Assembly: GCA_003142185.1 (NCBI GenBank)
Contig: PLOR01000095.1
Span: forward strand, 1-64,000
Length of the DNA stretch: 64,000 bases
Source of the DNA: Bryobacterales bacterium
GTDB taxonomy: Bacteria > Acidobacteriota > Terriglobia > Bryobacterales > Bryobacteraceae
Direction: 5' to 3'
Under the pieces are notes generated by a model. The model saw only the letters and a program-made list of their open reading frames with translations. It had not been told where the DNA came from and made no database searches. Of this stretch, positions 1 to 64,000 are shown one piece after another (position 1 is the stretch's first letter; every line of letters begins with the position of its first letter). Position numbers and translations under genes: made by a program.

Positions 1-1473
1 AGGTATTACGTGATTGGCTTGTATCTTCCGCACTTTTTCAGATTTGGCATCGCCGACGAAGTGCACGAGGCGAAAGCCGCCGACACCGCGCAAGGTAACG
101 CGCTCGGAACGCTCGCCGCCGCCGTCGACAAGACGATCGTGCTCACCGGCACGCTGACTGGTGGCATGGCCTCCGACGTGTTCAACGTCCTGTATCGGAT
201 CGACCCCCGGCGCATGGTCTCCCAGGGCTATGAATACGGCGAAGCCGGCATTCGGAGTTTCACAGAAACGTACGGCGTGCTGGAGACCATCACTACGATC
301 GAGCCCCAGGAGAACGCGTGCTCCAAAGCGAAGGTGACCAAGCGGGTGAAAGAGCGGCCCGGAGCGTCGCCGCTGCTCTTCGGCAGGTTTCTGATGGATA
401 TTGGGGCGTTCGTCTCGTTGGAGGACATCTCCGCCAATCTTCCGCCATACACCGAAGAGGTGGTCAGTATCCCGATGGACAAACCACTGGCCGAAGCATA
501 CGCGCAACTGGAGCAGGACATCGCAGAAGCTCTGCAGGAACACCGCGGCAATTCGTCGGTGATCAGCACGGCCCTCAATGCGTTGCTGCTGTATCCCGAC
601 CGGCCGTTTTCGATTGGACCGTTGTGGGGCGTTGCCTATGACGAGGAGACCAAACAGCGCGAGCGGTTCTTGATTGCGGACCCGCCAGATCTCGATGAGT
701 CCGTCCTGTATGCGAAGGAGCGCAAGCTTGTCGAGATGGTTCAATCCGAAGTCAAGAATCGGCGGGCTGTTCAGATCTATGCTACCTACACTCAGAAGCG
801 TGACGTAACGCGCCGGCTCGAATCAGTCCTGAACGCGGCTGGCATCAAATCGGCCGTGCTCACTACACAAACGCCACCGGAGGACAGAGAGGCGTGGTAC
901 GAGCGCCAGCTCAAGGCGGGCGTGCAAGCCTTCATCGGGCATCCACGCCTTGTTCAAACTGGGCTCGACTTGATCTTCTGCCCCGCAATCATCTGGTACC
1001 AGACCGGATACTCCACCTTCACGCTGAGGCAGGCCAGCCGCCGGAGTTGGCGCATCGGCCAAACCAAGCCTGTGACCGTGCGATTCCTCTGCTACGAAAA
1101 CACAGCGCAGGTCGGGTGCCTTCGCCTCATGGGAAGGAAATTGCTGGTTTCGATGGCGATCGAGGGCAAATTCGCTGACAGCGGCCTGCAGGCGATGGAT
1201 GATGGCGCCGATGTGCTCACCACGCTGGCACGCGAATTGGTGATGAACCAGGGCGTCGGCCAATCCGCCGACGAAATCTGGCGTGCTCTCCAGGCGCAAC
1301 AACCGCAAGTCGAAACACCCGAGCCAATGGCGCCGGAACCAGTTGCGGAGCCGTCGCCAATCTCCGTGCCGCGCTCCATTCCCTCGCTGGTATTTGGGCA
1401 GGATGCGCCGGCGGCGGCCGCACGGCGGAGAATCGGCTCAGCACCTTCTTCTGATCAGCTCCCGCTGTTTTGA
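1..1473 (+). CDS. SNF2-type DEAD/DEAH helicase, 5' end outside window
   Basis: The reading frame is open to the left edge, so the N-terminal part with the nucleotide-binding P-loop is missing from view. What remains begins at motif II (DEVH, about 17 codons in), then an LTGT motif III, a long linker, and the second RecA-like lobe with QTGLDL and QASRRSWRIGQ, the classic SNF2 motifs V and VI. It would act as an ATP-driven DNA translocase. The protein ends in a Pro/Ala-rich tail closing with QLPLF, which fits the bacterial sliding-clamp-binding consensus QL(S/D/P)LF. The next gene is a Gp157-like phage protein, so a replication or maintenance module of a mobile element is the likely context. 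GTG at 10 is only an internal codon, not a supported start. Confidence 0.85.
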   Translation, partial: RYYVIGLYLPHFFRFGIADEVHEAKAADTAQGNALGTLAAAVDKTIVLTGTLTGGMASDVFNVLYRIDPRRMVSQGYEYGEAGIRSFTETYGVLETITTIEPQENACSKAKVTKRVKERPGASPLLFGRFLMDIGAFVSLEDISANLPPYTEEVVSIPMDKPLAEAYAQLEQDIAEALQEHRGNSSVISTALNALLLYPDRPFSIGPLWGVAYDEETKQRERFLIADPPDLDESVLYAKERKLVEMVQSEVKNRRAVQIYATYTQKRDVTRRLESVLNAAGIKSAVLTTQTPPEDREAWYERQLKAGVQAFIGHPRLVQTGLDLIFCPAIIWYQTGYSTFTLRQASRRSWRIGQTKPVTVRFLCYENTAQVGCLRLMGRKLLVSMAIEGKFADSGLQAMDDGADVLTTLARELVMNQGVGQSADEIWRALQAQQPQVETPEPMAPEPVAEPSPISVPRSIPSLVFGQDAPAAAARRRIGSAPSSDQLPLF

Positions 1474-1583
1474 TCTCGCCCAGCGCACGTTCAATCGAAG
1501 GCGGCGGCGATTGACTCTGGTCCAAACCTGGCGCGCACATCCGATCGGAGTGCGCGCCTTTGACAGACAAAATGGAGGTCTTT

Positions 1584-2234
1584 ATGGCATGTCAAACTCC
1601 CCTGCCGCCATCCCTCACCCTTACGTCGGAGATGACGCTGTTTGAGTTGGACGAATCCCTGTCCCTGCTGATGGAATCCGCCACCGAGGCGGCGGCCGAC
1701 AACAACGGCGAAATACCGGAAGAGTTGCGCCAGGCCCTACTCGACTACTGTGAGGCCTTCGGGGCGAAAGTGGATAATATTGCGAACTACATCAAGTCGC
1801 AAGAATTTGAAGCGCGGAATGCCAAGACCGAGATCGATCGCTTACAGTGCCGGCAGGCCGCGGCCGAGAACAAGGTTGAGCGACTGAAGGGCCTTCTCAA
1901 GTACTTCATGGAATCTCGCGGCCTGCGGTGCGTGAAGGGTCGGTTGAACACGATTTCGCTGCGGAAAAACAGCCAGGACTCGCTGGTTGTGGATGGCGCC
2001 GATAAGGTCCCGCCAGAGTATTGTTGTGTCTCAATCACACTTCCGGTTCCCGAATTGGAGGAGTTGCTGCGACATCTTCCGGAGGAACATAACCTGCGGG
2101 CACGCCTGACGGCGGACAGCAACGGATTGGTGACGAGGGAGCCGGACAACAGCAGGCTCAGAACTGCGCTCGCTTCCGGCGTGCCTGTCCATGGAGCCGA
2201 ACTTCGCCGTGGTCACCACATCCGGCTGACATAG
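1584..2234 (+). CDS. Siphovirus Gp157-like protein
   Basis: 216 aa. The frame extends up to 1560, but ATG 1584 has GGAGG at 1574-1578, five bases upstream, so I take it as start. The layout follows the Gp157 family (PF05565): an N-terminal helical part with LYE-like start, a central coiled coil (about residues 60-110, rich in E/K/R/A), an ISLRKN strand segment, a VPPEY motif, and a C-terminal GVPVHGAELRRGHHIRLT segment matching the family's usual 'G..V.GAEL..G..L.I.' ending. Family members are found in phages and integrative elements and one was linked to phage resistance in Streptococcus; the molecular role is poorly known. Its pairing with the SNF2 helicase points to a phage- or ICE-derived module. 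Confidence 0.8.
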   Translation: MACQTPLPPSLTLTSEMTLFELDESLSLLMESATEAAADNNGEIPEELRQALLDYCEAFGAKVDNIANYIKSQEFEARNAKTEIDRLQCRQAAAENKVERLKGLLKYFMESRGLRCVKGRLNTISLRKNSQDSLVVDGADKVPPEYCCVSITLPVPELEELLRHLPEEHNLRARLTADSNGLVTREPDNSRLRTALASGVPVHGAELRRGHHIRLT

Positions 2235-2627
2235 GGTTTCGGTGGCAGGGCGTGATCTTTCATGCCCTCACGAACAGATATTCCGAGTATCTTTCCCCCC
2301 TCGCCAAACCTGAAGGCCCTCATGCTGCCCTCTCTGGGCGAATACTGGTTCGCCGAATCTCAATCGTCCCAATAGTGCGGAACGTCGCCCGCGACACCGG
2401 CACGGAGCACTAACGCGCACCGGCCGGTCCGCACAGACCGCGCGCGCTGAATACCGTGGCTGTCGGTCTCGCGCTCGCCGGCACCCTGTCTGGGCCACAT
2501 TTGCCCGGCCGCGGAATCTGTGGGGCCTTTTTGGCAGCTCGCAGAACTTGCCTTAAAACCGACACAAGAGATCGCACCGCGAACGCGCAGCCAATTTCGC
2601 GCCGGTCTTCCAAAAAGGAGAATAGAA
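2235..2627. other. Non-coding gap after the Gp157-like gene
   Basis: No supported gene. Short frames on both strands lack ribosome sites and recognisable sequence. Near its left end is a hairpin at 2247-2268 (nine-base stem AGGGCGTGA / TCATGCCCT with one G-T pair and a four-base loop) directly after the Gp157-like stop; no T-run follows, so it is at best a weak terminator. The right end supplies the AAGGAG ribosome site of the next gene. Confidence 0.5.
2247..2268 (+). terminator. Possible hairpin terminator
   Basis: Nine-base stem with one G-T wobble and a TCTT loop, 13 bases after the stop of the Gp157-like gene. No following T-tract, so intrinsic termination is uncertain. Confidence 0.3.
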
Positions 2628-3077
2628 ATGTTTACAGCCGCATGCAGATTCGTTCGCCCACCCGTGGCGTTCTTAGCCCTGTGGGCCACCATCAACATGT
2701 TCGCAACCTCCGTAGCGCTGGCCAAAGAGCCGTCAGTAGAGATGCCAAGCGCTCCATCTGTTCACGCGAGCGCCGAGCCGACCCAGCCCATCGCGGCGCT
2801 GGCGGACTCAACAATACCGAGCCCGTGCGCCGCAAAGAGCCAACGCCGAACGGAGCGTCGCAGTCCCTACGTCTACACGGCGCAGGACTTCACCCCAATG
2901 ACCAGAGATGGTTGTCAGTTTAGAAGGGCGGAGTTACTCGGCACGGACGGGCCTAATGGTGGGTGGTGCTGGCGGATCACCACTGCGTGTGATCAATACC
3001 TCCAGGGGGATTGCTGGTATACCTCGGCCTCAGTCGTTCAAGTCCCGGCGCTGAAATCAATAGTGGCGACGCGCTGA
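2628..3077 (+). CDS. Small secreted Cys-rich hypothetical protein
   Basis: 149 aa; not recognised. ATG 2628 is preceded by AAAAAGGAG with good spacing, and starts a clear Sec signal peptide (about 33 residues, ending SVALA before KEP). The mature part has a Pro/Ser/Ala-rich linker and then a compact C-terminal region with several cysteines (CQFRR..., GGWCWRITTACDQY..., GDCWYT), which suggests a small disulfide-stabilised exported domain. It stands alone between a non-coding gap and a strong terminator hairpin, so it is probably a single transcription unit. Confidence 0.65.
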   Translation: MFTAACRFVRPPVAFLALWATINMFATSVALAKEPSVEMPSAPSVHASAEPTQPIAALADSTIPSPCAAKSQRRTERRSPYVYTAQDFTPMTRDGCQFRRAELLGTDGPNGGWCWRITTACDQYLQGDCWYTSASVVQVPALKSIVATR

Positions 3078-3085
3078 TTCCGAAC

Positions 3086-3111
3086 AAGCCCCGCCCAAGA
3101 GGGTGGGGCTT
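3086..3111 (+). terminator. Rho-independent terminator
   Basis: Eleven-base stem AAGCCCCGCCC / GGGTGGGGCTT (one G-T pair) with loop AAGA, ending in TTT, nine bases after the stop of the small secreted protein gene. Confidence 0.75.
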
Positions 3112-3452
3112 TCCGATTCCCTGCGCGGCCGCGTACTTGAGGAAGGCCAAACAGTCGCAGCAGGTGTCAATGGTCCACCGTACCCAGGATCGCGCCGGCC
3201 CCCGCATTGCGGGTATCAGGCGGGTGAGCGTTCCCGCGTCGGTCCTCCAATTTCAAGGCCGTGCGGCAGCCGACAACGGCGAGACGTCCAATTGGCGTGA
3301 GCCGGACTTCACAAGACGGATCCGGAGAATTTACTGCAACACCCAGCGAATCAATCGGTTGCGGGAGAAAGTGCCCTATCCTTCAGCATATGGGATTTCG
3401 CAACAGCTATTGCGAAGCTCCCGGCTGCGCCGTCCTGCCAAGGTATCGCCCC
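3112..3452. other. Non-coding gap
   Basis: No supported gene. An open frame crosses it on the plus strand but has no ribosome site, Arg-rich content and no family resemblance, so I treat it as chance. Confidence 0.5.
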
Positions 3453-3902
3453 CTAGGCATTGGGAAGATCGTCGAACAGAATCGGGCGCAGGATCAACTC
3501 GCAGGCACCATCGACCGTGACTTCTTTACCCCCGCACTGCAGAACGACATCGCCTGCCGTCCCTAAAGACACCGTCAGCACTATGGTCGACACTTCCGGG
3601 CTATAGGTCGCTGTAATGGTTGCCGGTGGGTGATACTGCAGAGTGACCCGGTCCTTCTCCTGTGCTGCCGTGCCGGCCAACTGGGTTTCGCGTTTCAGAA
3701 AGGGTTCGCACGGCTTCGACTTGTCATCATAGATGGTATTCGGCCGAGCGGCGGTCGCTGGGTAAAGGTCGTGATACGCTATCTGCGCCTCTTTCACCCT
3801 GCCCTGTAAGGCCGTCCAAAACAGCTCGCCCCCGTCGATCACCGCTTTCTTCTTTCGCTCCGCTTCCGCCCGCTCGTGCGCCAGTCTAAGAAACCACTCC
3901 AT
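3453..3902 (-). CDS. Hypothetical protein with IPT/Ig-like C-terminal part
   Basis: 149 aa from ATG 3902 (MEWFLRLAHERA); an alternative start at 3935 adds 11 residues. The longer frame to 4142 would lie inside the divergent gene and is unlikely. The protein starts with a charged helix (RLAHERAEAERKKKAV), then a middle section, then a beta-rich C-terminal half (TLQYHPPATITATYSPEVSTIVLTVS..., VVLQCGGKEVTVDGACELIL). Not recognised; no signal peptide. It is transcribed divergently from the seven-gene run starting at 3934, with an AT-rich promoter strip between them. Confidence 0.5.
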   Translation of the reverse strand: MEWFLRLAHERAEAERKKKAVIDGGELFWTALQGRVKEAQIAYHDLYPATAARPNTIYDDKSKPCEPFLKRETQLAGTAAQEKDRVTLQYHPPATITATYSPEVSTIVLTVSLGTAGDVVLQCGGKEVTVDGACELILRPILFDDLPNA

Positions 3903-3933
3903 AGATTTATTTGTTATACTACTTTCGATTTCC
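3903..3933. promoter_or_regulatory. Bidirectional AT-rich promoter strip
   Basis: A short AT-rich island in GC-rich DNA. Plus strand: TGTTATACT reads as an extended -10 box (about 3912-3920) some 14 bases before ATG 3934. Minus strand: TATAAC lies about 12 bases before ATG 3902. No Shine-Dalgarno precedes either start, so near-leaderless transcripts are possible. Confidence 0.45.
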
Positions 3934-4407
3934 ATGATCAACCCGCTGAAACGCCGGGGCAAGATCTTCTTTCCGATGCATGGCGTTTCCATGCCGGTCG
4001 TGGACGCCGACACCGGCCTGAAAGACGCCATCGCGCAAGTGCGTCGCTCCAAAGAAAAGGGCGTGATCGTCCGTACCGGCAAGGACTTCCATCTCCACAC
4101 CGTCACCGGGCTCACTAGGGCTTTCGGAACCGGCAACGCCATAAAGCTCCGCGATCTCGCCGGATACCCAATTTACTTGGGCAACCGGACCACTATTGCG
4201 GGATCCAAGCCGAAACGTTTCATTTCTTCGGAGGCTCTGGTCCACGATCTCAGACTTTCCGGAAAGAAATTCGGGCTTCTTTCCGCGCCAACCCACCGAG
4301 CCAAGCGGGCGACCGTGTACTACCTCGGCGGTGACCGCGTGCAATACGCGGAGCCAGAGCCGAAAGATCGCTGCCCGCGCTGTCGGAAGTTCCCGTGCGA
4401 GTGCTAG
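3934..4407 (+). CDS. Hypothetical protein with CBS-like region and Cys-knuckle tail
   Basis: 157 aa, first gene of a seven-gene run. The N-terminal half (MPVVDADTGLKDAIAQV...KGVIVRTGKDFHLHTVTGLTRAF) has the rhythm of a CBS-domain repeat, which would bind a nucleotide ligand; this is a pattern judgement only. The C-terminus is CPRCRKFPCEC, four cysteines able to hold a zinc ion. The following gene also ends in a Cys-rich knuckle. No signal peptide or membrane segment, so probably cytoplasmic. No Shine-Dalgarno before the start; an extended -10 box lies close upstream. Confidence 0.6.
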   Translation: MINPLKRRGKIFFPMHGVSMPVVDADTGLKDAIAQVRRSKEKGVIVRTGKDFHLHTVTGLTRAFGTGNAIKLRDLAGYPIYLGNRTTIAGSKPKRFISSEALVHDLRLSGKKFGLLSAPTHRAKRATVYYLGGDRVQYAEPEPKDRCPRCRKFPCEC

Positions 4408-4419
4408 CGTGCGTCCCGC

Positions 4420-4746
4420 ATGATTGCCAACATTGACAACGTCCGAACGGCTGGCCCCGGCAGGCTCGCTTTTGATGTTCTCACCGACGTCGACGGTGCC
4501 GACGAATGCATCAACCTGACGTTGGGTGACCAGCAAATCTCGATCCATGCGAGAGCTGGACCTAACTCCATGTCTGAGTATGTCATCGAGCACGGACAAC
4601 GCGGTATCCACCTAGTCACGTTGAGTGCGGAATTGAGCGGCACCCATTCGACTCCGGTCTCGCTCAACTTCTCGGAACCCGCCCCCAAGGACATCATTTT
4701 CTGCCAGAAGTGCCAGGAGTGGCACAAGCGGGGCAAGCCATGCTGA
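4420..4746 (+). CDS. Small hypothetical protein with zinc-knuckle C-terminus
   Basis: 108 aa; not recognised. Beta-rich body followed by the C-terminal CQKCQEWHKRGKPC, a possible zinc site that echoes the Cys tail of the preceding protein. It begins 12 bases after that gene and its stop overlaps the start of the next (ATGCTGA at 4740-4746), so translation of the three is probably coupled. Confidence 0.6.
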   Translation: MIANIDNVRTAGPGRLAFDVLTDVDGADECINLTLGDQQISIHARAGPNSMSEYVIEHGQRGIHLVTLSAELSGTHSTPVSLNFSEPAPKDIIFCQKCQEWHKRGKPC

Positions 4747-6020
4747 CCGCCCTGCTCGATTCCATCCGCTCACAGTTCGGCTCCAAGAGTTATTGGCTCG
4801 GCAGCATGATGCCCCTCATTCTCTTTCTCGCTGCCAACGCTTCAATGGCATACCCCCATTGCGCGTGGATCGGCACACTTTTGACCCAGGCGGACACGTG
4901 GGACCAGAAGACGTTTAGGTATTCCGTCGCCCTCCTCATCTTGCTCGCGCTGGCGTACTTTCTTTCCACCCTCAGCTCCGTACTCCTGCGGATGCTGGAA
5001 GGCAGAATCGGCCCCCTGTCGTTGTGCTCGTCGTGGCTTTGCCGCGCCCAGTGGAAGAAACTCCGCGGACTGGACCGGCAATACGAGGAGGCTGTCGACG
5101 CGCGCGAGACCGTCCGCAAAGCGAAAGACGTCTGGAAAGCTACCCTGCAAAGCTCCCGGCGCGCAGGGCGGGAACAGCCGTCACTGGCGCCCGAGGATCA
5201 GAAATCTTGGTCCGCGAAACCCGTCGGCATGAAAATCGATAAAATCCGCCGTTTGCAGTCCGGTTGCCATAACCTGACATTTGACACGCTGGACCAAGCT
5301 GTCGCGCTCCTCGCCGTCGAACTCGCCGCCCATCGGACCGGACGCACTGGCGTCCTTGCGGACGCCCTCACCGACCTTCAGTTTGCCATCCAGTACGCGA
5401 TGGACCGGCGCGAGTTCGATATCCGCCACCTTCTCCAACGGCGCCAGGTGAATTACCCCGGCATCCGTCCCCTCGCCGAAGACCAGCCGGAAGGACCCGT
5501 CGCCAACAATATCTTGGCCCCCACCACCATGGGCAACATAGGCCGGACGATCGGCACATACTCGCTGGCGCGCTACTATATGGACCTCGACATTTTCTGG
5601 ACCCGCCTTCAGAATTCCCTACAGAAGGATGCCAAGGATTACTATGCTGTCCTGCAGGACAGCAAAGTGCAAGTCGATACCATGGTTGCGCTGTTCTGGT
5701 TGTCGGTGGTGTTTACGCTTTTCTGGACCGCCACCCTGTGCTTCGTGTTTCGCGATGCAACCGCTTGGCAATTCCTTACCGCCGGGACCGTGGGCACAGT
5801 CTGCGCAATTATTTTCTATTTGTTGGCGTGCGAAAGCTACCGCGTGTTCGCCGACGTCATGCGCAGTGCCGTAGACCTTTTCCGGTTCCAGGTTCTGCAA
5901 GCGCTTCATCTGTCGATTCCCGCCGATTCCAACGACGAAAAGGCACTGTGGCTGCGTCTGGGCGGCGCCACTGGGTTTCTCGATGTTGAGGACTTCCAAT
6001 ACAAACAGTCAATGACGTGA
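4740..6020 (+). CDS. Multi-pass membrane protein of unknown function
   Basis: 426 aa from ATG 4740, which overlaps the previous stop. Hydrophobic segments lie near residues 18-40 and 62-85, then a long soluble region with a charged helical stretch (LRGLDRQYEEAVDARETVRKAKD), then two more near residues 315-335 and 345-365, and a short soluble tail. So roughly four membrane helices frame a cytoplasmic domain of over 200 residues. I do not recognise the family. It shares an ATGACGTGA-type junction with the SAF-like gene after it, which suggests the two work together at the membrane. Confidence 0.65.
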   Translation: MLTALLDSIRSQFGSKSYWLGSMMPLILFLAANASMAYPHCAWIGTLLTQADTWDQKTFRYSVALLILLALAYFLSTLSSVLLRMLEGRIGPLSLCSSWLCRAQWKKLRGLDRQYEEAVDARETVRKAKDVWKATLQSSRRAGREQPSLAPEDQKSWSAKPVGMKIDKIRRLQSGCHNLTFDTLDQAVALLAVELAAHRTGRTGVLADALTDLQFAIQYAMDRREFDIRHLLQRRQVNYPGIRPLAEDQPEGPVANNILAPTTMGNIGRTIGTYSLARYYMDLDIFWTRLQNSLQKDAKDYYAVLQDSKVQVDTMVALFWLSVVFTLFWTATLCFVFRDATAWQFLTAGTVGTVCAIIFYLLACESYRVFADVMRSAVDLFRFQVLQALHLSIPADSNDEKALWLRLGGATGFLDVEDFQYKQSMT

Positions 6021-6646
6021 CGAAGCTGTTTCAGACCGTGTGCTTGGCTCTCCCGGAGAAATGGAGAACTTGGTCTAACTCCGCGGGCTTCTTTCTCCTG
6101 GTGCACGTGAGAACTATGTTTCTACTCGGCTGGGCCATTCTCCTGGCGGTCGGCGGCTACATCATCCACGAGCGCGTACCGGTCAAGCCAGCGCCAGGCC
6201 ACGCCGGTGCGGCGGCGGCAACGGGAACGCCGCCGGCGCATTGGACCGCCGCGCACGATTTGCCCCTCAACTGGCGCATTGAGGAGCCGGACATCGTTTC
6301 CGCTGGGGCTCTCGACCTCAAGCCTCTGTCGGGAAAGTATCTCCACCGGCCGATCGCCAAGGGCCAGCCCATCGTACCTTCGGATCTGGAGGCCGAACCC
6401 AGTGTGCCCGACAGCGGAGCGACGCTGCTGTACCTGCTGCCGCTCGCCGCCGGCGATGAGAGGGCGTTGAACGCCGGCAGCCACATCGACCTCTTCGACG
6501 GTGCGATCGTCGTAGTGGGCAGAGCCGGAGTGGCCGCTGTGCGTTGCAAGACAACCTGTGAGGCGATCGTGCAAGTCTCGCCGCTCGATCAGGAGCGGTT
6601 GAGAAACTCCGACCCCAAGAAGCTGGAGTGGGTATTGCGCAAATAA
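6017..6646 (+). CDS. Single-pass membrane protein with SAF-like domain
   Basis: 209 aa from GTG 6017, overlapping the previous stop by four bases. One membrane helix near residues 25-48, a Pro/Ala-rich linker, and a segment (about residues 85-130: LNWRIEEPDIVSAGALDL...GKYLHRPIAKGQPIVPSDL) with the pattern of SAF domains as in CpaB/RcpC and FlgA-type proteins ('aG.vl......G....r.i..G..i...dl'). In those families the SAF domain sits in the periplasm of pilus or flagellar assembly systems. Here there are no pilus genes next door, so the role is open. Confidence 0.6.
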   Translation: MTKLFQTVCLALPEKWRTWSNSAGFFLLVHVRTMFLLGWAILLAVGGYIIHERVPVKPAPGHAGAAAATGTPPAHWTAAHDLPLNWRIEEPDIVSAGALDLKPLSGKYLHRPIAKGQPIVPSDLEAEPSVPDSGATLLYLLPLAAGDERALNAGSHIDLFDGAIVVVGRAGVAAVRCKTTCEAIVQVSPLDQERLRNSDPKKLEWVLRK

Positions 6647-6660
6647 CATGGAGAGGACTA

Positions 6661-7143
6661 ATGACAAATCCATCATGGCGGGAAATCAAATGGGCCAAGG
6701 TTCCGGCCAAACCGGACGGACTATGGACAGTAGTTCTGGAACACATCTCCGGCCCGCGGCTGCTGCGCGTTTCCGTTAAAGACAAGGATGAGAAGAATGC
6801 CGAGGTGCCTGTCAAGTGGCGGCCCAGCAAGACCGAAGAATGCGGAGCCAACGGCATTCCGAAAGACCCCTCCAACCCTCCTAGCACCGCCGCCACCCTG
6901 ATCGCTTCCGCGCCTTACGGCGCGCTGGTAGGAAAACTCGGGGGGAGCACGGCCGACCTCCCCGAGACCGGCGCCAGCGGCCCCTACAGCGGCCGCAAAG
7001 CCTTCACCGCCGGAGCGTACTGCGTGGTGACTCTTGCCGCGAGCGATGGAGGCCCGCTCTTTTTGACCATGAATGATGCCCCCGCATCCTTCACCGCCCA
7101 CTCCGGCGAACTCACGGTCTTCATCGAAGAGGCCCCCCTTTAA
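6661..7143 (+). CDS. PA-IL lectin-like protein
   Basis: 160 aa from ATG 6661, with GGAG seven to eleven bases upstream; an in-frame start at 6628 overlaps the previous gene and has weaker support. The C-terminal half (SAPYGALVGKLGG..., AYCVVTLAASDGGPLFLTMNDAPASFTAHSGELTVFIEE) follows the PA-IL-like galactose-lectin fold pattern, where the NDxxxxxxxxG loop contributes to calcium and sugar binding. No signal peptide is visible. It continues the seven-gene run. Confidence 0.6.
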   Translation: MTNPSWREIKWAKVPAKPDGLWTVVLEHISGPRLLRVSVKDKDEKNAEVPVKWRPSKTEECGANGIPKDPSNPPSTAATLIASAPYGALVGKLGGSTADLPETGASGPYSGRKAFTAGAYCVVTLAASDGGPLFLTMNDAPASFTAHSGELTVFIEEAPL

Positions 7144-7233
7144 CCTGCAAGCCCTTAGGCATATACTAAATGGGACCCGGGAGTCCAAGAAGGAAATCCC
7201 GTTTCAAAGTCAAGGGAAAGGAGAAAGGCGAAA

Positions 7234-7512
7234 ATGGGCACACCGTCAAGTCCGGCGCTGGCGTCATCCCAATACCACGGCGTGGTTCATTACCAGGCCG
7301 GCTACTGCTTTCTGGAAATCCCCAATCTGCCGGCCTGGGCCCTGCTCATGTACGATCCGGCGCATAACCAGCCCTTCGACGCTAACATCGCGGCAGGCAC
7401 GATGACAAACATGGCGCAGCATTACCAGGAAGGCGACAGCGCGACTCTGTCCGGCGTTATCATCGAGCAAGAGGCGCTGGGCGAATCGAGACCGGTTCTC
7501 CATCTGGATTAG
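7234..7512 (+). CDS. Small hypothetical protein
   Basis: 92 aa; ATG 7234 is preceded by AAAGGAGAAAGG, a strong ribosome site. No signal peptide, no membrane segment, no recognised family. It lies 90 bases after the lectin-like gene and ten before the large secreted protein, so it belongs to the same run. Confidence 0.55.
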   Translation: MGTPSSPALASSQYHGVVHYQAGYCFLEIPNLPAWALLMYDPAHNQPFDANIAAGTMTNMAQHYQEGDSATLSGVIIEQEALGESRPVLHLD

Positions 7513-7522
7513 TGGAGTCAGC

Positions 7523-9904
7523 ATGCGAATCTACGTCATTCTTGCCCCTGTGGTCCTGGCTGCAACGCTTTTCGCTCAGCCCGCTAGCGACACCGCGAGG
7601 ATGCCGGAAACAGCCAAACCTCTTCACACGCCGGGCATGCTCGTCGCGCCTCCTAAGGTGTACGACGATTTCTATCTCCAGGCGCTGCTCTCCAGTCTTC
7701 AAAGCCAGCTTGCGAGCTTGCATGCCGTCGATCAGGCTACCGTGCTGAGCCACATCGGGAACGTGCAAGGGGGCGAGATGCGCCAGCTAGGGGTAGCCGT
7801 TGGCGCTTCCGGTCCGCCTACACTGGGCGCCAGCACGTTCACACCTGCCTCAGGGGTGGACGCCTCTACGGCCTCCACCACGCCTGGAACCACTACCACA
7901 CTGAGTTCGGTCACACCGGCTGCTCCTACGCCCCCCGCTCCCACTTTGGCCTTGCCGTCCCCCAGCCAGTCCTCACTGGACACGCTGAACGAATCCATGC
8001 AATTGGCTTATGAAATTGCCAATCTCCGGCTGCTGCTCGATGGTGCACTAAGCGACCGCCTGCAGACCGGCAATCGTGGGTTGAAGACCACCTATACGCT
8101 GGGCTTTCCCATCACGATTGAAGCTCCCGAGAATTCCGACAATAAGATTCTTAAGGACAGCATCGCAGAGATCAGCGTCAGTATCTACGCGCCCAAGGCC
8201 GCCGAAGCCTCCGAAGCACCCTCGATTGTGACACTGCTGCCTCGCGAGCGCACTTACAACGTCGCCAGCCTGGTGGACCATTCCTTCATGGCCAGCGTGG
8301 GCGCGGTTATCGGAGGCGTGTTCAATGTCGGCGGCGGCATTCTCTGGGGCAAGAAGAAGTTCTACCTGGTTCAGCAACAGGAGACTGTCGCGCTCGAACG
8401 TCCGAATCGCTGTCCGCCTAGAGGGGCTGGTGGCGACGACTGCGAGGAGACCCGCGTCGCCAGCTTCGCCTGGCAAATCCACCCGGTGCTTGGCAAGCAC
8501 TACGTTCGGCCCGGAACCAGTCAAAACTTCGTTCAATTCTCCGTGCCCTCTAAGGTGATCGCCTCGGCCGACGAGTTGTTCGCGACCGCCTGTGTCGAGA
8601 TTGGCTGGCGCCATACCTACGACAATGGAAATCGGAGCGCGGACCAATTGACCAACGAAAAGGAGTTCTGCTATCCGATCGGCAATTACCAAACCGCTCC
8701 CCAGCCGGGCAGCGTCCTGGTGACCGACATCGGCCAAGGCCTCGTCTCTGTCGAAGTTCACGGGACATTCCTGCCCGGCGTCACGGTCCGCATCGGTAAG
8801 ACCGTGCTTGATCCAGCAACGGTGACTGTCTCTGCCGCGGACCATTCGCTGACATTCACCGCCGCTGCAAAGGACATCGCTGCGGCTGGCGGCGCCAGTC
8901 TGATTGGTAGGGATGGCCAGAGTCATCCGCTGCTGTCCAAATTGGGCCTTCAACCGCCAGCGGCCAAGCCGGTGGAGATTGACGCGGCGAAGTTGGTAAT
9001 CGCCCCCGTTTCCGATGCCCTCTCTGAGGTGAGAATACCGTTCACGCCTCCTTCGGGTCTCAATATTCAGTGCGGCGACGACAATCCGAAAACCACCGTG
9101 AACCCATGGATCGTCATCATCGGCGACAAGATCTTCGGGCTCCGCGATGCGCCATTCCGCGCCAGCTCCGTGAACCAACGAACTCTGCTGGCACCTACCG
9201 AGCTTCTGCGAAGCGCGCCAGCCGTCATACTGCGGCGCCTGCTTTGGCCCGACCAATACTTCGTCAGTCGGGTCGATCTGGATTTTTCGCACATTATGGC
9301 GGTCTCCAAGGTGAGCATCCTCTCCTCCGAGGACGGTCTGAAGCTATCTTTATTGGGCACGGGGCTCGACCAAGCGTCGTTGCTCTATCCGAATCGGAAA
9401 GACTGCAAGCCAGATTGCAAGCTCGACCCGGCCGGACCCACCTTCGCCATTGCGACGCTACCGAAACCGCCCACGCCGGCCAAAGAGGCCAAGGATGCTC
9501 CTGCGCCATTTGACCCCAGTAAGGATGTCAAGCAGCTCGTCCTCTGCCGCAAGGATCCTAAGAACGTAGACGGGTGCGACGCGCAGTATCCCCCGGTTGT
9601 GGTGGACGTGCCGAAGGCGGACGCGGCGAAGATTCCAAAACCCGCTCTTGAGAAAGCCTCGGCGGCGGTTGGGGCTTCCCAGGTTTCCATCCCCGGCACT
9701 GGTTTGGACCAGATCATCGCTGTCAGGTACGGGAAAATGCCTCTCGACTTTCGAATCGTTGTCGACAAATCCGCCGAGAAGAAGACAGCACTCGTCCTGA
9801 CTTTGCCACGCGAGATATATTCCGCTGCAGGAATCTACACTCTCACTGTCACACTCGCAGACACGACCGTGGCAGCTTACGCGTTGACGATCGAAACAAA
9901 ATAA
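7523..9904 (+). CDS. Large secreted protein with repeated Ig/IPT-like segments
   Basis: 793 aa. Starts with a Sec signal peptide (MRIYVILAPVVLAATLFAQ). A Ser/Thr/Pro/Ala-rich low-complexity stretch lies around residues 95-150, then a helical region, then a Gly-rich hydrophobic stretch (SVGAVIGGVFNVGGGILWG, about residues 255-275) that could enter a membrane. The rest is beta-rich with at least two stretches resembling IPT/TIG domains (for example VSVEVHGTFLPGVTVRIG and the last 100 residues ending in VTLADTTVAAYALTIE). Two Cys pairs occur near residues 298-312 and 627-632. Not assigned to a family; likely the exported partner of the membrane proteins encoded just upstream. Confidence 0.65.
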   Translation: MRIYVILAPVVLAATLFAQPASDTARMPETAKPLHTPGMLVAPPKVYDDFYLQALLSSLQSQLASLHAVDQATVLSHIGNVQGGEMRQLGVAVGASGPPTLGASTFTPASGVDASTASTTPGTTTTLSSVTPAAPTPPAPTLALPSPSQSSLDTLNESMQLAYEIANLRLLLDGALSDRLQTGNRGLKTTYTLGFPITIEAPENSDNKILKDSIAEISVSIYAPKAAEASEAPSIVTLLPRERTYNVASLVDHSFMASVGAVIGGVFNVGGGILWGKKKFYLVQQQETVALERPNRCPPRGAGGDDCEETRVASFAWQIHPVLGKHYVRPGTSQNFVQFSVPSKVIASADELFATACVEIGWRHTYDNGNRSADQLTNEKEFCYPIGNYQTAPQPGSVLVTDIGQGLVSVEVHGTFLPGVTVRIGKTVLDPATVTVSAADHSLTFTAAAKDIAAAGGASLIGRDGQSHPLLSKLGLQPPAAKPVEIDAAKLVIAPVSDALSEVRIPFTPPSGLNIQCGDDNPKTTVNPWIVIIGDKIFGLRDAPFRASSVNQRTLLAPTELLRSAPAVILRRLLWPDQYFVSRVDLDFSHIMAVSKVSILSSEDGLKLSLLGTGLDQASLLYPNRKDCKPDCKLDPAGPTFAIATLPKPPTPAKEAKDAPAPFDPSKDVKQLVLCRKDPKNVDGCDAQYPPVVVDVPKADAAKIPKPALEKASAAVGASQVSIPGTGLDQIIAVRYGKMPLDFRIVVDKSAEKKTALVLTLPREIYSAAGIYTLTVTLADTTVAAYALTIETK

Positions 9905-10438
9905 ATAAGACCGAGCTTACTGATCGCCAAGCCCCCAATGCAGTTGCCGCCGGGTGCCCAGCCGGCGCTTCGCGGCGAATCGTTGGGCTGTGCCGGGCTG
10001 CGATTCGCTCGGACAAAGGGCGGTTGCAAAGGGGAACAATGTCTGGTTATCGGGCTACTGCTGTTCCTCCAGGTTCAGGGCTTCCGGGCTTCCGAACACC
10101 CTGAAACCCTGAAATGACTCCATCGTTAGGTTCCCGCGTGTTCGTATGGGAGCGCGGTGGCCTCCGCTGATTAGTGCTTCATATGGCCACATAAACGTCG
10201 GGCCGCTCCGGAACGCGCCGGATTCCTCTCGGGAACAGCCTTAACCCGATAGATCTCGTGAAAAACGCGTTCCCTGAAAACGGGCCGTTCTGTAGAAAGG
10301 CCACTTGGGCAAAACGCCAGCCCGTGAAACTGGAACCGGCTGGTGCATGGCCGCCTGCGACTACCCTCTGGATGGGTCGCCCAACGCTCTACTGATGATC
10401 CAGTCATCGGTATTTCGTCCCGGTTGACCGCCGGCCCC
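9905..10438. other. Non-coding gap with two inverted repeats
   Basis: No supported gene between the convergent secreted-protein and S41-protease genes. It holds an eight-base inverted repeat GCGAATCG / CGATTCGC at 9975-10008 and TTCAGGG / CCCTGAA at 10074-10105, with a further CCCTGAA copy at 10108-10114; these may be terminators for the converging units. Confidence 0.45.
9975..10008. repeat. Inverted repeat, possible terminator
   Basis: Eight-base arms GCGAATCG and CGATTCGC with an 18-base loop, 70 bases past the stop of the large secreted protein gene. Confidence 0.35.
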
Positions 10439-11707
10439 TCAGGCAGCGTCAAGAACTTCGGCCGCACGCCTCGCTTGTTGGTCGATTGCCGTGTTCAATG
10501 CGGGTGGATCTACATCCATCTCCAGATCTGGTAAGACACCCTGCCCTTCGAGGCATTTGCCGTTGGACGTGTACCAACCGAAGACGGGCACGCGTAACCA
10601 GTACCCGGCTCCGACTCTCTGGTTCACAGCTCCGAGGACATTGCCGGCGGTCTTGGTGCCGACGATCGTCGCCAGACGGTTTTCTGAGGCGAAGCTCGCG
10701 AGCATCTCGGCTGCGCTGTTGGTCCATTCGTTCACGAGAATGGCGACTCTGCCGTGAAACGGCTGGGGCCCTAGCCCTTGGGTAAGGAGCATGACGGACT
10801 TGTCGCGAAGGGCGAAACGGGCGAGGGCGAACATGAACTGGCGTGTCGTTTGCGGCATCGGAACACGCGGCAGGGAGTCTCGGGTGTACCCTCTGCGGAG
10901 GCGGGTCGGCGTCAGGCTGTGGCCGATCGGGATCCGACCGGCGCACAGGTAACTCGCGAGACGGGCGAACCCCAAACTGCCGCCGATGTTCCCGCGCAGA
11001 TCAATGATGAGCCGGTCGCAGCCTTGGCTTCTGAGATCCCGAATTGCAAGGTCGAGTGCGTTCGCGAAGCTGATTCCTGTGGGACCAGGGAAGAAGGGGA
11101 TCTTGAGAAGCCCGGTTTTGGGAGCAGCGACTCTATGAATCGGACTCTTGGGTTCGACGATAGGCGGCCGGTCTTTGGTGCCCTTTTTGAATGGAATGCT
11201 GACGGTGATTTCGCGTGGGTTTTCACCCAGCGCGCTTGAGATGGCAATCTTGTGCGTTTCGCCGATTCTGAATGGGGGCATCGCTGGAGGCGCGTAGGGA
11301 GTCCCGTCGACGGCGACCAACATATCGCCCGGCTTGATGCCAGCAAGGTGCGCTGGACCATCTTCGAAGACATCCAGGAAGTGCCAGCGTTGCTGACCAG
11401 CAGGCCCAAAGGCGCGGACGGTTGCATTGATCGAGTGTTGCGGCAGAAGGCGGTTGGTCTGCTCGTGGTAGAAGACAGTATGGCTGCTGCCAAGTTCCGC
11501 CAAGGCCTTGCGTACCCCATCCTCGAACTCCTCGATGTCTACACCGAGCAGGGAAGGCGATCGCTCGTCAAACCGCTTGGCCCACTCGCCGTAGTTCACG
11601 CCTCCCACATTGAAGTGCTGCTTGAGAATGCACTTCTTGACCGAAGCCAGGATTTGAGTGCGCTGCTTTGGACCTAGAGTGGTGGTTGTCATGTTGGTTT
11701 TAGTCAT
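10439..11707 (-). CDS. PDZ-S41 family serine protease (CtpA/Prc-like)
   Basis: 422 aa from ATG 11707, which overlaps the stop of the upstream CHAT gene (ATGACTAA); the longer frame to 11836 lies inside that gene. A PDZ-like segment covers about residues 95-165 (VFEDGPAHLAGIKPGDMLVAVDG), followed by the S41 protease core with LIIDLRGNIGGS and the catalytic pair Ser331 (NEWTNSAAE) and Lys352 (GTKTAG). Family members cleave C-termini or act in signalling cascades. No signal peptide is visible, so it may be cytoplasmic, unlike typical CtpA. It is the last gene of the sigma/anti-sigma/CHAT operon, which suggests it processes one of those proteins. Confidence 0.85.
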   Translation of the reverse strand: MTKTNMTTTTLGPKQRTQILASVKKCILKQHFNVGGVNYGEWAKRFDERSPSLLGVDIEEFEDGVRKALAELGSSHTVFYHEQTNRLLPQHSINATVRAFGPAGQQRWHFLDVFEDGPAHLAGIKPGDMLVAVDGTPYAPPAMPPFRIGETHKIAISSALGENPREITVSIPFKKGTKDRPPIVEPKSPIHRVAAPKTGLLKIPFFPGPTGISFANALDLAIRDLRSQGCDRLIIDLRGNIGGSLGFARLASYLCAGRIPIGHSLTPTRLRRGYTRDSLPRVPMPQTTRQFMFALARFALRDKSVMLLTQGLGPQPFHGRVAILVNEWTNSAAEMLASFASENRLATIVGTKTAGNVLGAVNQRVGAGYWLRVPVFGWYTSNGKCLEGQGVLPDLEMDVDPPALNTAIDQQARRAAEVLDAA

Positions 11708-14297
11708 GATGTGCAACGGGCAGGTTGGCTGCGCCTTCCAATGTGAAACCCGCCCAATAATATGGAACCGCCGCGGCGCCGTACTGCCGCAACATGTCGC
11801 GTTTCGCGGCAGTAAGCGCCGCCGCAACCGTCTCATGCGCCGCCAGGTGCTTGTAGAACTGCTTCATCAGGAAGAGCGAAAAGGTGTCATCAATCGACCA
11901 AAGGGTTGAGACCACGCTCCGCGCGCCTGCCAGCAAGAACGCACTCGACAACGCGGCAATTCCCTCCTCTCCTTCAATTGGTCCCACAGCCGTATCGCAG
12001 GCCGAGAGAATGACGAGATCGGAATTCAGCCGCAGTTGCACAATTTCAGAAGCCTGAAGAGAACCGTCTTCGCCGGCGGCCGGGTCGCTCAATAAGACCA
12101 GCGCCGAGTGGTTTCGCTCCGTTGTGCTGGCATAGCCGTGTACTGCGAGGTGGATGATTCGGTATTGCGAATTGGCAGCGCTCTTGAAGGCCGATTCGGT
12201 AGCGCGCGATCCGATCAAGAGGAGGTTGCCAGCGCCGGGCAAGGCGGCGTCCGCGGCAATGACTTCGTCCTTTGATGCGGGCAGGTCACTCAGCGCTTCC
12301 GGCTCATAGCCACGGGTGACACTGGCATGCTTCAGTTCGGTGGGACTGTACGGAACGCCGCCCACCGCCAATAGGGCGCGCGCCGCTGACGTTGGAGAAT
12401 GTCTCTGCGACGTGAGCAGATAGAAACTGGTCGCCGACGGCTCGTAAATCACCGTGTGGGTTTCGGCGACGTACCGACCTCCGTTATCGATGAACCCATC
12501 GAACGGTACAAGATGCAGCGGGCCATCACGAACCACGACGAGTTGCCCCTTCCGCATCGCCGTCGGGACTGGCGCAAGAAGCGCATCATACAAGGCGCGC
12601 GCTTCCATTTTGGCCGGTGCCTTGGCCTTCACTGCCTTCAGATATGCCGTAATCAGGGGATCGATGCTTTTCTTGGCCGCGAGCGGCACGCTGCGAACGT
12701 CCGTTCTTGAAATGACGAGGCAATACGAGCGGGGATCAGCTAGCACGTATTCCAAAATGACCGATGAGGGATTGAGACTGTGCTGGACTTGTTCCATGCC
12801 GACCGGGTCGTGCGACTGCGCCTTCAGAATATTGATCTCGGGAGTAATCCAGCGGGCCTGCTCCACCAGGAAGATCTGGTCACGAATCTGGCGAACCTCG
12901 CTGGTTGATCGCGCGCCAGCCAACTTGAGGCGCAGTTCGGAAATTGCTCGTTGGTCCTTCTTCGCCTGCTCGGGAGCGACGGAACCCGCCATAAGCAGGT
13001 CGGTCGTCACACGGCCTCTGACCTGCTCAATGATCGAGTAGGCCTTAGCAGGATCGTTGAATCGATCCGCGACCAGCGCAAAATGTTGCGAGTATAGGTC
13101 GCCGGATGCCTTGATGACGGCTGTTTTCTCGAGGACGCTGGAATAGTCGCCAATCAGTGCATCGACGAATGTCGAGGCGCGATCAAAAACGCGATCCGCC
13201 TCATCATAGTTGCCTTCTTTGGTATCAAGCATGGCCACGGTGAGCAGTCGCCGTGGGACCGACCATGTGTCGCCGCTTTCCTGAGTAGAAATCGCAGCCA
13301 GATTTGCAAACTCGGTCGCCTTCTCCAGTTCGCCGCGGTCCCGGTAGATGTCTGACGCCTGGGCCTGCGCATCCGCGAGTTCTCTGATAAAACCGCCGGA
13401 TTTGGACAATGCCATCACTTGTTGGAGAGCGCGTAGTGCCGCCGCGTCGTCGTGTCGCTGCTTCGCAATGTTTGCTTCGAGCGTCAACACAATGGCCTGG
13501 GCCTGAGGATGGTGTCGCTGCTGCGCCTGTGCCAGAATCTCATCGGCCAACTTCTGGGCAGCGCTTGCCTGGTTCACGTCGATCAAGTTTTCCAAAAGCG
13601 CTTCCTTGGTGAAGAACGGGTACTCAGTGTCTGGAGTCGTGCTGGCGATCTTGAGGGCATTGTTGAAGTACGTCGTCGCGTCTTCGTTCGCGTGCGACTC
13701 GCGAAGGCCGATCCCAAGCATGGTTAAGAAAACGACCTGTGCGGCACCATCACCGTTCTTGGTTGCCTCGGCAAAGGCGCGGGCGACGTTCTTTCCGGCA
13801 GTATTCAGATCGCCGTTGTAGAAGGCGGCCACACCAAGCTGAGCGAGCGCGCGATACTGCCATTTGTTGTTGCCCATTTCCGCTGCGAGCTTCTGCACCT
13901 CCTCCCAATCCTCACGCATTGCACGGGCGTCGATTTCGCCGTCAATGTCGCCCTTGACGATCAGACAGAAGAGACGAAGTTGTTTGTCCGTTTGCAGCAG
14001 GGGATTCTTTTCCAATTCCGAAGCGATCTGCGCAGAAGTTGCGGGCAGGACTAGTTGGTCGATGGTCGAACGGATCTTGCCAAGCTTGGCATACAAGGCG
14101 TTCCGCTCGTCGCCGGCAGCGAGGAACAGTTTCTCAGCCTCGGCAAAATCCTCGCCGGCGTCGTCCCAGTTGTAGAGATCGGCGTAGTGGAGGGCATGAT
14201 CCAGGCGTTCCTGCGCAGAACGGCGGTCCTGTGGGCGCAGTGGCAATGATCCAACGGTCGTCAAGAACAACACGGAGAATAGAGTTAATCGAATCAT
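11700..14297 (-). CDS. Exported TPR-CHAT caspase-like protease
   Basis: About 865 aa. Two starts are possible: GTG 14306, which overlaps the anti-sigma stop (GTGA), and ATG 14297, which has GGAG eight bases upstream; I prefer 14297. The protein starts with a signal peptide-like helix (MIRLTLFSVLFLTTVGSLPL), has tetratricopeptide-like helical repeats over most of residues 30-450, and ends in a CHAT domain (caspase clan CD). In the GTG-start numbering the catalytic pair is His723 (HLAVHGYAS) and Cys770 (ILSACDTAVG); the conserved GEEGIAALSSAFLLAGARSVVSTLW block follows. CHAT proteases cut specific partner proteins, often with death or stress output. Its place between an anti-sigma factor and an S41 protease makes these the likely substrate and partner. 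Confidence 0.88.
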   Translation of the reverse strand: MIRLTLFSVLFLTTVGSLPLRPQDRRSAQERLDHALHYADLYNWDDAGEDFAEAEKLFLAAGDERNALYAKLGKIRSTIDQLVLPATSAQIASELEKNPLLQTDKQLRLFCLIVKGDIDGEIDARAMREDWEEVQKLAAEMGNNKWQYRALAQLGVAAFYNGDLNTAGKNVARAFAEATKNGDGAAQVVFLTMLGIGLRESHANEDATTYFNNALKIASTTPDTEYPFFTKEALLENLIDVNQASAAQKLADEILAQAQQRHHPQAQAIVLTLEANIAKQRHDDAAALRALQQVMALSKSGGFIRELADAQAQASDIYRDRGELEKATEFANLAAISTQESGDTWSVPRRLLTVAMLDTKEGNYDEADRVFDRASTFVDALIGDYSSVLEKTAVIKASGDLYSQHFALVADRFNDPAKAYSIIEQVRGRVTTDLLMAGSVAPEQAKKDQRAISELRLKLAGARSTSEVRQIRDQIFLVEQARWITPEINILKAQSHDPVGMEQVQHSLNPSSVILEYVLADPRSYCLVISRTDVRSVPLAAKKSIDPLITAYLKAVKAKAPAKMEARALYDALLAPVPTAMRKGQLVVVRDGPLHLVPFDGFIDNGGRYVAETHTVIYEPSATSFYLLTSQRHSPTSAARALLAVGGVPYSPTELKHASVTRGYEPEALSDLPASKDEVIAADAALPGAGNLLLIGSRATESAFKSAANSQYRIIHLAVHGYASTTERNHSALVLLSDPAAGEDGSLQASEIVQLRLNSDLVILSACDTAVGPIEGEEGIAALSSAFLLAGARSVVSTLWSIDDTFSLFLMKQFYKHLAAHETVAAALTAAKRDMLRQYGAAAVPYYWAGFTLEGAANLPVAHHD

Positions 14298-14302
14298 TAG
14301 GT

Positions 14303-15007
14303 TCACTCCAAGACCAGCGGGTAAAGGCGCACGGATGAGTTCCGTGATTGAATGGCGACGTTATAGCGGCCAGCCGGAACATCGCGCAGGTCGGTCCTAA
14401 TCTTCAGGGCCTCGGCTGTCCCGTCCCAGGTAGCGGTGCCAGTTGCCTCGGCGACGGATTCATTGGTGCTCGTCCGGAACTGCACAGTGAAGCCTCCGTC
14501 TTCGGTACCGATTGGCAACATTATGGTGAGGTCGAGCCGCGCCCGGGTTAAATGGGGGGGCTCAGTGGGCCGCGGTCGCGGCTGATCTGAGCGGTCAGCC
14601 GTCCAGCTCCTGTAGTCCAGCGTCGCGATGAGCACAGGCGCGGACACCTGTTTGGCAATGGGCTCCTTGTAGTTTGGGCCTTTCGCCGGGCCGTGTAGCC
14701 AGAGGAATCCGAGCACGAGCAGCACCACACAACCCAACATCGCGGTACCAGCATTGCGAATCCGCAAGCGTTGCCGTTGGCGATTGTACTGCTCGAAGCA
14801 GGGAGCACACGTTGCGATGTGATCGACGACGTCGACAAGGCCTGGGAAGTTAAGACGCCGCCGAACGGCGGCCTCGACTGCGCTGGGATCTGGACAGCCG
14901 ATGCGCTCGGGGTTCGCGGAGTTCTCCCTGAGGGCCGCGCCGGCTATTTTGATGAGCCGTCTTTCGACCCGCCGGGCCGGAAGATCGCGTTTCGGTTCGT
15001 CGCTCAT
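14303..15007 (-). CDS. Transmembrane anti-sigma factor
   Basis: 234 aa from ATG 15007, overlapping the sigma stop by one base (TGATG) with GAGGAG upstream; TTG 15010 is the alternative. The cytoplasmic N-terminus holds a zinc anti-sigma motif His63-x3-Cys67-x2-Cys70 (HIATCAPC), followed by a membrane helix near residues 89-105 (AMLGCVVLLVLGFLWLH) and a beta-rich outer domain of about 125 residues. Anti-sigma factors of this kind hold an ECF sigma factor at the membrane until cut or rearranged. The exported CHAT protease encoded next could reach the outer domain. Confidence 0.8.
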   Translation of the reverse strand: MSDEPKRDLPARRVERRLIKIAGAALRENSANPERIGCPDPSAVEAAVRRRLNFPGLVDVVDHIATCAPCFEQYNRQRQRLRIRNAGTAMLGCVVLLVLGFLWLHGPAKGPNYKEPIAKQVSAPVLIATLDYRSWTADRSDQPRPRPTEPPHLTRARLDLTIMLPIGTEDGGFTVQFRTSTNESVAEATGTATWDGTAEALKIRTDLRDVPAGRYNVAIQSRNSSVRLYPLVLE

Positions 15008-15624
15008 CAATCTGACTCCTCGGAGTGACCGGCGCCTTTTGCCTTGCCATTAAGCAACTTCGCACGCACCTTGGCTAGTTCGTAATAGAACTGAGATCTG
15101 GCCTGCTTTCCCGATAAGTGGAACACCAGTCCAATCTCCTCCCAGGAGAAACCCAGAATCCGGAAGTTGAGCATGTGACGGCATTGATCGGGCAGTTGGT
15201 CGATCAGGATTTGCAAACACAGCTCCCATACCATGGCTGCCTCCCAGTCCGGTGCCGTCAGGTGATGGTTCCGCTCCAACTCGCGGAGGAGACCTTCATA
15301 CGTGACGCGGTTTTCCTTCCGGAATTGCTCACGCACTTGATTGCGAAATGCGGCGGCGAAATAGCCCGGAAGATTGCGCTTGACGCTCGGTTCGTCGTGC
15401 AGCCGATTGGAGACCTTAAGCGCTACTCTCTCCACAAGCTGTGCGGCGCAGGCGGGATCGTGCAGTTCCTGTCGGACAAGCTGGTATGCCCACGGCCAAA
15501 GCCGTTCGGCCTCCGCTATAACACGTGGGTCGATTGGCCGGCCCTGTGAATCCCGAGCCCTTATCCAAAGTGGGGGCAGATGCTCGGCTGGCGTCCGCCG
15601 CGGGTCGTGTTGAGGCTCCCCCAT
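15007..15624 (-). CDS. ECF-like sigma-70 family RNA polymerase sigma factor
   Basis: 205 aa from ATG 15624 (TTG 15630 is the longer option). The N-terminal half has a region-2-like helical segment (NLPGYFAAAFRNQVREQFRKENR) and the C-terminal half a region 4 helix-turn-helix (LPDQCRHMLNFRILGFSWEEIGLVFHLSGKQARSQFYYELAKVRAKL). It should direct RNA polymerase to a small regulon and is first in the operon, so it is probably autoregulated. The region 2 signature is divergent from classical RpoE, which makes the exact sub-group uncertain. Confidence 0.78.
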   Translation of the reverse strand: MGEPQHDPRRTPAEHLPPLWIRARDSQGRPIDPRVIAEAERLWPWAYQLVRQELHDPACAAQLVERVALKVSNRLHDEPSVKRNLPGYFAAAFRNQVREQFRKENRVTYEGLLRELERNHHLTAPDWEAAMVWELCLQILIDQLPDQCRHMLNFRILGFSWEEIGLVFHLSGKQARSQFYYELAKVRAKLLNGKAKGAGHSEESD

Positions 15625-15630
15625 AATCAA

Positions 15631-16042
15631 GGCAGTTGTGCGATAGAACCAGTCGCCACCAGAGGGTGGGTGGCACTGCTAACGAGCGACAGCATCCTCT
15701 ACTTTAAATAACCATTGGCGCGGCAGAAATGCTGAAAGAAAACTGTAGATATTTTCGGCATTATGGCGGAATCGATTGTAAAACTTCGCCATTTCAGTGC
15801 GTGATCGACTGCGACCGTACGGCATATCACATTTAGCGGTCCTGCAGATTGGCGCAACACGAGATTGAGATGCGCCTGCGCGGCGAAATGATTCCGCGGA
15901 TGCATTTGTGATTTAAATCCTAAAACGATAGAAACAGCATTCAGCATTTCTCCTCGCAGAATACTTATTCAAATATAGGCGGACCACAAAGCAGATCAGA
16001 GCGGAGTCTTGGCACACCTCGTCGCGGTACCGGACGCTCGTT
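15631..16042. other. Divergent intergenic region, AT-rich
   Basis: Non-coding DNA between the minus-strand sigma operon and the plus-strand DNA-binding gene. It must carry both promoters; I could not fix them. It also contains a 227-bp segment bounded by perfect 12-base inverted repeats (listed separately). Confidence 0.5.
15725..15951. repeat. 227-bp segment bounded by perfect 12-bp inverted repeats
   Basis: AGAAATGCTGAA at 15725-15736 and its exact reverse complement TTCAGCATTTCT at 15940-15951. The interior is AT-rich and has no convincing gene. The layout is that of a small non-autonomous transposon or a long regulatory inverted repeat; no target-site duplication is visible. Confidence 0.4.
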
Positions 16043-16054
16043 GTGGAGGGAAGG

Positions 16055-16984
16055 ATGCACGCTCAGGAGGGAGCACAGTCGAAACGGAGTTCGGCGGATG
16101 AGTGTCAGCCAGATCGCCCACCGAAGAAACGCGGCGATCTCGCTGCGAAGCTCAATCCCCTACTGAAGCCGCGGCTCTCGCCGGGCCAGCCCGGCCGGCC
16201 AAAGGGCGCGAGCAACTACGAATGGACTCCCGAGACCGACAGACTGCTTGGTGATTTGTGCGCAAAATGGGGCGCCGCCAAGGCGAAGAACATCATCGGC
16301 CGTAAGCTGCAGGAAGGCCGACCTCCTACTGAGGCCGCACCCAGACCGGACAGCGTGCGCAAAGCCGTTGAGCGCCGCATGGCTAAGTTAGGAATCTCCA
16401 CAGGACAAAAGCGAAGGAAGCCGGAAGGGAGAAAGGTAAAACGGTGGACAGAAGCTCAGACCACCGCGCTGCTAGGTGCCCTCGGAGCGGATGCAACTAT
16501 CGAATCAATCGCGCTCCGCACGGGGCACACCGTGAAATCTGTCTGCGCGAAGCTTGCGCGCCTCGACTATAGTGTGCACGAAATTCATGGGTTTGCGGCT
16601 TTTACGGCTAACAGTCTTGCGGCCCTTCTTGGTGTTGCACCGCGGCGGATTAGGCGTTGGAAGGAGCGAGGCTGGCTCGAAACGAAGGACCGCAGAATAA
16701 CTGAAAAGTGCCTTGGAAGGTTCCTGCGGGCACATCCAGATCGAATTCCGTTTAACAGCCTCCGACGGGAGGACCAGGTTTATCTTGTCGATCTTGGATT
16801 TCCGAGTCCCGAAGCGACAACCTTCAAAAAGAACGTCCGAGACATTCTGGATGGTATCGGTAGGCAAAGAAAGCCGCGCCGCCCGGTTCGAAGGAGTAGC
16901 GCCGGCGCAATGGACTTCGGCCAGGGCGCGGAGACCCCGGGTGACGATGACGAGGCAACGTTCATTGTTGGGACTTCCGGCTGA
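16055..16984 (+). CDS. Putative DNA-binding protein with Myb/SANT- and MerR-like helices
   Basis: 309 aa from ATG 16055, with GGAGGG just upstream; GTG 16043 is the longer option. The N-terminus is basic and Pro/Lys/Arg-rich. Two segments look like SANT/Myb-type helices (YEWTPETDRLLGDLCAKWGAAKAKNIIG near residue 60 and KRWTEAQTTALLGALGADATIESIALRTGHTVKSVCAKLARL near residue 130). A third, FTANSLAALLGVAPRRIRRWKERGWL near residue 190, looks like a MerR-type winged helix. A basic RKPRRPVRR stretch lies near the C-terminus. The combination suggests a transcription or element-maintenance factor. It is transcribed away from the sigma operon. Confidence 0.6.
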   Translation: MHAQEGAQSKRSSADECQPDRPPKKRGDLAAKLNPLLKPRLSPGQPGRPKGASNYEWTPETDRLLGDLCAKWGAAKAKNIIGRKLQEGRPPTEAAPRPDSVRKAVERRMAKLGISTGQKRRKPEGRKVKRWTEAQTTALLGALGADATIESIALRTGHTVKSVCAKLARLDYSVHEIHGFAAFTANSLAALLGVAPRRIRRWKERGWLETKDRRITEKCLGRFLRAHPDRIPFNSLRREDQVYLVDLGFPSPEATTFKKNVRDILDGIGRQRKPRRPVRRSSAGAMDFGQGAETPGDDDEATFIVGTSG

Positions 16985-17010
16985 AATCCAAAAGCCGCCG
17001 CCGCCGCTCC

Positions 17011-17973
17011 CTACTCTTCGAAGTGCGCGTCAGCAGCCTTTCGCCACTCCTCAAAGGTAGGCAGGTGATCCGGATATTCGGCGGGCCAGGCCTCGTGACA
17101 ATGCAGTGCATAGCTCCGCATCGCCGGATATGCGGGGTAGTGGGTGACGTGGAAACTCAAAGCTGCGAGCAATTGTTTCTGGTCGGCAATTGCGAGCACG
17201 TGATCGAGCGCCCAATCGTTAAGAGCGCGAACAGCCGCCTTGGATCCGAGGGCAGAAGAAAAGCTGAATCCACTGTACCTATCGGCCAACTCCTTGGAGA
17301 CGAGCGCGGAGGTCGGCCCTTCGATATCGAGCACCAATTCCATCCACAAGGAAAACGTGATCAAGTCCGAAAAGCTGTGGAGCAACTTGTTCCATTCCGC
17401 ATCAGATATCCTCCGGACAGCGTCAAGAACCTCCTGCGCTGGACTAGCGGAATTTGACAGCCGGGCCACGGCCGCAACTTCACACTGCCATTGCGCGAAT
17501 GGGGGAAACTGTTTCGGGGTCGCAGCACGCCACTGCTGGTCGATGTCTTCCCAGTGTGACCACGCCTTCATCGAACGCAGCGACATCGAAGAATAATAGC
17601 GGACCGCATCCAACCAGCCGGCCCGCTTTGCAACGACAAAAATGTTTGTCTCCACCCACCGGCTGACATCCTGCCAAATCCGTGCGCCCGGACCATCCCC
17701 ATTCTTCGCATCTGCCGCGACGTCCCGACGGGCACGGCCCAGGAGGCGAGGCGTTCTGGACCGCATCTCCTGCTCGACCACGGCGGGGATGCTCCCGGCA
17801 GTCTCGACGACGGCGCGCGACCACAGAGCGAAGACCTGCCAGTCGGTGTATTCGTCGGCGGCTTCGGCCAAGCGCTTCCAGGGGACTAGCTTACCCTGCT
17901 CCAAGGCGCAGCGTTCTGTCTGCTGGCGAACTCGGTCCATGATTTCGCCGCGTTGATTCTGCTTCACTGGCAT
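17011..17973 (-). CDS. Hypothetical protein
   Basis: 320 aa; not recognised. Helical, Trp-rich (about 15 Trp), no signal peptide or membrane segment. Internal start at 17940 (MDRVRQQTERC) is possible. It converges with the DNA-binding gene and is divergent from the CPBP protease gene. Codon use and length argue for a real gene, but there is no domain on which to base a function. Confidence 0.55.
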   Translation of the reverse strand: MPVKQNQRGEIMDRVRQQTERCALEQGKLVPWKRLAEAADEYTDWQVFALWSRAVVETAGSIPAVVEQEMRSRTPRLLGRARRDVAADAKNGDGPGARIWQDVSRWVETNIFVVAKRAGWLDAVRYYSSMSLRSMKAWSHWEDIDQQWRAATPKQFPPFAQWQCEVAAVARLSNSASPAQEVLDAVRRISDAEWNKLLHSFSDLITFSLWMELVLDIEGPTSALVSKELADRYSGFSFSSALGSKAAVRALNDWALDHVLAIADQKQLLAALSFHVTHYPAYPAMRSYALHCHEAWPAEYPDHLPTFEEWRKAADAHFEE

Positions 17974-18146
17974 GACGATCGGTGCCGAATCGTCTTATTC
18001 TGCATCAAAATGCATTCGAGATGCTCGGCCGGTCCATGGCCGACTGGCGAGCGGCACCGCCATGCGAAGTTCTCGATGAGTCGCGTCGAGGGCACGTTTT
18101 GATTTTGCGCTTGACACGATATAGGCCAAAAAGGAAGTAGACCGGA

Positions 18147-18818
18147 ATGTTGCTCCATGGCAAAAGCGCGAAAACCGGCTGGATGAAGGAACTGACGGGG
18201 TGTTGGAGAGAATTGTTGTTCTGGATGCTCCCGCTGCCGGCTTTCGGAGCGCTTGGGTCGATGCGCCCTCGTAGACAAATCGCCGGGCTAATTGAGACCT
18301 GCGCCTTCCGGCTGGTCGCGATTTCCTCTGCTGGCAAGCTGAAAAGCCTCGGACTGGAATTCGCGAGTTGGAATCGAATCGGCAGGAGGGCCGCCGCGGC
18401 ATGCGTCGCTGCTGGCCTTGTTGCGGGCGGTTCCATTGTGGTTGTCGCAAGCCTTTCGCACCAACTCCTCGGAACCAGGAGTGGGTGGAACGAAGCAGCA
18501 CAGGCTATCACGCTAGGGCCGGTGCTGGAGGAGGTGATCTTCAGGGGCTATCTATTGACCGCTGCTCTTCTGCTTACCCGACGTCTGTCCCCGTCGAGTT
18601 CGGTGGCATCGTCAGTCCTGGGCGTAGCCGCGGCCTTCTCGATCGCGCATCTCACGACAGCCGGCACCACCGCGCTCCAACTCTGCTGCATTCTGCTGAC
18701 CGGCTGTCTGTACGGCTGTATCCGACTCCAGTACCGGTCGACTGCGGCAGCGGCTCTCGCCCATGGCGCCTATAACCTGGCACTCTACCTCAGCTACTGG
18801 ACAGGCATTTCGCACTGA
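18147..18818 (+). CDS. CPBP-family intramembrane metalloprotease
   Basis: 223 aa. Start ATG 18147 follows GGAAGTAG. Membrane segments run through residues 85-215. The family's metal-binding motifs are present: Glu128-Glu129-x3-Arg133 (EEVIFRG), then SIAHLTTAG and AHGAYNLALY with the conserved His residues. CPBP proteases (type II CAAX prenyl endopeptidase and bacteriocin-processing relatives, also called Abi) cut membrane proteins; bacterial members serve peptide maturation or self-immunity. It lies 208 bases upstream of the defence operon on the same strand; whether it belongs to it is unknown. Confidence 0.8.
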   Translation: MLLHGKSAKTGWMKELTGCWRELLFWMLPLPAFGALGSMRPRRQIAGLIETCAFRLVAISSAGKLKSLGLEFASWNRIGRRAAAACVAAGLVAGGSIVVVASLSHQLLGTRSGWNEAAQAITLGPVLEEVIFRGYLLTAALLLTRRLSPSSSVASSVLGVAAAFSIAHLTTAGTTALQLCCILLTGCLYGCIRLQYRSTAAAALAHGAYNLALYLSYWTGISH

Positions 18819-18977
18819 CGCACGCGTTCTCAACGGAATCTCCGCTGTCGGCCGTGATGCGGAGTATCGTGGCTGTCCACGAACATGCTGATTTCCCCTG
18901 GAGCGCGGCAGGCAGTTTGAGAAGCGTATCGCCGGGTTGCGCGGCCCCCCCCACGAACAGGACGGCCATCGATTGGA

Positions 18978-19006
18978 TTGCCGGCACCGCTGCTGGGGCA
19001 TACACT
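18978..19006 (+). promoter_or_regulatory. Candidate promoter of the ATPase-methylase-DarTG-helicase operon
   Basis: TTGCCG at 18978-18983, a 17-base spacer, and TACACT at 19001-19006, ending 20 bases before ATG 19027. No Shine-Dalgarno is seen before that ATG. Confidence 0.45.
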
Positions 19007-19026
19007 GAAGAGTCTCAGCAAGTTAT

Positions 19027-22000
19027 ATGAGCCTGCCAACCGTCTTTTCAACCTGCCGTCCCCGAGCCGACGTGCTCGCCGGGACTATCCGCGACGACGA
19101 GTTCATGGCGGATCTCTCCAGGGTCGTCAACGGCACCGCGACCGCCGACTACCTCGACCCGATCACGTTCTTTGCCAAGAGCTACCCCACCCGCGGCATG
19201 AAGGAGCTGCTCAAGGCTGTTTGCCTGCGGCTATCAGGCCGCGGGGGCGAGGTGTCCTCCATCATCCGGCTGGGGACACAGTACGGCGGTGGTAAAACCC
19301 ACTCCCTCATCGCCCTGGTGCACGCCGTCCGCGGAATGAAAGGCGTTCCAACACCCGAAACCTTTGTCGATCCCGCGATTCTCCCGACTGGGACCATTCG
19401 CATTGCGGCCCTCGACGGAGAGAACGCCGACCCCGCCAATGGACTCACGCTGGAGGCAGGACTGCTCGCCCGCTCGCTCTGGGGCGAGATGGCTTACCGC
19501 CTGGCCGGTCGCGCCGGCTACGAGCGGGTTCGGGTCAGCGACGAAAAACATATCGCACCGGGCGCGGACACCATCCGAGAGCTTTTCGGTGGCCAGCCCA
19601 CGCTGATCCTGCTTGACGAGATCTCCGTCTACCTCCGCAAGGTGGAACGCGCGTTTCCGGATGCGTCCAAGCAGTTCGCCGCCTTCATTCACGACCTCTT
19701 CAAGGCCGTGGCCTCCACGCCACAGGTCGCGCTCGTCTACACCCTCGCCGTCGGCAAGGACGACAAAGCCGGCGACGCATATAAAGATGAGAATGAGCGC
19801 GCCGCCGCCGCCATGTCCGAAGCGGAAAGCGTCGCCGTGCGAAGCACCACGCCGCTGAACCCGACCGAGGAAGACGAGACGCCCAACGTTCTACGTGCGC
19901 GCCTCTTTGAAACCGTGGACCTCGACGCTGCAAAGTCGGTGATCGCCGCATACTCCCAGGTTTGGAGTTCCAACCGGGATGCGCTGCCCGCCGATGCTGC
20001 CGACCCGGAACTCCGCGACCGGTTCGCCCGCAGCTATCCGCTCCATCCCAAGCTGCTTGAAATGCTGACCGAGAAAACCTCGTCGCTCAGTACGTTCCAG
20101 CGGACACGCGGCATGCTGCGGTTGTTAGCACGCACGATTCACCACCTCTGGAGAATTCAGCCGCCGGACGCGGCTTCGATCCACACGCACCACATGGACC
20201 CGGCCTTCGAGCCGATCCGCACCGAGATCAACGTCAAACTCGGCCAAGGCCAGTATGCTCCAGCGGTCAAATCCGATGTCGCCGCCGTTGCGGGTGACGA
20301 GCCCGCTCTCGCACAGCGCATCGATGCCCAGAAGTACCCCGGCCTGCCTCCGGTAACGGCCTATGTGGCTCGCACGATCTTCTGGCACACGCTGGCTTAC
20401 GATTCCGCCAGGGGAATCACCGCCGAGCAATTGAAGCTGTCCGTGTGTTCGCCCGCGCTGGAACCGTCATTCATCGAGCAGGCGCGCGTGCAGTTCGTCA
20501 CCGATTCCATCTATCTGGACGACCGCCCAGGTGCCCCTCTGCGCTTCATGGTGGAGCCGAATCTCACCATGATCATCCGCCGAATCATGCGGGACATCGA
20601 CGCTGCCGAAGTTCGCTCCGAACTTGCCGAGCGCATCCGCCAGTTGTTCAGCCTGCCTCGCGGGGAATTCAATGCTGTGCTTTCCCCTGCCGGTCCGTAC
20701 GAAGTGCCCGACGAAGTCGGCGACGGTCGGCCCTTGCTCGTGGTGATGAGTCACGAATCGACTGCGGTACCTCCCGATCTGCGCCAGCCGCCGCCCGACA
20801 TCGCCGAGATCTTCGAGTACAAGGGGGCGGATCGCAAGATCCGCGAACTCAAGAACAACCTCGTCTTCGTCGCGGCCGACGAGCGCACCATTCCGAACAT
20901 GCGCGAGCTGGTGCGCCGCCGACTCGCCCTCGGCTTGCTTCTGAAGCCGGAACATCAGCGCGAACTCGCCGACTACCAGCAGGGTAAGGTCAAGGCCGAA
21001 TACGAGAAGCTGAAGCTGGATGTGGCCATGGCGATTCTCCAATGCTACCGCCACCTCTTCTACCCTTCGAGTTCGCGGATGACCGGTGCCCAGCTCGATC
21101 TGGGGTACACCATCATCGAACTTTCTGGCGCGGGCGATACACCGGGCAATGGCCAGCACCAGGTGGAACGGGTTCTGCACGATCAGAAGAAACTGCTCGA
21201 CGGCGGCGACATTCCGGATTCGCCGCCCTTCGTGCGCGACCAGACCGGCCTCCGGGTGAAGGGAGAAATGACCACCGCACAGATACGGACCGAGTACCGT
21301 CGCGCGCCGAAGCTCTCCATCCTACTGCACGATACGCCGTTGTTCGAATGCATCCGTAACGGCATCGATCAGGGAGTGTTCATATATCGCGAGGGGTCGC
21401 AAGTGTGGGGACCCGGCGATCCGCGGCCCGTCATCCACATCAGCGACAACCACTTCCTACACACCGTCAAAGACGCGGAAGATAAAAAGCTGTGGCCGCG
21501 CGCGGAACCGCTGGGAATCCGTTTCCAGGCCAATCCCACCACCATCGAGCGGGGTGGGTCTTCCGAATTGGTGGTCAGCGTCAAAGGCGGCGTCCCGCCC
21601 TACGCCTACACATCGAATGAACCACAGCTTGCGGCCACTGCAAGCGATCAGGCGACGCAGCAGCTTCGCGTGCGGCCGGAGCAGTCGATGACCTACACCG
21701 TCGAGGTCACGGACAGCCGTGGCCAGCGGCAACAAGCCATGGCCGTGGTGACCATCCGGGAGAAATCGGGCGAGATCCAGCCGCCGGTATTGCCCGGATT
21801 CAAGCCCGCAGAGCCACCGCCGCCGGAACTCACCGCGCAGGGGCCGCTCGCCCAGGCGCTGTCCGATCTGTGGGACAAGGTGCGCAAGGCCAAGGTGGAC
21901 AGCATCGCGAGTCTCACCGTGCGCCTGTTCGAAGCCGGCGCCACGTGGAAGGTGCATCAGGCCATGGCGACGCTCCAGGAGGCGGATGTCACGTGCCATT

Positions 22001-22260
22001 TCGAAGTTGGCATCGAAGCGGACGGTATTGTCGAATTCGAGGTAAACTTCACGGGTCGAGTGGATAAGGCAAACGCAGTGAAATCGTTCCTCGATCCGCA
22101 GATTCGGAACGCGGTTGAGACAGACTTTAAGGCCAGCTACAGCCTGGCTTTCAAGCAGCCGCTGTCGCTGAAGGACAGCAGCGCCGACGCTTTCTCCAAG
22201 AAACTGACGCAGTATGGGGGTGGCGAGGCCTTTGTCGAGGCGGTCGCCGGAAAGGTATAG
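19027..22260 (+). CDS. DUF499-type AAA+ ATPase of a defence operon
   Basis: 1077 aa. The start region matches DUF499 proteins (VFSTCRPRADVLAGTI...DFMADL...YLDPITFFAKSYPTRGMKELL). Walker A is at residues 83-92 (GTQYGGGKTH), and Walker B near residues 193-198 (LILLDE with Asp197, Glu198). An unusual Ig-like beta domain sits around residues 830-905 (FQANPTTIERGGSSELVVSVKGGVPPY...), followed by a Pro linker and a C-terminal alpha/beta domain. DUF499 ATPases occur with DUF1156 methylases and large helicases in phage-defence loci related to BREX and DISARM. It is first of six co-directional genes and abuts the next (stop TAG immediately followed by ATG). Confidence 0.85.
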   Translation: MSLPTVFSTCRPRADVLAGTIRDDEFMADLSRVVNGTATADYLDPITFFAKSYPTRGMKELLKAVCLRLSGRGGEVSSIIRLGTQYGGGKTHSLIALVHAVRGMKGVPTPETFVDPAILPTGTIRIAALDGENADPANGLTLEAGLLARSLWGEMAYRLAGRAGYERVRVSDEKHIAPGADTIRELFGGQPTLILLDEISVYLRKVERAFPDASKQFAAFIHDLFKAVASTPQVALVYTLAVGKDDKAGDAYKDENERAAAAMSEAESVAVRSTTPLNPTEEDETPNVLRARLFETVDLDAAKSVIAAYSQVWSSNRDALPADAADPELRDRFARSYPLHPKLLEMLTEKTSSLSTFQRTRGMLRLLARTIHHLWRIQPPDAASIHTHHMDPAFEPIRTEINVKLGQGQYAPAVKSDVAAVAGDEPALAQRIDAQKYPGLPPVTAYVARTIFWHTLAYDSARGITAEQLKLSVCSPALEPSFIEQARVQFVTDSIYLDDRPGAPLRFMVEPNLTMIIRRIMRDIDAAEVRSELAERIRQLFSLPRGEFNAVLSPAGPYEVPDEVGDGRPLLVVMSHESTAVPPDLRQPPPDIAEIFEYKGADRKIRELKNNLVFVAADERTIPNMRELVRRRLALGLLLKPEHQRELADYQQGKVKAEYEKLKLDVAMAILQCYRHLFYPSSSRMTGAQLDLGYTIIELSGAGDTPGNGQHQVERVLHDQKKLLDGGDIPDSPPFVRDQTGLRVKGEMTTAQIRTEYRRAPKLSILLHDTPLFECIRNGIDQGVFIYREGSQVWGPGDPRPVIHISDNHFLHTVKDAEDKKLWPRAEPLGIRFQANPTTIERGGSSELVVSVKGGVPPYAYTSNEPQLAATASDQATQQLRVRPEQSMTYTVEVTDSRGQRQQAMAVVTIREKSGEIQPPVLPGFKPAEPPPPELTAQGPLAQALSDLWDKVRKAKVDSIASLTVRLFEAGATWKVHQAMATLQEADVTCHFEVGIEADGIVEFEVNFTGRVDKANAVKSFLDPQIRNAVETDFKASYSLAFKQPLSLKDSSADAFSKKLTQYGGGEAFVEAVAGKV

Positions 22261-22692
22261 ATGAAGCCCCTGTATGAACTGCGCATGATCGTCGAATCGA
22301 CGAGCGTGTGGCGCCTGGAGATCTGGCAGGCGACCTCGCCCGCCACCCCGCGACTGAAAACGCCGGAGCACGTGGCCACCATTCAGGGACCGGGCTTGCG
22401 TATCGCCGAGAACCGCCTATTGAAGCGGTTGGCTCGGGAGAAGATCGTGCTCGGCTCGCTGAAGCCGGGAAAGTCGAAACGGTGGCCGCTCGATGAAGAG
22501 GTGGCGCTCACGTTGGGATTGCTGTTTCGCGTGCTGGCGCCGATGAAGAACCTGGACCGCATCCGCCAGGTGGCCGAGGGAGTGGAGAAAATGTCGCGCG
22601 AGGAGGCGGGTTACTGGCTCGGCATGGCGCTGCACCGTGAGTACCCGCGGCGAGTGCTCGCGTCGTTAAGGATACTGCTGACAACGCCATGA
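22261..22692 (+). CDS. Small accessory protein of the defence operon
   Basis: 143 aa, starting right after the ATPase stop and ending with an ATGA overlap into the methylase gene, so translation is coupled on both sides. It has a beta-rich N-terminal half and a helical C-terminal half (VALTLGLLFRVLAPMKNLDRIRQVAEGVEKMSREEAGYWLGMAL). A small protein in this slot is common in DUF499/DUF1156 loci, as far as I recall; the sequence itself gives no enzyme motif. It may bridge ATPase and methylase. Confidence 0.7.
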   Translation: MKPLYELRMIVESTSVWRLEIWQATSPATPRLKTPEHVATIQGPGLRIAENRLLKRLAREKIVLGSLKPGKSKRWPLDEEVALTLGLLFRVLAPMKNLDRIRQVAEGVEKMSREEAGYWLGMALHREYPRRVLASLRILLTTP

Positions 22693-25568
22693 GCAAGAGA
22701 CGATTGATCGAGGACTGGCTGCCAATTGCGGCGTTAAGCGAGGAATGTGTCCGCGAGCGGCGGTCGATGACTGCACTTCCGCCAACATATTACCTGCATG
22801 TGTGGTTTGCACGGCGGCCGCTCGTTGCGAGCCGTGCGGCAATTCTGGGCTGCCAGCTACCGGCAGACTCCGACCGCGGCAAGTTCTTACACGATCTAGG
22901 AATCCATGGCGATCCGGTGAAGACGAAGGAGAGGATTGCTCGGGCCAAGATCACCGGTGAAGATCTTGGTTCTGATCCATACGGCTACCCGCGGGCATTC
23001 CAGTTCCTGCCGCCAGCGGATGGGAAGCGCTCGAGCGTTCTTGACCCCACTGCGGGTGGTGGCAGTATTCCATTCGAGGCTGTCCGGTTGAATTCGGAGA
23101 CAATCGCGAACGATCTCAACCCAGTTGCTGCCTTGTTGCTGAGGACAACCGTCGAGCTTCCGTTGCAGTTCGGCGCTGATCTGCTGCGACGATTTGGGGA
23201 ACTCGCGGCGGAATTCATTCAGCGCGCAACGCCCCACTTTGTCGGCATTTTTCCTAAAGAGCCCGCCGGTGTGTTTACCGTGGATGGCTATCTCTGGGCA
23301 CGGACTGTCACCTGCCCGTACTGCGGCGGGGTCGTGCCGTTGTCGCCGAACTGGAAGCTCGATAGCTCCGGGCAAATTGGAGTGCGGCTGGTTCCGGAAA
23401 ACGGCCGCATACGCTTTGACATCGTCGACCGCGAAGCAGATCACTCACCAGGCACGGTGAAAGGCGGGGACGGTACGTGTCCTTTCCCCGATTGCCGCCG
23501 GAGCATCGATGGCGACGAGATCAAAGCACAAGCTCAGGCTGGACGGATGGGCCACCAGCTTTACTGTGTCGTCTACAAAGAGCGCCGGATCAAAGGCTAC
23601 ACCAAGAACGGCAGCCCGAAACTCGAAAAAGTCCGTGCCTTTCGCGCACCTCGCCCGGAGGATGACGTAGAAGCCCTGGTTCAACAGAAGATCGCCGAGA
23701 AAATGCCGCTTTGGCAAGCGCGCAATATAGTTCCGGATGAGGAGATCGACGCACTCTCGAACTACGACCGCGGTCATCGGCTCTACGGGATCAGTAAGTG
23801 GACGCAGATGTTTTCAGCGCGACAGTTGTATGGGCATTGTATCAGCGTTGAGATATTCCAAGACATGCTGAATGAGGTCGCCCGTACCGACCTGGATCGG
23901 GCCGCGATGACGTACCTCGGGCTATCGATTGACAAACTGCTGAATTACAACGCCATCGCAGTGCGATGGATTCCGCAACGCGAAGTCATCGCGAGTGTCT
24001 TCGATCGCCACAATTTCGCGTTCTACTGGAGCTACACGGAGATCGCTCCTGCTATCACCGGACTCGGATACGACTGGGCAGTCGAACAGACGGGAAAAGC
24101 ACTACGTGAGCTGACCGAGCTTCTGGGCCAATCCTCCGATGGACGACTCGAGTTCGCCTCCCCTCGGCCAAAGCCACCAGTTCGCATCACCTGCGCCTCG
24201 GCCGACGCGCTCCCACTCGCAGATTCGTCCGTTGACTGCGTCGTGATGGACCCACCGTATTACGACAACGTCATGTACGCAGAGCTGTCCGACTTCTTCT
24301 ATGTGTGGCTCAAGCGAACGGCGGGCTTGCTCTATCCGGAGTTGTTTACGTCCCATCTCACGGACAAAGACCGTGAAGCCGTCGCCAATGCCGCAAAGTT
24401 CGCAGGGCAAAAGGGCGGCGCGAAGAACCTTGCCGGCCGCGATTATCAGCGCCGTATGGCATCCATCTTTAAGGAACAACGCCGCGTCCTGAAGCCCGAC
24501 GGCATCATGACCGTGATGTTCACCCACAAAGCAGCAGGTGCGTGGGATGCACTGGCCAGCGGCCTGATCGAGGCAGGATTCACCATTACTGCATCCTGGC
24601 CAGTCAACACTGAGGCTGAAGGCAGCCTGCACATCCGCGAGAAGTCCGCGGCGCGTTCCACCATCTTCCTCGTCTGCCGTGTTCGTGAAAGCGTTCCGGC
24701 GAACTCGGAATCGCGGTACTGGGAGGAAGTGGAGCCTACGGTCCGCCAAGCTGTCCGCGCGAAAGTGAAGGAGTTCCAGGAAGCCGGTATCGGCGGCATC
24801 GATCTTTATCTCGCCTGCTTCGGACCGGCATTGCAGGTGTTTACCGAGGCGTGGCCGCTCACGCGCGGCACGGCGCGTCCGCAGCCGAAGACTAAGCAGC
24901 GCGACCTGTTCGAAGAGTTCGACCCGTACGCCGTCCGGCCGGAGGACGCGCTCGAAGCTGCTAGGCGAGAGGTGAAGCAGTGGCGCATGGAGCAACTGGC
25001 CACAGTGAAACGCCAGCACCATCTGGACGCGCTGACCGAGTGGTACGTGCTCGCCTGGGATGCATTCCGTGCACCACGCTTCCCCGCCGATGAAGCTCTG
25101 AAACTGGCTCGCGTCGTCGGGCTCGACTTCGATCAGGACGTAAAGAAGAAGGTCTGCGAAGTGAAGGGCGATGATGTGATTCTGTGGGATAGCATCACGC
25201 GCCACCGCAAGGGCAGCCTCGGGCACGTCAGCGAAGAGTGTATGCTCGACACGCTGCACTGGGCGGCGAAGACAGGACGCGAACAGAACACCGGCGCCGC
25301 ACAGAGCTTAATCGACAGTGCACATCTGATCGGGGACCCGACTTTGCTGACCGCGCTTGAGGCACTGCTCAACGTGCTGCCGCCAGTAGTTCCGTCAGGG
25401 GGCAAGAAGAAACCTGACGCCAATCTCGCGGGCGCTGCGAACGACTTCGAAGCGCTGGAGCGCTTGCGCAAGCTGGCATTCACTGAAACGGTGCCGGCGC
25501 CGAAGATTCCGGAACAGATCCCGCTCGAACTTGCGGATGGGGCAGACGGCCAGGAGGAGGACGCTTAA
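22689..25568 (+). CDS. DUF1156 adenine-type DNA methyltransferase
   Basis: 959 aa, ATG 22689 overlaps the previous stop. The N-terminus is a typical DUF1156 start (RLIEDWLPIAALSEECVRERR...LHVWFARRPLVASRAAILG). SAM-binding motif I is DPTAGGGSIPFE at residue 119, and the catalytic motif IV is DPPYYDN at residue 521. A zinc-ribbon-like insert (CPYC at residue 209 and a later C-P-x-x-x-C pair) lies between. DPPY marks an amino-methyltransferase, most likely N6-adenine. In related defence systems such a methylase marks host DNA so that the helicase/nuclease part ignores it. Confidence 0.88.
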   Translation: MSKRRLIEDWLPIAALSEECVRERRSMTALPPTYYLHVWFARRPLVASRAAILGCQLPADSDRGKFLHDLGIHGDPVKTKERIARAKITGEDLGSDPYGYPRAFQFLPPADGKRSSVLDPTAGGGSIPFEAVRLNSETIANDLNPVAALLLRTTVELPLQFGADLLRRFGELAAEFIQRATPHFVGIFPKEPAGVFTVDGYLWARTVTCPYCGGVVPLSPNWKLDSSGQIGVRLVPENGRIRFDIVDREADHSPGTVKGGDGTCPFPDCRRSIDGDEIKAQAQAGRMGHQLYCVVYKERRIKGYTKNGSPKLEKVRAFRAPRPEDDVEALVQQKIAEKMPLWQARNIVPDEEIDALSNYDRGHRLYGISKWTQMFSARQLYGHCISVEIFQDMLNEVARTDLDRAAMTYLGLSIDKLLNYNAIAVRWIPQREVIASVFDRHNFAFYWSYTEIAPAITGLGYDWAVEQTGKALRELTELLGQSSDGRLEFASPRPKPPVRITCASADALPLADSSVDCVVMDPPYYDNVMYAELSDFFYVWLKRTAGLLYPELFTSHLTDKDREAVANAAKFAGQKGGAKNLAGRDYQRRMASIFKEQRRVLKPDGIMTVMFTHKAAGAWDALASGLIEAGFTITASWPVNTEAEGSLHIREKSAARSTIFLVCRVRESVPANSESRYWEEVEPTVRQAVRAKVKEFQEAGIGGIDLYLACFGPALQVFTEAWPLTRGTARPQPKTKQRDLFEEFDPYAVRPEDALEAARREVKQWRMEQLATVKRQHHLDALTEWYVLAWDAFRAPRFPADEALKLARVVGLDFDQDVKKKVCEVKGDDVILWDSITRHRKGSLGHVSEECMLDTLHWAAKTGREQNTGAAQSLIDSAHLIGDPTLLTALEALLNVLPPVVPSGGKKKPDANLAGAANDFEALERLRKLAFTETVPAPKIPEQIPLELADGADGQEEDA

Positions 25569-25575
25569 CGTACAG

Positions 25576-26217
25576 ATGTCCGCCAACCTGAACCCTGAAA
25601 AGGCGCTGATCTTCCGTATCGTTCACCGCGACGGTCTACCGTGGATCTTCGAGAATGGTCTGCACGCCAAGAATGGAGAAATGTTCGATCCGCAGTATCG
25701 GAACATTGGTAACCCGGACCTGATTGACCGGCGTTCCCGGCGCGTGGTTCCCATCCCACCCGACGGTACGCTGAGCGACTACATACCCTTCTACTTCACG
25801 CCGTTTTCTATCATGATGTACAACATCAATACCGGCTATGGAGGCATCAAGCATGTGCCGAACGATGAAATTGCGATACTGGTTTCGTCGCTGCATCGCG
25901 TGAAGAAGCTCGATATACCTTTTGTATTCACGAATCAGCACGCGTATCCGGCCGCGGCGGAGTTTTTCAGCGATCTGTCGGATCTCGATCGCATCGATTG
26001 GCCCCTGCTACAGAGCCGGAACTTTAAACACGACCCCGATGACCCGGGAAAAAAGGAACGTTATCAGGCCGAGGCTCTGATCTGGAAGCACCTGCCACTC
26101 GATGCCTTGCTCGGTGTATGCTGCTATAACAAGGCAGCGAGTGCATGGATTCAGTCCGAGACCGCTCGGCGGCAGCTTCAGATTCAAATCAATACGCAAC
26201 CTGGCTGGTACTTTTAA
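25576..26217 (+). CDS. darT: DarT-like DNA ADP-ribosyltransferase toxin
   Basis: 213 aa from ATG 25576, seven bases after the methylase stop; the longer frame overlaps that gene. It matches the DarT family (DUF4433): IFRIVHRDGLPWIFENGL near residue 10, SDYIPFYFTPFSIMMYNI near residue 70, and the Glu of YQAEALIWKHLPLDALLG (Glu166) in the position of the catalytic Glu. DarT transfers ADP-ribose from NAD to thymidine in single-stranded DNA and blocks replication of host or phage. DarG follows immediately. What is unusual is the setting: a toxin placed inside an ATPase-methylase-helicase operon. Confidence 0.88.
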   Translation: MSANLNPEKALIFRIVHRDGLPWIFENGLHAKNGEMFDPQYRNIGNPDLIDRRSRRVVPIPPDGTLSDYIPFYFTPFSIMMYNINTGYGGIKHVPNDEIAILVSSLHRVKKLDIPFVFTNQHAYPAAAEFFSDLSDLDRIDWPLLQSRNFKHDPDDPGKKERYQAEALIWKHLPLDALLGVCCYNKAASAWIQSETARRQLQIQINTQPGWYF

Positions 26218-27279
26218 ATGATTGAGTTTCGTCAAGGAAATTTGCTGCAAGCGCCGGTGGAGGCCCTTGTGAACACCGTTAACACCGTCGGCGTGATGGG
26301 CAAGGGTATTGCCCTGATGTTCAAGGAGGCGTTTCCCGACAATTTCCGCGCTTACGAGGAGGCCTGCAAGCGCAAGGAAATCCGGGTCGGACGCATGTTC
26401 GTCACAGAAAACCTTGCCCTGGAAGGCCCGCATTGGCTGATCAACTTCCCCAGCAAGAAGCACTGGCGCCAACCGTCGAAGCTGGAATGGATCGTCGAGG
26501 GACTGAAGGATCTTCGGCGTGTGATCGAAGAGAAGAAGATCGGATCGATCGCGCTGCCGCCTCTCGGGTGTGGGAACGGCGGGCTCGACTGGAGCGACGT
26601 GCGCCCGGAGATCGAGAGGGCTCTGGGGGCGTTGGAATCAGTGGAGGTTGTGGTATTTGAACCAACCGAGAAGTACCAGAATGTGGCGAAGCCTACCGGA
26701 GTGGCGAAACTGACTCCGGCCCGCGCGCTGGTGGCGGAAATGGTGCGGCGGTACTGGGTGTTGGGTATCGAATGCACCTATCTGGAAGTTCAGAAGCTCT
26801 GTTGGTTCCTGGAACGCACGATTCATCAACTGGGCATCGACGACCCGCTGGATTTGCGATTCTCCGCCGACAAATATGGGCCATACTCGGACCGCCTTCG
26901 GCATCTGCTGAACGGTCTGGATGGCAGCTACCTGCACTGCGACAAACGATTGAGCGACGCCGGCCCCTCGGATACCATCTGGTTTGACGAGGAGCGCCGG
27001 GCGTTCCTCGATCTCTATCTGAAGCAGAACGAGCAGCGCCCGTTGCAGGAGGTGCTGGATCGCACCGCCGCATTGATTGACGGGTTCGAATCGCCGCTTG
27101 GCATGGAACTGCTGGCAACGGTGGATTGGCTAATCCAGCGCGAACAGTGTGAGGCGAGCCTCCCCGCAATTCGGGAAGGATTGGCGCGGTGGCCCGCAGG
27201 TCCGGACGCGGCCGAACGCAAGTTGCGGCTTTTCAATGACCGCTTGATCGGGTTGGCGCTGGAACGGTTGAACGCGTGA
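26218..27279 (+). CDS. darG: DarG-like macrodomain antitoxin
   Basis: 353 aa; ATG follows the DarT stop with no gap. Residues 1-155 form a macrodomain with NTVNTVGVMGKGIALMF and LPPLGCGNGGLDW, the loops that bind ADP-ribose and remove it from DNA. The C-terminal half (ARALVAEMVRRYWVLGIECTYLEVQKLCWFLER...) corresponds to the DarG domain that binds and inhibits DarT. Both halves look complete, so the pair should be functional. Its stop overlaps the following helicase frame by GTGA, tying it to the operon. Confidence 0.88.
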   Translation: MIEFRQGNLLQAPVEALVNTVNTVGVMGKGIALMFKEAFPDNFRAYEEACKRKEIRVGRMFVTENLALEGPHWLINFPSKKHWRQPSKLEWIVEGLKDLRRVIEEKKIGSIALPPLGCGNGGLDWSDVRPEIERALGALESVEVVVFEPTEKYQNVAKPTGVAKLTPARALVAEMVRRYWVLGIECTYLEVQKLCWFLERTIHQLGIDDPLDLRFSADKYGPYSDRLRHLLNGLDGSYLHCDKRLSDAGPSDTIWFDEERRAFLDLYLKQNEQRPLQEVLDRTAALIDGFESPLGMELLATVDWLIQREQCEASLPAIREGLARWPAGPDAAERKLRLFNDRLIGLALERLNA

Positions 27280-30200
27280 TTGGCGCGGACCCGGAAGGCC
27301 GCGCGGCCGGGATCGCCGAACCAATGGCACTGCTAACGCAACAAGAGTGGCGCACCAGCTATCGTCACGAAGATGGCGATCTGATCGAGTTGTTCTACAA
27401 CCCGGCCCTTGCCTGCGCCGTTCAGTACGACCGCATGACCGGTTACTTTTCCGCCGATGCGCTGGCGCTCGCCGCGCGCGGGATTGCAGCGCTCATCACC
27501 AACGACGGCCGCATGCGGCTGATCGTTGGTTGCACACTCCAGCAACCCGAGCAGGACGCCATCGGCGAGGGATACGACTGGCGAGCGCGGCTCGAAACGC
27601 ACCTTCTTGCCGCTGATTTGACGCCCCCGGACGAGGAAGCAGGCCGCGGTCTGGAAATGCTCGCCTGGATGGTGGCGCAGGGACATTTGGATGTGAAGGT
27701 GGCTGTGCCCGTCGATCCCGACGGACGGCCCGCCCACGCGCCGGGGTTGTATCACGAGAAGGTTGGCATTCTGACCGATGCCGAGGGCAATCGGCTGAGC
27801 TTTTCCGGTTCGATCAACGAGACGGCTGGTGGCTGGGTAAACAACCGGGAGAGCTTCCATGTTCACTGTGGCTGGTTCGGCGGCCGGGAGACCGCCCATC
27901 TGGATGACGAGGTAGATGCATTCGCGCGTCTCTGGGAAGGGCGCGCGCGGTCGGTGAAGGTGTTCGATTTCCCCGAGGCGGCGAGGAAGAAATTGCTGGA
28001 ATTCCTACCCAGGGACGACCGCTTCGTTACGCCACCCAGCCGCAGGGCCATTCAGGAACCGGAGACCCGCAAGCTGCTGGCCGATGAGTTCCGGCGCATT
28101 GTCTGGACGTTTATCCATGAGGCGCCGCGCCTCGCGCACGGGCTGCGCGTGGGCGAGATGACCAGTGCCGTCACGCCCTGGCAGCACCAGGTGCGCACGT
28201 ACACGCGGTTCCTGGCCGAGTGGCCTAGCCGCGTGCTGATTGCCGACGAAGTCGGACTCGGCAAGACGATTTCCGCGGGCCTGATCCTCCGGCAAGCGAT
28301 CCTGAGCGGCTTGGCGAAGCGGGTCCTCATCCTGACGCCCAAGAGCGTGCAGATACAGTGGCAGAACGAACTGTACGAGAAGTTCAATCTGAACGTCCCG
28401 ATCTACGACGGGGCGTCACTGCTGTGGAAGCCGGTGCATGGCGGCCGGAGTGCTGTCGAGAAGCCCGTTGCCCGCGACGGGTGGCAGACGGAGCCGGTAG
28501 TGCTGGTGTCCAGTTTCCTGATGCGGCGAGCCGACCGGCAGCGAGAACTGCTCGATGCCGCCGATTGGGATCTCCTCATATTGGACGAAGCACACCACGC
28601 ACGGCGGCGCGGGGCCGGGAGCACCCAGGAGAAAGGACCGAACGCGCTGCTGGGGCTGATGCGGAAGTTGCAGGCGAAATGTGGCTCGCTGCTTCTGCTG
28701 ACGGCAACTCCTATGCAAGTGCATCCGGTCGAGTTGTGGGATCTGATGGATTTGCTCGGATTGCCGGATGAGTGGCACCGGGACGACGGCATCTTCCTGC
28801 GGTATTTCCAATGCGCGTCGGGCAACCCCTCTCCCGAGGATCTGGAGTACATGGCGTCGCTATTCCGCTCGACTGAGGCGACCTTCGGGGAGATAGCGGA
28901 CGCCGAAGCGGCTCAGATCCTGCCGGGTGTTTCCGCACTGAAGCGCAAGAAGGTGCTGCGCGCGCTACGGGATGTGAGTGCGATCCCGCGCAAGACCTTG
29001 GACGCGGATACCCGTCGCGCTGCCACGCGGTTGTTGCAGGCGGCGAGCCCGCTGCGTCACCGCATGGTCAGGAACACGCGCGAATTGCTGCGGCGCTACA
29101 ATCTTCCAGTCCCGAAGCGTGATCCGCGTGAAGTCGTGGTGGAGATGACCTCGGCGGAAAGTGCGATCTATACCGCCGTGGAGGATTTCATCGGCGATGT
29201 GTACCGGGGCGCGCCCCCGGAGAAGCGCTCGGCGGTTGGTTTCGTAATGACTGTGTATCGACGTCGGCTGGCGTCGAGTTTCGAAGCGCTGAAACGGACT
29301 CTCAACGGGCGGCTAATGCGGTCGGGAGGCATCACCGAGGAAGACGCTTCGCAGGATGAAACGTCGGACGAGGTGATGTCCGGCGAGGAAGTGGCCTGCC
29401 TTGTAGCGGAGGCGCCGGAGGCGATTGACGAACGGGAGCGGATCAACGATCTGCTGCGGCGAATTGCGCAGTTGGGCACGGATAGCAAGGCGCGCCGGCT
29501 CAAGGTCGAGTTGGAGGCATGTCTCGCCGATGGATTCGACTCCATGATCGTGTTTACGCAATACACCGACACGATGGAGTACCTCCGCGATTACCTTGCA
29601 GATCAGATGCCCGGAATGCCGGTGGCCTGCTATTCCGGCAAGGGCGGCGCGTGGCGCGATGCAAGCGGCCAATGGGTGCCATGCTCGAAGGAGGAAATCA
29701 AACGCAGGCTCCGGGACCGGCAGGTGCGGTTGCTGGTGTGTACGGATGCCGCCGGGGAAGGTTTGAACCTTCAGTTCGCTGGCGTATTGGTGAACTACGA
29801 TTTGCCATGGAATCCCATGAAGGTGGAGCAGCGAATCGGACGTATTGACCGTCTAGGCCAGGAGCGTCCGGTGATTCGAGTCCTGAGCTTTGCCTACAAA
29901 GACACCGTGGAGCAAGACGTATTTTTCACCGTTGGAAACCGCATCAATCTGTTTCAGGGAATCGTGGGGCGGCTCCAGCCTATTCTGTCCCGCTTGCCGC
30001 GCCGGTTCGAAGAGCTGGCACTGCTCGACCGGGAGGCGCGAGAGACGGCGCGTCAACGATTTCTTGCGGACCTCGAACAACAGGTGAGGGATGCAGACGA
30101 AGGCGGTTTCGATATCGATGTGACGGTGGAGGGCTCGCTGGATTTGCCTGCGCTTCCCGAACCGGCTCTGACGCTCCGCGACCTCGACCGCGCGATCCAG

Positions 30201-30590
30201 ATTGCACGCGCGCGGCCGCCCGAGGTGGACTTCCGGCCACTCGATCCCGGATCGTACGGGATTGGGCTGCCGGGCGGCGAGCTCATGCGGGTTACGACCG
30301 ACGCGGAAGTATTCGAGTTTTCATCGGACAACTTCCAGTTGTTCTCTCCTGGCGGCGACGCATTCGGCGCGTTCTGTGTGGATGGCGCCGGCGGAGGCGC
30401 AGATGGCCGGGGAATCGCATGGATGGTCCAGCGTCCCGGCGCCGACGCGGAGTTCGTAGTGGCGACCCGATTCGGGCCGCGGACCGTGGGGAGTTTTGAG
30501 GAACTCCTGGCGGCGCTGGATGTTGTTGGGGAGCCCTGCGAATTCCCGCTGACGGACTGGCCCGGCGTGTCCGTTTCGCTGATCGCCTGA
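27276..30590 (+). CDS. PLD-domain SNF2-family helicase of a defence operon
   Basis: 1104 aa from GTG 27276 (overlaps the DarG stop); ATG 27324 is the alternative and gives 1088 aa. An N-terminal phospholipase D-like domain (about residues 20-210) carries YHEKVGILTD...LSFSGSINET, a variant HKD motif that may mean nuclease activity. The helicase core follows: Walker A VGLGKT near residue 329, DEAH at 437-440, TATP motif III, then AGEGLNLQ and QRIGRIDRLGQ. This DrmD/HepA-like layout is known from DISARM and related defence loci. With the methylase and ATPase it forms the effector arm that would attack unmodified invading DNA. Confidence 0.87.
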   Translation: MIGADPEGRAAGIAEPMALLTQQEWRTSYRHEDGDLIELFYNPALACAVQYDRMTGYFSADALALAARGIAALITNDGRMRLIVGCTLQQPEQDAIGEGYDWRARLETHLLAADLTPPDEEAGRGLEMLAWMVAQGHLDVKVAVPVDPDGRPAHAPGLYHEKVGILTDAEGNRLSFSGSINETAGGWVNNRESFHVHCGWFGGRETAHLDDEVDAFARLWEGRARSVKVFDFPEAARKKLLEFLPRDDRFVTPPSRRAIQEPETRKLLADEFRRIVWTFIHEAPRLAHGLRVGEMTSAVTPWQHQVRTYTRFLAEWPSRVLIADEVGLGKTISAGLILRQAILSGLAKRVLILTPKSVQIQWQNELYEKFNLNVPIYDGASLLWKPVHGGRSAVEKPVARDGWQTEPVVLVSSFLMRRADRQRELLDAADWDLLILDEAHHARRRGAGSTQEKGPNALLGLMRKLQAKCGSLLLLTATPMQVHPVELWDLMDLLGLPDEWHRDDGIFLRYFQCASGNPSPEDLEYMASLFRSTEATFGEIADAEAAQILPGVSALKRKKVLRALRDVSAIPRKTLDADTRRAATRLLQAASPLRHRMVRNTRELLRRYNLPVPKRDPREVVVEMTSAESAIYTAVEDFIGDVYRGAPPEKRSAVGFVMTVYRRRLASSFEALKRTLNGRLMRSGGITEEDASQDETSDEVMSGEEVACLVAEAPEAIDERERINDLLRRIAQLGTDSKARRLKVELEACLADGFDSMIVFTQYTDTMEYLRDYLADQMPGMPVACYSGKGGAWRDASGQWVPCSKEEIKRRLRDRQVRLLVCTDAAGEGLNLQFAGVLVNYDLPWNPMKVEQRIGRIDRLGQERPVIRVLSFAYKDTVEQDVFFTVGNRINLFQGIVGRLQPILSRLPRRFEELALLDREARETARQRFLADLEQQVRDADEGGFDIDVTVEGSLDLPALPEPALTLRDLDRAIQIARARPPEVDFRPLDPGSYGIGLPGGELMRVTTDAEVFEFSSDNFQLFSPGGDAFGAFCVDGAGGGADGRGIAWMVQRPGADAEFVVATRFGPRTVGSFEELLAALDVVGEPCEFPLTDWPGVSVSLIA

Positions 30591-30642
30591 ATTCGCAATC
30601 ATTGTTAGCAACCTGCCGGCGTGCTCGACGCTAGAGTATCCG

Positions 30643-31479
30643 CTACCGAATCGGAGTAGAGAATCGGCGGTCTGGACTCGAATCTGAAAATCGCCCCGAG
30701 GGCGTGCGCCAGATCGCAGTCACATTGCAGGATTCCAGGTATTCGATATGCGAATCCCCCGGCCGTTCTGGCAACAGTACAGCCAAGGTCGGATGCCGCA
30801 AATAGCATCTGCGGTAATCGAACAGTTGCCCCACAGCGGTTCGTAGAACCACGCGATTCATGCTTGCCTTCGCCTCAATCAACCGCCAAAAGCTGCGATC
30901 AAACAGGTCAGTATGCAGTCCCTGGTTACGGAGGTAGTGATGCCCGAACCGTTCCGGCTGGCGCATCCAAGCGACGTACGCTGTAACCAACACAGCTTCC
31001 GGTGCATTCCTCGGTAGCCCCGGTATGCCCCCACGATAGGGCGCGAATGGAATTGCGCTGCTGCCTGAACCATCATCAACCAGGTAGTTGCCGTCGCCGG
31101 TACTATCAGTAACCAATACAGGCCGCCATGTTTTCGGATTGAAGTACCGAAATTGACCGATGGCGTACCAGCGGCATTTCAATTGAAGCGGCCGATCATT
31201 TGGCGGCGTCCGAAGTGTCTTCGGCTTCGCCAATACCAGGTAGCCGGTCTGGCTACGAGTACCGTTTGCGAGGGTTACCGGCTGGGGGCCCTCGACCGAC
31301 TCGCACTCGAAAATCCGGGTGACGTTGCCATTCTTTTGAACGACAGCCACTAGGCCACCCCGCTGCCGAAGCTGGTGTGGTCTGCCGTGGAGGGGCACCC
31401 CACCCAACCGCGCAATGCGGCTTATGCTCCCAGGTGCATCGGACCACCTTATCGCCAGAGCGAGCCTTTGCGCAGCCAT
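30643..31479 (-). CDS. Candidate PD-(D/E)XK nuclease (McrA/SRA-system-like)
   Basis: 278 aa, converging on the helicase gene with 52 bases between stops. The C-terminal third contains HTDLFDRSFWRLIEAKAS followed by LRTAVGQLFDYRR, which fits the PD-(D/E)XK nuclease core: Asp of TDLFD, Glu and Lys of EAK, and the helix with the GQLxDYRR signature seen in restriction-type nucleases. The N-terminal part (GYLVLAKPKTL..., CRWYAIGQF) may be a DNA-reading domain, possibly SRA-like, but this is a weak judgement. Its position beside the methylase operon suggests a restriction role. No Shine-Dalgarno is clear at ATG 31479. Confidence 0.6.
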   Translation of the reverse strand: MAAQRLALAIRWSDAPGSISRIARLGGVPLHGRPHQLRQRGGLVAVVQKNGNVTRIFECESVEGPQPVTLANGTRSQTGYLVLAKPKTLRTPPNDRPLQLKCRWYAIGQFRYFNPKTWRPVLVTDSTGDGNYLVDDGSGSSAIPFAPYRGGIPGLPRNAPEAVLVTAYVAWMRQPERFGHHYLRNQGLHTDLFDRSFWRLIEAKASMNRVVLRTAVGQLFDYRRCYLRHPTLAVLLPERPGDSHIEYLESCNVTAIWRTPSGRFSDSSPDRRFSTPIR

Positions 31480-31627
31480 AGTGCCAATTGAAGCACGAAA
31501 CGCCGGGGTTCGTAATGACGGCGTCTGAGCTCCAGCGAGCGCTGCGCCGTTACCTCTGGCCAGTCGGGCGGGCCGCCTGGCTCACCCTCGTGGCATGACC
31601 AGGTGATTCAGCACTATGATTAGCGGT

Positions 31628-32004
31628 ATGGCGAAGGCGCCGCTCGGCATCCTCGACGTGCTCTCCCTCAGGGGCTACGATGCGAATCGCTCCGCGAAGC
31701 TGGTTACGTCACAAAGATTCCAGGTACGACGTGCACGACCTGTTGCGTCGGGGCTGGTTCGAGGCCTACCAAGCCGGGCAGAGCAAGCCCAAGTTCGACG
31801 GCTGCGAGTTCATCGTATCGTTCGTGGGGCTCGAAGGCACGAAGGCCGGTTTATCGGCGTGTACAAAGTCCGAGGGAAGCGCACCCGGCAGCCGTGGACG
31901 GTGCGCGGGTGGCGTGGCGCGAGCCAGGTGATTTTGCTGCAGCGAAGGGCGCTTACGAGCGGCAGTGCGAGATCGGCGACATTCTCGCCGGCCGGTACGA
32001 TTGA
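31628..32004 (+). pseudogene. Decayed hypothetical gene spread over three frames
   Basis: One protein can be read only by changing frame. Frame one gives MAKAPLGILDVLSLRGYDANR; an apparent extra T near 31705 then shifts to a frame reading HKDSRYDVHDLLRRGWFEAY and KPKFDGCEFIVSFVGLEGTKA; a second shift near 31843 gives RFIGVYKVRGKRTRQPW; a third shift near 31905 gives EPGDFAAAKGAYERQCEIGD up to the TGA at 32002-32004. The joined product of about 125 residues looks like a coherent small protein, so this is a decayed gene or a stretch with sequencing indels. Confidence 0.5.
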
Positions 32005-32010
32005 GACTCC

Positions 32011-32619
32011 ATGATCGGTCGAAATATCAGCTTTATCGTTGGTCAACATGACGACCAATTGGACGAAGCAATATGGCACCATCGGGGGCGGAGCGGCTTC
32101 GTGCTGGATGTTGTCGCCACCCACGAATCGATAGGCCACGAGGTGATTGCGTTGTGGTTCGACAGAACACCGTTCTTGGAAATTCTGTCCGGCTGCGCAA
32201 GTATTGATCTCCGCGTCCGATGCGGCCTGGCCGTTACGCAGGCGGGTCCGATAGCATTTATCCTCTGGTGGCTACCGCCAGTCAATGAGGAAGGCGTTCC
32301 ACATTTCCTGAAGGAGCACGTCCTGGACCCCATGCACGAGAGGAACCGCGAGGTGCTGCGCCGGCTTGGTCGGCAGAACTACCTTCACGTTGCGTTGGTC
32401 GGATCTGGCCCGCGTCTCCTAGGCTTGCACGAGTTTAAGAATGAGTACGGCTTCTTCGATCTTTACTCATATGTGCAGGCCGCAGCCGAGAAGGGCTGGC
32501 CGGGCTACGACTTCGACGCGGCCCATTCTGCATTCGAGCAAGCGTTCGATGTTAGCGACCTGCTGCACGGCCGCTATCCCGACCTCACGTTGCTGGCTGA
32601 CGCCGCCACCGATTCGTAG
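32011..32619 (+). CDS. Hypothetical protein
   Basis: 202 aa; not recognised. Starts six bases after the end of the decayed gene, so the two were probably one transcription unit. No signal peptide or membrane segment. Mixed alpha/beta composition with WFDRTPFLEILSG, ILWWLPPVNEEG and LVGSGPRLLGLHEFKNEYGFF. Length and intact frame suggest it is still coding. Confidence 0.55.
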   Translation: MIGRNISFIVGQHDDQLDEAIWHHRGRSGFVLDVVATHESIGHEVIALWFDRTPFLEILSGCASIDLRVRCGLAVTQAGPIAFILWWLPPVNEEGVPHFLKEHVLDPMHERNREVLRRLGRQNYLHVALVGSGPRLLGLHEFKNEYGFFDLYSYVQAAAEKGWPGYDFDAAHSAFEQAFDVSDLLHGRYPDLTLLADAATDS

Positions 32620-32640
32620 GACCGCGTCCGCCTAGTGCGC

Positions 32641-32807
32641 GAAATTCCGAGAATCTTTGCCCCCGCTTGTCAAATCGATGGGGGCGAACGGCTCGGCACT
32701 TTGTCTGGTGACGGCGATCGAGATTCCGTTAGGACATGACGTGCTACGCGACCGGGTTGGATCATCGGGTGCCAGATGACCAGGCGGGCAATAATTCTCG
32801 GAATTTC
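32641..32807. repeat. 167-bp element with 22-bp imperfect terminal inverted repeats
   Basis: Left arm 32641-32662 and right arm 32786-32807 match in 20 of 22 positions when one is reversed; the outer 14 bases (GAAATTCCGAGAAT / ATTCTCGGAATTTC) are perfect. Similarity trails inward with small gaps. No gene inside and no obvious target duplication. The form is MITE-like. Confidence 0.5.
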
Positions 32808-32990
32808 CACAACGGAAGGAACTCCAGTTTCTTGTTCGCTGCCACCACCTCGGTGCGATAATCCTGAACGGACACTCGTGAGCCCCGCGGAAACACGGCC
32901 GAATTGTTCTCCTTGCCTCCAACCTGGACGCAGACTGGGTCTGAGTTCGTGTTCCGGGGCTGGAATCGAGTTCGGCACTCGATCAGGAGG

Positions 32991-33012
32991 TACACAACAG
33001 AGTACACAACAA
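32991..33012. repeat. Direct repeat pair near the attachment site
   Basis: GTACACAACA occurs at 32991-33000 and 33003-33012, a 12-base step. Its position 75-97 bases before the tRNA fragment is compatible with arm-type recombinase or excisionase sites, but this is only positional. Confidence 0.35.
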
Positions 33013-33087
33013 GCGCCCAATACCACTGAATCCGCGCTCATGACCCTAAATGGCCATCTCCAGAATCAATAACATACACATTGATGC

Positions 33088-33137
33088 TTTGCCTCCGGAG
33101 CAAAAGGTCGGTGGTTCGAATCCACTCGGGCGTACCA
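33088..33137 (+). tRNA. 3' fragment of tRNA-Arg(CCG), probable attachment site
   Basis: The anticodon stem TTTGC/GCAAA with loop CTCCGGA (anticodon CCG at 33095-33097), variable loop AGGTC, T arm GGTGG-TTCGAAT-CCACT, acceptor strand CGGGCGT, discriminator A and CCA (33135-33137) are all present. The 5' acceptor strand and D arm are absent upstream. A partial tRNA with intact 3' half is the usual mark of the far end of an element integrated in a tRNA gene; the whole tRNA would then lie left of this window. Confidence 0.8.
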
Positions 33138-33724
33138 ATCCAAGCTTTTCCGAATCAACGATTTACCTTCCGCCTCAATCTCATCCTGCCCCAATAAACG
33201 TCAAAACGTATCAGGACCGTTTCAAAACCCCGTCAGGCGCACTTCTGCGTAGCTTCGACTCAAGCGCGAGCGGAACAGCGAAAGACCGATCGCCGCTCGC
33301 GCTTGATCCACTGATGCGCGGACGGAAGCCGACCATCGGTACTAATCCGGGCGCAGCTTCCTGACATTCACAAATTGAGCCGCCCTTCGGCAACCAGTTC
33401 ATCATTGACCCCTTCGCTGATTGCGCACATGCGACGGCTCCAGACTCCTCGACGCTCGCTGACGAGTGGGTGTCGAAAAACTCACGCATCAGGCGGGTCG
33501 GCACGCCGGCAGCCAATCTGACAGCTTCGCTTCAGAAAGGCAAAGAAGCACATCTCGGCCCCACCGTGCCGTCCATTAGTCCCGACACGCCGTCGGTCAC
33601 CGGCATCAACCATTCATCGGCAATTCATTGACGGGGGCATGGCTCCCTCGTAGCCTTGTGTCAGGCTGGCTGAATTGAGCGCCTAACGGGTTAGGGACAC
33701 GCCGGCGGCTCGAAGGAGGTTCGT
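33138..33724. other. Non-coding gap right of the attachment site
   Basis: No supported gene. It contains a strong hairpin at 33260-33306. Several short frames overlap here with no ribosome site or family resemblance. Confidence 0.5.
33260..33306. repeat. Perfect 14-bp inverted repeat hairpin
   Basis: TCAAGCGCGAGCGG at 33260-33273 and CCGCTCGCGCTTGA at 33293-33306 pair perfectly around a 19-base loop. No T-run follows. It may be a REP-like element or part of a transcript. Confidence 0.5.
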
Positions 33725-33937
33725 ATGATAAAAAGTTCCAGCCGGTGGAGGGCAGCCTACTGTTCAGGGTTCGGCCCGTTAAGGGCAATCGGCTGGGTCC
33801 CGGACATAGCCAGGCTGGGGACTCCCCAAGCCACTGTTGGCCTGCACCCGCTGTGGCCCGATAGATGGATGGTGTTGGCCGGGCGCGGAGAGAAAGGGAA
33901 GTGCCGTTTCGCGGATGTACTATGCTTGGCACAATGA
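33725..33937 (+). CDS. Small ORF coupled to the LytS-like kinase
   Basis: 70 aa. ATG 33725 has a near-perfect AAGGAGG four bases upstream, and its TGA stop (33935-33937) overlaps the kinase ATG (33934). The peptide is not recognised. The strong ribosome site plus the stop-start overlap suggest a translated leader that couples translation of the kinase, or a small real protein. Confidence 0.45.
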   Translation: MIKSSSRWRAAYCSGFGPLRAIGWVPDIARLGTPQATVGLHPLWPDRWMVLAGRGEKGKCRFADVLCLAQ

Positions 33938-36429
33938 CGCACAGCGCCCATAGACACTGGCAGCTTCTCGCGCAGCAGCTCGGCTTGTGGGGCCTTTGCC
34001 TCCCGTTACTCGGCGTGCCGCAGTGCCTCGCGGCGGCTTGGGCGGCTCCGGGAAACCTGCCCGGCGTGTGGACGCTGCCGGTTGAGATCAAGACCGCTCA
34101 GGCATTCGATGCCGTCGTGCTTCCCATGCGTGGTTCGTTCGCGCAACATGACGCGGCGATCGAGCGTCTTCGCGCTTCGCTCGGTTCGGCCGGTGTCGAG
34201 CCGACTGGCCCAGTCTTCGGTCGTTACCTCAACGACCCCGCGCAGGTGCGCGAAAGAGACCTGCTGTGGGAGGTCGGGTATCCGGTCCCGCACGGGACGA
34301 GAGCCGTCCGGCCATTCGAACTGAGGTCGTTCGAGGCGCGGCTGGTGGCTTCCTTGCGCCTGCACGGCCCTTACTCGGAGAGTGCGCGCAGCTCGCCGGC
34401 GCTGTTTGAATGGCTTGCTAAGAACGGCTATTACGCCAATGGCGACTCCTTCGCGTTTTGGAGCGTTGCCTCGACGCCCGATGGCTTCTACACACCCGAG
34501 ACTGAACTCCGCATTCCCGTGGGGCGAGTCCGCGTCCTTCCATTGCTCTTCCGTTATTTGATTTGCATTTGGGGCGCATACGTCTTCGCGCTATTCTCAA
34601 TCGTCTATCTTCGGCAACGGCGGCGGCGCCGGATCTCCATCTGGGCGGGCCACCTATGGGCTCTCCTCGGCATTGCCTGCGCGGTTCTCTACTTACTGCC
34701 CCTGCTCGCTGAGCTCCTGTATTTGTACGCTCCGTTCAGCGAGCGGCGCTTCGTGATCGTGGACGAATGGTCGGGGACAGCCGGGTTCGTGATTCCGCCC
34801 CTGCTCGCGCACCTGTTCTTCCGTGTCACACGTTCCTACCTGCCGAAGCCTCTGCTGTTCCGGTTGGGCGTGATCGCCACGTATGCGGTGGGCACTGCGC
34901 TTGCCTTCAGCACCTGGTTCATTGGTTTCCCCGCAGTGTGGACCGACACAGCCGGCCAGGTGGGCGATGGATTCGTGGCCGTGGCTGCCGCGCTGGGCCT
35001 GACCATGGTAATGCTCTGTCACGCCAAAGGCACGATCATCAGGGCCGAGCGCCGGGCGTATGTCACGTTATTGGCCGCGACGATTGCAGTCTCGCTTCTT
35101 GGTGTTGTCTTCCCCGGAAGATCTGCGGACGGCTTCCTGGAACCGTTGCTTCGCGCGATGCCGATCCCGTTATTCTTCGCGACCATGTATTACAACGAAC
35201 GCGCGGTCTTCTTCGATATCGTCGCGAAGCGGGGCCTGTTCACGCTGGCGATGTTGATTCTGTTGATGAGCTACTTTGCGCTGGTTCCTTCCTGGTTGTG
35301 GAGCATTCGCCTGGGATGGCTCGGGAGTTGGGTATACCCGCTTTCGGCACTACCGCTGGCGCTCGTCGCGCCTGGGCTGTATGGCCGTCTTTCTTCGTAT
35401 CTCGATCACCACTGGCTGGGGCGGAACCTGTCTCCAGCCGACGCGCACCAATTCTTCCTCGCTGGCCTCGCCACCGCCACGGCGGAAGAAAGCCTGGTAG
35501 CCGCGGCCGAGCAGCATCTCGCGGCGATCTATCATGCCGCGGCCCGGGTGACGCTCGGTCCAGCAGCGGATTCCTCGATGGCCCTGGCCGAGAGTTTTGA
35601 AGTGCCCCTCGCCTCGCGAGGCGAACGGCAGGGAAGTGTGCGGGTGGAGACGCCCGCCGGCGGGCGCCCCTTCCTCAGCGAGGATCGGCAGCTCCTCACC
35701 TCGCTGGCCGAATCCCTGGCCCTGGCGCTGGAGAATGTCCGCCTTCGCGAAAAGGAGTTGCGGCAGGAGCGGAGAGAACACGATCTGATGCTCCACGCCA
35801 GCCGTGCCGAACTGAAGTCCCTGCGCGCGCAGATCAATCCGCACTTTCTCTTCAACGCTCTGAACTCGATTGCCGCCTTGATCGCGATCGAGCCGGAACA
35901 GGCCGAGCTCACGGTCGAGCGCCTGGCCGAGCTGTTTCGCTACGCTCTGCGCCGCTCGGACAAGGAATGGGTGCGTGTCGAGGACGAGATGGCCTTCGTG
36001 CAATGCTATCTCGATGTGGAGGAGACCCGCTTTCACAAGCGCCTGAAGGTGAGTGTGGAACAGGACGAAGCCGCATGCCGGGCGCTGGTGCCTGCCATGA
36101 TGGTCCACACGCTCGTGGAAAACGCCGTCAAGCACGGCATCGCGACTACGCGCGGCGCGGGGAGCATCGAAGTTCGCACTTCCCGGCAGGATGGCGCGCT
36201 CCACATCGAAGTTCGCGATAGCGGTCCGGGCTTCGCAGACGGTGGCGCCGATCCGCTCAATACGCCGGGCCATGGCTTGAAGAATGTCCAGGACCGCTTG
36301 CGAGCCCATTTCGGACAGGCTGGGTGTTTGACGTTTGGCCGCGACCAGGACGCATCGATGACCACGGTTTCGATCGCCATGCCTTTTCTGCTGGTCGCGC
36401 CGGGCGAGCCGAACGGAGCGGCGCGATGA
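33934..36429 (+). CDS. LytS-type sensor histidine kinase with GyrI-like sensor domain
   Basis: 831 aa from ATG 33934; longer starts (33865, 33922) overlap the small upstream ORF, whose stop overlaps this ATG. Order of parts: signal peptide (about residues 1-37); a GyrI/effector-binding-like domain (about 38-200, with SLRLHGPYSE...ALFEWLAKNGY and a closing LRIPV) expected outside the cytoplasm; six or so membrane helices (about 205-455); a GAF-like region; and a LytS-family His kinase with phospho-acceptor His637 (RAQINPHFLFNALNS) and an ATP-lid block (ENAVKHG, DSGPGF, GHGLKN). It should phosphorylate the LytTR regulator encoded next, with which it overlaps (ATGA). Confidence 0.85.
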   Translation: MTHSAHRHWQLLAQQLGLWGLCLPLLGVPQCLAAAWAAPGNLPGVWTLPVEIKTAQAFDAVVLPMRGSFAQHDAAIERLRASLGSAGVEPTGPVFGRYLNDPAQVRERDLLWEVGYPVPHGTRAVRPFELRSFEARLVASLRLHGPYSESARSSPALFEWLAKNGYYANGDSFAFWSVASTPDGFYTPETELRIPVGRVRVLPLLFRYLICIWGAYVFALFSIVYLRQRRRRRISIWAGHLWALLGIACAVLYLLPLLAELLYLYAPFSERRFVIVDEWSGTAGFVIPPLLAHLFFRVTRSYLPKPLLFRLGVIATYAVGTALAFSTWFIGFPAVWTDTAGQVGDGFVAVAAALGLTMVMLCHAKGTIIRAERRAYVTLLAATIAVSLLGVVFPGRSADGFLEPLLRAMPIPLFFATMYYNERAVFFDIVAKRGLFTLAMLILLMSYFALVPSWLWSIRLGWLGSWVYPLSALPLALVAPGLYGRLSSYLDHHWLGRNLSPADAHQFFLAGLATATAEESLVAAAEQHLAAIYHAAARVTLGPAADSSMALAESFEVPLASRGERQGSVRVETPAGGRPFLSEDRQLLTSLAESLALALENVRLREKELRQERREHDLMLHASRAELKSLRAQINPHFLFNALNSIAALIAIEPEQAELTVERLAELFRYALRRSDKEWVRVEDEMAFVQCYLDVEETRFHKRLKVSVEQDEAACRALVPAMMVHTLVENAVKHGIATTRGAGSIEVRTSRQDGALHIEVRDSGPGFADGGADPLNTPGHGLKNVQDRLRAHFGQAGCLTFGRDQDASMTTVSIAMPFLLVAPGEPNGAAR

Positions 36430-37175
36430 ACGTCCTGCTGGCCGACGACGAGGAGTTAGCGCGCACCCGCCTCCGGAAACTGCTGGCCGGCTATGGTGAT
36501 GTGATCGTCGTGGGCGAGGCCGGCGACGGTGAAGAAGCCATCCAACAGGTCGCCGAATTGCGGCCGGACGCCGTTTTCCTCGACATCAAGATGCCCGGAG
36601 CGGACGGCCTTGAGGTCGTCAGGTCGCTCGGTTCGCGGCGGCCTAAGATCGTCTTCTGCACCGCCTTCGACGAATACGCCGTCGAGGCCTTCGAACTGCA
36701 CGCCGTCGACTATCTCCTCAAGCCCGTAACGCGCGCGAGACTGGCTGTGTGCATCGAACACCTGCGGCGGATACCCGCTGCGGAATGGGATGTTGCCGTC
36801 GAGCGGATCGCGGGCAGCAACGCGATGGGCGCGACGCGCTTCCTCGCCCGCTGCGGCGCCAAGTATCGGGTCATCGGCCAGAAAGAGGTCGAGTACTTCA
36901 GCTTTGAAGAAGGGTCCACCGCTCTGCACACGGCTGCGGGCCGTTTCGCGATGGATCCGACACTTAACGTCCTGGAGAGCCGCCTCGACCCGCGTCAGTT
37001 CTTCCGCATCTCGCGGGGCGTCATCGTCAGGTTGGACGCCGTCCTCGAGGTGGCTCCCTTGATCGGCGGTTACGGCGAAGTCCGCCTCCGCAACGGCACG
37101 TGTTTCCCGGTGAGCCGCCGGAGATTCCGCAAGCTGCTCGAAGAGCTCGAAGGCCACTCGGCAGAGGCTCGCTAA
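36426..37175 (+). CDS. LytTR-type response regulator
   Basis: 249 aa from ATG 36426, overlapping the kinase stop. Receiver domain at residues 1-120 with the acidic pair Asp7-Asp8, phospho-acceptor Asp53 (VFLDIKMPG), a Thr/Ser-like switch in FCTAFDEYAVEAF and Lys in LLKPV. The C-terminal LytTR DNA-binding domain spans about residues 145-240 (IGQKEVEYFSFEEGSTALHT..., LDPRQFFRISRGVIVRL, FPVSRRRFRKL). Partner of the overlapping LytS-like kinase; such pairs usually control cell-surface or transport genes. Target genes cannot be read from here, though the secreted hydrolases downstream are candidates. Confidence 0.9.
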   Translation: MNVLLADDEELARTRLRKLLAGYGDVIVVGEAGDGEEAIQQVAELRPDAVFLDIKMPGADGLEVVRSLGSRRPKIVFCTAFDEYAVEAFELHAVDYLLKPVTRARLAVCIEHLRRIPAAEWDVAVERIAGSNAMGATRFLARCGAKYRVIGQKEVEYFSFEEGSTALHTAAGRFAMDPTLNVLESRLDPRQFFRISRGVIVRLDAVLEVAPLIGGYGEVRLRNGTCFPVSRRRFRKLLEELEGHSAEAR

Positions 37176-37309
37176 GGCATAGGTGGAACCGGCTGTTCCC
37201 GCCATCGAACCACTGGTCACTCCTAATGACCGCCCATCGTGAATCGTTTGGCGGCGGCCTTGCCTGGCCTTACGATTAGTGTGCCGAGTAACGCCCGGAG
37301 TACCAGAGC

Positions 37310-38806
37310 ATGACACGACCCTCTGTGTTCGTCTTAGTAGGTTTCCTGATGCTGTTCCTGACCGGCTGTCCGGACGAACCGGGGCTTCCGGCCCCGCCTC
37401 CGCCAACTCCACTCGATCCCCAGTACGTGGCGTGTATTTCGACTGTGCCGGTTGACGCCGGCAACCCGAACCAGCCGGTGATTACGCTGATCGGTCCCCG
37501 AGTCATCAGCCAGCCGCTGGGCACCCCTTATGTCGACGCAGGTGCAACCGCCAGCGATCCGCACGATGGCGACATCACGAACCAGATCGTCGTCACGGGG
37601 CTGGCCGAGTTGAACACGAATACGGTGGGTGACTACCTGGTTCGATATAACGTGGTGGATAGCGCCCAATTGCGCGCGGTGGAGGTGGTGCGGGTGGTGC
37701 GTGTGACCGATGGCACGTTCCAGGAGCAAACACCCAGGGACATCGGCACCACGAGTGCCCATTTACCTTACTACGAGCACCTGCCGGTGCATTACAGCGA
37801 CGATCCCACCGAGACGTATCCGGTACTGATCTTCCAGCACGGTTGGGGTGGGGCGCGATTTACCGTCGACGGGACAGCCGTTCAGATGCCCCTATCCGGG
37901 CTGGCGAACAGCGACGTGGTGGGATTGATTAACAATGGGCAATGGGACGATTCGCGCCCCTTCATCGTGCTCTCTCCACAGCGGTGCGTGGACCCTCTGA
38001 CTTACGTCGTGACCGCGTGGGAGACGAAGCGGTTTATCGACTATGCCATCAACACGTACCAGATCGACCCGGCGCGTATTTACCTGGCTGGTTTCAGTCA
38101 GGGTTCCGGCGACACGTGGGACTATGTTACGAATTTCCCCCACCAGCTCGCGGCCGTGGTTCCGATATCCGGTCCCTATGGAAACACATCAGGTTGCCTG
38201 CTGAAGGATACGCCGGCCTGGGCGTTTCAGGCCGCCGATGATCAGTACGTCCTTCCTCAGGGCCAAATCGATACGGTCAACTCCATCAATGCCTGCAATC
38301 CGCCCGAACGAGCCAAGCTAACACTTTTCCCAACCGGCGGCCACACGGATCAGACGATGAACCTTGCCGGCCTCGGGCAGGGCGAGGCGCCCTACGATGT
38401 CTACGACGAGAGCATTTATGACTGGCTGCTGGCGCACATCCGCACCCCAGGCGCGCCCGCTTCGCAAACAGCGAACGCGGCCGGCATACTGGCCGGCGCG
38501 CCGGAGAGCGCCGCGCAGGTGGCTGCCATGGTCGAACCAGTGGTCGTGGCGCTCACGGTCAACCGCGCGACGATCCGCTTAGGCCAGCCGGCCACGCTTG
38601 CCTGGACCGCGGCGGGCGCCGGGTCCTGTGTGGCATCGGGCGACTGGTCCGGCGGGCGGCCCGCGAGGGGAGCCGAGTCCTTTGTGCCGCCTGCTCCCGG
38701 TTCCTACGGCTATGTCTTGACCTGCTCGGGACCGGCGGGCGTTGCCGCGCAGTCGGTGTCGTTGACGGTACAAGCGGCTGGTGATTTCTCAATACCCGAA
38801 CGGTGA
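37310..38806 (+). CDS. Secreted lipoprotein alpha/beta hydrolase (PHB-depolymerase/esterase-like)
   Basis: 498 aa. Signal peptide ending in the lipobox LTGC (Cys20), so a lipoprotein. Residues 55-135 match the DUF5011/HYR-like Ig domain of surface proteins (VITLIGPRVISQPLGTPYVDAGATASDPHDGDI). The alpha/beta hydrolase domain follows (residues about 155-385) with nucleophile Ser263 in GFSQGSG and a late His in FPTGGHTDQ. The C-terminal 90 residues are another Ig-like module. Substrate is likely an ester of a polymer; which one is not evident. Confidence 0.78.
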   Translation: MTRPSVFVLVGFLMLFLTGCPDEPGLPAPPPPTPLDPQYVACISTVPVDAGNPNQPVITLIGPRVISQPLGTPYVDAGATASDPHDGDITNQIVVTGLAELNTNTVGDYLVRYNVVDSAQLRAVEVVRVVRVTDGTFQEQTPRDIGTTSAHLPYYEHLPVHYSDDPTETYPVLIFQHGWGGARFTVDGTAVQMPLSGLANSDVVGLINNGQWDDSRPFIVLSPQRCVDPLTYVVTAWETKRFIDYAINTYQIDPARIYLAGFSQGSGDTWDYVTNFPHQLAAVVPISGPYGNTSGCLLKDTPAWAFQAADDQYVLPQGQIDTVNSINACNPPERAKLTLFPTGGHTDQTMNLAGLGQGEAPYDVYDESIYDWLLAHIRTPGAPASQTANAAGILAGAPESAAQVAAMVEPVVVALTVNRATIRLGQPATLAWTAAGAGSCVASGDWSGGRPARGAESFVPPAPGSYGYVLTCSGPAGVAAQSVSLTVQAAGDFSIPER

Positions 38807-38816
38807 GGACTTCGAG

Positions 38817-41153
38817 ATGAAAGCACTGTGGTGCTGTTCGATATACGGACGCTGCGCAGGCTCCAGCGCCCTCCGTATCACGCTGGCGCTGCAGGCTGTG
38901 TTGATGACGATCGAACTTGGCGCACTGGTCCAGCCCGCGCGGGCGGCACAGCCGTGGACGATTCCCGCCCTTCAGGAATGGACGGATCGGGCGGGCTCAT
39001 ACACATTTGGCCCCGGTTCGAGAATTGTTGTCGATCCGGCTTCTTCGAGCCAGATCTCCACCACGGCGTTTACATTTGGCGGCGAGCTGGCGGTTCTCAC
39101 CGGATTGACGGTTCCCGTGGTCACCGGAACCAGCCCGCAAGCGGGCGACATTTCGCTGGCCCTGGGAGCGGCGGACTCCACGATTGGAGAAGAGGGATAC
39201 CTTCTAACTCTCGCCGATCACATCACAATTAGCGCCCAAGCGGACGCGGGCGTGTTTTACGGAACTCGAAGCGTTCTGCAAATGTTGAAGCAGGGACTTA
39301 CGATTCAGGCCGGCACGGCGCGCGACTGGCCGGACTTCTCGGAGCGGGCTCTGATGCTGTCCATGGAAACGTATTACTCACTTCCATTCCTCGAGCGTCA
39401 CATCAAGGACTTGGCCTATCTCAAGCTGAACTACCTGCATCTTCATCTTTCCGACAACCAGGAGTTTCGGCTGGAAAGCAGCAGCCATCCCGAAATCGTC
39501 GCGTCGCAGTTTTACAGCAAAGCCGAAATGACGGACCTCATCGAGCTTGCGCGCGAATACCATGTGATGATCGTGCCGGAGATCGACGTTCCGGCACATT
39601 CGCAGGCAATGCTGGCGCCGCATCCGGATCTGGCACTGCCGGGCAACCCGGACAAAATGGATCTGAGCAAACCAGGCAACTATGCGCTGATCGAGGACCT
39701 GCTGAACGAGTATCTGCCTCTGTTCCCGGCGCCCTTCTGGCACACGGGGTTCGATGAGTACCTTACTTTCGACGACTACTCGCAGTATCCGCAACTGCTG
39801 ACTTATGCGCGGCAGTTATATGGGCCGAACGCGAGTTATCAGGACATATACATAGGTTTCGCCAACTGGATCGACGGCATCGTGAAGGCCCATGGAAAGC
39901 AGTTGCGCGCCTGGAACGACATTTATGAAGTCGTGGGCAGCGCGCAGACTCCGAATCCCGACATTGTGATTGAGGAGTGGTGGCCCTATGTTCCGCCGGA
40001 AAGCATTTTCGCGAGAGGCCACAGCATGATGAACTGCGACTCGTTTACGCTTTACTACGTGCCAGGCGCGGGTGCGGGTGAACCGGCGAACCCGGTGAAC
40101 CTATACGAGAACTGGGCCCCCAATAAGGAGTGGGCCGAGAACGCGAGCTGGGTGGCCAGCACGCAGAGTTGGGGGAACCCGACTTTCGTGGAATTCCCGG
40201 CGTCGACGCCGGCCATTTTGGGTGGGAAGCTCCACGTCTGGAGCAATACCAGTGGCACCGCGGTGGAGAACGGTATTCAGCAGGGCATTGCTCCCGATCT
40301 CCGCGGTCTCGCCCAGAACAGTTGGGGATCGCCCAAGCTGACGCCCACGTTCAGCGCGTTCGCCAGTATTATGGATGCGATTGGCGACACTGCCGACTGG
40401 GCGTCTCCCTTGGCGCCGGCCATCAGCCCCGGCGGCGCTGCTAATGCGGCCAGCTATACCGCCGGAGCCGCGCTCGCTCCCGGCAGCATCGTTTCGGTTT
40501 TTGGTTCCTTCCCGCTGTATGCTCCGATCGAAGCCTCCAGCCTGCCGCTTCCGCCCAGCCTGGTCGGTGTGTCTGTGAACGCCGGTGGATTCTCAGCGCC
40601 ACTGTTTTTCGCCGCCGGCGGACAGGTGAATCTCCAGGTACCCTGGGAACTGGCTGGACAGTCCCAGACGACCATCGCCGCCACGGCTTGGGGCCAGACC
40701 AGCCCCGCTCAGACCGTCAATCTGGGGCCCTTCTCGCCCGGCATATTCAGCATGAACGCGCAGGGATCCGGTCAGGGCGCCGTTCAGGACACTTCGTACC
40801 GGCTGGTGGATTCTTCCAACCCGGCGGAGGCAGGGAGCACCGTCCTCATCTACTGCACGGGCCTGGGAGCCGTAACCAACCAGCCGCCGACCGGCTCCCC
40901 CGCACCGGCAAGTCCGCTCGCTGAAACGACGACCAAGCCCACGGTGCTGATCGGCGGCGCGCCGGCCAGCGTACAGTTCTCGGGCCTCGCGCCAGGGATG
41001 GTCGGTACGTATCAGGTGAACGCGGTCGTCCCTTCCGGTTCGGCTACCGGCGACACCGTTCCCGTTGCGATTTCCATCGGTGGGATTACCTCGAACACGG
41101 TGACGATCGCGATAAAAAACACGATGGTGTCCGAAGTCCGTGTCCAGGAATGA
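38817..41153 (+). CDS. Secreted GH20 beta-N-acetylhexosaminidase with Solibacter-type C-terminal domain
   Basis: 778 aa from ATG 38817 (the frame opens at 38781 but would overlap the previous gene). Signal peptide of about 43 residues ending ARA. A GH20b-like domain precedes the GH20 barrel; the catalytic Asp313-Glu314 pair is in FWHTGFDEYL, and LKLNYLHLHLSDNQEFRLES is typical of the family. Residues about 540-770 form the Ig-like TIGR03437 domain (NAASYTAGAALAPGSIVSVFGS..., VNLQVPWELAGQ...), abundant in Solibacter and relatives. It removes terminal N-acetylhexosamines from chitin or glycoconjugates. Confidence 0.85.
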   Translation: MKALWCCSIYGRCAGSSALRITLALQAVLMTIELGALVQPARAAQPWTIPALQEWTDRAGSYTFGPGSRIVVDPASSSQISTTAFTFGGELAVLTGLTVPVVTGTSPQAGDISLALGAADSTIGEEGYLLTLADHITISAQADAGVFYGTRSVLQMLKQGLTIQAGTARDWPDFSERALMLSMETYYSLPFLERHIKDLAYLKLNYLHLHLSDNQEFRLESSSHPEIVASQFYSKAEMTDLIELAREYHVMIVPEIDVPAHSQAMLAPHPDLALPGNPDKMDLSKPGNYALIEDLLNEYLPLFPAPFWHTGFDEYLTFDDYSQYPQLLTYARQLYGPNASYQDIYIGFANWIDGIVKAHGKQLRAWNDIYEVVGSAQTPNPDIVIEEWWPYVPPESIFARGHSMMNCDSFTLYYVPGAGAGEPANPVNLYENWAPNKEWAENASWVASTQSWGNPTFVEFPASTPAILGGKLHVWSNTSGTAVENGIQQGIAPDLRGLAQNSWGSPKLTPTFSAFASIMDAIGDTADWASPLAPAISPGGAANAASYTAGAALAPGSIVSVFGSFPLYAPIEASSLPLPPSLVGVSVNAGGFSAPLFFAAGGQVNLQVPWELAGQSQTTIAATAWGQTSPAQTVNLGPFSPGIFSMNAQGSGQGAVQDTSYRLVDSSNPAEAGSTVLIYCTGLGAVTNQPPTGSPAPASPLAETTTKPTVLIGGAPASVQFSGLAPGMVGTYQVNAVVPSGSATGDTVPVAISIGGITSNTVTIAIKNTMVSEVRVQE

Positions 41154-41986
41154 CATGCGCTTTCTGGCAAGGATTAGGAATGATAACGCGCCAGGGTCTC
41201 GCAATCGTCCCTGTTTAACCGCCAATGTGTAACACCGGAAACATTGTCCCAGGCGTGTTTACTCCGGCGCTGGTCAAATGTCGCCGATTCGCATTCAAGA
41301 TCACCAGCCATGGTGCCATGGTCAGTCCGGCTGCCTTCCTGGGGCGACGCGAAGTGCTAGTCTCGTCGCCCTCGGATGGGCGCCGCCCGCAGTCCAGATA
41401 CAACCAGGAGATCCATTGTGCTCAAGCCCACACGACTTGCGGGTGCGAAATGCGGAACCAGTCTGGGACCCCGCCCTCCCGGTGCTGTCGAAAGTCCGGC
41501 TCGATCTTCTCGATCCCTCCGTCCTTGAGTTGATCGAGCTGACGCATCAGCCGCTGGATCTCAGACGAGAGTTTGAAATCGGGCAATTCGCCCCCAGGAG
41601 CAATTGGATTTGATTCGCGCAATCGTGGACTCCGTGGAACCGGATGGAGGACATCTGATTGACGTGTTTAAGTGTTATTTAGAGGGACCAGCGCTGTCGA
41701 TCGGCAGCTCCGTCTATGACAGTGGCGACGAGGCGGCCAACCACAGAATGGCTACCGATAGGAGGCGATAACGCTCGCCAAAGTCGGACCGCGACGCCCC
41801 ACCGCGATGCCCTCAACATTCTCCGAGTGGCCGACAATCCGCCCGGAGTTGGCCGGTAAACGCTACGGCGTCAGCGAGGATCTATCTGCCGATTTGGAGT
41901 CATTGCAGCACTAACGCCGGCGGCCTTGCCGCGGGTCGAGCAAAACGGCTGCAATCTCCTGCCGGGTCCCGCGCGTATATAGAGAA
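41154..41986. other. Long gap without a supported gene
   Basis: About 830 bases. Short frames exist on both strands (for example a 35-codon frame starting ATG near 41809 and a 66-codon minus-strand frame at 41422-41622) but none has a ribosome site plus a recognisable product. It may hold decayed genes. Confidence 0.45.
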
Positions 41987-43096
41987 ATGCGACGATATTT
42001 TCGCCCGCTCTGGCTCTGTGCCGCATTGGCCCTGCAAGCGCAAACTCCGCAGCCGGAACCCGCGATTCTGCAGGCGCTTGCCGCCCACGAATACAACCTC
42101 GCGAGCGACGGCCGCGACTTCCTGCTCGCCGAAGCCCGCAACAGCAACTACTTTCTGCTGGGGGAACTCCACGGCGAAAATGAAATCCCCGCGCTGCTCC
42201 ACGCGATCTGGCCCGCGATGTGGAAGGACGGCTATCGTCACGTTGCCGCCGAAATCAGCCCCTGGGCTGCCGACCAGTTGCAGACCTTTTCCGCAGGCAA
42301 AGGACCTGCCATCCAGGGCCTCTGGACCAGAAGCCAGGCCGACGACGTTCGTTCCGTCGCACCGCACGGCGCCCAGGTCGTCTGGGGATGCGATATGGAA
42401 GAGGTACAGGTGGAGTCTCTCATCCGCGAGCTCGCAAGGGTGAATCCAGCCGATCCCGTTCTCGCCCAAATGGTTCAACTGACGAAGGACAAGTACGTCA
42501 GAGCCATGGCGCCCGCATTGCTGGAAATGGCCCGCCGCGCCAAAGACCAAAAGGATGAAAGGCTGAACGGCCTGTCCCTGCGCCATAGCCTGCTGGCAAC
42601 TCTGAATGTCGAATCGAACCGGATCGGTCCGGACACCAGAATGATTGCGCAAAACGCCCGCGAGTTACTGATGAAACAACAGCTTCTCGCTCACATGGAG
42701 GGTGCCACGGGGAAAGTGCTGCTGCGTTTCGGACGCAACCATCTGCATCGCGGCTACGATGCACGCGGCATCTCGACCCTGGGCAACTTCGTTGCGGAGT
42801 TCGCGACGGCGAACGGGCAAAAGGTCTTCAACGTCGGAGCTTTCGCGGCTGGCGGCAAAGAAACGCTGCTGGGAAATACATTCGACGCCGACGAGCGTAC
42901 TGACGAACTGACCTTCGCCCTCCTCGCGGACCAGGCGAAATATCCGGCAACCCTCTACGATCTCAGGCCGCTCCGCAGTCTTCTTCACCGCATCCCGCAG
43001 GAAAAACGCTCGGCCCTCGAGACCAATCTGATCTACTGGAGCGACGCTTATGATGCACTCCTCTGTTACAAAGTGGTCACGCCACTGCAGTTCTGA
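41987..43096 (+). CDS. EreA/ChaN-like secreted hydrolase
   Basis: 369 aa with a signal peptide (MRRYFRPLWLCAALALQAQ). Motifs fit the erythromycin-esterase/ChaN/TraB-like superfamily: FLLGELHGENEIPALLHAI near residue 55, AAEISPWAADQL near residue 87, and a late LLRFGRNHLHRG around residue 247. In this fold the early Glu/His and the late His residues form the active or metal site. The substrate is unknown; drug resistance should not be assumed from the name. Confidence 0.65.
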   Translation: MRRYFRPLWLCAALALQAQTPQPEPAILQALAAHEYNLASDGRDFLLAEARNSNYFLLGELHGENEIPALLHAIWPAMWKDGYRHVAAEISPWAADQLQTFSAGKGPAIQGLWTRSQADDVRSVAPHGAQVVWGCDMEEVQVESLIRELARVNPADPVLAQMVQLTKDKYVRAMAPALLEMARRAKDQKDERLNGLSLRHSLLATLNVESNRIGPDTRMIAQNARELLMKQQLLAHMEGATGKVLLRFGRNHLHRGYDARGISTLGNFVAEFATANGQKVFNVGAFAAGGKETLLGNTFDADERTDELTFALLADQAKYPATLYDLRPLRSLLHRIPQEKRSALETNLIYWSDAYDALLCYKVVTPLQF

Positions 43097-43440
43097 AGCC
43101 TCACGACCGTTTGGGCGACGCCGCCGCGCCCGACGGCAGTCCCCCGTCGAGCGTAAGTTCCAGGTGATTACCCGCGTGTAGTCGCCCAGCGTTTACGGAC
43201 GTTTTCCGCTCGCGATTGATGGTTCCGGGCGAGTCACGCTACTCGGAGGCAGCGCGGCGGGCCGGCCAGCCCGCGGAGTTGGCTACCGATATTGGTACTT
43301 GACGCTCGCGTGGATCGAGCTACTCGGCTAGCAGGTGCAGTCGTGAGTTTCCGTGAAGCGACGATCCGTTCGAGTTTCGCGAGGTCGCCGGGGATGGCAC
43401 TCGCTCGGCGCTAGCCCAAGGATCTTGCGACCATGTCATA
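43097..43440. other. Intergenic region before the M20 peptidase
   Basis: No gene seen. GC-rich with no clear terminator; promoter of the downstream gene must lie here but I cannot place it with confidence. Confidence 0.45.
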
Positions 43441-44835
43441 ATGGGCGGCATGTTTCGTGGACTTCTCTTTCTCTTGTCGTTGTCGGTGTGCTTTGGCCGG
43501 TCCAACATGCCGCCAGAAGCCGATCAAAATCTTGCCCGGGAGATCTATAAGGAGATGGTCGAGATCAAGTCGGGCTACACCACCGGGGCGACGACGCCGG
43601 TGGCGGAGGCAGCGGCGAGACGGCTGCGGGCGGCAGGTTTTCCGGAGCGCGATATTTTTGTCGGCGGAGCTAGCCCTGCGAAGGGGAATCTCGTGGTGCG
43701 GTATCACGGGTCCGGAAGGCTCAGGCCGATCCTTCTGCTGGCACATATCGACGTGGTGGAGGCGAACAGGGAAGACTGGAGCCTGGACCCGTTCACGTTG
43801 ACGGAGAAAGACGGGTATTTCTATGGGCGCGGGACGGCGGACGACAAGGCGCAAGCGGCGGTCTGGGTCGCGAACCTGATCCGGTACCGGCGAGAGGGCT
43901 ATCAGCCGGACCGGGACATCATGGTGGCGCTGACAGCGGACGAGGAGGGCGGGGGGCCGTATAACGGGGTTGCGTGGCTGCTCAAGAATCATCGGGAGCT
44001 GATCGATGGGGAGTTCTGCCTGAACGAGGGCGGGCGGGGGCAGATGGTGAATGGGGTGAAGGTATCGAACAATCTGCAAGCTGCCGAAAAGTGGTATCTC
44101 GACCTTCGCCTGGAGGTGCGAAACAAGGGCGGGCACAGCTCCGTGCCGACGGCGGACAACGCGATCTATAGGCTGGCGCAGGCGCTGGTGCGAGTGAGTC
44201 AGGTCGAGTTCCCCCTGAAGGTGAGCGAAGTCACACGCGCTTACTTCGGTGGACAGGCGAAACTCGACCGGACGAGCGAGAAGGACACACTGGCGGCGGC
44301 CGCGAAGGGCGACCCGGCAGCGATCGAGCGCGTGGCCGAGAGTTCCCCGGTCTGGAATTCCATGCTGCGTACGACCTGCGTGGCCACCATGCTGGAGGGC
44401 GGACATGCGCGCAACGCGCTGCCGCAACTTGCCGCCGCGAACGTGAACTGCCGGGTTCTTCCGGGCGAGTCGTTGGAGGAAGTGCTGGAGAGGGTGAAGG
44501 GGGCCGTGGGGGACGCCCAAGTGACGATCTCGGTAACCACGCGCGAGGAGAACTCTCCGGCATCGCCGCTGCGAGAGGACTTGGTTCGGACGATGTCCGC
44601 CATCACGGACGAGATGTGGCCCGGAGTGGCGGTCGTGCCCACGTTGAGCACTGGCGCGACCGACGGGCGGATGTTGCGGGTGGCGGGAATTCCAACCTAT
44701 GGCGTGCAAGGCTTTTTCGGAGAACGCGACGATTACCGGGCGCACGGGCGCGACGAGCGGATGCTGGTTCAGTCGTTCTACGAGGGACAGACGTTTCTTT
44801 ATAGCTTGGTAAAGAAGTTGTCGAAGGCCCAGTAG
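43441..44835 (+). CDS. Secreted M20-family zinc peptidase
   Basis: 464 aa (ATG 43450 is an alternative start). Signal peptide [17 protein letters not shown]20 metal ligands: His102 and Asp104 in LAHIDVVEA, Asp-Asp in GRGTADDKA near residue 136, Glu-Glu in TADEEGGGP near residue 168, and a late His in [10 protein letters not shown]. The dimerisation domain (about 210-330) lies between, with the conserved GGHSSVP. It should be a periplasmic or secreted exopeptidase of broad type. The gene is followed by remnants, not by an operon partner. Confidence 0.88.
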
Positions 44836-44869
44836 GCCAAGGCGCGCGGCGCCGATGGACATGGGGCCC

Positions 44870-45019
44870 CAGTTGTCGGCGCCGGTGGGAAAGGGTACGG
44901 GCCAGGGGCTTGCGATTGCTCAGTCCGTGATCGTGCGGAAGCACGGGGGCACACTCAGTTTCGAATCCGAAGGCGGCGTTGGTACGACATTTTTGATCCA
45001 GTTGCCGTTTTTTACTTAA
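44870..45019 (+). pseudogene. C-terminal scrap of a histidine kinase
   Basis: The frame reads [20 protein letters not shown] followed by [20 protein letters not shown], which is the G2 box and last strands of a HATPase_c domain. Only about 50 codons remain before TAA 45017; the rest of the kinase is missing. No start codon context. A genuine fragment, not a gene. Confidence 0.7.
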
Positions 45020-45035
45020 TGGACGGAAAGGCAAA

Positions 45036-45275
45036 GACTTGAGCGCAGGACCGGTTCCCCAGCCCTTCTTGAACTCGGTCTGGTGCCCGGTTCGGTTGCC
45101 GTCGCTGGGGAACGGCCACGGGCCGGGACTGAATGCCTCGACGGCGATGTCGGTCAATGGAACCTCGGCAACCCCGGTTCGGGTCTTGGAGTCGTCGATG
45201 AACGCCACCTTGTCGGCAAGGTCCACCTGCTCCTTCTTCGACGTAAATATCGCCCGGCGGTGCTTGCTGGGCCAG
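45036..45275 (-). pseudogene. Fragment of a tyrosine recombinase (integrase)
   Basis: The minus-strand frame reads KKEQVDLADKVAFIDDSKTR and then TGVAEVPLTDIAVEAFSPGPWPFPSDGNRTGHQTEFKKGW, the pattern of phage-type integrases around the catalytic Lys hairpin (the 'DSKT.tGvaeVPLT..a.eaf' block). The part with the catalytic His-x-x-Arg and Tyr is absent, and the frame runs into the kinase scrap. So it is a non-functional remnant of a past integration. Confidence 0.6.
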
Positions 45276-45329
45276 CGCGATGCCCGGAGACGCCCAAAGC
45301 AGGATTGATTTCATCAGATGCTCCGTCGC

Positions 45330-46082
45330 TCACTCGCGCCCGGGATTCAAGGCGTTGGAACAACGGCACTCTCCCTGAGTCCAATAGCATTTGTACTGCG
45401 CACATTCCCCTTCGTTGCGGGCGTTCTTCTCCACGAAGTAGCTGGCCAGCTTCTGCACCGTTCCTCTCGCCGCGTCTTCCTGGCGATGGCGCTCATCGAT
45501 ATTTCCGATTTCCTTCTGCATATCGGCCCGCAAGGAGGGGTCGAGCTGCAGCGCCTTTTGAAAATCGGCACTGGCGTGCGCCCGATCGTTCAAGGTGTAA
45601 TACACCCACCCGCGCCCCAGGTAGCTACGCGGCGATCGCGGATTCAGCGCGATCGCGTGGTTGAAAGCATCCAGCGCCCGCAGCGCGTTGGCGTGGTTGT
45701 GATGCGTCCAGTCGTCTCCAGCGTCGTAGTTGACGTCGCCATAGTTGTGCCAGGCTGAAAAATCCTTGGGATCGAGGTGGATCGCTTTCTCCAGGTCCTT
45801 GGCCGCGAGCCAGGACCAGAACATCGCGTAGCGGCTGGTCCGCGCCAGTCTTTCGTCGTCAACCCCCCGGTCCACCAGGGCGCCTTCGTCGTTGGGATTC
45901 TTAAGCAGGGCCGCATTGTCGTGCCAGAATTGCCGCACCACCCGCGGATCGCAGCTTTGGAGCGCCCGCTGCGGCGAACCCCATCTGTCCTCCCATCCGG
46001 GTATCTGCTGGGCCGCCGCGTTTCCGGCCAGGAATACCATCGCGGCGATGCGCATAAGCTGAGTGGGAAAATCGAACGTCAT
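45330..46082 (-). CDS. Secreted TPR protein with Cys-rich tail
   Basis: 250 aa with a signal peptide (about residues 1-24, ending NAAAQ). Residues 90-190 contain tetratricopeptide repeats (AAKDLEKAIHLDPKDFSAWHNYGDV, ALDAFNHAIALNPRSPRSYLGRGWVYY, ASADFQKALQLDPS). The C-terminus has C-x4-C-x6-C-x-C (CAQYKCYWTQGECRC), probably disulfide-bonded. TPR proteins of this kind hold protein partners in the periplasm. The partner is unknown. Confidence 0.7.
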   Translation of the reverse strand: MTFDFPTQLMRIAAMVFLAGNAAAQQIPGWEDRWGSPQRALQSCDPRVVRQFWHDNAALLKNPNDEGALVDRGVDDERLARTSRYAMFWSWLAAKDLEKAIHLDPKDFSAWHNYGDVNYDAGDDWTHHNHANALRALDAFNHAIALNPRSPRSYLGRGWVYYTLNDRAHASADFQKALQLDPSLRADMQKEIGNIDERHRQEDAARGTVQKLASYFVEKNARNEGECAQYKCYWTQGECRCSNALNPGRE

Positions 46083-46196
46083 TTTGCCTCTCCTTCTTCT
46101 CGTTCTTCCGCGGATCGCCGCCGGACGGTCCTACTGGAGTCCCCGCGGATCGCCGCCGCCCTTGGCCTTCCATTCCTAACTCCATTTCGAGCTTGA

Positions 46197-47231
46197 TCAG
46201 TGGATCGGAGGCCCACCATTGTTCGGATTCTCCGCGCCACCCCGCCCCTTCCATTGCGCATACAAGATTGTTCCCAGAGTGCTGTGCATCGCCGACGACG
46301 CACCGCCAAAGGAAGCTTGCGCCTTCGCCCATGAAGCGGCAAACTCGGCGTTTCGGAGACTGGCAAGGTAGTTACCGAAAGCGCGCTCGTCAGCGAAACG
46401 CGCCGGTGCGCGCGCATTCGCGAGCGCGTCCGCTATCCACTGGCCGTCCCCCGAAGCTCTCAACAATGCGATCGCCTTTCGACGATCGCGTGGGACCCCT
46501 TCGCCTAACTCATACTGGATTCCAATCGCCTCCTGAGCCATGTCGAAACCCTGGTTCGCACTCTTAATATAAAGTTCCGTGGCTTTGGCTGGGTCCTTCG
46601 GGAGGCCGCCTTCCCCTTCCTCGTACATGCCGCCCAATGCGAACTCCGAGGCGCGATGCCCTTGCGCGGCAGCCGCGCTGAACCAATAGGCCGCCGCTCG
46701 ATCGTCGGCCTTCACACCGTGGCCGTCTTGATAGAGGATGCCGAGAGTCGCCTGGGCGCGCTTGTCGCCCATATTGGCGGCCTTCATGAGCAACGGGTAA
46801 GCATCCCGGTACCGGTTCCGATCAAGCAGTCCGGACGCGTACTGCCATAATCGATTCGCGGCCGCCTGCTGGCCGCCAGGAACACCCAGAGGCGGCGGGG
46901 TGGACGGGACGACAAAGTGAATTTCCGGCGGCGGAGCCGGAGTCGGTTTGATCTGGACTTGTCCGTAATTGCCGGCAAGAGGGCCCGGACAATAGACCAG
47001 AGCGAACCCATATTTCGTGCACTGCGGATTCTCTCGGACGACTTGAGTCACCCGGTCCTGTGGAACTCGATAGCCGAACACGCAAGGATTTGGCTGGTTA
47101 TAGAGGGGTGAGTTGGGGCTCACTGGAAACGGACAGTTCAGTTGGGCTGAAGTTGGCCGCTGCGCATGTGCCAAACCGCACATCAAGAACAAGCCGACCG
47201 GCACAATTCGAACACTTCCCGGATGTATCAT
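46197..47231 (-). CDS. Secreted Sel1-repeat protein
   Basis: 344 aa. Signal peptide MIHPGSVRIVPVGLFLMCGLAHAQ. Cys residues and a Pro linker fill residues 25-125. Sel1-like repeats cover about residues 130-270 (YPLLMKAANMGDKRAQATLGILYQDGHGVKADDRAAAYWFSAAAAQGHRAS and following units with GVPRDRRKA). Sel1 repeats bind proteins, often in signalling. It lies in the same direction as the TPR protein gene, 114 bases upstream. Confidence 0.75.
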   Translation of the reverse strand: MIHPGSVRIVPVGLFLMCGLAHAQRPTSAQLNCPFPVSPNSPLYNQPNPCVFGYRVPQDRVTQVVRENPQCTKYGFALVYCPGPLAGNYGQVQIKPTPAPPPEIHFVVPSTPPPLGVPGGQQAAANRLWQYASGLLDRNRYRDAYPLLMKAANMGDKRAQATLGILYQDGHGVKADDRAAAYWFSAAAAQGHRASEFALGGMYEEGEGGLPKDPAKATELYIKSANQGFDMAQEAIGIQYELGEGVPRDRRKAIALLRASGDGQWIADALANARAPARFADERAFGNYLASLRNAEFAASWAKAQASFGGASSAMHSTLGTILYAQWKGRGGAENPNNGGPPIH

Positions 47232-47356
47232 CGATCCCCCTCCAGCCCGATGAAGATCGGGTTTACGTATACTGATTTATTGCCTGGGGACGTCTGAGAA
47301 GTCCTTAGGGCGTTCTGAATTTTTCTGAAAGTGCCCGTTTTTAAGGAGTTGCGCAG

Positions 47357-50017
47357 GTGCCTGCCGAACCGGTCGAGAAATATCGCTTCGGTGATTTCGA
47401 GCTTCTGCCGCGGCAGCGGGTGCTCCTGCGCGCCGGGTCGCGAATTCCTCTGACCCCCAAGCCGCTCGGTACGCTCCTCCTGCTGGTCGCCCGTGCGGGG
47501 CAAACCGTGACTAAGGAAGAGCTCTTCGACGAAGTCTGGAACGGCGCCGCGGTGGAAGAGAACAACCTGACGCAGAGTATCTCGGCGCTGCGGAAGGCTC
47601 TGGGGGAAAAGCGGGGCGAAAATCGCTACATCGTCACCGATCCGAGCCGCGGCTACCGTTTCGTCGCGCCGGTGTCGCATGTTCGCGAGGAAACCGCCGC
47701 CTCGGCGCCTCCTCGCGGCCGGGTACCCAACCTGCCCGTGGCGATTGGCGGATTACTCCTGATGGCCGCGGTTCTGGCCGTGTGGATCCGCTACCGTCAG
47801 GTTGCCGTACAGCCCGTCACCCGCCCATCCATCGCCGTTTTGCGTGTCCGCGATTTATCCAAGAATTCCACGGAAGCGTGGCTGCAAACCGCGCTTCCGG
47901 AAATGCTCACTTCCGAACTCGCCGCCGGAAACAAGCTGCGGACCGTTCCCACCGAAGACGTGGCCCGATGGCGAATCGATGCCGGGGCGGCGATCGACAA
48001 TCAATCGCAATCCGCGGTTCTTCATTCCGCCAGTACCGGGCTGGGGGCTGACACGGTCGTCCTGGGTACCTATGTCGTGACGGGGATCTGTCCCGAATGC
48101 CGCATCCGCGTGGATCTCGGCGTGATTCAGGCGCGCACGGGTGAACGATTAGGCACCGTGATCGAGGAGGGATCGGCGGCCGACCTGCTCGATCTCACCA
48201 CCCGTTTGGGCCATGGTCTGCGCGCGCAATTGGGACTGAAGAACGAGGTCGCCCCGACGTCCAAATGGCCGGCGGCGAGCGGCATGCGCGAGTATTCGGA
48301 AGGGCTGGCGAGTCTGCGCCAGGGGGATCCGCTGGCCGCGCGGCAACATCTCGAAGCCGCCGGCGCCGCCGACCCGCAGAACGCGCTCATCCACTCCGCG
48401 CTGGCGGAAACCTGGACGGCGCTCGGCTACGGAATCCGCGCCAATGAAGAAGACAAACGCGCCTACGATCTGGCAGGCACGCTTGATCGGCTGGATCAGC
48501 TCGGCCTGGAGGCGCGATACCGCGCCAGCGTCAAGGATTGGGACCGCGCCATCGAAATATATAAGACGATTTTCAAGCTATTCCCCGACAGCCTGAACGA
48601 TGGACTCAACCTGGCGGCCATGCAGTGGAAAGCTCAGCGCGTGCCGGATGCCACGGCCACTTTGAACCAATTGCGCCGCCTGCCAAAACCGGCCGGCAAC
48701 GATCCGCGAATCGATTTGTCCGAAGCTCGCGCAGTCGGCACTTTGAACGATTTCACCCGCACGCGGACACTGGCTCACGCCGCCGCGGAGGAAGCCCAGG
48801 CTCGTGGCGCGCGCTATTTGTATGCCAAGGCCCGATTGCTCGAGGGCGGAGCCATGCAGAGCATGGCTGCTCCCAATGCCCTCGCGGTGCAGGATGAGGC
48901 CCGTAAGATCTGCGAGGCCATCGGCGATCGCAATTGTGTCAGCCAGGCCTGGCGCATTCGCGGAAACTACCTCTATTACACGGGCGACTTTCAGGCTGCA
49001 CAAGACGCGTATGCGCAGGGGGTCGGGATCGCACGCGAGCTCGGCAACAACGCGGAGCTGGCCAATCTTCTGGTGGGTTATGGAGTGGTCGAAAAGGTCA
49101 ATCGGAACTGGCCGCAGGCCGAGCGGAATTTCCAGGAAGCGATTTCTCTGAAACTGCAGGTCGGCTTCAATCCCAATGAGGTGCGGAATGAACTTGCCGA
49201 ACTTTACTTGACGATGGGCAGTCTGAAGGACGCCGAAAGGCTCCTTCAGTTTGAGGAGACCACCATCGAGCAAGCCGGCGCGCATGAAGACTCCGGGGAT
49301 ATGCTGATGCTCGAAGCCGCACTGGCGCGCTTGCGGGGCCAACTGGATCGCGCTCGGCAACTCGCCGACCGCGGCGTGACCGAACTGCGCCGTACCGGCG
49401 ACCCGTCAGTGGTGACGGCGGGGCTATCGCAAAGGAGTTCCCTCTACACGGCGGAGGGAAAACTCGCGGAAGCGGAAAAGGATCTGGCCGAAGCCGGCGA
49501 TGGAACCGGGCCTGAAAATGTAGGCGCGATCACGCTATCGCGAGCCGAGCTCGCGATTGCCAACGGTCAGTTGCAAACTGCCGCGCAGGAATCCGCAAAG
49601 GCGGCCCAGGCTTTCGACAAGGCGCATCTGGACGATCTTGCCACGCAGGCATTTGTTACCGCCGCGGATGCTCTCGATATGTCCGGACGCCAGGCAGAAG
49701 CACTGGCGGCATGCGGCGAAGCCGGCAAGCGCGCGGGGCTTACTCCGAATGAGCTGGCCGGCGCCATGGCTCTGGTGTGTTCGTGGCGCCTTTCCACCGG
49801 AGAGTCGGCCACCATACCTGCGCAATTGCAGGCGAAAATCGCGAGGCTATCGAACCCGGAACTGAAATCGACTTTGGATTACGCCCGCGCGTTACGAATG
49901 AAACGGGCAGGCGGGGCGAATTATCGGGTGGCTGCCCGCGAGATCGCCGCGGAAGCCGTGAAGCTGGGATACGTCACGCTATCGCGACGCGCCGCGTCCC
50001 TGGTGGAACACCCTTAG
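47357..50017 (+). CDS. CadC/ToxR-type winged-helix regulator with TPR sensor region
   Basis: 886 aa from GTG 47357, with AAGGAG about nine bases upstream. An OmpR/CadC winged helix occupies residues 5-105 (YRFGDFELLPRQRVLLRAGSRIPLTPKPLGTLLLLV, ENNLTQSISALRKALGE, RYIVTDPSRGYRFVAPV). A membrane helix lies at about 120-142. The outer region has a FlgO-like/adenylate-cyclase-associated segment (about 155-270) and then tetratricopeptide repeats to the end. Such one-component membrane regulators are very common in Solibacter-type genomes. Divergent from the Sel1 gene, which may be its target. Confidence 0.83.
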   Translation: MPAEPVEKYRFGDFELLPRQRVLLRAGSRIPLTPKPLGTLLLLVARAGQTVTKEELFDEVWNGAAVEENNLTQSISALRKALGEKRGENRYIVTDPSRGYRFVAPVSHVREETAASAPPRGRVPNLPVAIGGLLLMAAVLAVWIRYRQVAVQPVTRPSIAVLRVRDLSKNSTEAWLQTALPEMLTSELAAGNKLRTVPTEDVARWRIDAGAAIDNQSQSAVLHSASTGLGADTVVLGTYVVTGICPECRIRVDLGVIQARTGERLGTVIEEGSAADLLDLTTRLGHGLRAQLGLKNEVAPTSKWPAASGMREYSEGLASLRQGDPLAARQHLEAAGAADPQNALIHSALAETWTALGYGIRANEEDKRAYDLAGTLDRLDQLGLEARYRASVKDWDRAIEIYKTIFKLFPDSLNDGLNLAAMQWKAQRVPDATATLNQLRRLPKPAGNDPRIDLSEARAVGTLNDFTRTRTLAHAAAEEAQARGARYLYAKARLLEGGAMQSMAAPNALAVQDEARKICEAIGDRNCVSQAWRIRGNYLYYTGDFQAAQDAYAQGVGIARELGNNAELANLLVGYGVVEKVNRNWPQAERNFQEAISLKLQVGFNPNEVRNELAELYLTMGSLKDAERLLQFEETTIEQAGAHEDSGDMLMLEAALARLRGQLDRARQLADRGVTELRRTGDPSVVTAGLSQRSSLYTAEGKLAEAEKDLAEAGDGTGPENVGAITLSRAELAIANGQLQTAAQESAKAAQAFDKAHLDDLATQAFVTAADALDMSGRQAEALAACGEAGKRAGLTPNELAGAMALVCSWRLSTGESATIPAQLQAKIARLSNPELKSTLDYARALRMKRAGGANYRVAAREIAAEAVKLGYVTLSRRAASLVEHP

Positions 50018-50186
50018 CTAAGCTAGGCAGGGAGAATTATACGGCCCGACCGGCCTAGGTGGAGGTGACTTGAGGAATACAATCGAAGCAGTGGATCGGG
50101 CTGCATCGGGCTTTCCATGAATTCGGCCTGGCCGATTTGCGAGGCCGTTGCATCCTTGCTGTATACGATGACATGGGCACCGAAGA

Positions 50187-50558
50187 TCATGAGGCTTCGT
50201 CAGGGGCGAGCGCCAGCGCGCTGGCCACGACTGAATACAGATCCAGCATCCGGAACGGCTTGCTGATGAACCTGGCGCGCGGGGAAATGGCCTCCGCGGC
50301 AAGGTACCCCGACATCATGACAACAGCAATAGTGGGGCACATCTTGGTGATCCTTCTGACCAACTCCGGCCCGCACATCTCGGGCATGATGACATCGGAC
50401 ACCACCAAATCGAAACACGGCGCGGTCTGCATTAGCTCCAATGCTTGCCTGGGACCGGACACTGCGTGGACTTCATACCCCTGGGCGGAAAGCGCCTTGC
50501 ACACCAGACTTAGGACGGCAGGCTCGTCATCGACGACAAGTACCTTTACCGTTGCCAT
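50187..50558 (-). CDS. Single-domain response regulator
   Basis: 123 aa, a receiver domain only. Acidic pair Asp10-Asp11, phospho-acceptor Asp55 (LVVSDVIMPE), switch Ser in VMMSGY and Lys in FISKPF. No output domain, so it works by binding a partner after phosphorylation, or as a phosphate sink. No kinase gene is adjacent. Confidence 0.85.
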   Translation of the reverse strand: MATVKVLVVDDEPAVLSLVCKALSAQGYEVHAVSGPRQALELMQTAPCFDLVVSDVIMPEMCGPELVRRITKMCPTIAVVMMSGYLAAEAISPRARFISKPFRMLDLYSVVASALALAPDEAS

Positions 50559-50686
50559 CCAGCCCTCCGAGGCGCATGATCGGGGCTAGTATACACCCAA
50601 AACAGCGCGGCTGAACCCATTCCAATGGTACGTACCAGCCGCGCCGCTTCAGGCTTCAGACGGACCCGCTCCGGATTCTGCGCCGG

Positions 50687-52411
50687 TCACACCACGCTGG
50701 CTAGCAGTTTCGTGCCGTCCGGTACACCCAGTCCCGAGCAGGCGTCCCAACCGGGGCCGGCCGTGTACAACCCTTTCAGCTTTCCGTAGATGTCGTTGTT
50801 CCCGGTGGTGATGTCGCGGAACGCCGCCGCCGCTGAGCCGTACAGGAGCGGGTTCAGGAAACCGGCTGTCGTGCCCGGCGTCTTCTGCGCCAGGCTTTGG
50901 TTGATGAGAGCGATCAGGCCGGCCATCAGCGGCGCCACTGCGCTGGTGCCTCCGATCACCTGCTGAGATCCCGCCAGAAAGATTTGGTATCCAGTGTCGG
51001 GATCCGCGTTGCCGGCCACGTCCGGCAAGCCGCGCCCGGCGCTGCCATTGGGCGCTTTCGGCACCTTGATGTTGGTCTGGTAAGAAGGCAGCGCGAACAG
51101 ATTGCTGACGCCGCCGCCGCCCGCGCCGTCCGTCGCACCTTCGTTCCAGACCACCTCGCCCGCGATCGCTCCGCCGGTCACGGAAAGTTTCGTGCCCCCG
51201 CAGGCCAGCGAAAACGGGCTCGAGGAAGGGAAGTCGGCATGCGGCTTCTTGTCCCACCCCTTCAGAGCCATATCGGGCGAACCGTCGTCGCCCGCCGCGC
51301 AGCAAATCGTCACGCCTAATTGCGCGGCGTCCTGAATCGCCTGATTCAAGCCCTGCGTGAACTGCTGATCCACCTGTCCGCCCGGGTCCTCCGGCCCTCC
51401 CCAACTGATCGAAACTACGCTCGGCTTGTGTACCGTGTCTTGGACCGCCTGGTTTACCGCGTCAATGAAGCCGGCCGTCGTGTTGGGTGTAAAGTAAACC
51501 ACGATGGTTGCCCCGGGCGCGATGGAGCCGGCTACCTCTATGTCCAGCGTCACTTCGCCGTCTGAGTCGGGGTCCGGTCCGGGCACGTTCGCTCCGCCAT
51601 CCACGCTCACCGCCACTACCGTCGGCGCGGCGATGCCCAGACCCTTGAAGTAAGCCGCCAGGTCGGATGTCTGATATCCGGTGCCGGTCGGCTTGCCGGT
51701 GTTGTCCACGTTATTCAGTTCGATCAGTGCGATCGACTGGCCTTGGCCCGTCAGCCTCGCGGGAAAGTTGTAGAGCGCCGCCACCTGCGGCGCTGTGACA
51801 CTCGGGTCCGCTGCCTTCTTGCTCTTCGCTGGCGCCGGCTTCCCCTTGGCCGGCTTGCCGGCCGCGCCTTTTACCTTGGCCGCCTTCCGCGCCGCGGGGG
51901 TGATCGGATCGCGCAATCGGGAGTGCCGTTTCGCCACCGGACGATTATCCAGCCCATGCACGCCGACGACGATATCCTGCAGGTCTTTCGGAATGTAAAT
52001 GGCGCCCGTGCGGCCGCGGTATGGCGCCGCGCCGCCCTTTGTGTAGTGGCGCAACTCCACACCGAATGCTTCGCTCAAACTGGCGGCGGAGCCTTTCAGC
52101 CGGATTGTCCGCTGCCCGGCGTTCGCCGCCGATACCACCAAGCCGTGGTCGTGCGCGAATGCCTCCACTTTCGCGAAATCCGCCGGGTCCGCCCCGTATC
52201 GTGCGGCGAAGTCCTCGCGGCTCAGGGTCTGGCGCTCGGCCGGCTTTTGCGCGCCTATCTTCATCAGTGCTTCTGGAGACGCTTGGGCGCGGCCCCGGAC
52301 ACGAACTGTTACTTCGATCTGGTCGCTGGCGTCCACGGTTTTGCCCGCTTTCGCGCCCGCCATTGCTTTACGCTCGCTGCCAGGCAGCTTAACACGCGGT
52401 TTCGTCGCCAT
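50687..52411 (-). CDS. Sedolisin-family (S53) serine carboxyl peptidase
   Basis: 574 aa. A pro-domain covers residues 1-165 (activation by autocleavage; contains LSREDFAARYGAD and IRLKGSAASLSEAFGV), then a Lys/Ala/Pro-rich linker (about 180-205) and the catalytic domain. Catalytic Glu286 and Asp290 lie in GEVTLDIEVAG, and Ser490 in GGTSAVAP; the oxyanion Asp would be within the preceding half. The C-terminal calcium site is likely in FRDITTGNNDIYG. No signal peptide, as in many kumamolisin-like bacterial members. These enzymes work in acidic conditions. Confidence 0.88.
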   Translation of the reverse strand: MATKPRVKLPGSERKAMAGAKAGKTVDASDQIEVTVRVRGRAQASPEALMKIGAQKPAERQTLSREDFAARYGADPADFAKVEAFAHDHGLVVSAANAGQRTIRLKGSAASLSEAFGVELRHYTKGGAAPYRGRTGAIYIPKDLQDIVVGVHGLDNRPVAKRHSRLRDPITPAARKAAKVKGAAGKPAKGKPAPAKSKKAADPSVTAPQVAALYNFPARLTGQGQSIALIELNNVDNTGKPTGTGYQTSDLAAYFKGLGIAAPTVVAVSVDGGANVPGPDPDSDGEVTLDIEVAGSIAPGATIVVYFTPNTTAGFIDAVNQAVQDTVHKPSVVSISWGGPEDPGGQVDQQFTQGLNQAIQDAAQLGVTICCAAGDDGSPDMALKGWDKKPHADFPSSSPFSLACGGTKLSVTGGAIAGEVVWNEGATDGAGGGGVSNLFALPSYQTNIKVPKAPNGSAGRGLPDVAGNADPDTGYQIFLAGSQQVIGGTSAVAPLMAGLIALINQSLAQKTPGTTAGFLNPLLYGSAAAAFRDITTGNNDIYGKLKGLYTAGPGWDACSGLGVPDGTKLLASVV

Positions 52412-52525
52412 CTGAAAACCCTCCTACACCTTAGTAAGTGATCGAGTCAATTCTATATCACTCGCCGTTAGTGCCGCGTCGCCGAATGTAACTTTCATCA
52501 CGTTGCCGGTGCGGACAATCCACCT

Positions 52526-52848
52526 TCATTTTGGCGGGTCCAATCGCTTCGCAGGTATATTGAATCCCCATAGGTGCAAGATCAGGCCGGTGGCGCGGCC
52601 CTTTTCATCGCGCTCGAAACTAATCTGGATATCGGCTTCCTTGATAAAAAAGCCCCGCTCGGTCTCCGCCAGGAGCCGGAACCGCCGCCCGCATCGATCC
52701 CGGCCACCATGCCGATACTGACGTGCCGGACGTCGATGCGATCCACCAGGATTTGCCGGATCTCCGCCTCGGACGGCTGCGCCGCTAACGAAGCCTCGGC
52801 CGCCAGGATGGCCGCGACAAGATACGCCACTCCTCGGTTGTCTGACAT
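52526..52848 (-). pseudogene. Serine hydrolase (beta-lactamase-like) gene with internal deletion
   Basis: The first frame (from ATG 52848) gives a signal peptide and IRQILVDRIDVRHVSIGMVA, the N-terminus of beta-lactamase-type serine hydrolases. After about residue 52 the sense continues in a second frame: FRLLAETERGFFIKEADIQI and ISFERDEKGRATGLILHL...PAKRL, which is the DUF3471 C-terminal domain of the same kind of protein. The catalytic domain between them is gone, and the frame is broken at the join. Both ends belong to one ancestral gene. Confidence 0.65.
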
Positions 52849-52940
52849 GCGAAAGCTCCTTGTTGTTTGTGAAATACGCGGTTGTTTCCGAGCTATGCGC
52901 CGCGTCGTGCGGGCGCCATTCGGAAGGCCGAATGTCGCTG

Positions 52941-53945
52941 TTACATCGCGCTCGGAATCGCCGCCGGCTTGGCTCGCTTGCCCCGCAGGAGGAAGCGAGT
53001 GGCGCCGGCCGCGTCAAAGATCGTAATTACCCCGGCCGCGATCACCGTCCAGTCGATCATGCCGTTGATCCACGCCACTTTGTTGGCCAGATCTGCGGCT
53101 GAGAAGTTCCCGCCGGAGATCTCGACGAAGTTGCCGGCCTTGAGCAGGGCAGCTACGATGACTAGTCCGCAGACATCGATGCCGATCCGCACGCGCGATC
53201 GGACTCGAGTCCAACGAGGGGATAGAGAGCTGAGTAAGTCGAAGAACGCGCCCGTCAGTGTCAGGCCGAGAACAGGCCAGTAGATCTGTTTCCATACCGG
53301 ACCCAAGATAAGTCGTGTCCCCCCGGAAAATGCGAACTCGCTACGCTGCCACATCAGGGATACCCAGAAGGCTGCGGCCGCGAAGCCGAAGATAAATCCG
53401 GCGAGGTGGTTCCAGCGCGTCATCGTGTCCTGCGTGCCCGGTACACGAGGCAACTTGCGGGGATTCCAGTCGTCGGCGTGTTTGAACTTGACCTGGTAGC
53501 GATCCAGCAGCGCGAAGACGGTCGTGACCATGCCCACCGTCATGAATGCGGCGCGCCAGTACTCGACCAGGCAGCGCAAGAGCATCTCCCCGGGATGAGC
53601 GAAAGCCAGCACCGGACCCAGGAAGACGAACGCGAACAACGGCACGAACACCCAACACAGAACGATTTTGAGCACCAAACGATAGACCGGCAGCATCGCC
53701 GGATTGATCAGGCGCTGTTGCGGAAGGTAGCTGCTGGCGACTTTCAGCGGAGAACCCCGTTTCTTGAGTATGACGGCGACATCGTCTTCGTCCAGCGTGT
53801 GTCCAAGCGCCGCTTCGCGCTCTTCCACCAGCGACTGCAGATCTTCGCCGATCTCGGCGACAATATCGGCCTGCTGCGCCTTCGGCAGCCAGAACTTCAC
53901 TGCATGCAAGTAGCGATCGATAAGGTCGGTGTTAGTTGTGGGCAT
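52941..53945 (-). CDS. Membrane protein with HAAS-like N-terminal signalling domain
   Basis: 334 aa from ATG 53945; longer frames overlap the PadR gene. Residues 1-85 form a helical HAAS/DUF1700-like domain (LIDRYLHAVKFWLPKAQQADIVAEIGEDLQSLVEEREAALGHTLDEDDVAVILKKRGSP), found on membrane proteins controlled by PadR regulators. Six or so membrane helices follow. It starts just after the PadR gene ends, so the two form an operon. In such pairs the membrane protein is thought to sense envelope state or interact with the regulator's targets. Confidence 0.75.
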   Translation of the reverse strand: MPTTNTDLIDRYLHAVKFWLPKAQQADIVAEIGEDLQSLVEEREAALGHTLDEDDVAVILKKRGSPLKVASSYLPQQRLINPAMLPVYRLVLKIVLCWVFVPLFAFVFLGPVLAFAHPGEMLLRCLVEYWRAAFMTVGMVTTVFALLDRYQVKFKHADDWNPRKLPRVPGTQDTMTRWNHLAGFIFGFAAAAFWVSLMWQRSEFAFSGGTRLILGPVWKQIYWPVLGLTLTGAFFDLLSSLSPRWTRVRSRVRIGIDVCGLVIVAALLKAGNFVEISGGNFSAADLANKVAWINGMIDWTVIAAGVITIFDAAGATRFLLRGKRAKPAAIPSAM

Positions 53946-53947
53946 GA

Positions 53948-54343
53948 CTACTTTTCCTCCTTGCGTGGGCCGCCGCATTCGGCAGCGCTGGCGATACCCC
54001 GGCCGCCTAAAATCCGCTCCAGGGCCGCGGTCATCTGCCGCCACTCCTCCAGCAGGTCTGGTAGCACTTCCTCTCCGAGTGGAGACAAACGGTAGAAGCG
54101 CTTGTTTCGCTTTTCCTCTTCCCGCCACTGGCTGACCAAAAGCCCTTGGCTTTCCAGCCGGCGGAGGAGCGGGTAAAGTGTGTTCTCGTCGATCGCCAGA
54201 CCTTGATCGCCCAGGGCCTTGCGCAGCGCGTAGCCGTAATGTTCGGTGTAGAGCTGGGCCAGGACCGCCACCACCAGGCATCCGCGCCGAAGTTCCAGGC
54301 GCAGGTTATCGAAGAGTTCGGAACTAGCTGTATTAGTGTGCAT
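53948..54343 (-). CDS. PadR-family transcriptional regulator
   Basis: 131 aa from ATG 54343; the longer frame to 54391 would run through the operator/promoter and is unlikely. The winged helix is typical of PadR (LRRGCLVVAVLAQLYTEHYGYALRKAL, IDENTLYPLLRRLESQGLLVSQW, RKRFYRLSPLGEEVL-like segment NKRFYRLSPLGEEVLPDLL), ending in a short dimerisation helix. A perfect 9-bp inverted repeat overlapping a -10-like box sits 16-40 bases upstream, suggesting autoregulation. It heads an operon with the HAAS membrane protein. Confidence 0.88.
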   Translation of the reverse strand: MHTNTASSELFDNLRLELRRGCLVVAVLAQLYTEHYGYALRKALGDQGLAIDENTLYPLLRRLESQGLLVSQWREEEKRNKRFYRLSPLGEEVLPDLLEEWRQMTAALERILGGRGIASAAECGGPRKEEK

Positions 54344-54358
54344 CACATGCTGTCCTGT

Positions 54359-54383
54359 ACACACTGTATAATACACAGTGTGT
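54359..54383 (-). promoter_or_regulatory. PadR operator overlapping the promoter
   Basis: ACACACTGT (54359-54367) and ACAGTGTGT (54375-54383) form a perfect inverted repeat around ATAATAC. On the minus strand the centre reads TATTAT, a good -10 box, so a bound dimer would block the polymerase. Confidence 0.7.
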
Positions 54384-54600
54384 GACGTCAAGCATTATTT
54401 TGGCAGAACTTCGCCAATCTCCGATCACCACCGAACTTTGTTTTTTAACTCTCCGAGAATCAATAAGTTATTTCGCGTGTCGGCACCTCCCATGGTTCAT
54501 CCGCGGCGCCCCGCAGGAGATAATCGAATCGGGTAGAGCGCCGTGGGTTCCTTTATGGAGGCCGCCGCCTCTTTGGGACAACTTCTCCCACCGGATTCAC

Positions 54601-54930
54601 GCAAGTGCTTGATTTCAGACAACCGCCCTATCCAATCGTGGGACAGATCTGTCCCACGGAAGTGGGCAGGCCCCCCACCTGCCAACAGAGCCGGGCAAGG
54701 CTCTTGCCAGTGGGGCAGGTCCCCAACGTCCCCGACCTGCCAACAGCCGGGCAGGGCCTAGCCTTAACGGAAGACCGTCCGAAATGGGCACGATCGGACC
54801 CACGGAATACGCGCAAGTGACTGATTCCAGGTAAACCAACCCAAAAATGTGGGACCAATCGTTCCCACGGAAGTGGGGCAGGTCCCCGACCTGCCAACAG
54901 CCGGGCGAAGCCCGGCCGGTGCAGCGTTAA
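54601..54930. repeat. Two direct copies of a palindrome-bearing intergenic repeat
   Basis: Both copies start GCAAGTG (54601 and 54812), then carry a GTGGGA...TCCCAC palindrome, then GGAAGTGGG(G)CAGG and ACCTGCCAACAGCCGGGC-type sequence. Copy one has the perfect 20-base palindrome at 54638-54657; copy two has a less perfect one at 54849-54868. A partial third unit lies at 54710-54800. This is a REP-like family. Confidence 0.6.
54638..54657. repeat. Perfect 20-bp palindrome
   Basis: GTGGGACAGATCTGTCCCAC reads the same on both strands. It is the core of the first intergenic repeat copy; a related version GTGGGACCAATCGTTCCCAC is at 54849-54868. Confidence 0.7.
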
Positions 54931-54953
54931 CGTGCCTCTTGTTAGACCGGCCC

Positions 54954-57900
54954 TCAGCCCCCCATGGCCGGGCACAGGTCGTGGAAGAACGGGCAGCGGT
55001 GGCAGCGCTCTCCTTCGTTTAGCGGGAACTGCAAGCTGCTTTGCGCTTCTTGAAACTCGCGGACCACCTCACTGGGCGATTCGATCAGCGACGGCGCCAG
55101 GTCGATCTCCACCGTCACGTTTGGCCGCGCGAAGTATAGGAAAGCGCGATCCGCCGCCCGGCCCGCCAACTGTTCCACGGCCATCGCGTACAACCGAAGC
55201 TGCAATCCGTAATCCCGTGCGCGGCGGTGCGCTTCGGCCAGGTTGACGGCGTCGGTCTTGTAGTCCACGATCACCAACTCCGCGCCCTCTTCGAACCACA
55301 AGTCGACCTGGCCGCGAATCACCAGATCGTCCACGGCCATCAGAAAATCGAATTCGCGTTCGACACGGGTTGCCTTGGCCGCGCGCCGTCCGAGCGCGCT
55401 CGAGCGGAAGTTGTCGGCCAGGCGCAACGCTTCGTCGTCCGGTTCGGGAACCGCCGCTCCGGCGAGCAACTGGTGTACCTGTGTACCAAGGTCACTTGCT
55501 GGCAGACTCTCATCCTCGCCGCGTTCCGCGACCCGGCGCGAACGGCCGTCGAATCCGAGATAATGTCCCAGATAGTACCGCCGCGGGCACCGCGTAAACT
55601 CACTCAGCTCCGTGACGGTGGCGTTGGCGTCTTGCTGCTCGGTCACCGCTGGCGCGTCCAGCCATGTCGTCGCAGGAGGCGCTGCTCCGGAAGTCCGCGC
55701 CGCGGGAGCGCGCGTGAGCAATTCCGGCGCGCGGTCCGTCACCAGCAGCCGCAGTTTCCACGGCTCAGCACCCCGCGCCTCGTAGTCGATCGCGCGGTCG
55801 CCCGCTTCCGCCAGTGGTAAGTTCAGACTCTCGATCACCCGCTTCGCCCAGTTCTCCGTTTTCTTGCCAGTCCCCGAAAAGGTGAGTGCGAGGTGTTGCT
55901 CGGCGCGGGTCATCGCCACATAGAGCAACCGGTTGCTCTCTTCCTCCTCGCGCTGTTTGCGCTCTTCCCGAATGGCGTGCTGAAACACGTCGTCCTTGTC
56001 GCCGCCGGCCGCCGGGTTGCGCCAGCGCGCGCCGAGGCCGATCCGCGGCGAAAACGCCACCACCGGCGCGCCCGTTGCAACGCCCTTTTGCAATGCCGCC
56101 ACGAATACGATCGGAAACTCCAGCCCTTTGGCGGAATGCACGGTGAGGATTTCGACCGCGTCGGCGGAATCCTCGGGCGGGGCGTCGGGTTCGCGCAGGT
56201 CGGAGTCGCGCAGCACTTCCAACTCGCCAACGAATTCATCGAGCGATATGCGCCCGGCCGCGTCGCGCGCCCGCGCCAGCAGCTTGTCGATATTGGCCGC
56301 GCCACGCGCGCCATTGGAACTCCGGTAGCCGCAGTCGTCGATTGCGTCGGCCAACAGGCGGTCGAAACCAACGCTCTCGCGCAGCAGTCGCCAGCGGCGC
56401 AGGCGGTCGCGGAAATGCAGGAGCGCGCGGAAATCGTCCGCTTCGAATTCGCATTCCGCTTCCGCGCCCAGGCGCGCCAGCGCGGTGCTCAAGTTCTCCG
56501 CCAGCAGCCGCAAAGCCAGCAGCGCCTCATCGGAAACCGCCACCAGCGGCGACCGCAGCACCACCGCCAGACTAACTTCATCGCGCGGGTTCGAGATCGC
56601 GCGCAACAGATGAACCAGGTCGTTGACCTCGCGTGAATCGTAGAAGCCTTTGCCGCGGTTGACCAGGTACGGGACGCCGGCTTCTTCCAAGGCTAATGCG
56701 AATTGCGGAATCACCTCCGTGTTGCGCACCAGCAAGGCGATGTCTTTGTAAGTCAACTCCGGCAACTCATCGAGTAACTCAACCACGCGGCGCGCCACCC
56801 AGCGCGCCTCGATCTCAAGCGCTGCCGCCGCGTCTTCCGCCGTGGCGCAGATCGCTTCAATCGCCACCTCGCGCCGCGATGCGAATTCGCGCCGCGCCAC
56901 CAAAGTCCGGGCCTCGATGCCCGCTGCGCCATCCGTGATCTTCTCGACCGCGCGCAGAATTTGCGGCCGGCTGCGAAAATTATCGTGCAGCGGAACCAGC
57001 CTGCTGCCGGAAGCCTCGACTTCGTCGCGGTATCGCTCAAAGCCGGCCGGCTCCGCGTGGCGAAAGCCGAAGATCGATTGGTTGACGTCGCCCACCGCGT
57101 AAAAGCGGTCCGGCGATCGCACCAGTTCGAGCAGCCGCGCCTGTTGCGGATTCGTGTCCTGGAATTCGTCCATCAGGATGTGGTCGAACTGCGCTTTCAA
57201 CTGTGCGCGAGCTTGCGGGTCGCGATCGAGAAAGCGGACCGCGTACTCCTCCAAATCGGCGAAATCGAGCGTACCCGCGCGCTGTTTCCGTTCGCGGTAA
57301 ATCCGGTCGAACCGGCGCAGAATGTCGAACAATGTGCGGCGCTCGTGCCGGTACAGCTCGGTGATGAGCGAGTAAGTCAACTTACCGGCTTGTTCCTTGA
57401 GACTCTTCACTAACGAATAAGCTGTCGTGCCGCCTTTCGATTTCCGCAGATTGGCAGGGAACGCCGCCAGCGCGCGCAAGGCTTCGAGCGGACTGGCCGC
57501 GTGAACGATGCGCTCCGCGCTTTCGCGGATTTCGCCCAGGTGCTGTTTCTGGGCGAAGCTCCAGGTGGTGGCTGCGTCGGCTGCCAGGGCCGCCGCGGTG
57601 GCGGCGAAATCGGCCATTCCGGTTCCAGCCGGTTGGGCAAAGCCGGCCAGGTCTTCCACCCGTTTGCCGGCCGAGCGCATGGCATCGTAAGCCGAAAGAA
57701 GTGCCTCTTCGAAATCGAACGCCGAAAGGCCGCGAATCAGCGCGCGCACCGCGGCCGGCTGTTCCTCGAAAAGCTCTTCGACGGCGGCTGCGATCGACTC
57801 CTGCTGGAGGCGCCAGGAATCGCTTGGATCGGCCACCGAGAATTCCGGATCCACCGCGGCGAACACCGCGTTCTCTTTCAACAGCCGCGCGCAGAACCCA

Positions 57901-58172
57901 TGCACCGTGGATACCCAGGCCCGTTCGAGTTGGGCGCGGATCTCCGGACAAGCCTCGGCCAGCTTGGCGCGTATGTTGGCGGCGGCCTTTTCGGTGAAGG
58001 TGATGGCGAGAATGCGCTGCGGGTTTGCGCCGGCCTCCACCAGTTGGCGAAAATGTTCCACCAGGACAGTGGTCTTGCCGGAGCCGGGACCGGCCACCAC
58101 GCAGGTGTCGAGCGGCGGCCCGGCAACTTCGATTGCCGCGCGCTGGGCGGCAGTGAAAACGACTTCCGTCAT
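54954..58172 (-). CDS. addA: AddA-like helicase-nuclease
   Basis: 1072 aa from ATG 58172, which overlaps the AddB stop (ATGA). UvrD-type helicase: Walker A GPGSGKT at residues 28-34, AITFTEKAA motif Ia, STVHGFCARLL, LMDEFQDTNPQQ motif II, GDVNQSIFGFRHA motif III, then TVHSAKGLEFP and LLYVAMTRAEQ. The C-terminal RecB-like nuclease domain has GQVDLWF and VIVDYKT (Asp-x-n-Asp-Tyr-Lys). With AddB it processes double-strand DNA ends for recombination and degrades linear phage DNA. Confidence 0.9.
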   Translation of the reverse strand: MTEVVFTAAQRAAIEVAGPPLDTCVVAGPGSGKTTVLVEHFRQLVEAGANPQRILAITFTEKAAANIRAKLAEACPEIRAQLERAWVSTVHGFCARLLKENAVFAAVDPEFSVADPSDSWRLQQESIAAAVEELFEEQPAAVRALIRGLSAFDFEEALLSAYDAMRSAGKRVEDLAGFAQPAGTGMADFAATAAALAADAATTWSFAQKQHLGEIRESAERIVHAASPLEALRALAAFPANLRKSKGGTTAYSLVKSLKEQAGKLTYSLITELYRHERRTLFDILRRFDRIYRERKQRAGTLDFADLEEYAVRFLDRDPQARAQLKAQFDHILMDEFQDTNPQQARLLELVRSPDRFYAVGDVNQSIFGFRHAEPAGFERYRDEVEASGSRLVPLHDNFRSRPQILRAVEKITDGAAGIEARTLVARREFASRREVAIEAICATAEDAAAALEIEARWVARRVVELLDELPELTYKDIALLVRNTEVIPQFALALEEAGVPYLVNRGKGFYDSREVNDLVHLLRAISNPRDEVSLAVVLRSPLVAVSDEALLALRLLAENLSTALARLGAEAECEFEADDFRALLHFRDRLRRWRLLRESVGFDRLLADAIDDCGYRSSNGARGAANIDKLLARARDAAGRISLDEFVGELEVLRDSDLREPDAPPEDSADAVEILTVHSAKGLEFPIVFVAALQKGVATGAPVVAFSPRIGLGARWRNPAAGGDKDDVFQHAIREERKQREEEESNRLLYVAMTRAEQHLALTFSGTGKKTENWAKRVIESLNLPLAEAGDRAIDYEARGAEPWKLRLLVTDRAPELLTRAPAARTSGAAPPATTWLDAPAVTEQQDANATVTELSEFTRCPRRYYLGHYLGFDGRSRRVAERGEDESLPASDLGTQVHQLLAGAAVPEPDDEALRLADNFRSSALGRRAAKATRVEREFDFLMAVDDLVIRGQVDLWFEEGAELVIVDYKTDAVNLAEAHRRARDYGLQLRLYAMAVEQLAGRAADRAFLYFARPNVTVEIDLAPSLIESPSEVVREFQEAQSSLQFPLNEGERCHRCPFFHDLCPAMGG

Positions 58173-60838
58173 GCGCCCTCGACCGCCGCCACCGGAACTT
58201 CGATGCGGCAAACGTCACGGCACTGACAGAAGCGGCATTGGTCGCGATCGGCGGGCTTCACTTCGATGCGGCCGCCGCGAATCTCCTCTACCGCGCGCTG
58301 CGCCCGCTCCCGCGTGCGGGCAAACCAGTGCTCCGGCATGGGCCGCGATTCAAGTTCGCCGGAATCGCTCCAACCCACATACTCCACGCCGCCCTTTAAG
58401 CCGATATAGAACACGCCCGCCGGAGTCACGCCGAATTCCTGTGCGGCGCCCATCAGATACAGCGGCGCTTGCAGCAGCCGCTCGTCGTCCAGCTTCTTCT
58501 TGGTGTTTTGTGCGTTGCTGTATTTGTAGTCGAAGACGAAGGCGCGGCCGTCGGCCGCTTCGTCGAGGCGGTCGATTTTGCCGCGTATCTCAGTGCCGTC
58601 GGCGAGAGCGTAGCGAATTCTCTCTTCCGTGCGCGAGCGAAACTGGCCGCGCGGCCACTGGGTGTCGGCCGCGAAGGCCAGCAGATCGTCGAGCATCGCA
58701 TTGCGCAGGCGTTCGGTGTGATAGGCAGCGGGAATGCGATGCTCCTCGATCAAGCGCGCGAACGCCTCATCGAAAACGGTCGCGATATCGCCGCCCTCCA
58801 CCCACCAGCGGGCCAACACCTCATGCACAATATTCCCTTGCAGCATGAAATCAAGCCGCTGGTCCGGCCGCGGCGGGTGCGTCTGTAGCTTCAGCGTCTG
58901 GCGGCCGAAATACTGAAAGCCGCATTGCAAATAGCTCTCGAGCGACGTCGGCGAAACGCGCGCGGTTTTTTCTACCAGCGCCTGGAGCAGGGAAGCGCGC
59001 GCGATAGGACGCGGCTGCCGCGGTTCACGCGGAAAGCGAGGGCGCGGGGCGACAGCCGGTGCCTCCTGCGGAGGCGCGATGAAGTCCTCGAGGAAAATCG
59101 ATGGAAGATTGGATTCGCCGCGCCCACTGGATTCGGGATAGGAAAGCGTCACCAGCATGGTGGCGCGAGTGAGCGCAGAATCGAACAGCGCCCGCTCCTC
59201 CCGCTCGAATTCGGCCGCGGTGCGCACGCGTATGCCGGCGGAATTGAGGCGCCGGCGCGCTTCATCGGGAAAGAATGCGTCCTGCCGATGCGGTTGCGGA
59301 AACTGGCGTTCCAGCATCCCGCAGACAAACACGATGGGCAGCACCCATTGGCGCGCTTCGGGCGCGCTCAACACGTGGACCACGTTGCGCCGCGCGTCGT
59401 CGCGCCAGAGCCGAAGCGGCTTGAGGCGCAGCACGGATTCGACCGTGCGCCAGAACGGCTCGAGCGGAATCTCGGCCGCCGGATCGAGCGCGAGCGCGGC
59501 TTCGGCCAGCGCTTCGTCAAACGCCTTCAGCGCAGCAGTCTGGCTGCGCCACATCGGCACCAGTTCGCGATCCGCGATGTCGGAAGAAGCAACCGCCGGG
59601 CGGAACAGGTTGCGCAGGGTGGCGAAGCGCCGCGCCCAGTCTTTGGGCAGCAAGACGAAGGAGCGCCACTCTTCCAGCGCGCCCATCTCCTCGATCAGCG
59701 GCAGCAGTTTTTCGGCTCGAGCCTCGATCGCCAGCTCCTTCAAAGCGCCGAGGCCGGAATCGGGCGTTTGCTCCCTCACCTTGAAATCGAAACGGTCCAT
59801 CGCGGCGGAGGCGGCAAAACGCGGTGTCAGCCGCAACACGGCGAGCGTTTCGAGGTGGTCCCATCCGCCCAACATGGCGTCGATGGCGCCGGCCAGGAAG
59901 CGCGTGACGGGATGCCGGTCGAGCCGATCGTCGAAATAGAAGCGGGCTGGAATGCCGAAGCGGCTGAAGGTGGTCCGCAAAACCGGCACGTAGGATTCCG
60001 GCCGCACGACCACGCCGATTTCGCGAAACGGCCGGCCCGCCGCGGCTTGATCGAGGATGCGGCGCGCAATCTCTTCGGTCTCGCGCTCGACGTTCGCGGC
60101 CCGCACCACGGCCACCGCGGGTGTGGAACGGACGCGCGGCATGTGTTGTTCCGCAAAACCCATCGCAGCCAGGCGGGCGCGCAATTCCGGTGCGGCGGCG
60201 GAATCGAGCGTGAGAACGATTTCGGCATGACGGCCGAGTGCGGCCAGCACTTCCAGTTCCGCATCCGGCAGCGCGTGAAATCCATCCAGCCAGATGGTGC
60301 GCATGCCGCCCAGTCCTTCCGCGGCGATGCGGGCGGCAGCCAATTGCAGGCACCGCGCGCGCAACGCGAGGCCGCGGCGTTCGAGCGCGGTCTCGACCTC
60401 TTTATATATGGCGAGAAAGGGCGCGGCCAGCGGCGCATCGGGAAGGTTCCGGCGCAAGTGCTGGCTGTCGCAGCCAGCCGAGGAGAATTCCTGGAGAGTG
60501 CGCGCCAGCGCTCCGCGGAAGCCGGCGAGGTGCGCCACCTGGCGGAATTCGGGGCGATCGATCCGCCGCACTGCTTCTTCGACGGCCAGGTAGATCAGGG
60601 AATCGGGCGCCTGAACCGCCGGCAAAGCCCAAGGTAGAACAAAGCTCGACAGCGTTTGAATGGCGCCGCCGCGCAGAGCGCAGCCTTCGCGCGCCAACTG
60701 ATTCTGCAAGTGCTGCGCCAGCGTGGCCGTCGGCACCAGCAACCGCACGGCCGCGCTGCCACTGCGCGCGGCGTCGCGCAGTTCGTTCAATACCAGGTTG
60801 GTCTTGCCGGAGCCGGCGGGCCCAACGATGAGGCGCAT
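58169..60838 (-). CDS. addB: AddB-like helicase-nuclease subunit
   Basis: 889 aa from ATG 60838 (MRLIVGPAGSGKT); the frame opens at 60883. The P-loop is at residues 6-13. The middle part is a degenerate UvrD-like helicase (for example the VLSAPEARQWVLPIVFVCGMLE segment, and ALTRATMLVTLSYPESSGRGE). The C-terminal nuclease has IRGKIDRLDEAADGRAFVFDYKYS. Cys residues in LQCGFQYF and the late CRFCQCRDVC fit the iron-sulfur cluster that staples AddB nuclease domains. Its stop overlaps the AddA start, so the two are translated together. Confidence 0.88.
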   Translation of the reverse strand: MRLIVGPAGSGKTNLVLNELRDAARSGSAAVRLLVPTATLAQHLQNQLAREGCALRGGAIQTLSSFVLPWALPAVQAPDSLIYLAVEEAVRRIDRPEFRQVAHLAGFRGALARTLQEFSSAGCDSQHLRRNLPDAPLAAPFLAIYKEVETALERRGLALRARCLQLAAARIAAEGLGGMRTIWLDGFHALPDAELEVLAALGRHAEIVLTLDSAAAPELRARLAAMGFAEQHMPRVRSTPAVAVVRAANVERETEEIARRILDQAAAGRPFREIGVVVRPESYVPVLRTTFSRFGIPARFYFDDRLDRHPVTRFLAGAIDAMLGGWDHLETLAVLRLTPRFAASAAMDRFDFKVREQTPDSGLGALKELAIEARAEKLLPLIEEMGALEEWRSFVLLPKDWARRFATLRNLFRPAVASSDIADRELVPMWRSQTAALKAFDEALAEAALALDPAAEIPLEPFWRTVESVLRLKPLRLWRDDARRNVVHVLSAPEARQWVLPIVFVCGMLERQFPQPHRQDAFFPDEARRRLNSAGIRVRTAAEFEREERALFDSALTRATMLVTLSYPESSGRGESNLPSIFLEDFIAPPQEAPAVAPRPRFPREPRQPRPIARASLLQALVEKTARVSPTSLESYLQCGFQYFGRQTLKLQTHPPRPDQRLDFMLQGNIVHEVLARWWVEGGDIATVFDEAFARLIEEHRIPAAYHTERLRNAMLDDLLAFAADTQWPRGQFRSRTEERIRYALADGTEIRGKIDRLDEAADGRAFVFDYKYSNAQNTKKKLDDERLLQAPLYLMGAAQEFGVTPAGVFYIGLKGGVEYVGWSDSGELESRPMPEHWFARTRERAQRAVEEIRGGRIEVKPADRDQCRFCQCRDVCRIEVPVAAVEGA

Positions 60839-60898
60839 CGGCTCTAGTGTAACCGCGGCGCACGCACGAGTGCGTGCCGCCACATTCGTCCGCCAAAC

Positions 60899-61651
60899 TC
60901 AGGCCTTCTCCCAAACCAGCAATGCCCGGGTGCTGGCCAGGCGGCCGAGCGGGCCGGCGATGCGTTCGCACTGCTCCGCCATGCGGATGATCGCGCCGGG
61001 CATCCTGCGCTTTCGTTTGAAACCCAGCGCGGCCAGATAAGCGAGTCCCAGAAATGGTTCGCAGCGGACCAGCTTGAGACCGGCGGCGGGTTGGTCTCGC
61101 ACCCTCCGCACTAACTGGTAGGGAATGGCGGCATTGCCGTCAAACGCCTGTTTGCCGGTGGAGCGGAATGGCTGGGCGATATCGATCGAAAGCACACAGT
61201 CTTCGTGGTGGAAATAGCGATAGAGAATGTAGGAGGGAGGCGTGATCCACGGTTCGATCGCCACTAGGCGTCCGCCGGGCCGGAGGACCCGCGACACCTC
61301 GGCCAGAAAATCGAGCGGCTTCGGCAGATGGTGGATGACGTCCAGCATCACGACCGCGCCGGCGCTCGCCCCGCGGAACGGCATGCGGCAACCGTCGCAG
61401 ACCACATCCACCCAGGGCGTGAAGATGACGTCGGTGGAAATAGACTCGGGAAAATGCTCGCGAAAGAAGCCTGGGCCAGCGCCGAGTTCCACAATCGGCC
61501 GCCGGCTGCCGGCCACTTCTAGCAGCGTGTCAAAGAAGCTGTGATAGACAGCTCTCAGCTCCGGACGGAGTGCCCAGATTTCCCGGTGCTGCCGGACATA
61601 GTCGAGATCGGACGTCGCCGTTTGCGCCACATAGCGATTATACGGACACAA
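60899..61651 (-). CDS. SAM-dependent methyltransferase
   Basis: 250 aa. Class I fold with motif I VELGAGPGFF (about residues 53-62), an acidic residue after STDVI, and the motif IV/post-I block VVMLDVIHHLPKPLDFLAEVSRVLRPGGRLVAIEPW typical of small-molecule methyltransferases. The substrate cannot be told. It lies just upstream of addB on the same strand with about 60 bases between them, so it may be co-transcribed with addBA. Confidence 0.75.
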   Translation of the reverse strand: MCPYNRYVAQTATSDLDYVRQHREIWALRPELRAVYHSFFDTLLEVAGSRRPIVELGAGPGFFREHFPESISTDVIFTPWVDVVCDGCRMPFRGASAGAVVMLDVIHHLPKPLDFLAEVSRVLRPGGRLVAIEPWITPPSYILYRYFHHEDCVLSIDIAQPFRSTGKQAFDGNAAIPYQLVRRVRDQPAAGLKLVRCEPFLGLAYLAALGFKRKRRMPGAIIRMAEQCERIAGPLGRLASTRALLVWEKA

Positions 61652-61676
61652 AGCGGCAAGCTAAAGCATGCCTACC

Positions 61677-61706
61677 TTGACGTCCTGTGGGGAATGCGCC
61701 TATAGT
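61677..61706 (+). promoter_or_regulatory. Sigma-70-type promoter for the CE15-like esterase
   Basis: TTGACG at 61677-61682, an 18-base spacer and TATAGT at 61701-61706. Transcription would start near 61713, at the GTG of the gene, suggesting a leaderless mRNA. Confidence 0.55.
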
Positions 61707-61712
61707 TCGACT

Positions 61713-63140
61713 GTGAAACAGTTGCTATCGTTGGCGAGCTTCATTCTACTGGTATCGGTGTCCGGCCCGTTAGCCGGCCAGACTGCATCGCAGGCAACCG
61801 GCGGGCCGCCGCCGCCGGTCGAGATGACGGCGCAGCAGGATCATCAGCGATTGATGGATCTGCTACACATCAACTCGCTGCGGCCGGGAGCGGACCCGAA
61901 TCATCCCGGGGTGGAGAATGCAGTCAACTACGACGAATCGAAGGCAAATCCTTATCCGAAACTGCCGGACCCGCTGGTGTTGAAAAACCGGAAAAGGGTG
62001 ACTACGGCGAAAGTGTGGTGGAGCAAGCGCCGCCCGGAAATCATAGAAGACTTCGACCGGGAGGTTTATGGCCGAGTCCCGAAGGTGACTCCCGCGGTGA
62101 AATGGGAGGTCACGAGCACAAGTAACGACAAGATTGGCGATGTGCCGGTGGTTACGAAGAAACTGATGGGGCACGTCGACAATTCGTCGTACCCTGCGAT
62201 CACGGTGGACATCCAGTTGACGTTGACCACTCCGGCCAACGCGGCCGGTCCGGTGCCGGTAATCATGGAGTTCAGTTTCGGCGCTCCCGGCAATCGGGGA
62301 CCCGGACGCGGACCTGCGCCTCCGCCCGGGCGCGGCATGCCTGCGGCCACGGGACCGAGTTGGCAAGAGCAAGTGTTAGCCCTGGGTTGGGGCTATGCCA
62401 TTCTGACGCCGACCAGCGTGCAAGCCGACAACGGCGCGGGCTTGACGCGCGGCATCATCGGTCTGGTCAATCAAGGCCAGCCGCGCAAGCTGGATGATTG
62501 GGGCGCGCTGCGCGCCTGGGCCTGGGGCGCAAGCCGCGCGCTGGATTACTTTGAGACGGACCACTCGGTTGACGCCAAGCAGGTGGGAGTGGAGGGTCAC
62601 TCGCGATATGGCAAAGCGGCGCTGGTCGCCATGGCGTATGACCAGCGCTTCGCGATCGCCTATGTCAGCTCCTCGGGCGAAGGGGGCGCCAGGCTGCACC
62701 GCCGCAATTTCGGCGAGTTGGTGGAGAACGTGGCCGGCACGGGCGAATATCACTGGATGGCGGGTAACTTCATCAAGTACGCAAGTCTGTTCACACCGAA
62801 TGATTTGCCGGTGGACTCTCACGAGTTGATCGCGCTGTGCGCGCCGCGCCCGGTGTTCATCGGCGCCGGCGCCACGCAAGGTGATGGGTGGGTGGATGCC
62901 AAGGGCATGTTTCTGGCAGCGGCCGGCGCCGGGCCGGTGTACAAGCTGCTAGGTAAGAAGGATCTCGGAACGACTGAGTTCCCCGCGATCGAGACACCAC
63001 TTATCGACGGCGACATAGCTTTCCGGCAACACAGCAGCGGCCACACTCCGGCCCCTAACTGGCCGGTGTTTCTCACTTTCGCCAGGAGGTATCTCAAGGG
63101 ACCGGCGGCAGTGGCCGGCGCGCGGCTGTTGGAGCGATAG
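61713..63140 (+). CDS. Secreted CE15/glucuronoyl-esterase-like hydrolase
   Basis: 475 aa from GTG 61713. An upstream ATG at 61668 lies before the -10 box, so it cannot be in the mRNA from the promoter seen. Signal peptide MKQLLSLASFILLVSVSGPLAG. The alpha/beta hydrolase core has the nucleophile Ser297 in GHSRYGKAAL (the family usually has G-C-S-R-x-G), SSSGEGGARLHRRNFGE after it, and a late His in HSSGHTPAPNW. CE15 enzymes cleave the ester bond between lignin and glucuronoyl xylan; a relaxed plant-polymer role is likely in soil Acidobacteria. Confidence 0.8.
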   Translation: MKQLLSLASFILLVSVSGPLAGQTASQATGGPPPPVEMTAQQDHQRLMDLLHINSLRPGADPNHPGVENAVNYDESKANPYPKLPDPLVLKNRKRVTTAKVWWSKRRPEIIEDFDREVYGRVPKVTPAVKWEVTSTSNDKIGDVPVVTKKLMGHVDNSSYPAITVDIQLTLTTPANAAGPVPVIMEFSFGAPGNRGPGRGPAPPPGRGMPAATGPSWQEQVLALGWGYAILTPTSVQADNGAGLTRGIIGLVNQGQPRKLDDWGALRAWAWGASRALDYFETDHSVDAKQVGVEGHSRYGKAALVAMAYDQRFAIAYVSSSGEGGARLHRRNFGELVENVAGTGEYHWMAGNFIKYASLFTPNDLPVDSHELIALCAPRPVFIGAGATQGDGWVDAKGMFLAAAGAGPVYKLLGKKDLGTTEFPAIETPLIDGDIAFRQHSSGHTPAPNWPVFLTFARRYLKGPAAVAGARLLER

Positions 63141-63255
63141 CAAGCGCCTGATAACGATCGGAAGCGCTCCTCGATAACCCCCCATTGTCATGGGCGGTAT
63201 TCCGGAGTATTATTCATATTAGACAAGCTGCGCGTCGCTAGAAAGAACAACAGCA

Positions 63256-64000
63256 ATGCAGAACACCGTGCCGCCGGTGCGGGAGAGTTCGATAAACGCC
63301 GACGATCCTACGTCAGTTATAGGTCAGCCCGAAACCGGTCTCCCAACGGAGGACGCGGTTCCAGGCAGCGAAGTAGCTCTACAGCGCCTCGATACGATCA
63401 GGCCCGGAACGGTCGTGCTGATCGAATCTCAGGATGGATCCCACTCGGAGGAATACTGCGTCCGCCAGAGCACCCGAAACGGCACGACCCAGAGTATCCG
63501 GCTCGTGCGCAGCCCGTCGACGGACAACGCAGCCGGAGCCGAACCTGTAGCGGAGGAACCCAACTACTACGACGTTCTGCAGATCGGCGTGAAGGCCGAA
63601 GCGGAGACTATCTATCGCGTCTACCGCATCATGGCCGCTCGTTTTCACCCGGACAATCCAAAGACGGGCGATGTCGAGAAGTTCCTGCTTCTGAAGGCGG
63701 CCTACGAAGTGCTGTCCGACCCGGCGCGCCGCAGCGAGTACGATTCGCGGCGCGAAAAGCAGGACGCTGAGCCGATGCCGATTTTCGAGCTGAAGGATTT
63801 TGTGACCGGCGTGGAGTCCGAAGCGAACCGGCGTCTGGGAGTGCTGTCCTTGCTGTACAACCAGCGGCGCCAGGACCCGGAGCGTCCGGCAGTCTCGCTG
63901 CTCCATCTCGAACACCTCATGGCGTTCCCGCGCGAATATCTGAACTTCACGATGTGGTTTCTGCGCGCGAAGGGGTACGTGACGGCGGCCGACAATGCGG
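63256..64000 (+). CDS. J-domain protein, 3' end outside window
   Basis: At least 248 codons, open at the right edge, from ATG 63256. The N-terminal 100 residues are low-complexity and unplaced. A J domain follows (about residues 104-170: NYYDVLQIGVKAEAETIYRVYRIMAARFHPDNP..., AAYEVLSDPARRSEYDSR) with the Hsp70-stimulating His-Pro-Asp motif at residues 131-133. The visible remainder (ANRRLGVLSLLYNQRRQD..., YLNFTMWFLRAKGYV) looks like a winged-helix-type domain. It is not a canonical DnaJ because the J domain is internal and no Gly/Phe or zinc region follows in view. Confidence 0.75.
   Translation, partial: MQNTVPPVRESSINADDPTSVIGQPETGLPTEDAVPGSEVALQRLDTIRPGTVVLIESQDGSHSEEYCVRQSTRNGTTQSIRLVRSPSTDNAAGAEPVAEEPNYYDVLQIGVKAEAETIYRVYRIMAARFHPDNPKTGDVEKFLLLKAAYEVLSDPARRSEYDSRREKQDAEPMPIFELKDFVTGVESEANRRLGVLSLLYNQRRQDPERPAVSLLHLEHLMAFPREYLNFTMWFLRAKGYVTAADNA

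Follow-up and report, generated by a model that had tools for sequence, protein, structure and literature searches.

The locus described here raises the question of what a TPR-CHAT protease does when it is encoded next to a sigma factor, a membrane anti-sigma factor and a second peptidase. The window, that is, the whole stretch analysed, comprises 64,000 nucleotides of a Bryobacterales contig (PLOR01000095.1), from an acidobacterium of soil. Four ORFs, all intact and on the minus strand, encode an ECF-like sigma factor (15007..15630), a membrane anti-sigma factor read from the ATG at 15007 (14303..15007), an exported TPR-CHAT protease (11700..14306) and a PDZ-S41 peptidase of 422 residues that has no signal peptide (10439..11707). 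The junctions, in the order sigma/anti-sigma, anti-sigma/CHAT and CHAT/S41, are TGATG, GTGA and an 8-nt overlap, in agreement with the initial annotation, which had described four genes on one strand overlapping at each junction. An ATG at 15624 is another possible start of the sigma gene, and an ATG at 14297 an alternative start of the CHAT gene, with which the overlap with the anti-sigma gene disappears. Residue numbers of the anti-sigma factor run from the TTG at 15010.

The identification of the first gene as a sigma factor stands in part. Its product matches NCBIfam sigma70-ECF (3.9e-7, over residues 42-192, with a score of 29.8 bits that misses the curated cut-off of 42.9) and, weakly, Pfam region 4 (0.0096), and its assignment draws also on its position relative to the anti-sigma gene: in all 36 loci in which a sigma was found, it lies directly upstream of the anti-sigma gene on the same strand. 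A promoter dyad common to the sigma genes was searched for upstream of them and dropped, nothing exceeding shuffled sequence.

The anti-sigma factor carries the zinc-ligand motif HIATCAPC (H64, C68 and C71; 14798..14821, minus strand), 96-98% conserved in 55 relatives, and one predicted transmembrane helix at about residues 86-106 (14693..14755, minus strand; hydropathy, and an AlphaFold helix at 69-106). Among 42 relatives, HxxxCxxC and a transmembrane segment are each present in 40. With this motif, the membrane anchor and the adjoining sigma gene, the protein is a zinc-finger anti-sigma factor (ZAS), as had been proposed; it has no Pfam match itself, nor does any member of its family match zf-HC2 in Pfam. 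Beyond its cytosolic zinc-finger part and the membrane helix, residues 158-234 (14309..14539, minus strand) are modelled by AlphaFold as an outer Ig-like beta-sandwich of seven strands if 127-132 is counted, with a pLDDT of about 87-95 and weak PDB matches to Ig folds. A chagasin-type inhibitor of cysteine proteases was considered for this domain and rejected, the matches to EhICP2 and chagasin being weak (E 0.005-0.02) and mixed with ordinary Ig folds. At one relative locus (L038, 12525-13307) the anti-sigma factor has lost all three zinc ligands and retains the outer domain and the Arg discussed below.

The third protein matches Pfam CHAT at 7.2e-61, together with TPR, and has a signal-peptide-like N-terminus, MIRLTLFSVLFLTTVGSLP (14241..14297, minus strand). 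By hydropathy, the N-terminal hydrophobic segment is strong in 36 of 54 relatives and intermediate in nine, and several of those without a clear segment are truncated fragments. His723 (12138..12140) and Cys770 (11997..11999), both on the minus strand, are present in 52/52 relatives that cover the positions. The CHAT domain and this His/Cys dyad place the protein among the CHAT peptidases of clan CD, and the earlier reading of an exported protease with a His/Cys pair is borne out by the Sec-type signal and the invariant dyad. Two acidic residues, Asp594 (51/53) and Asp807 (52/52), are candidates for the S1 pocket, though both are possibly general to CHAT. The CHAT gene is broken into two ORFs in L169, L181 and L204, and in L167 (10043-13901) it is split by a transposase-like ORF of 353 residues, a second copy of which, beginning in the same way, is found at 6461-7522.

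The S41 peptidase required a revision of its chemistry. The family (Pfam S41, 1.9e-27), the PDZ domain and the nucleophile Ser331 (10715..10717, minus strand; 56/57 relatives) hold as annotated, and the proposed catalytic residue Lys352 does not, being Lys in only 30/57 relatives. In S41A enzymes, as in CtpA of H. pylori (S300/K325), the catalytic Lys comes 25 residues after the Ser, a spacing also obtained from an ungapped HMMER alignment to P. aeruginosa CtpA; the equivalent position is Asn356 here, and Lys in only 5/57 relatives. The protein is therefore not a Ser-Lys processing peptidase of the S41A type. Upstream lies a conserved pair, Ser75-His76 (11480..11485, minus strand; each in 52/57), which is a candidate for the general base and whose counterpart we take to be S745-H746 of tricorn. 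Glu387 is conserved in 56/57. The arrangement, a His before the PDZ domain, the Ser and a Glu about 58 residues after it, fits the CPAF/tricorn pattern at the level of sequence, with His76 analogous to His105 of the CPAF triad His105/Ser499/Glu558 (PMC8787135). The AlphaFold model (pLDDT 83) has D1 protease as its best overall fold (Z 26, versus 18.5 for CPAF and 12.7 for tricorn), so the Ser-His-Glu assignment rests on residues and not on the fold ranking. Thus the enzyme resembles both CtpA/CtpB/D1P and CPAF/tricorn in fold and Ser nucleophile, and differs from CtpA/CtpB/D1P in having no catalytic Lys, a Ser-His-Glu set like that of CPAF, and no signal peptide. Since an N-terminal hydrophobic segment is absent in 56/57 relatives, the S41 peptidase is probably cytosolic, linked to CHAT, which goes against the view that it acts in the compartment where CHAT does. 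No plasmid copy was found in PLSDB, which gave a single distant, partial match.

Protease, anti-sigma and sigma factor are already combined in known circuits. In the type III CRISPR system CalpL-CalpT-CalpS, a Lon-SAVED protease acts with an anti-sigma and a sigma factor; the logic is shared with the module described here, but that protease is cytosolic and Lon-type, and cyclic oligoadenylate is its switch. Closer in its parts is Craspase of type III-E CRISPR, in which Csx29 (TPR-CHAT), Csx30 and CASP-sigma form a circuit where cleavage of the inhibitor frees the sigma factor (PMC10028731). The two systems share a TPR-CHAT protease and an ECF-type sigma together with its inhibitor, whereas here CHAT is exported, the anti-sigma is a membrane zinc-finger protein with an outer sandwich, and an S41 partner is present. 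The suggestion of a Craspase-like logic free of CRISPR holds as to the logic, and no array-like repeats occur in window positions 1-40000, but not as to membership: the Csx29 model NF041237, for which the cut-off is 300 bits, scores 32.9, over the CHAT part only, no Cas family was found among the neighbours scanned against PADLOC and no Cas7-11 at the locus, and the module does not belong to type III-E CRISPR. Like the sigma E system RseA/DegS/RseP, the module has a single-pass anti-sigma that would be cut first on the outside and then presumably by a site-2 protease, and the host genome has a gene for an RseP-type M50 protease; the predicted first cut would be made after Arg by a cysteine CHAT protease, unlike that of the DegS-type serine protease. 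In ECF54, an ECF sigma with CHAT, subtilase and carboxypeptidase neighbours, proteolytic control has been proposed (PMC8999054). The presence of CHAT genes near an ECF sigma is common to both, but ECF54, whose named model comes from Geodermatophilus, is proposed to lack an anti-sigma (PMC8999054). Sigma/CHAT proximity (ECF54, PMC8999054) and CHAT control of a sigma (type III-E CRISPR, PMC10028731) are thus already known. The open-access literature that we found joining CHAT, anti-sigma and ECF consists only of the ECF54 review and the CRISPR work, and describes neither an exported CHAT/anti-sigma/S41 set nor the Arg site presented below. A 15-kb Bacteroidota plasmid (Aureibacter pAT7, NZ_AP025312.1; L325, 1197-5399) carries an operon of a sigma, a single-TM protein and a CHAT, which differs from the module in the outer domain of its single-TM protein.

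A single residue points to the anti-sigma factor as the substrate of CHAT. The stretch between the membrane helix and the sandwich is variable except for Arg140 (14591..14593, minus strand), which is Arg in 57/58 relatives with an entropy of 0.13 bits, while the surrounding linker is mostly at 2.5-3.5 bits, and which is directly followed by Gly or Ser in 53/57. A divergent test set was drawn from 52 loci whose CHATs belong to other clades, where 25 anti-sigma-like proteins lie within 4.5 kb of the CHAT; 21 are of the sandwich type, and the remaining four, of a different build, were set aside by eye. All 21, at a mean identity of about 24%, have an Arg 18-35 residues past the membrane helix, followed by Gly in 17. 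The best Arg column reaches 0.33-0.86 in alignments with shuffled tails (20 trials) and 0.75 in a heterogeneous set of 12 control anti-sigma tails taken away from CHATs. A test for R[GS] anywhere in the linker was discarded as non-discriminating, since 8/12 controls also carry it; only the alignable Arg position separates the CHAT-linked anti-sigmas from the controls. All three CHATs of the host genome have an anti-sigma-like zinc-finger gene nearby. Cleavage after Arg is known from other peptidases of clan CD, namely separase, gingipain-R and MALT1, in which acidic residues of the S1 pocket hold the Arg (PMC4626109, PMC4357240). Csx29, as reported, is not an Arg cutter: its site lies between residues 427 and 429, and deletion of M427 blocks cleavage (PMC10028731). 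From conservation, we predict that CHAT cuts the anti-sigma at Arg140-Ser141, with Arg140 as the P1 residue; a structural role could also explain why Arg140 is conserved.

Partial correlations of tree distances over the 33-34 loci holding all four genes are consistent with this prediction. The strongest is that between S41 and CHAT (0.67-0.69), which may come from adjacency. CHAT correlates with the outer part of the anti-sigma (0.56 [0.35,0.72]) and not with the inner part (0.02), the sigma correlates with the inner part (0.46 [0.24,0.66]), and the value for S41 and the anti-sigma is about 0. We take the chain S41-CHAT-outer anti-sigma, on one side, and inner anti-sigma-sigma, on the other, as support that falls short of proof. 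The earlier proposal that CHAT cuts the outer part of the anti-sigma agrees with the invariant linker Arg and with this co-variation, which is weaker with simple distances (0.41 [0.15,0.61]; after dereplication, 0.30 [-0.02,0.53]).

We therefore lean, if only slightly, towards a protease-controlled ECF sigma switch in which exported CHAT cuts the anti-sigma at Arg140 and frees the sigma. Judging from its family, the zinc-finger half of the anti-sigma would keep the sigma at the inner membrane. CHAT, placed outside the membrane by its signal sequence, would sense or bind an envelope signal through its TPR region and cut the outer linker after Arg140, and the housekeeping RseP-type M50 protease and cytosolic proteases would complete the release. 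The freed sigma would then transcribe its own operon and, on conjugative elements, probably a divergent virB operon, as the gene layout suggests.

How far the module is kept bears on this reading and on its rivals. The S41 subfamily occurs in 43/250 genomes of the class of the host and, outside it, in a small number of genomes from other classes; the anti-sigma occurs in 46 of the 250, and both together in 38 (Fisher, 1.6e-31). The named close relatives are all Acidobacteriota (Bryobacteraceae, Sulfotelmatobacter, Acidobacteriaceae and Luteitalea). CHAT lies on the same fragment as S41 in 57/57 loci, as CHAT>S41 within 100 bp in 46 and further apart in three, as S41>CHAT in three and convergently in five. 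Within 8 kb of these 57 S41 genes an anti-sigma is found in 42 and a sigma in 33, many of the missing neighbours being due to contig ends. The gene set is thus conserved across the class, well past close relatives, and is found in other classes of the phylum. Despite this shared presence, the expected conservation of order and overlaps did not hold, because sigma/anti-sigma and S41 share a strand in 20/42 loci and lie on opposite strands in 22/42; only sigma>anti-sigma and, usually, CHAT>S41 are kept. A PadR regulator and a large ADOP-type permease occur in or beside the module in L187, L196, L177, L179, L202 and L062.

A CHAT-S41 unit so often transcribed separately is what would be seen if the proteases were outputs, the sigma/anti-sigma pair answering some other signal and inducing both of them as effectors, for instance in defence or competition between elements. 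The window copy adjoins Hma and DarTG defence genes, and some sigma/anti-sigma loci beside virB have no CHAT nearby, which also fits. Without any contact between CHAT and the anti-sigma, however, neither an invariant Arg nor co-variation between CHAT and the outer domain would be expected, and we regard this explanation as unlikely. The Hma-like island (window 19027-30590) consists of HmaC/DUF499 (19027-22260), the HmaB methylase (22689-25568) and a helicase (27276-30590), with a DarG macro-domain gene (26218-27279) and what is probably DarT (25531-26217) inside it. Between island and module lie an HTH protein divergent from the sigma and outside the core (16043..16984, plus strand), with relatives in 11 loci and no confident Pfam match, and a 320-residue protein without a Pfam match (17011-17973), with relatives beside the module in seven loci. 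The four module proteins themselves gave only weak PADLOC matches as members of defence systems (BovA, 22.7 bits; TPR).

Many copies of the module lie among genes of mobile elements, and Pfam confirms VirB4, TrbI/VirB10, CagX/VirB9, integrase and ParA at the loci of relatives. Integrase, T4SS or ParA genes are found in 20/27 class-wide loci of at least 15 kb and in 0/20 stretches of 19 kb picked at random in the genomes of these loci, a comparison somewhat biased because the models were built from the test loci. It might accordingly be argued that the genes merely ride mobile elements together and do not act on one another. We think this improbable, since the quartet survives many rearrangements, in different classes and, in the window, outside elements, and since the chain-like correlations respect the topology. 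In 17/65 places the anti-sigma lies within 6 kb of VirB4, and in 17/17 the two point away from each other; S41 is also present in 11 of these, and the genomes concerned represent several families and include some close relatives. Two loci of other classes (L248 and L251) have the same divergent virB layout, and one further locus (L247) is tandem and not divergent. For the virB-linked copies, the simplest interpretation is that the sigma governs the neighbouring conjugation operon, but the promoter search gave no shared motif. The window has no match to VirB4, VirB9, VirB10, integrase or ParA, the host genome has no VirB4, and the window copy is not part of a conjugative element (ICE) at this locus. 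Sigma/anti-sigma pairs of the same type, with neither CHAT nor S41 in the surrounding sequence covered, occur in L238, L233, L234 and L236; the last three are head-to-head with virB4, in genomes that carry S41 elsewhere.

Least probable, in our view, is a processing pair in which S41 matures or controls CHAT before or after export and the anti-sigma is a bystander, in the manner of the TPR adaptor and S41 pairs LbcA-CtpA and NlpI-Prc, of which solved complexes exist; the frequent adjacency of the two genes and their leading partial correlation would suit it, but adjacency alone can yield correlation, and it is CHAT and not S41 that has a signal peptide.

Returning to the sigma switch, the open-access literature that we found names no substrate of exported CHAT proteases outside CRISPR. 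A predicted substrate and a single residue reduce the question to a one-mutation experiment. More tentatively, and with less confidence than we place in the switch itself, exported TPR-CHATs may be general, CRISPR-free first-cut proteases that activate ECF sigmas by cutting their anti-sigmas at an invariant Arg in the outer juxtamembrane linker; conjugative elements of Acidobacteriota would have acquired one branch of these proteases, that with a Ser-His S41, for the control of their own T4SS. If the predicted cut is right, the logic of Craspase, the release of a sigma factor by a CHAT protease, would operate independently of CRISPR and across the cell envelope. This would also suggest a way in which a large and little-studied soil phylum may switch on conjugation.
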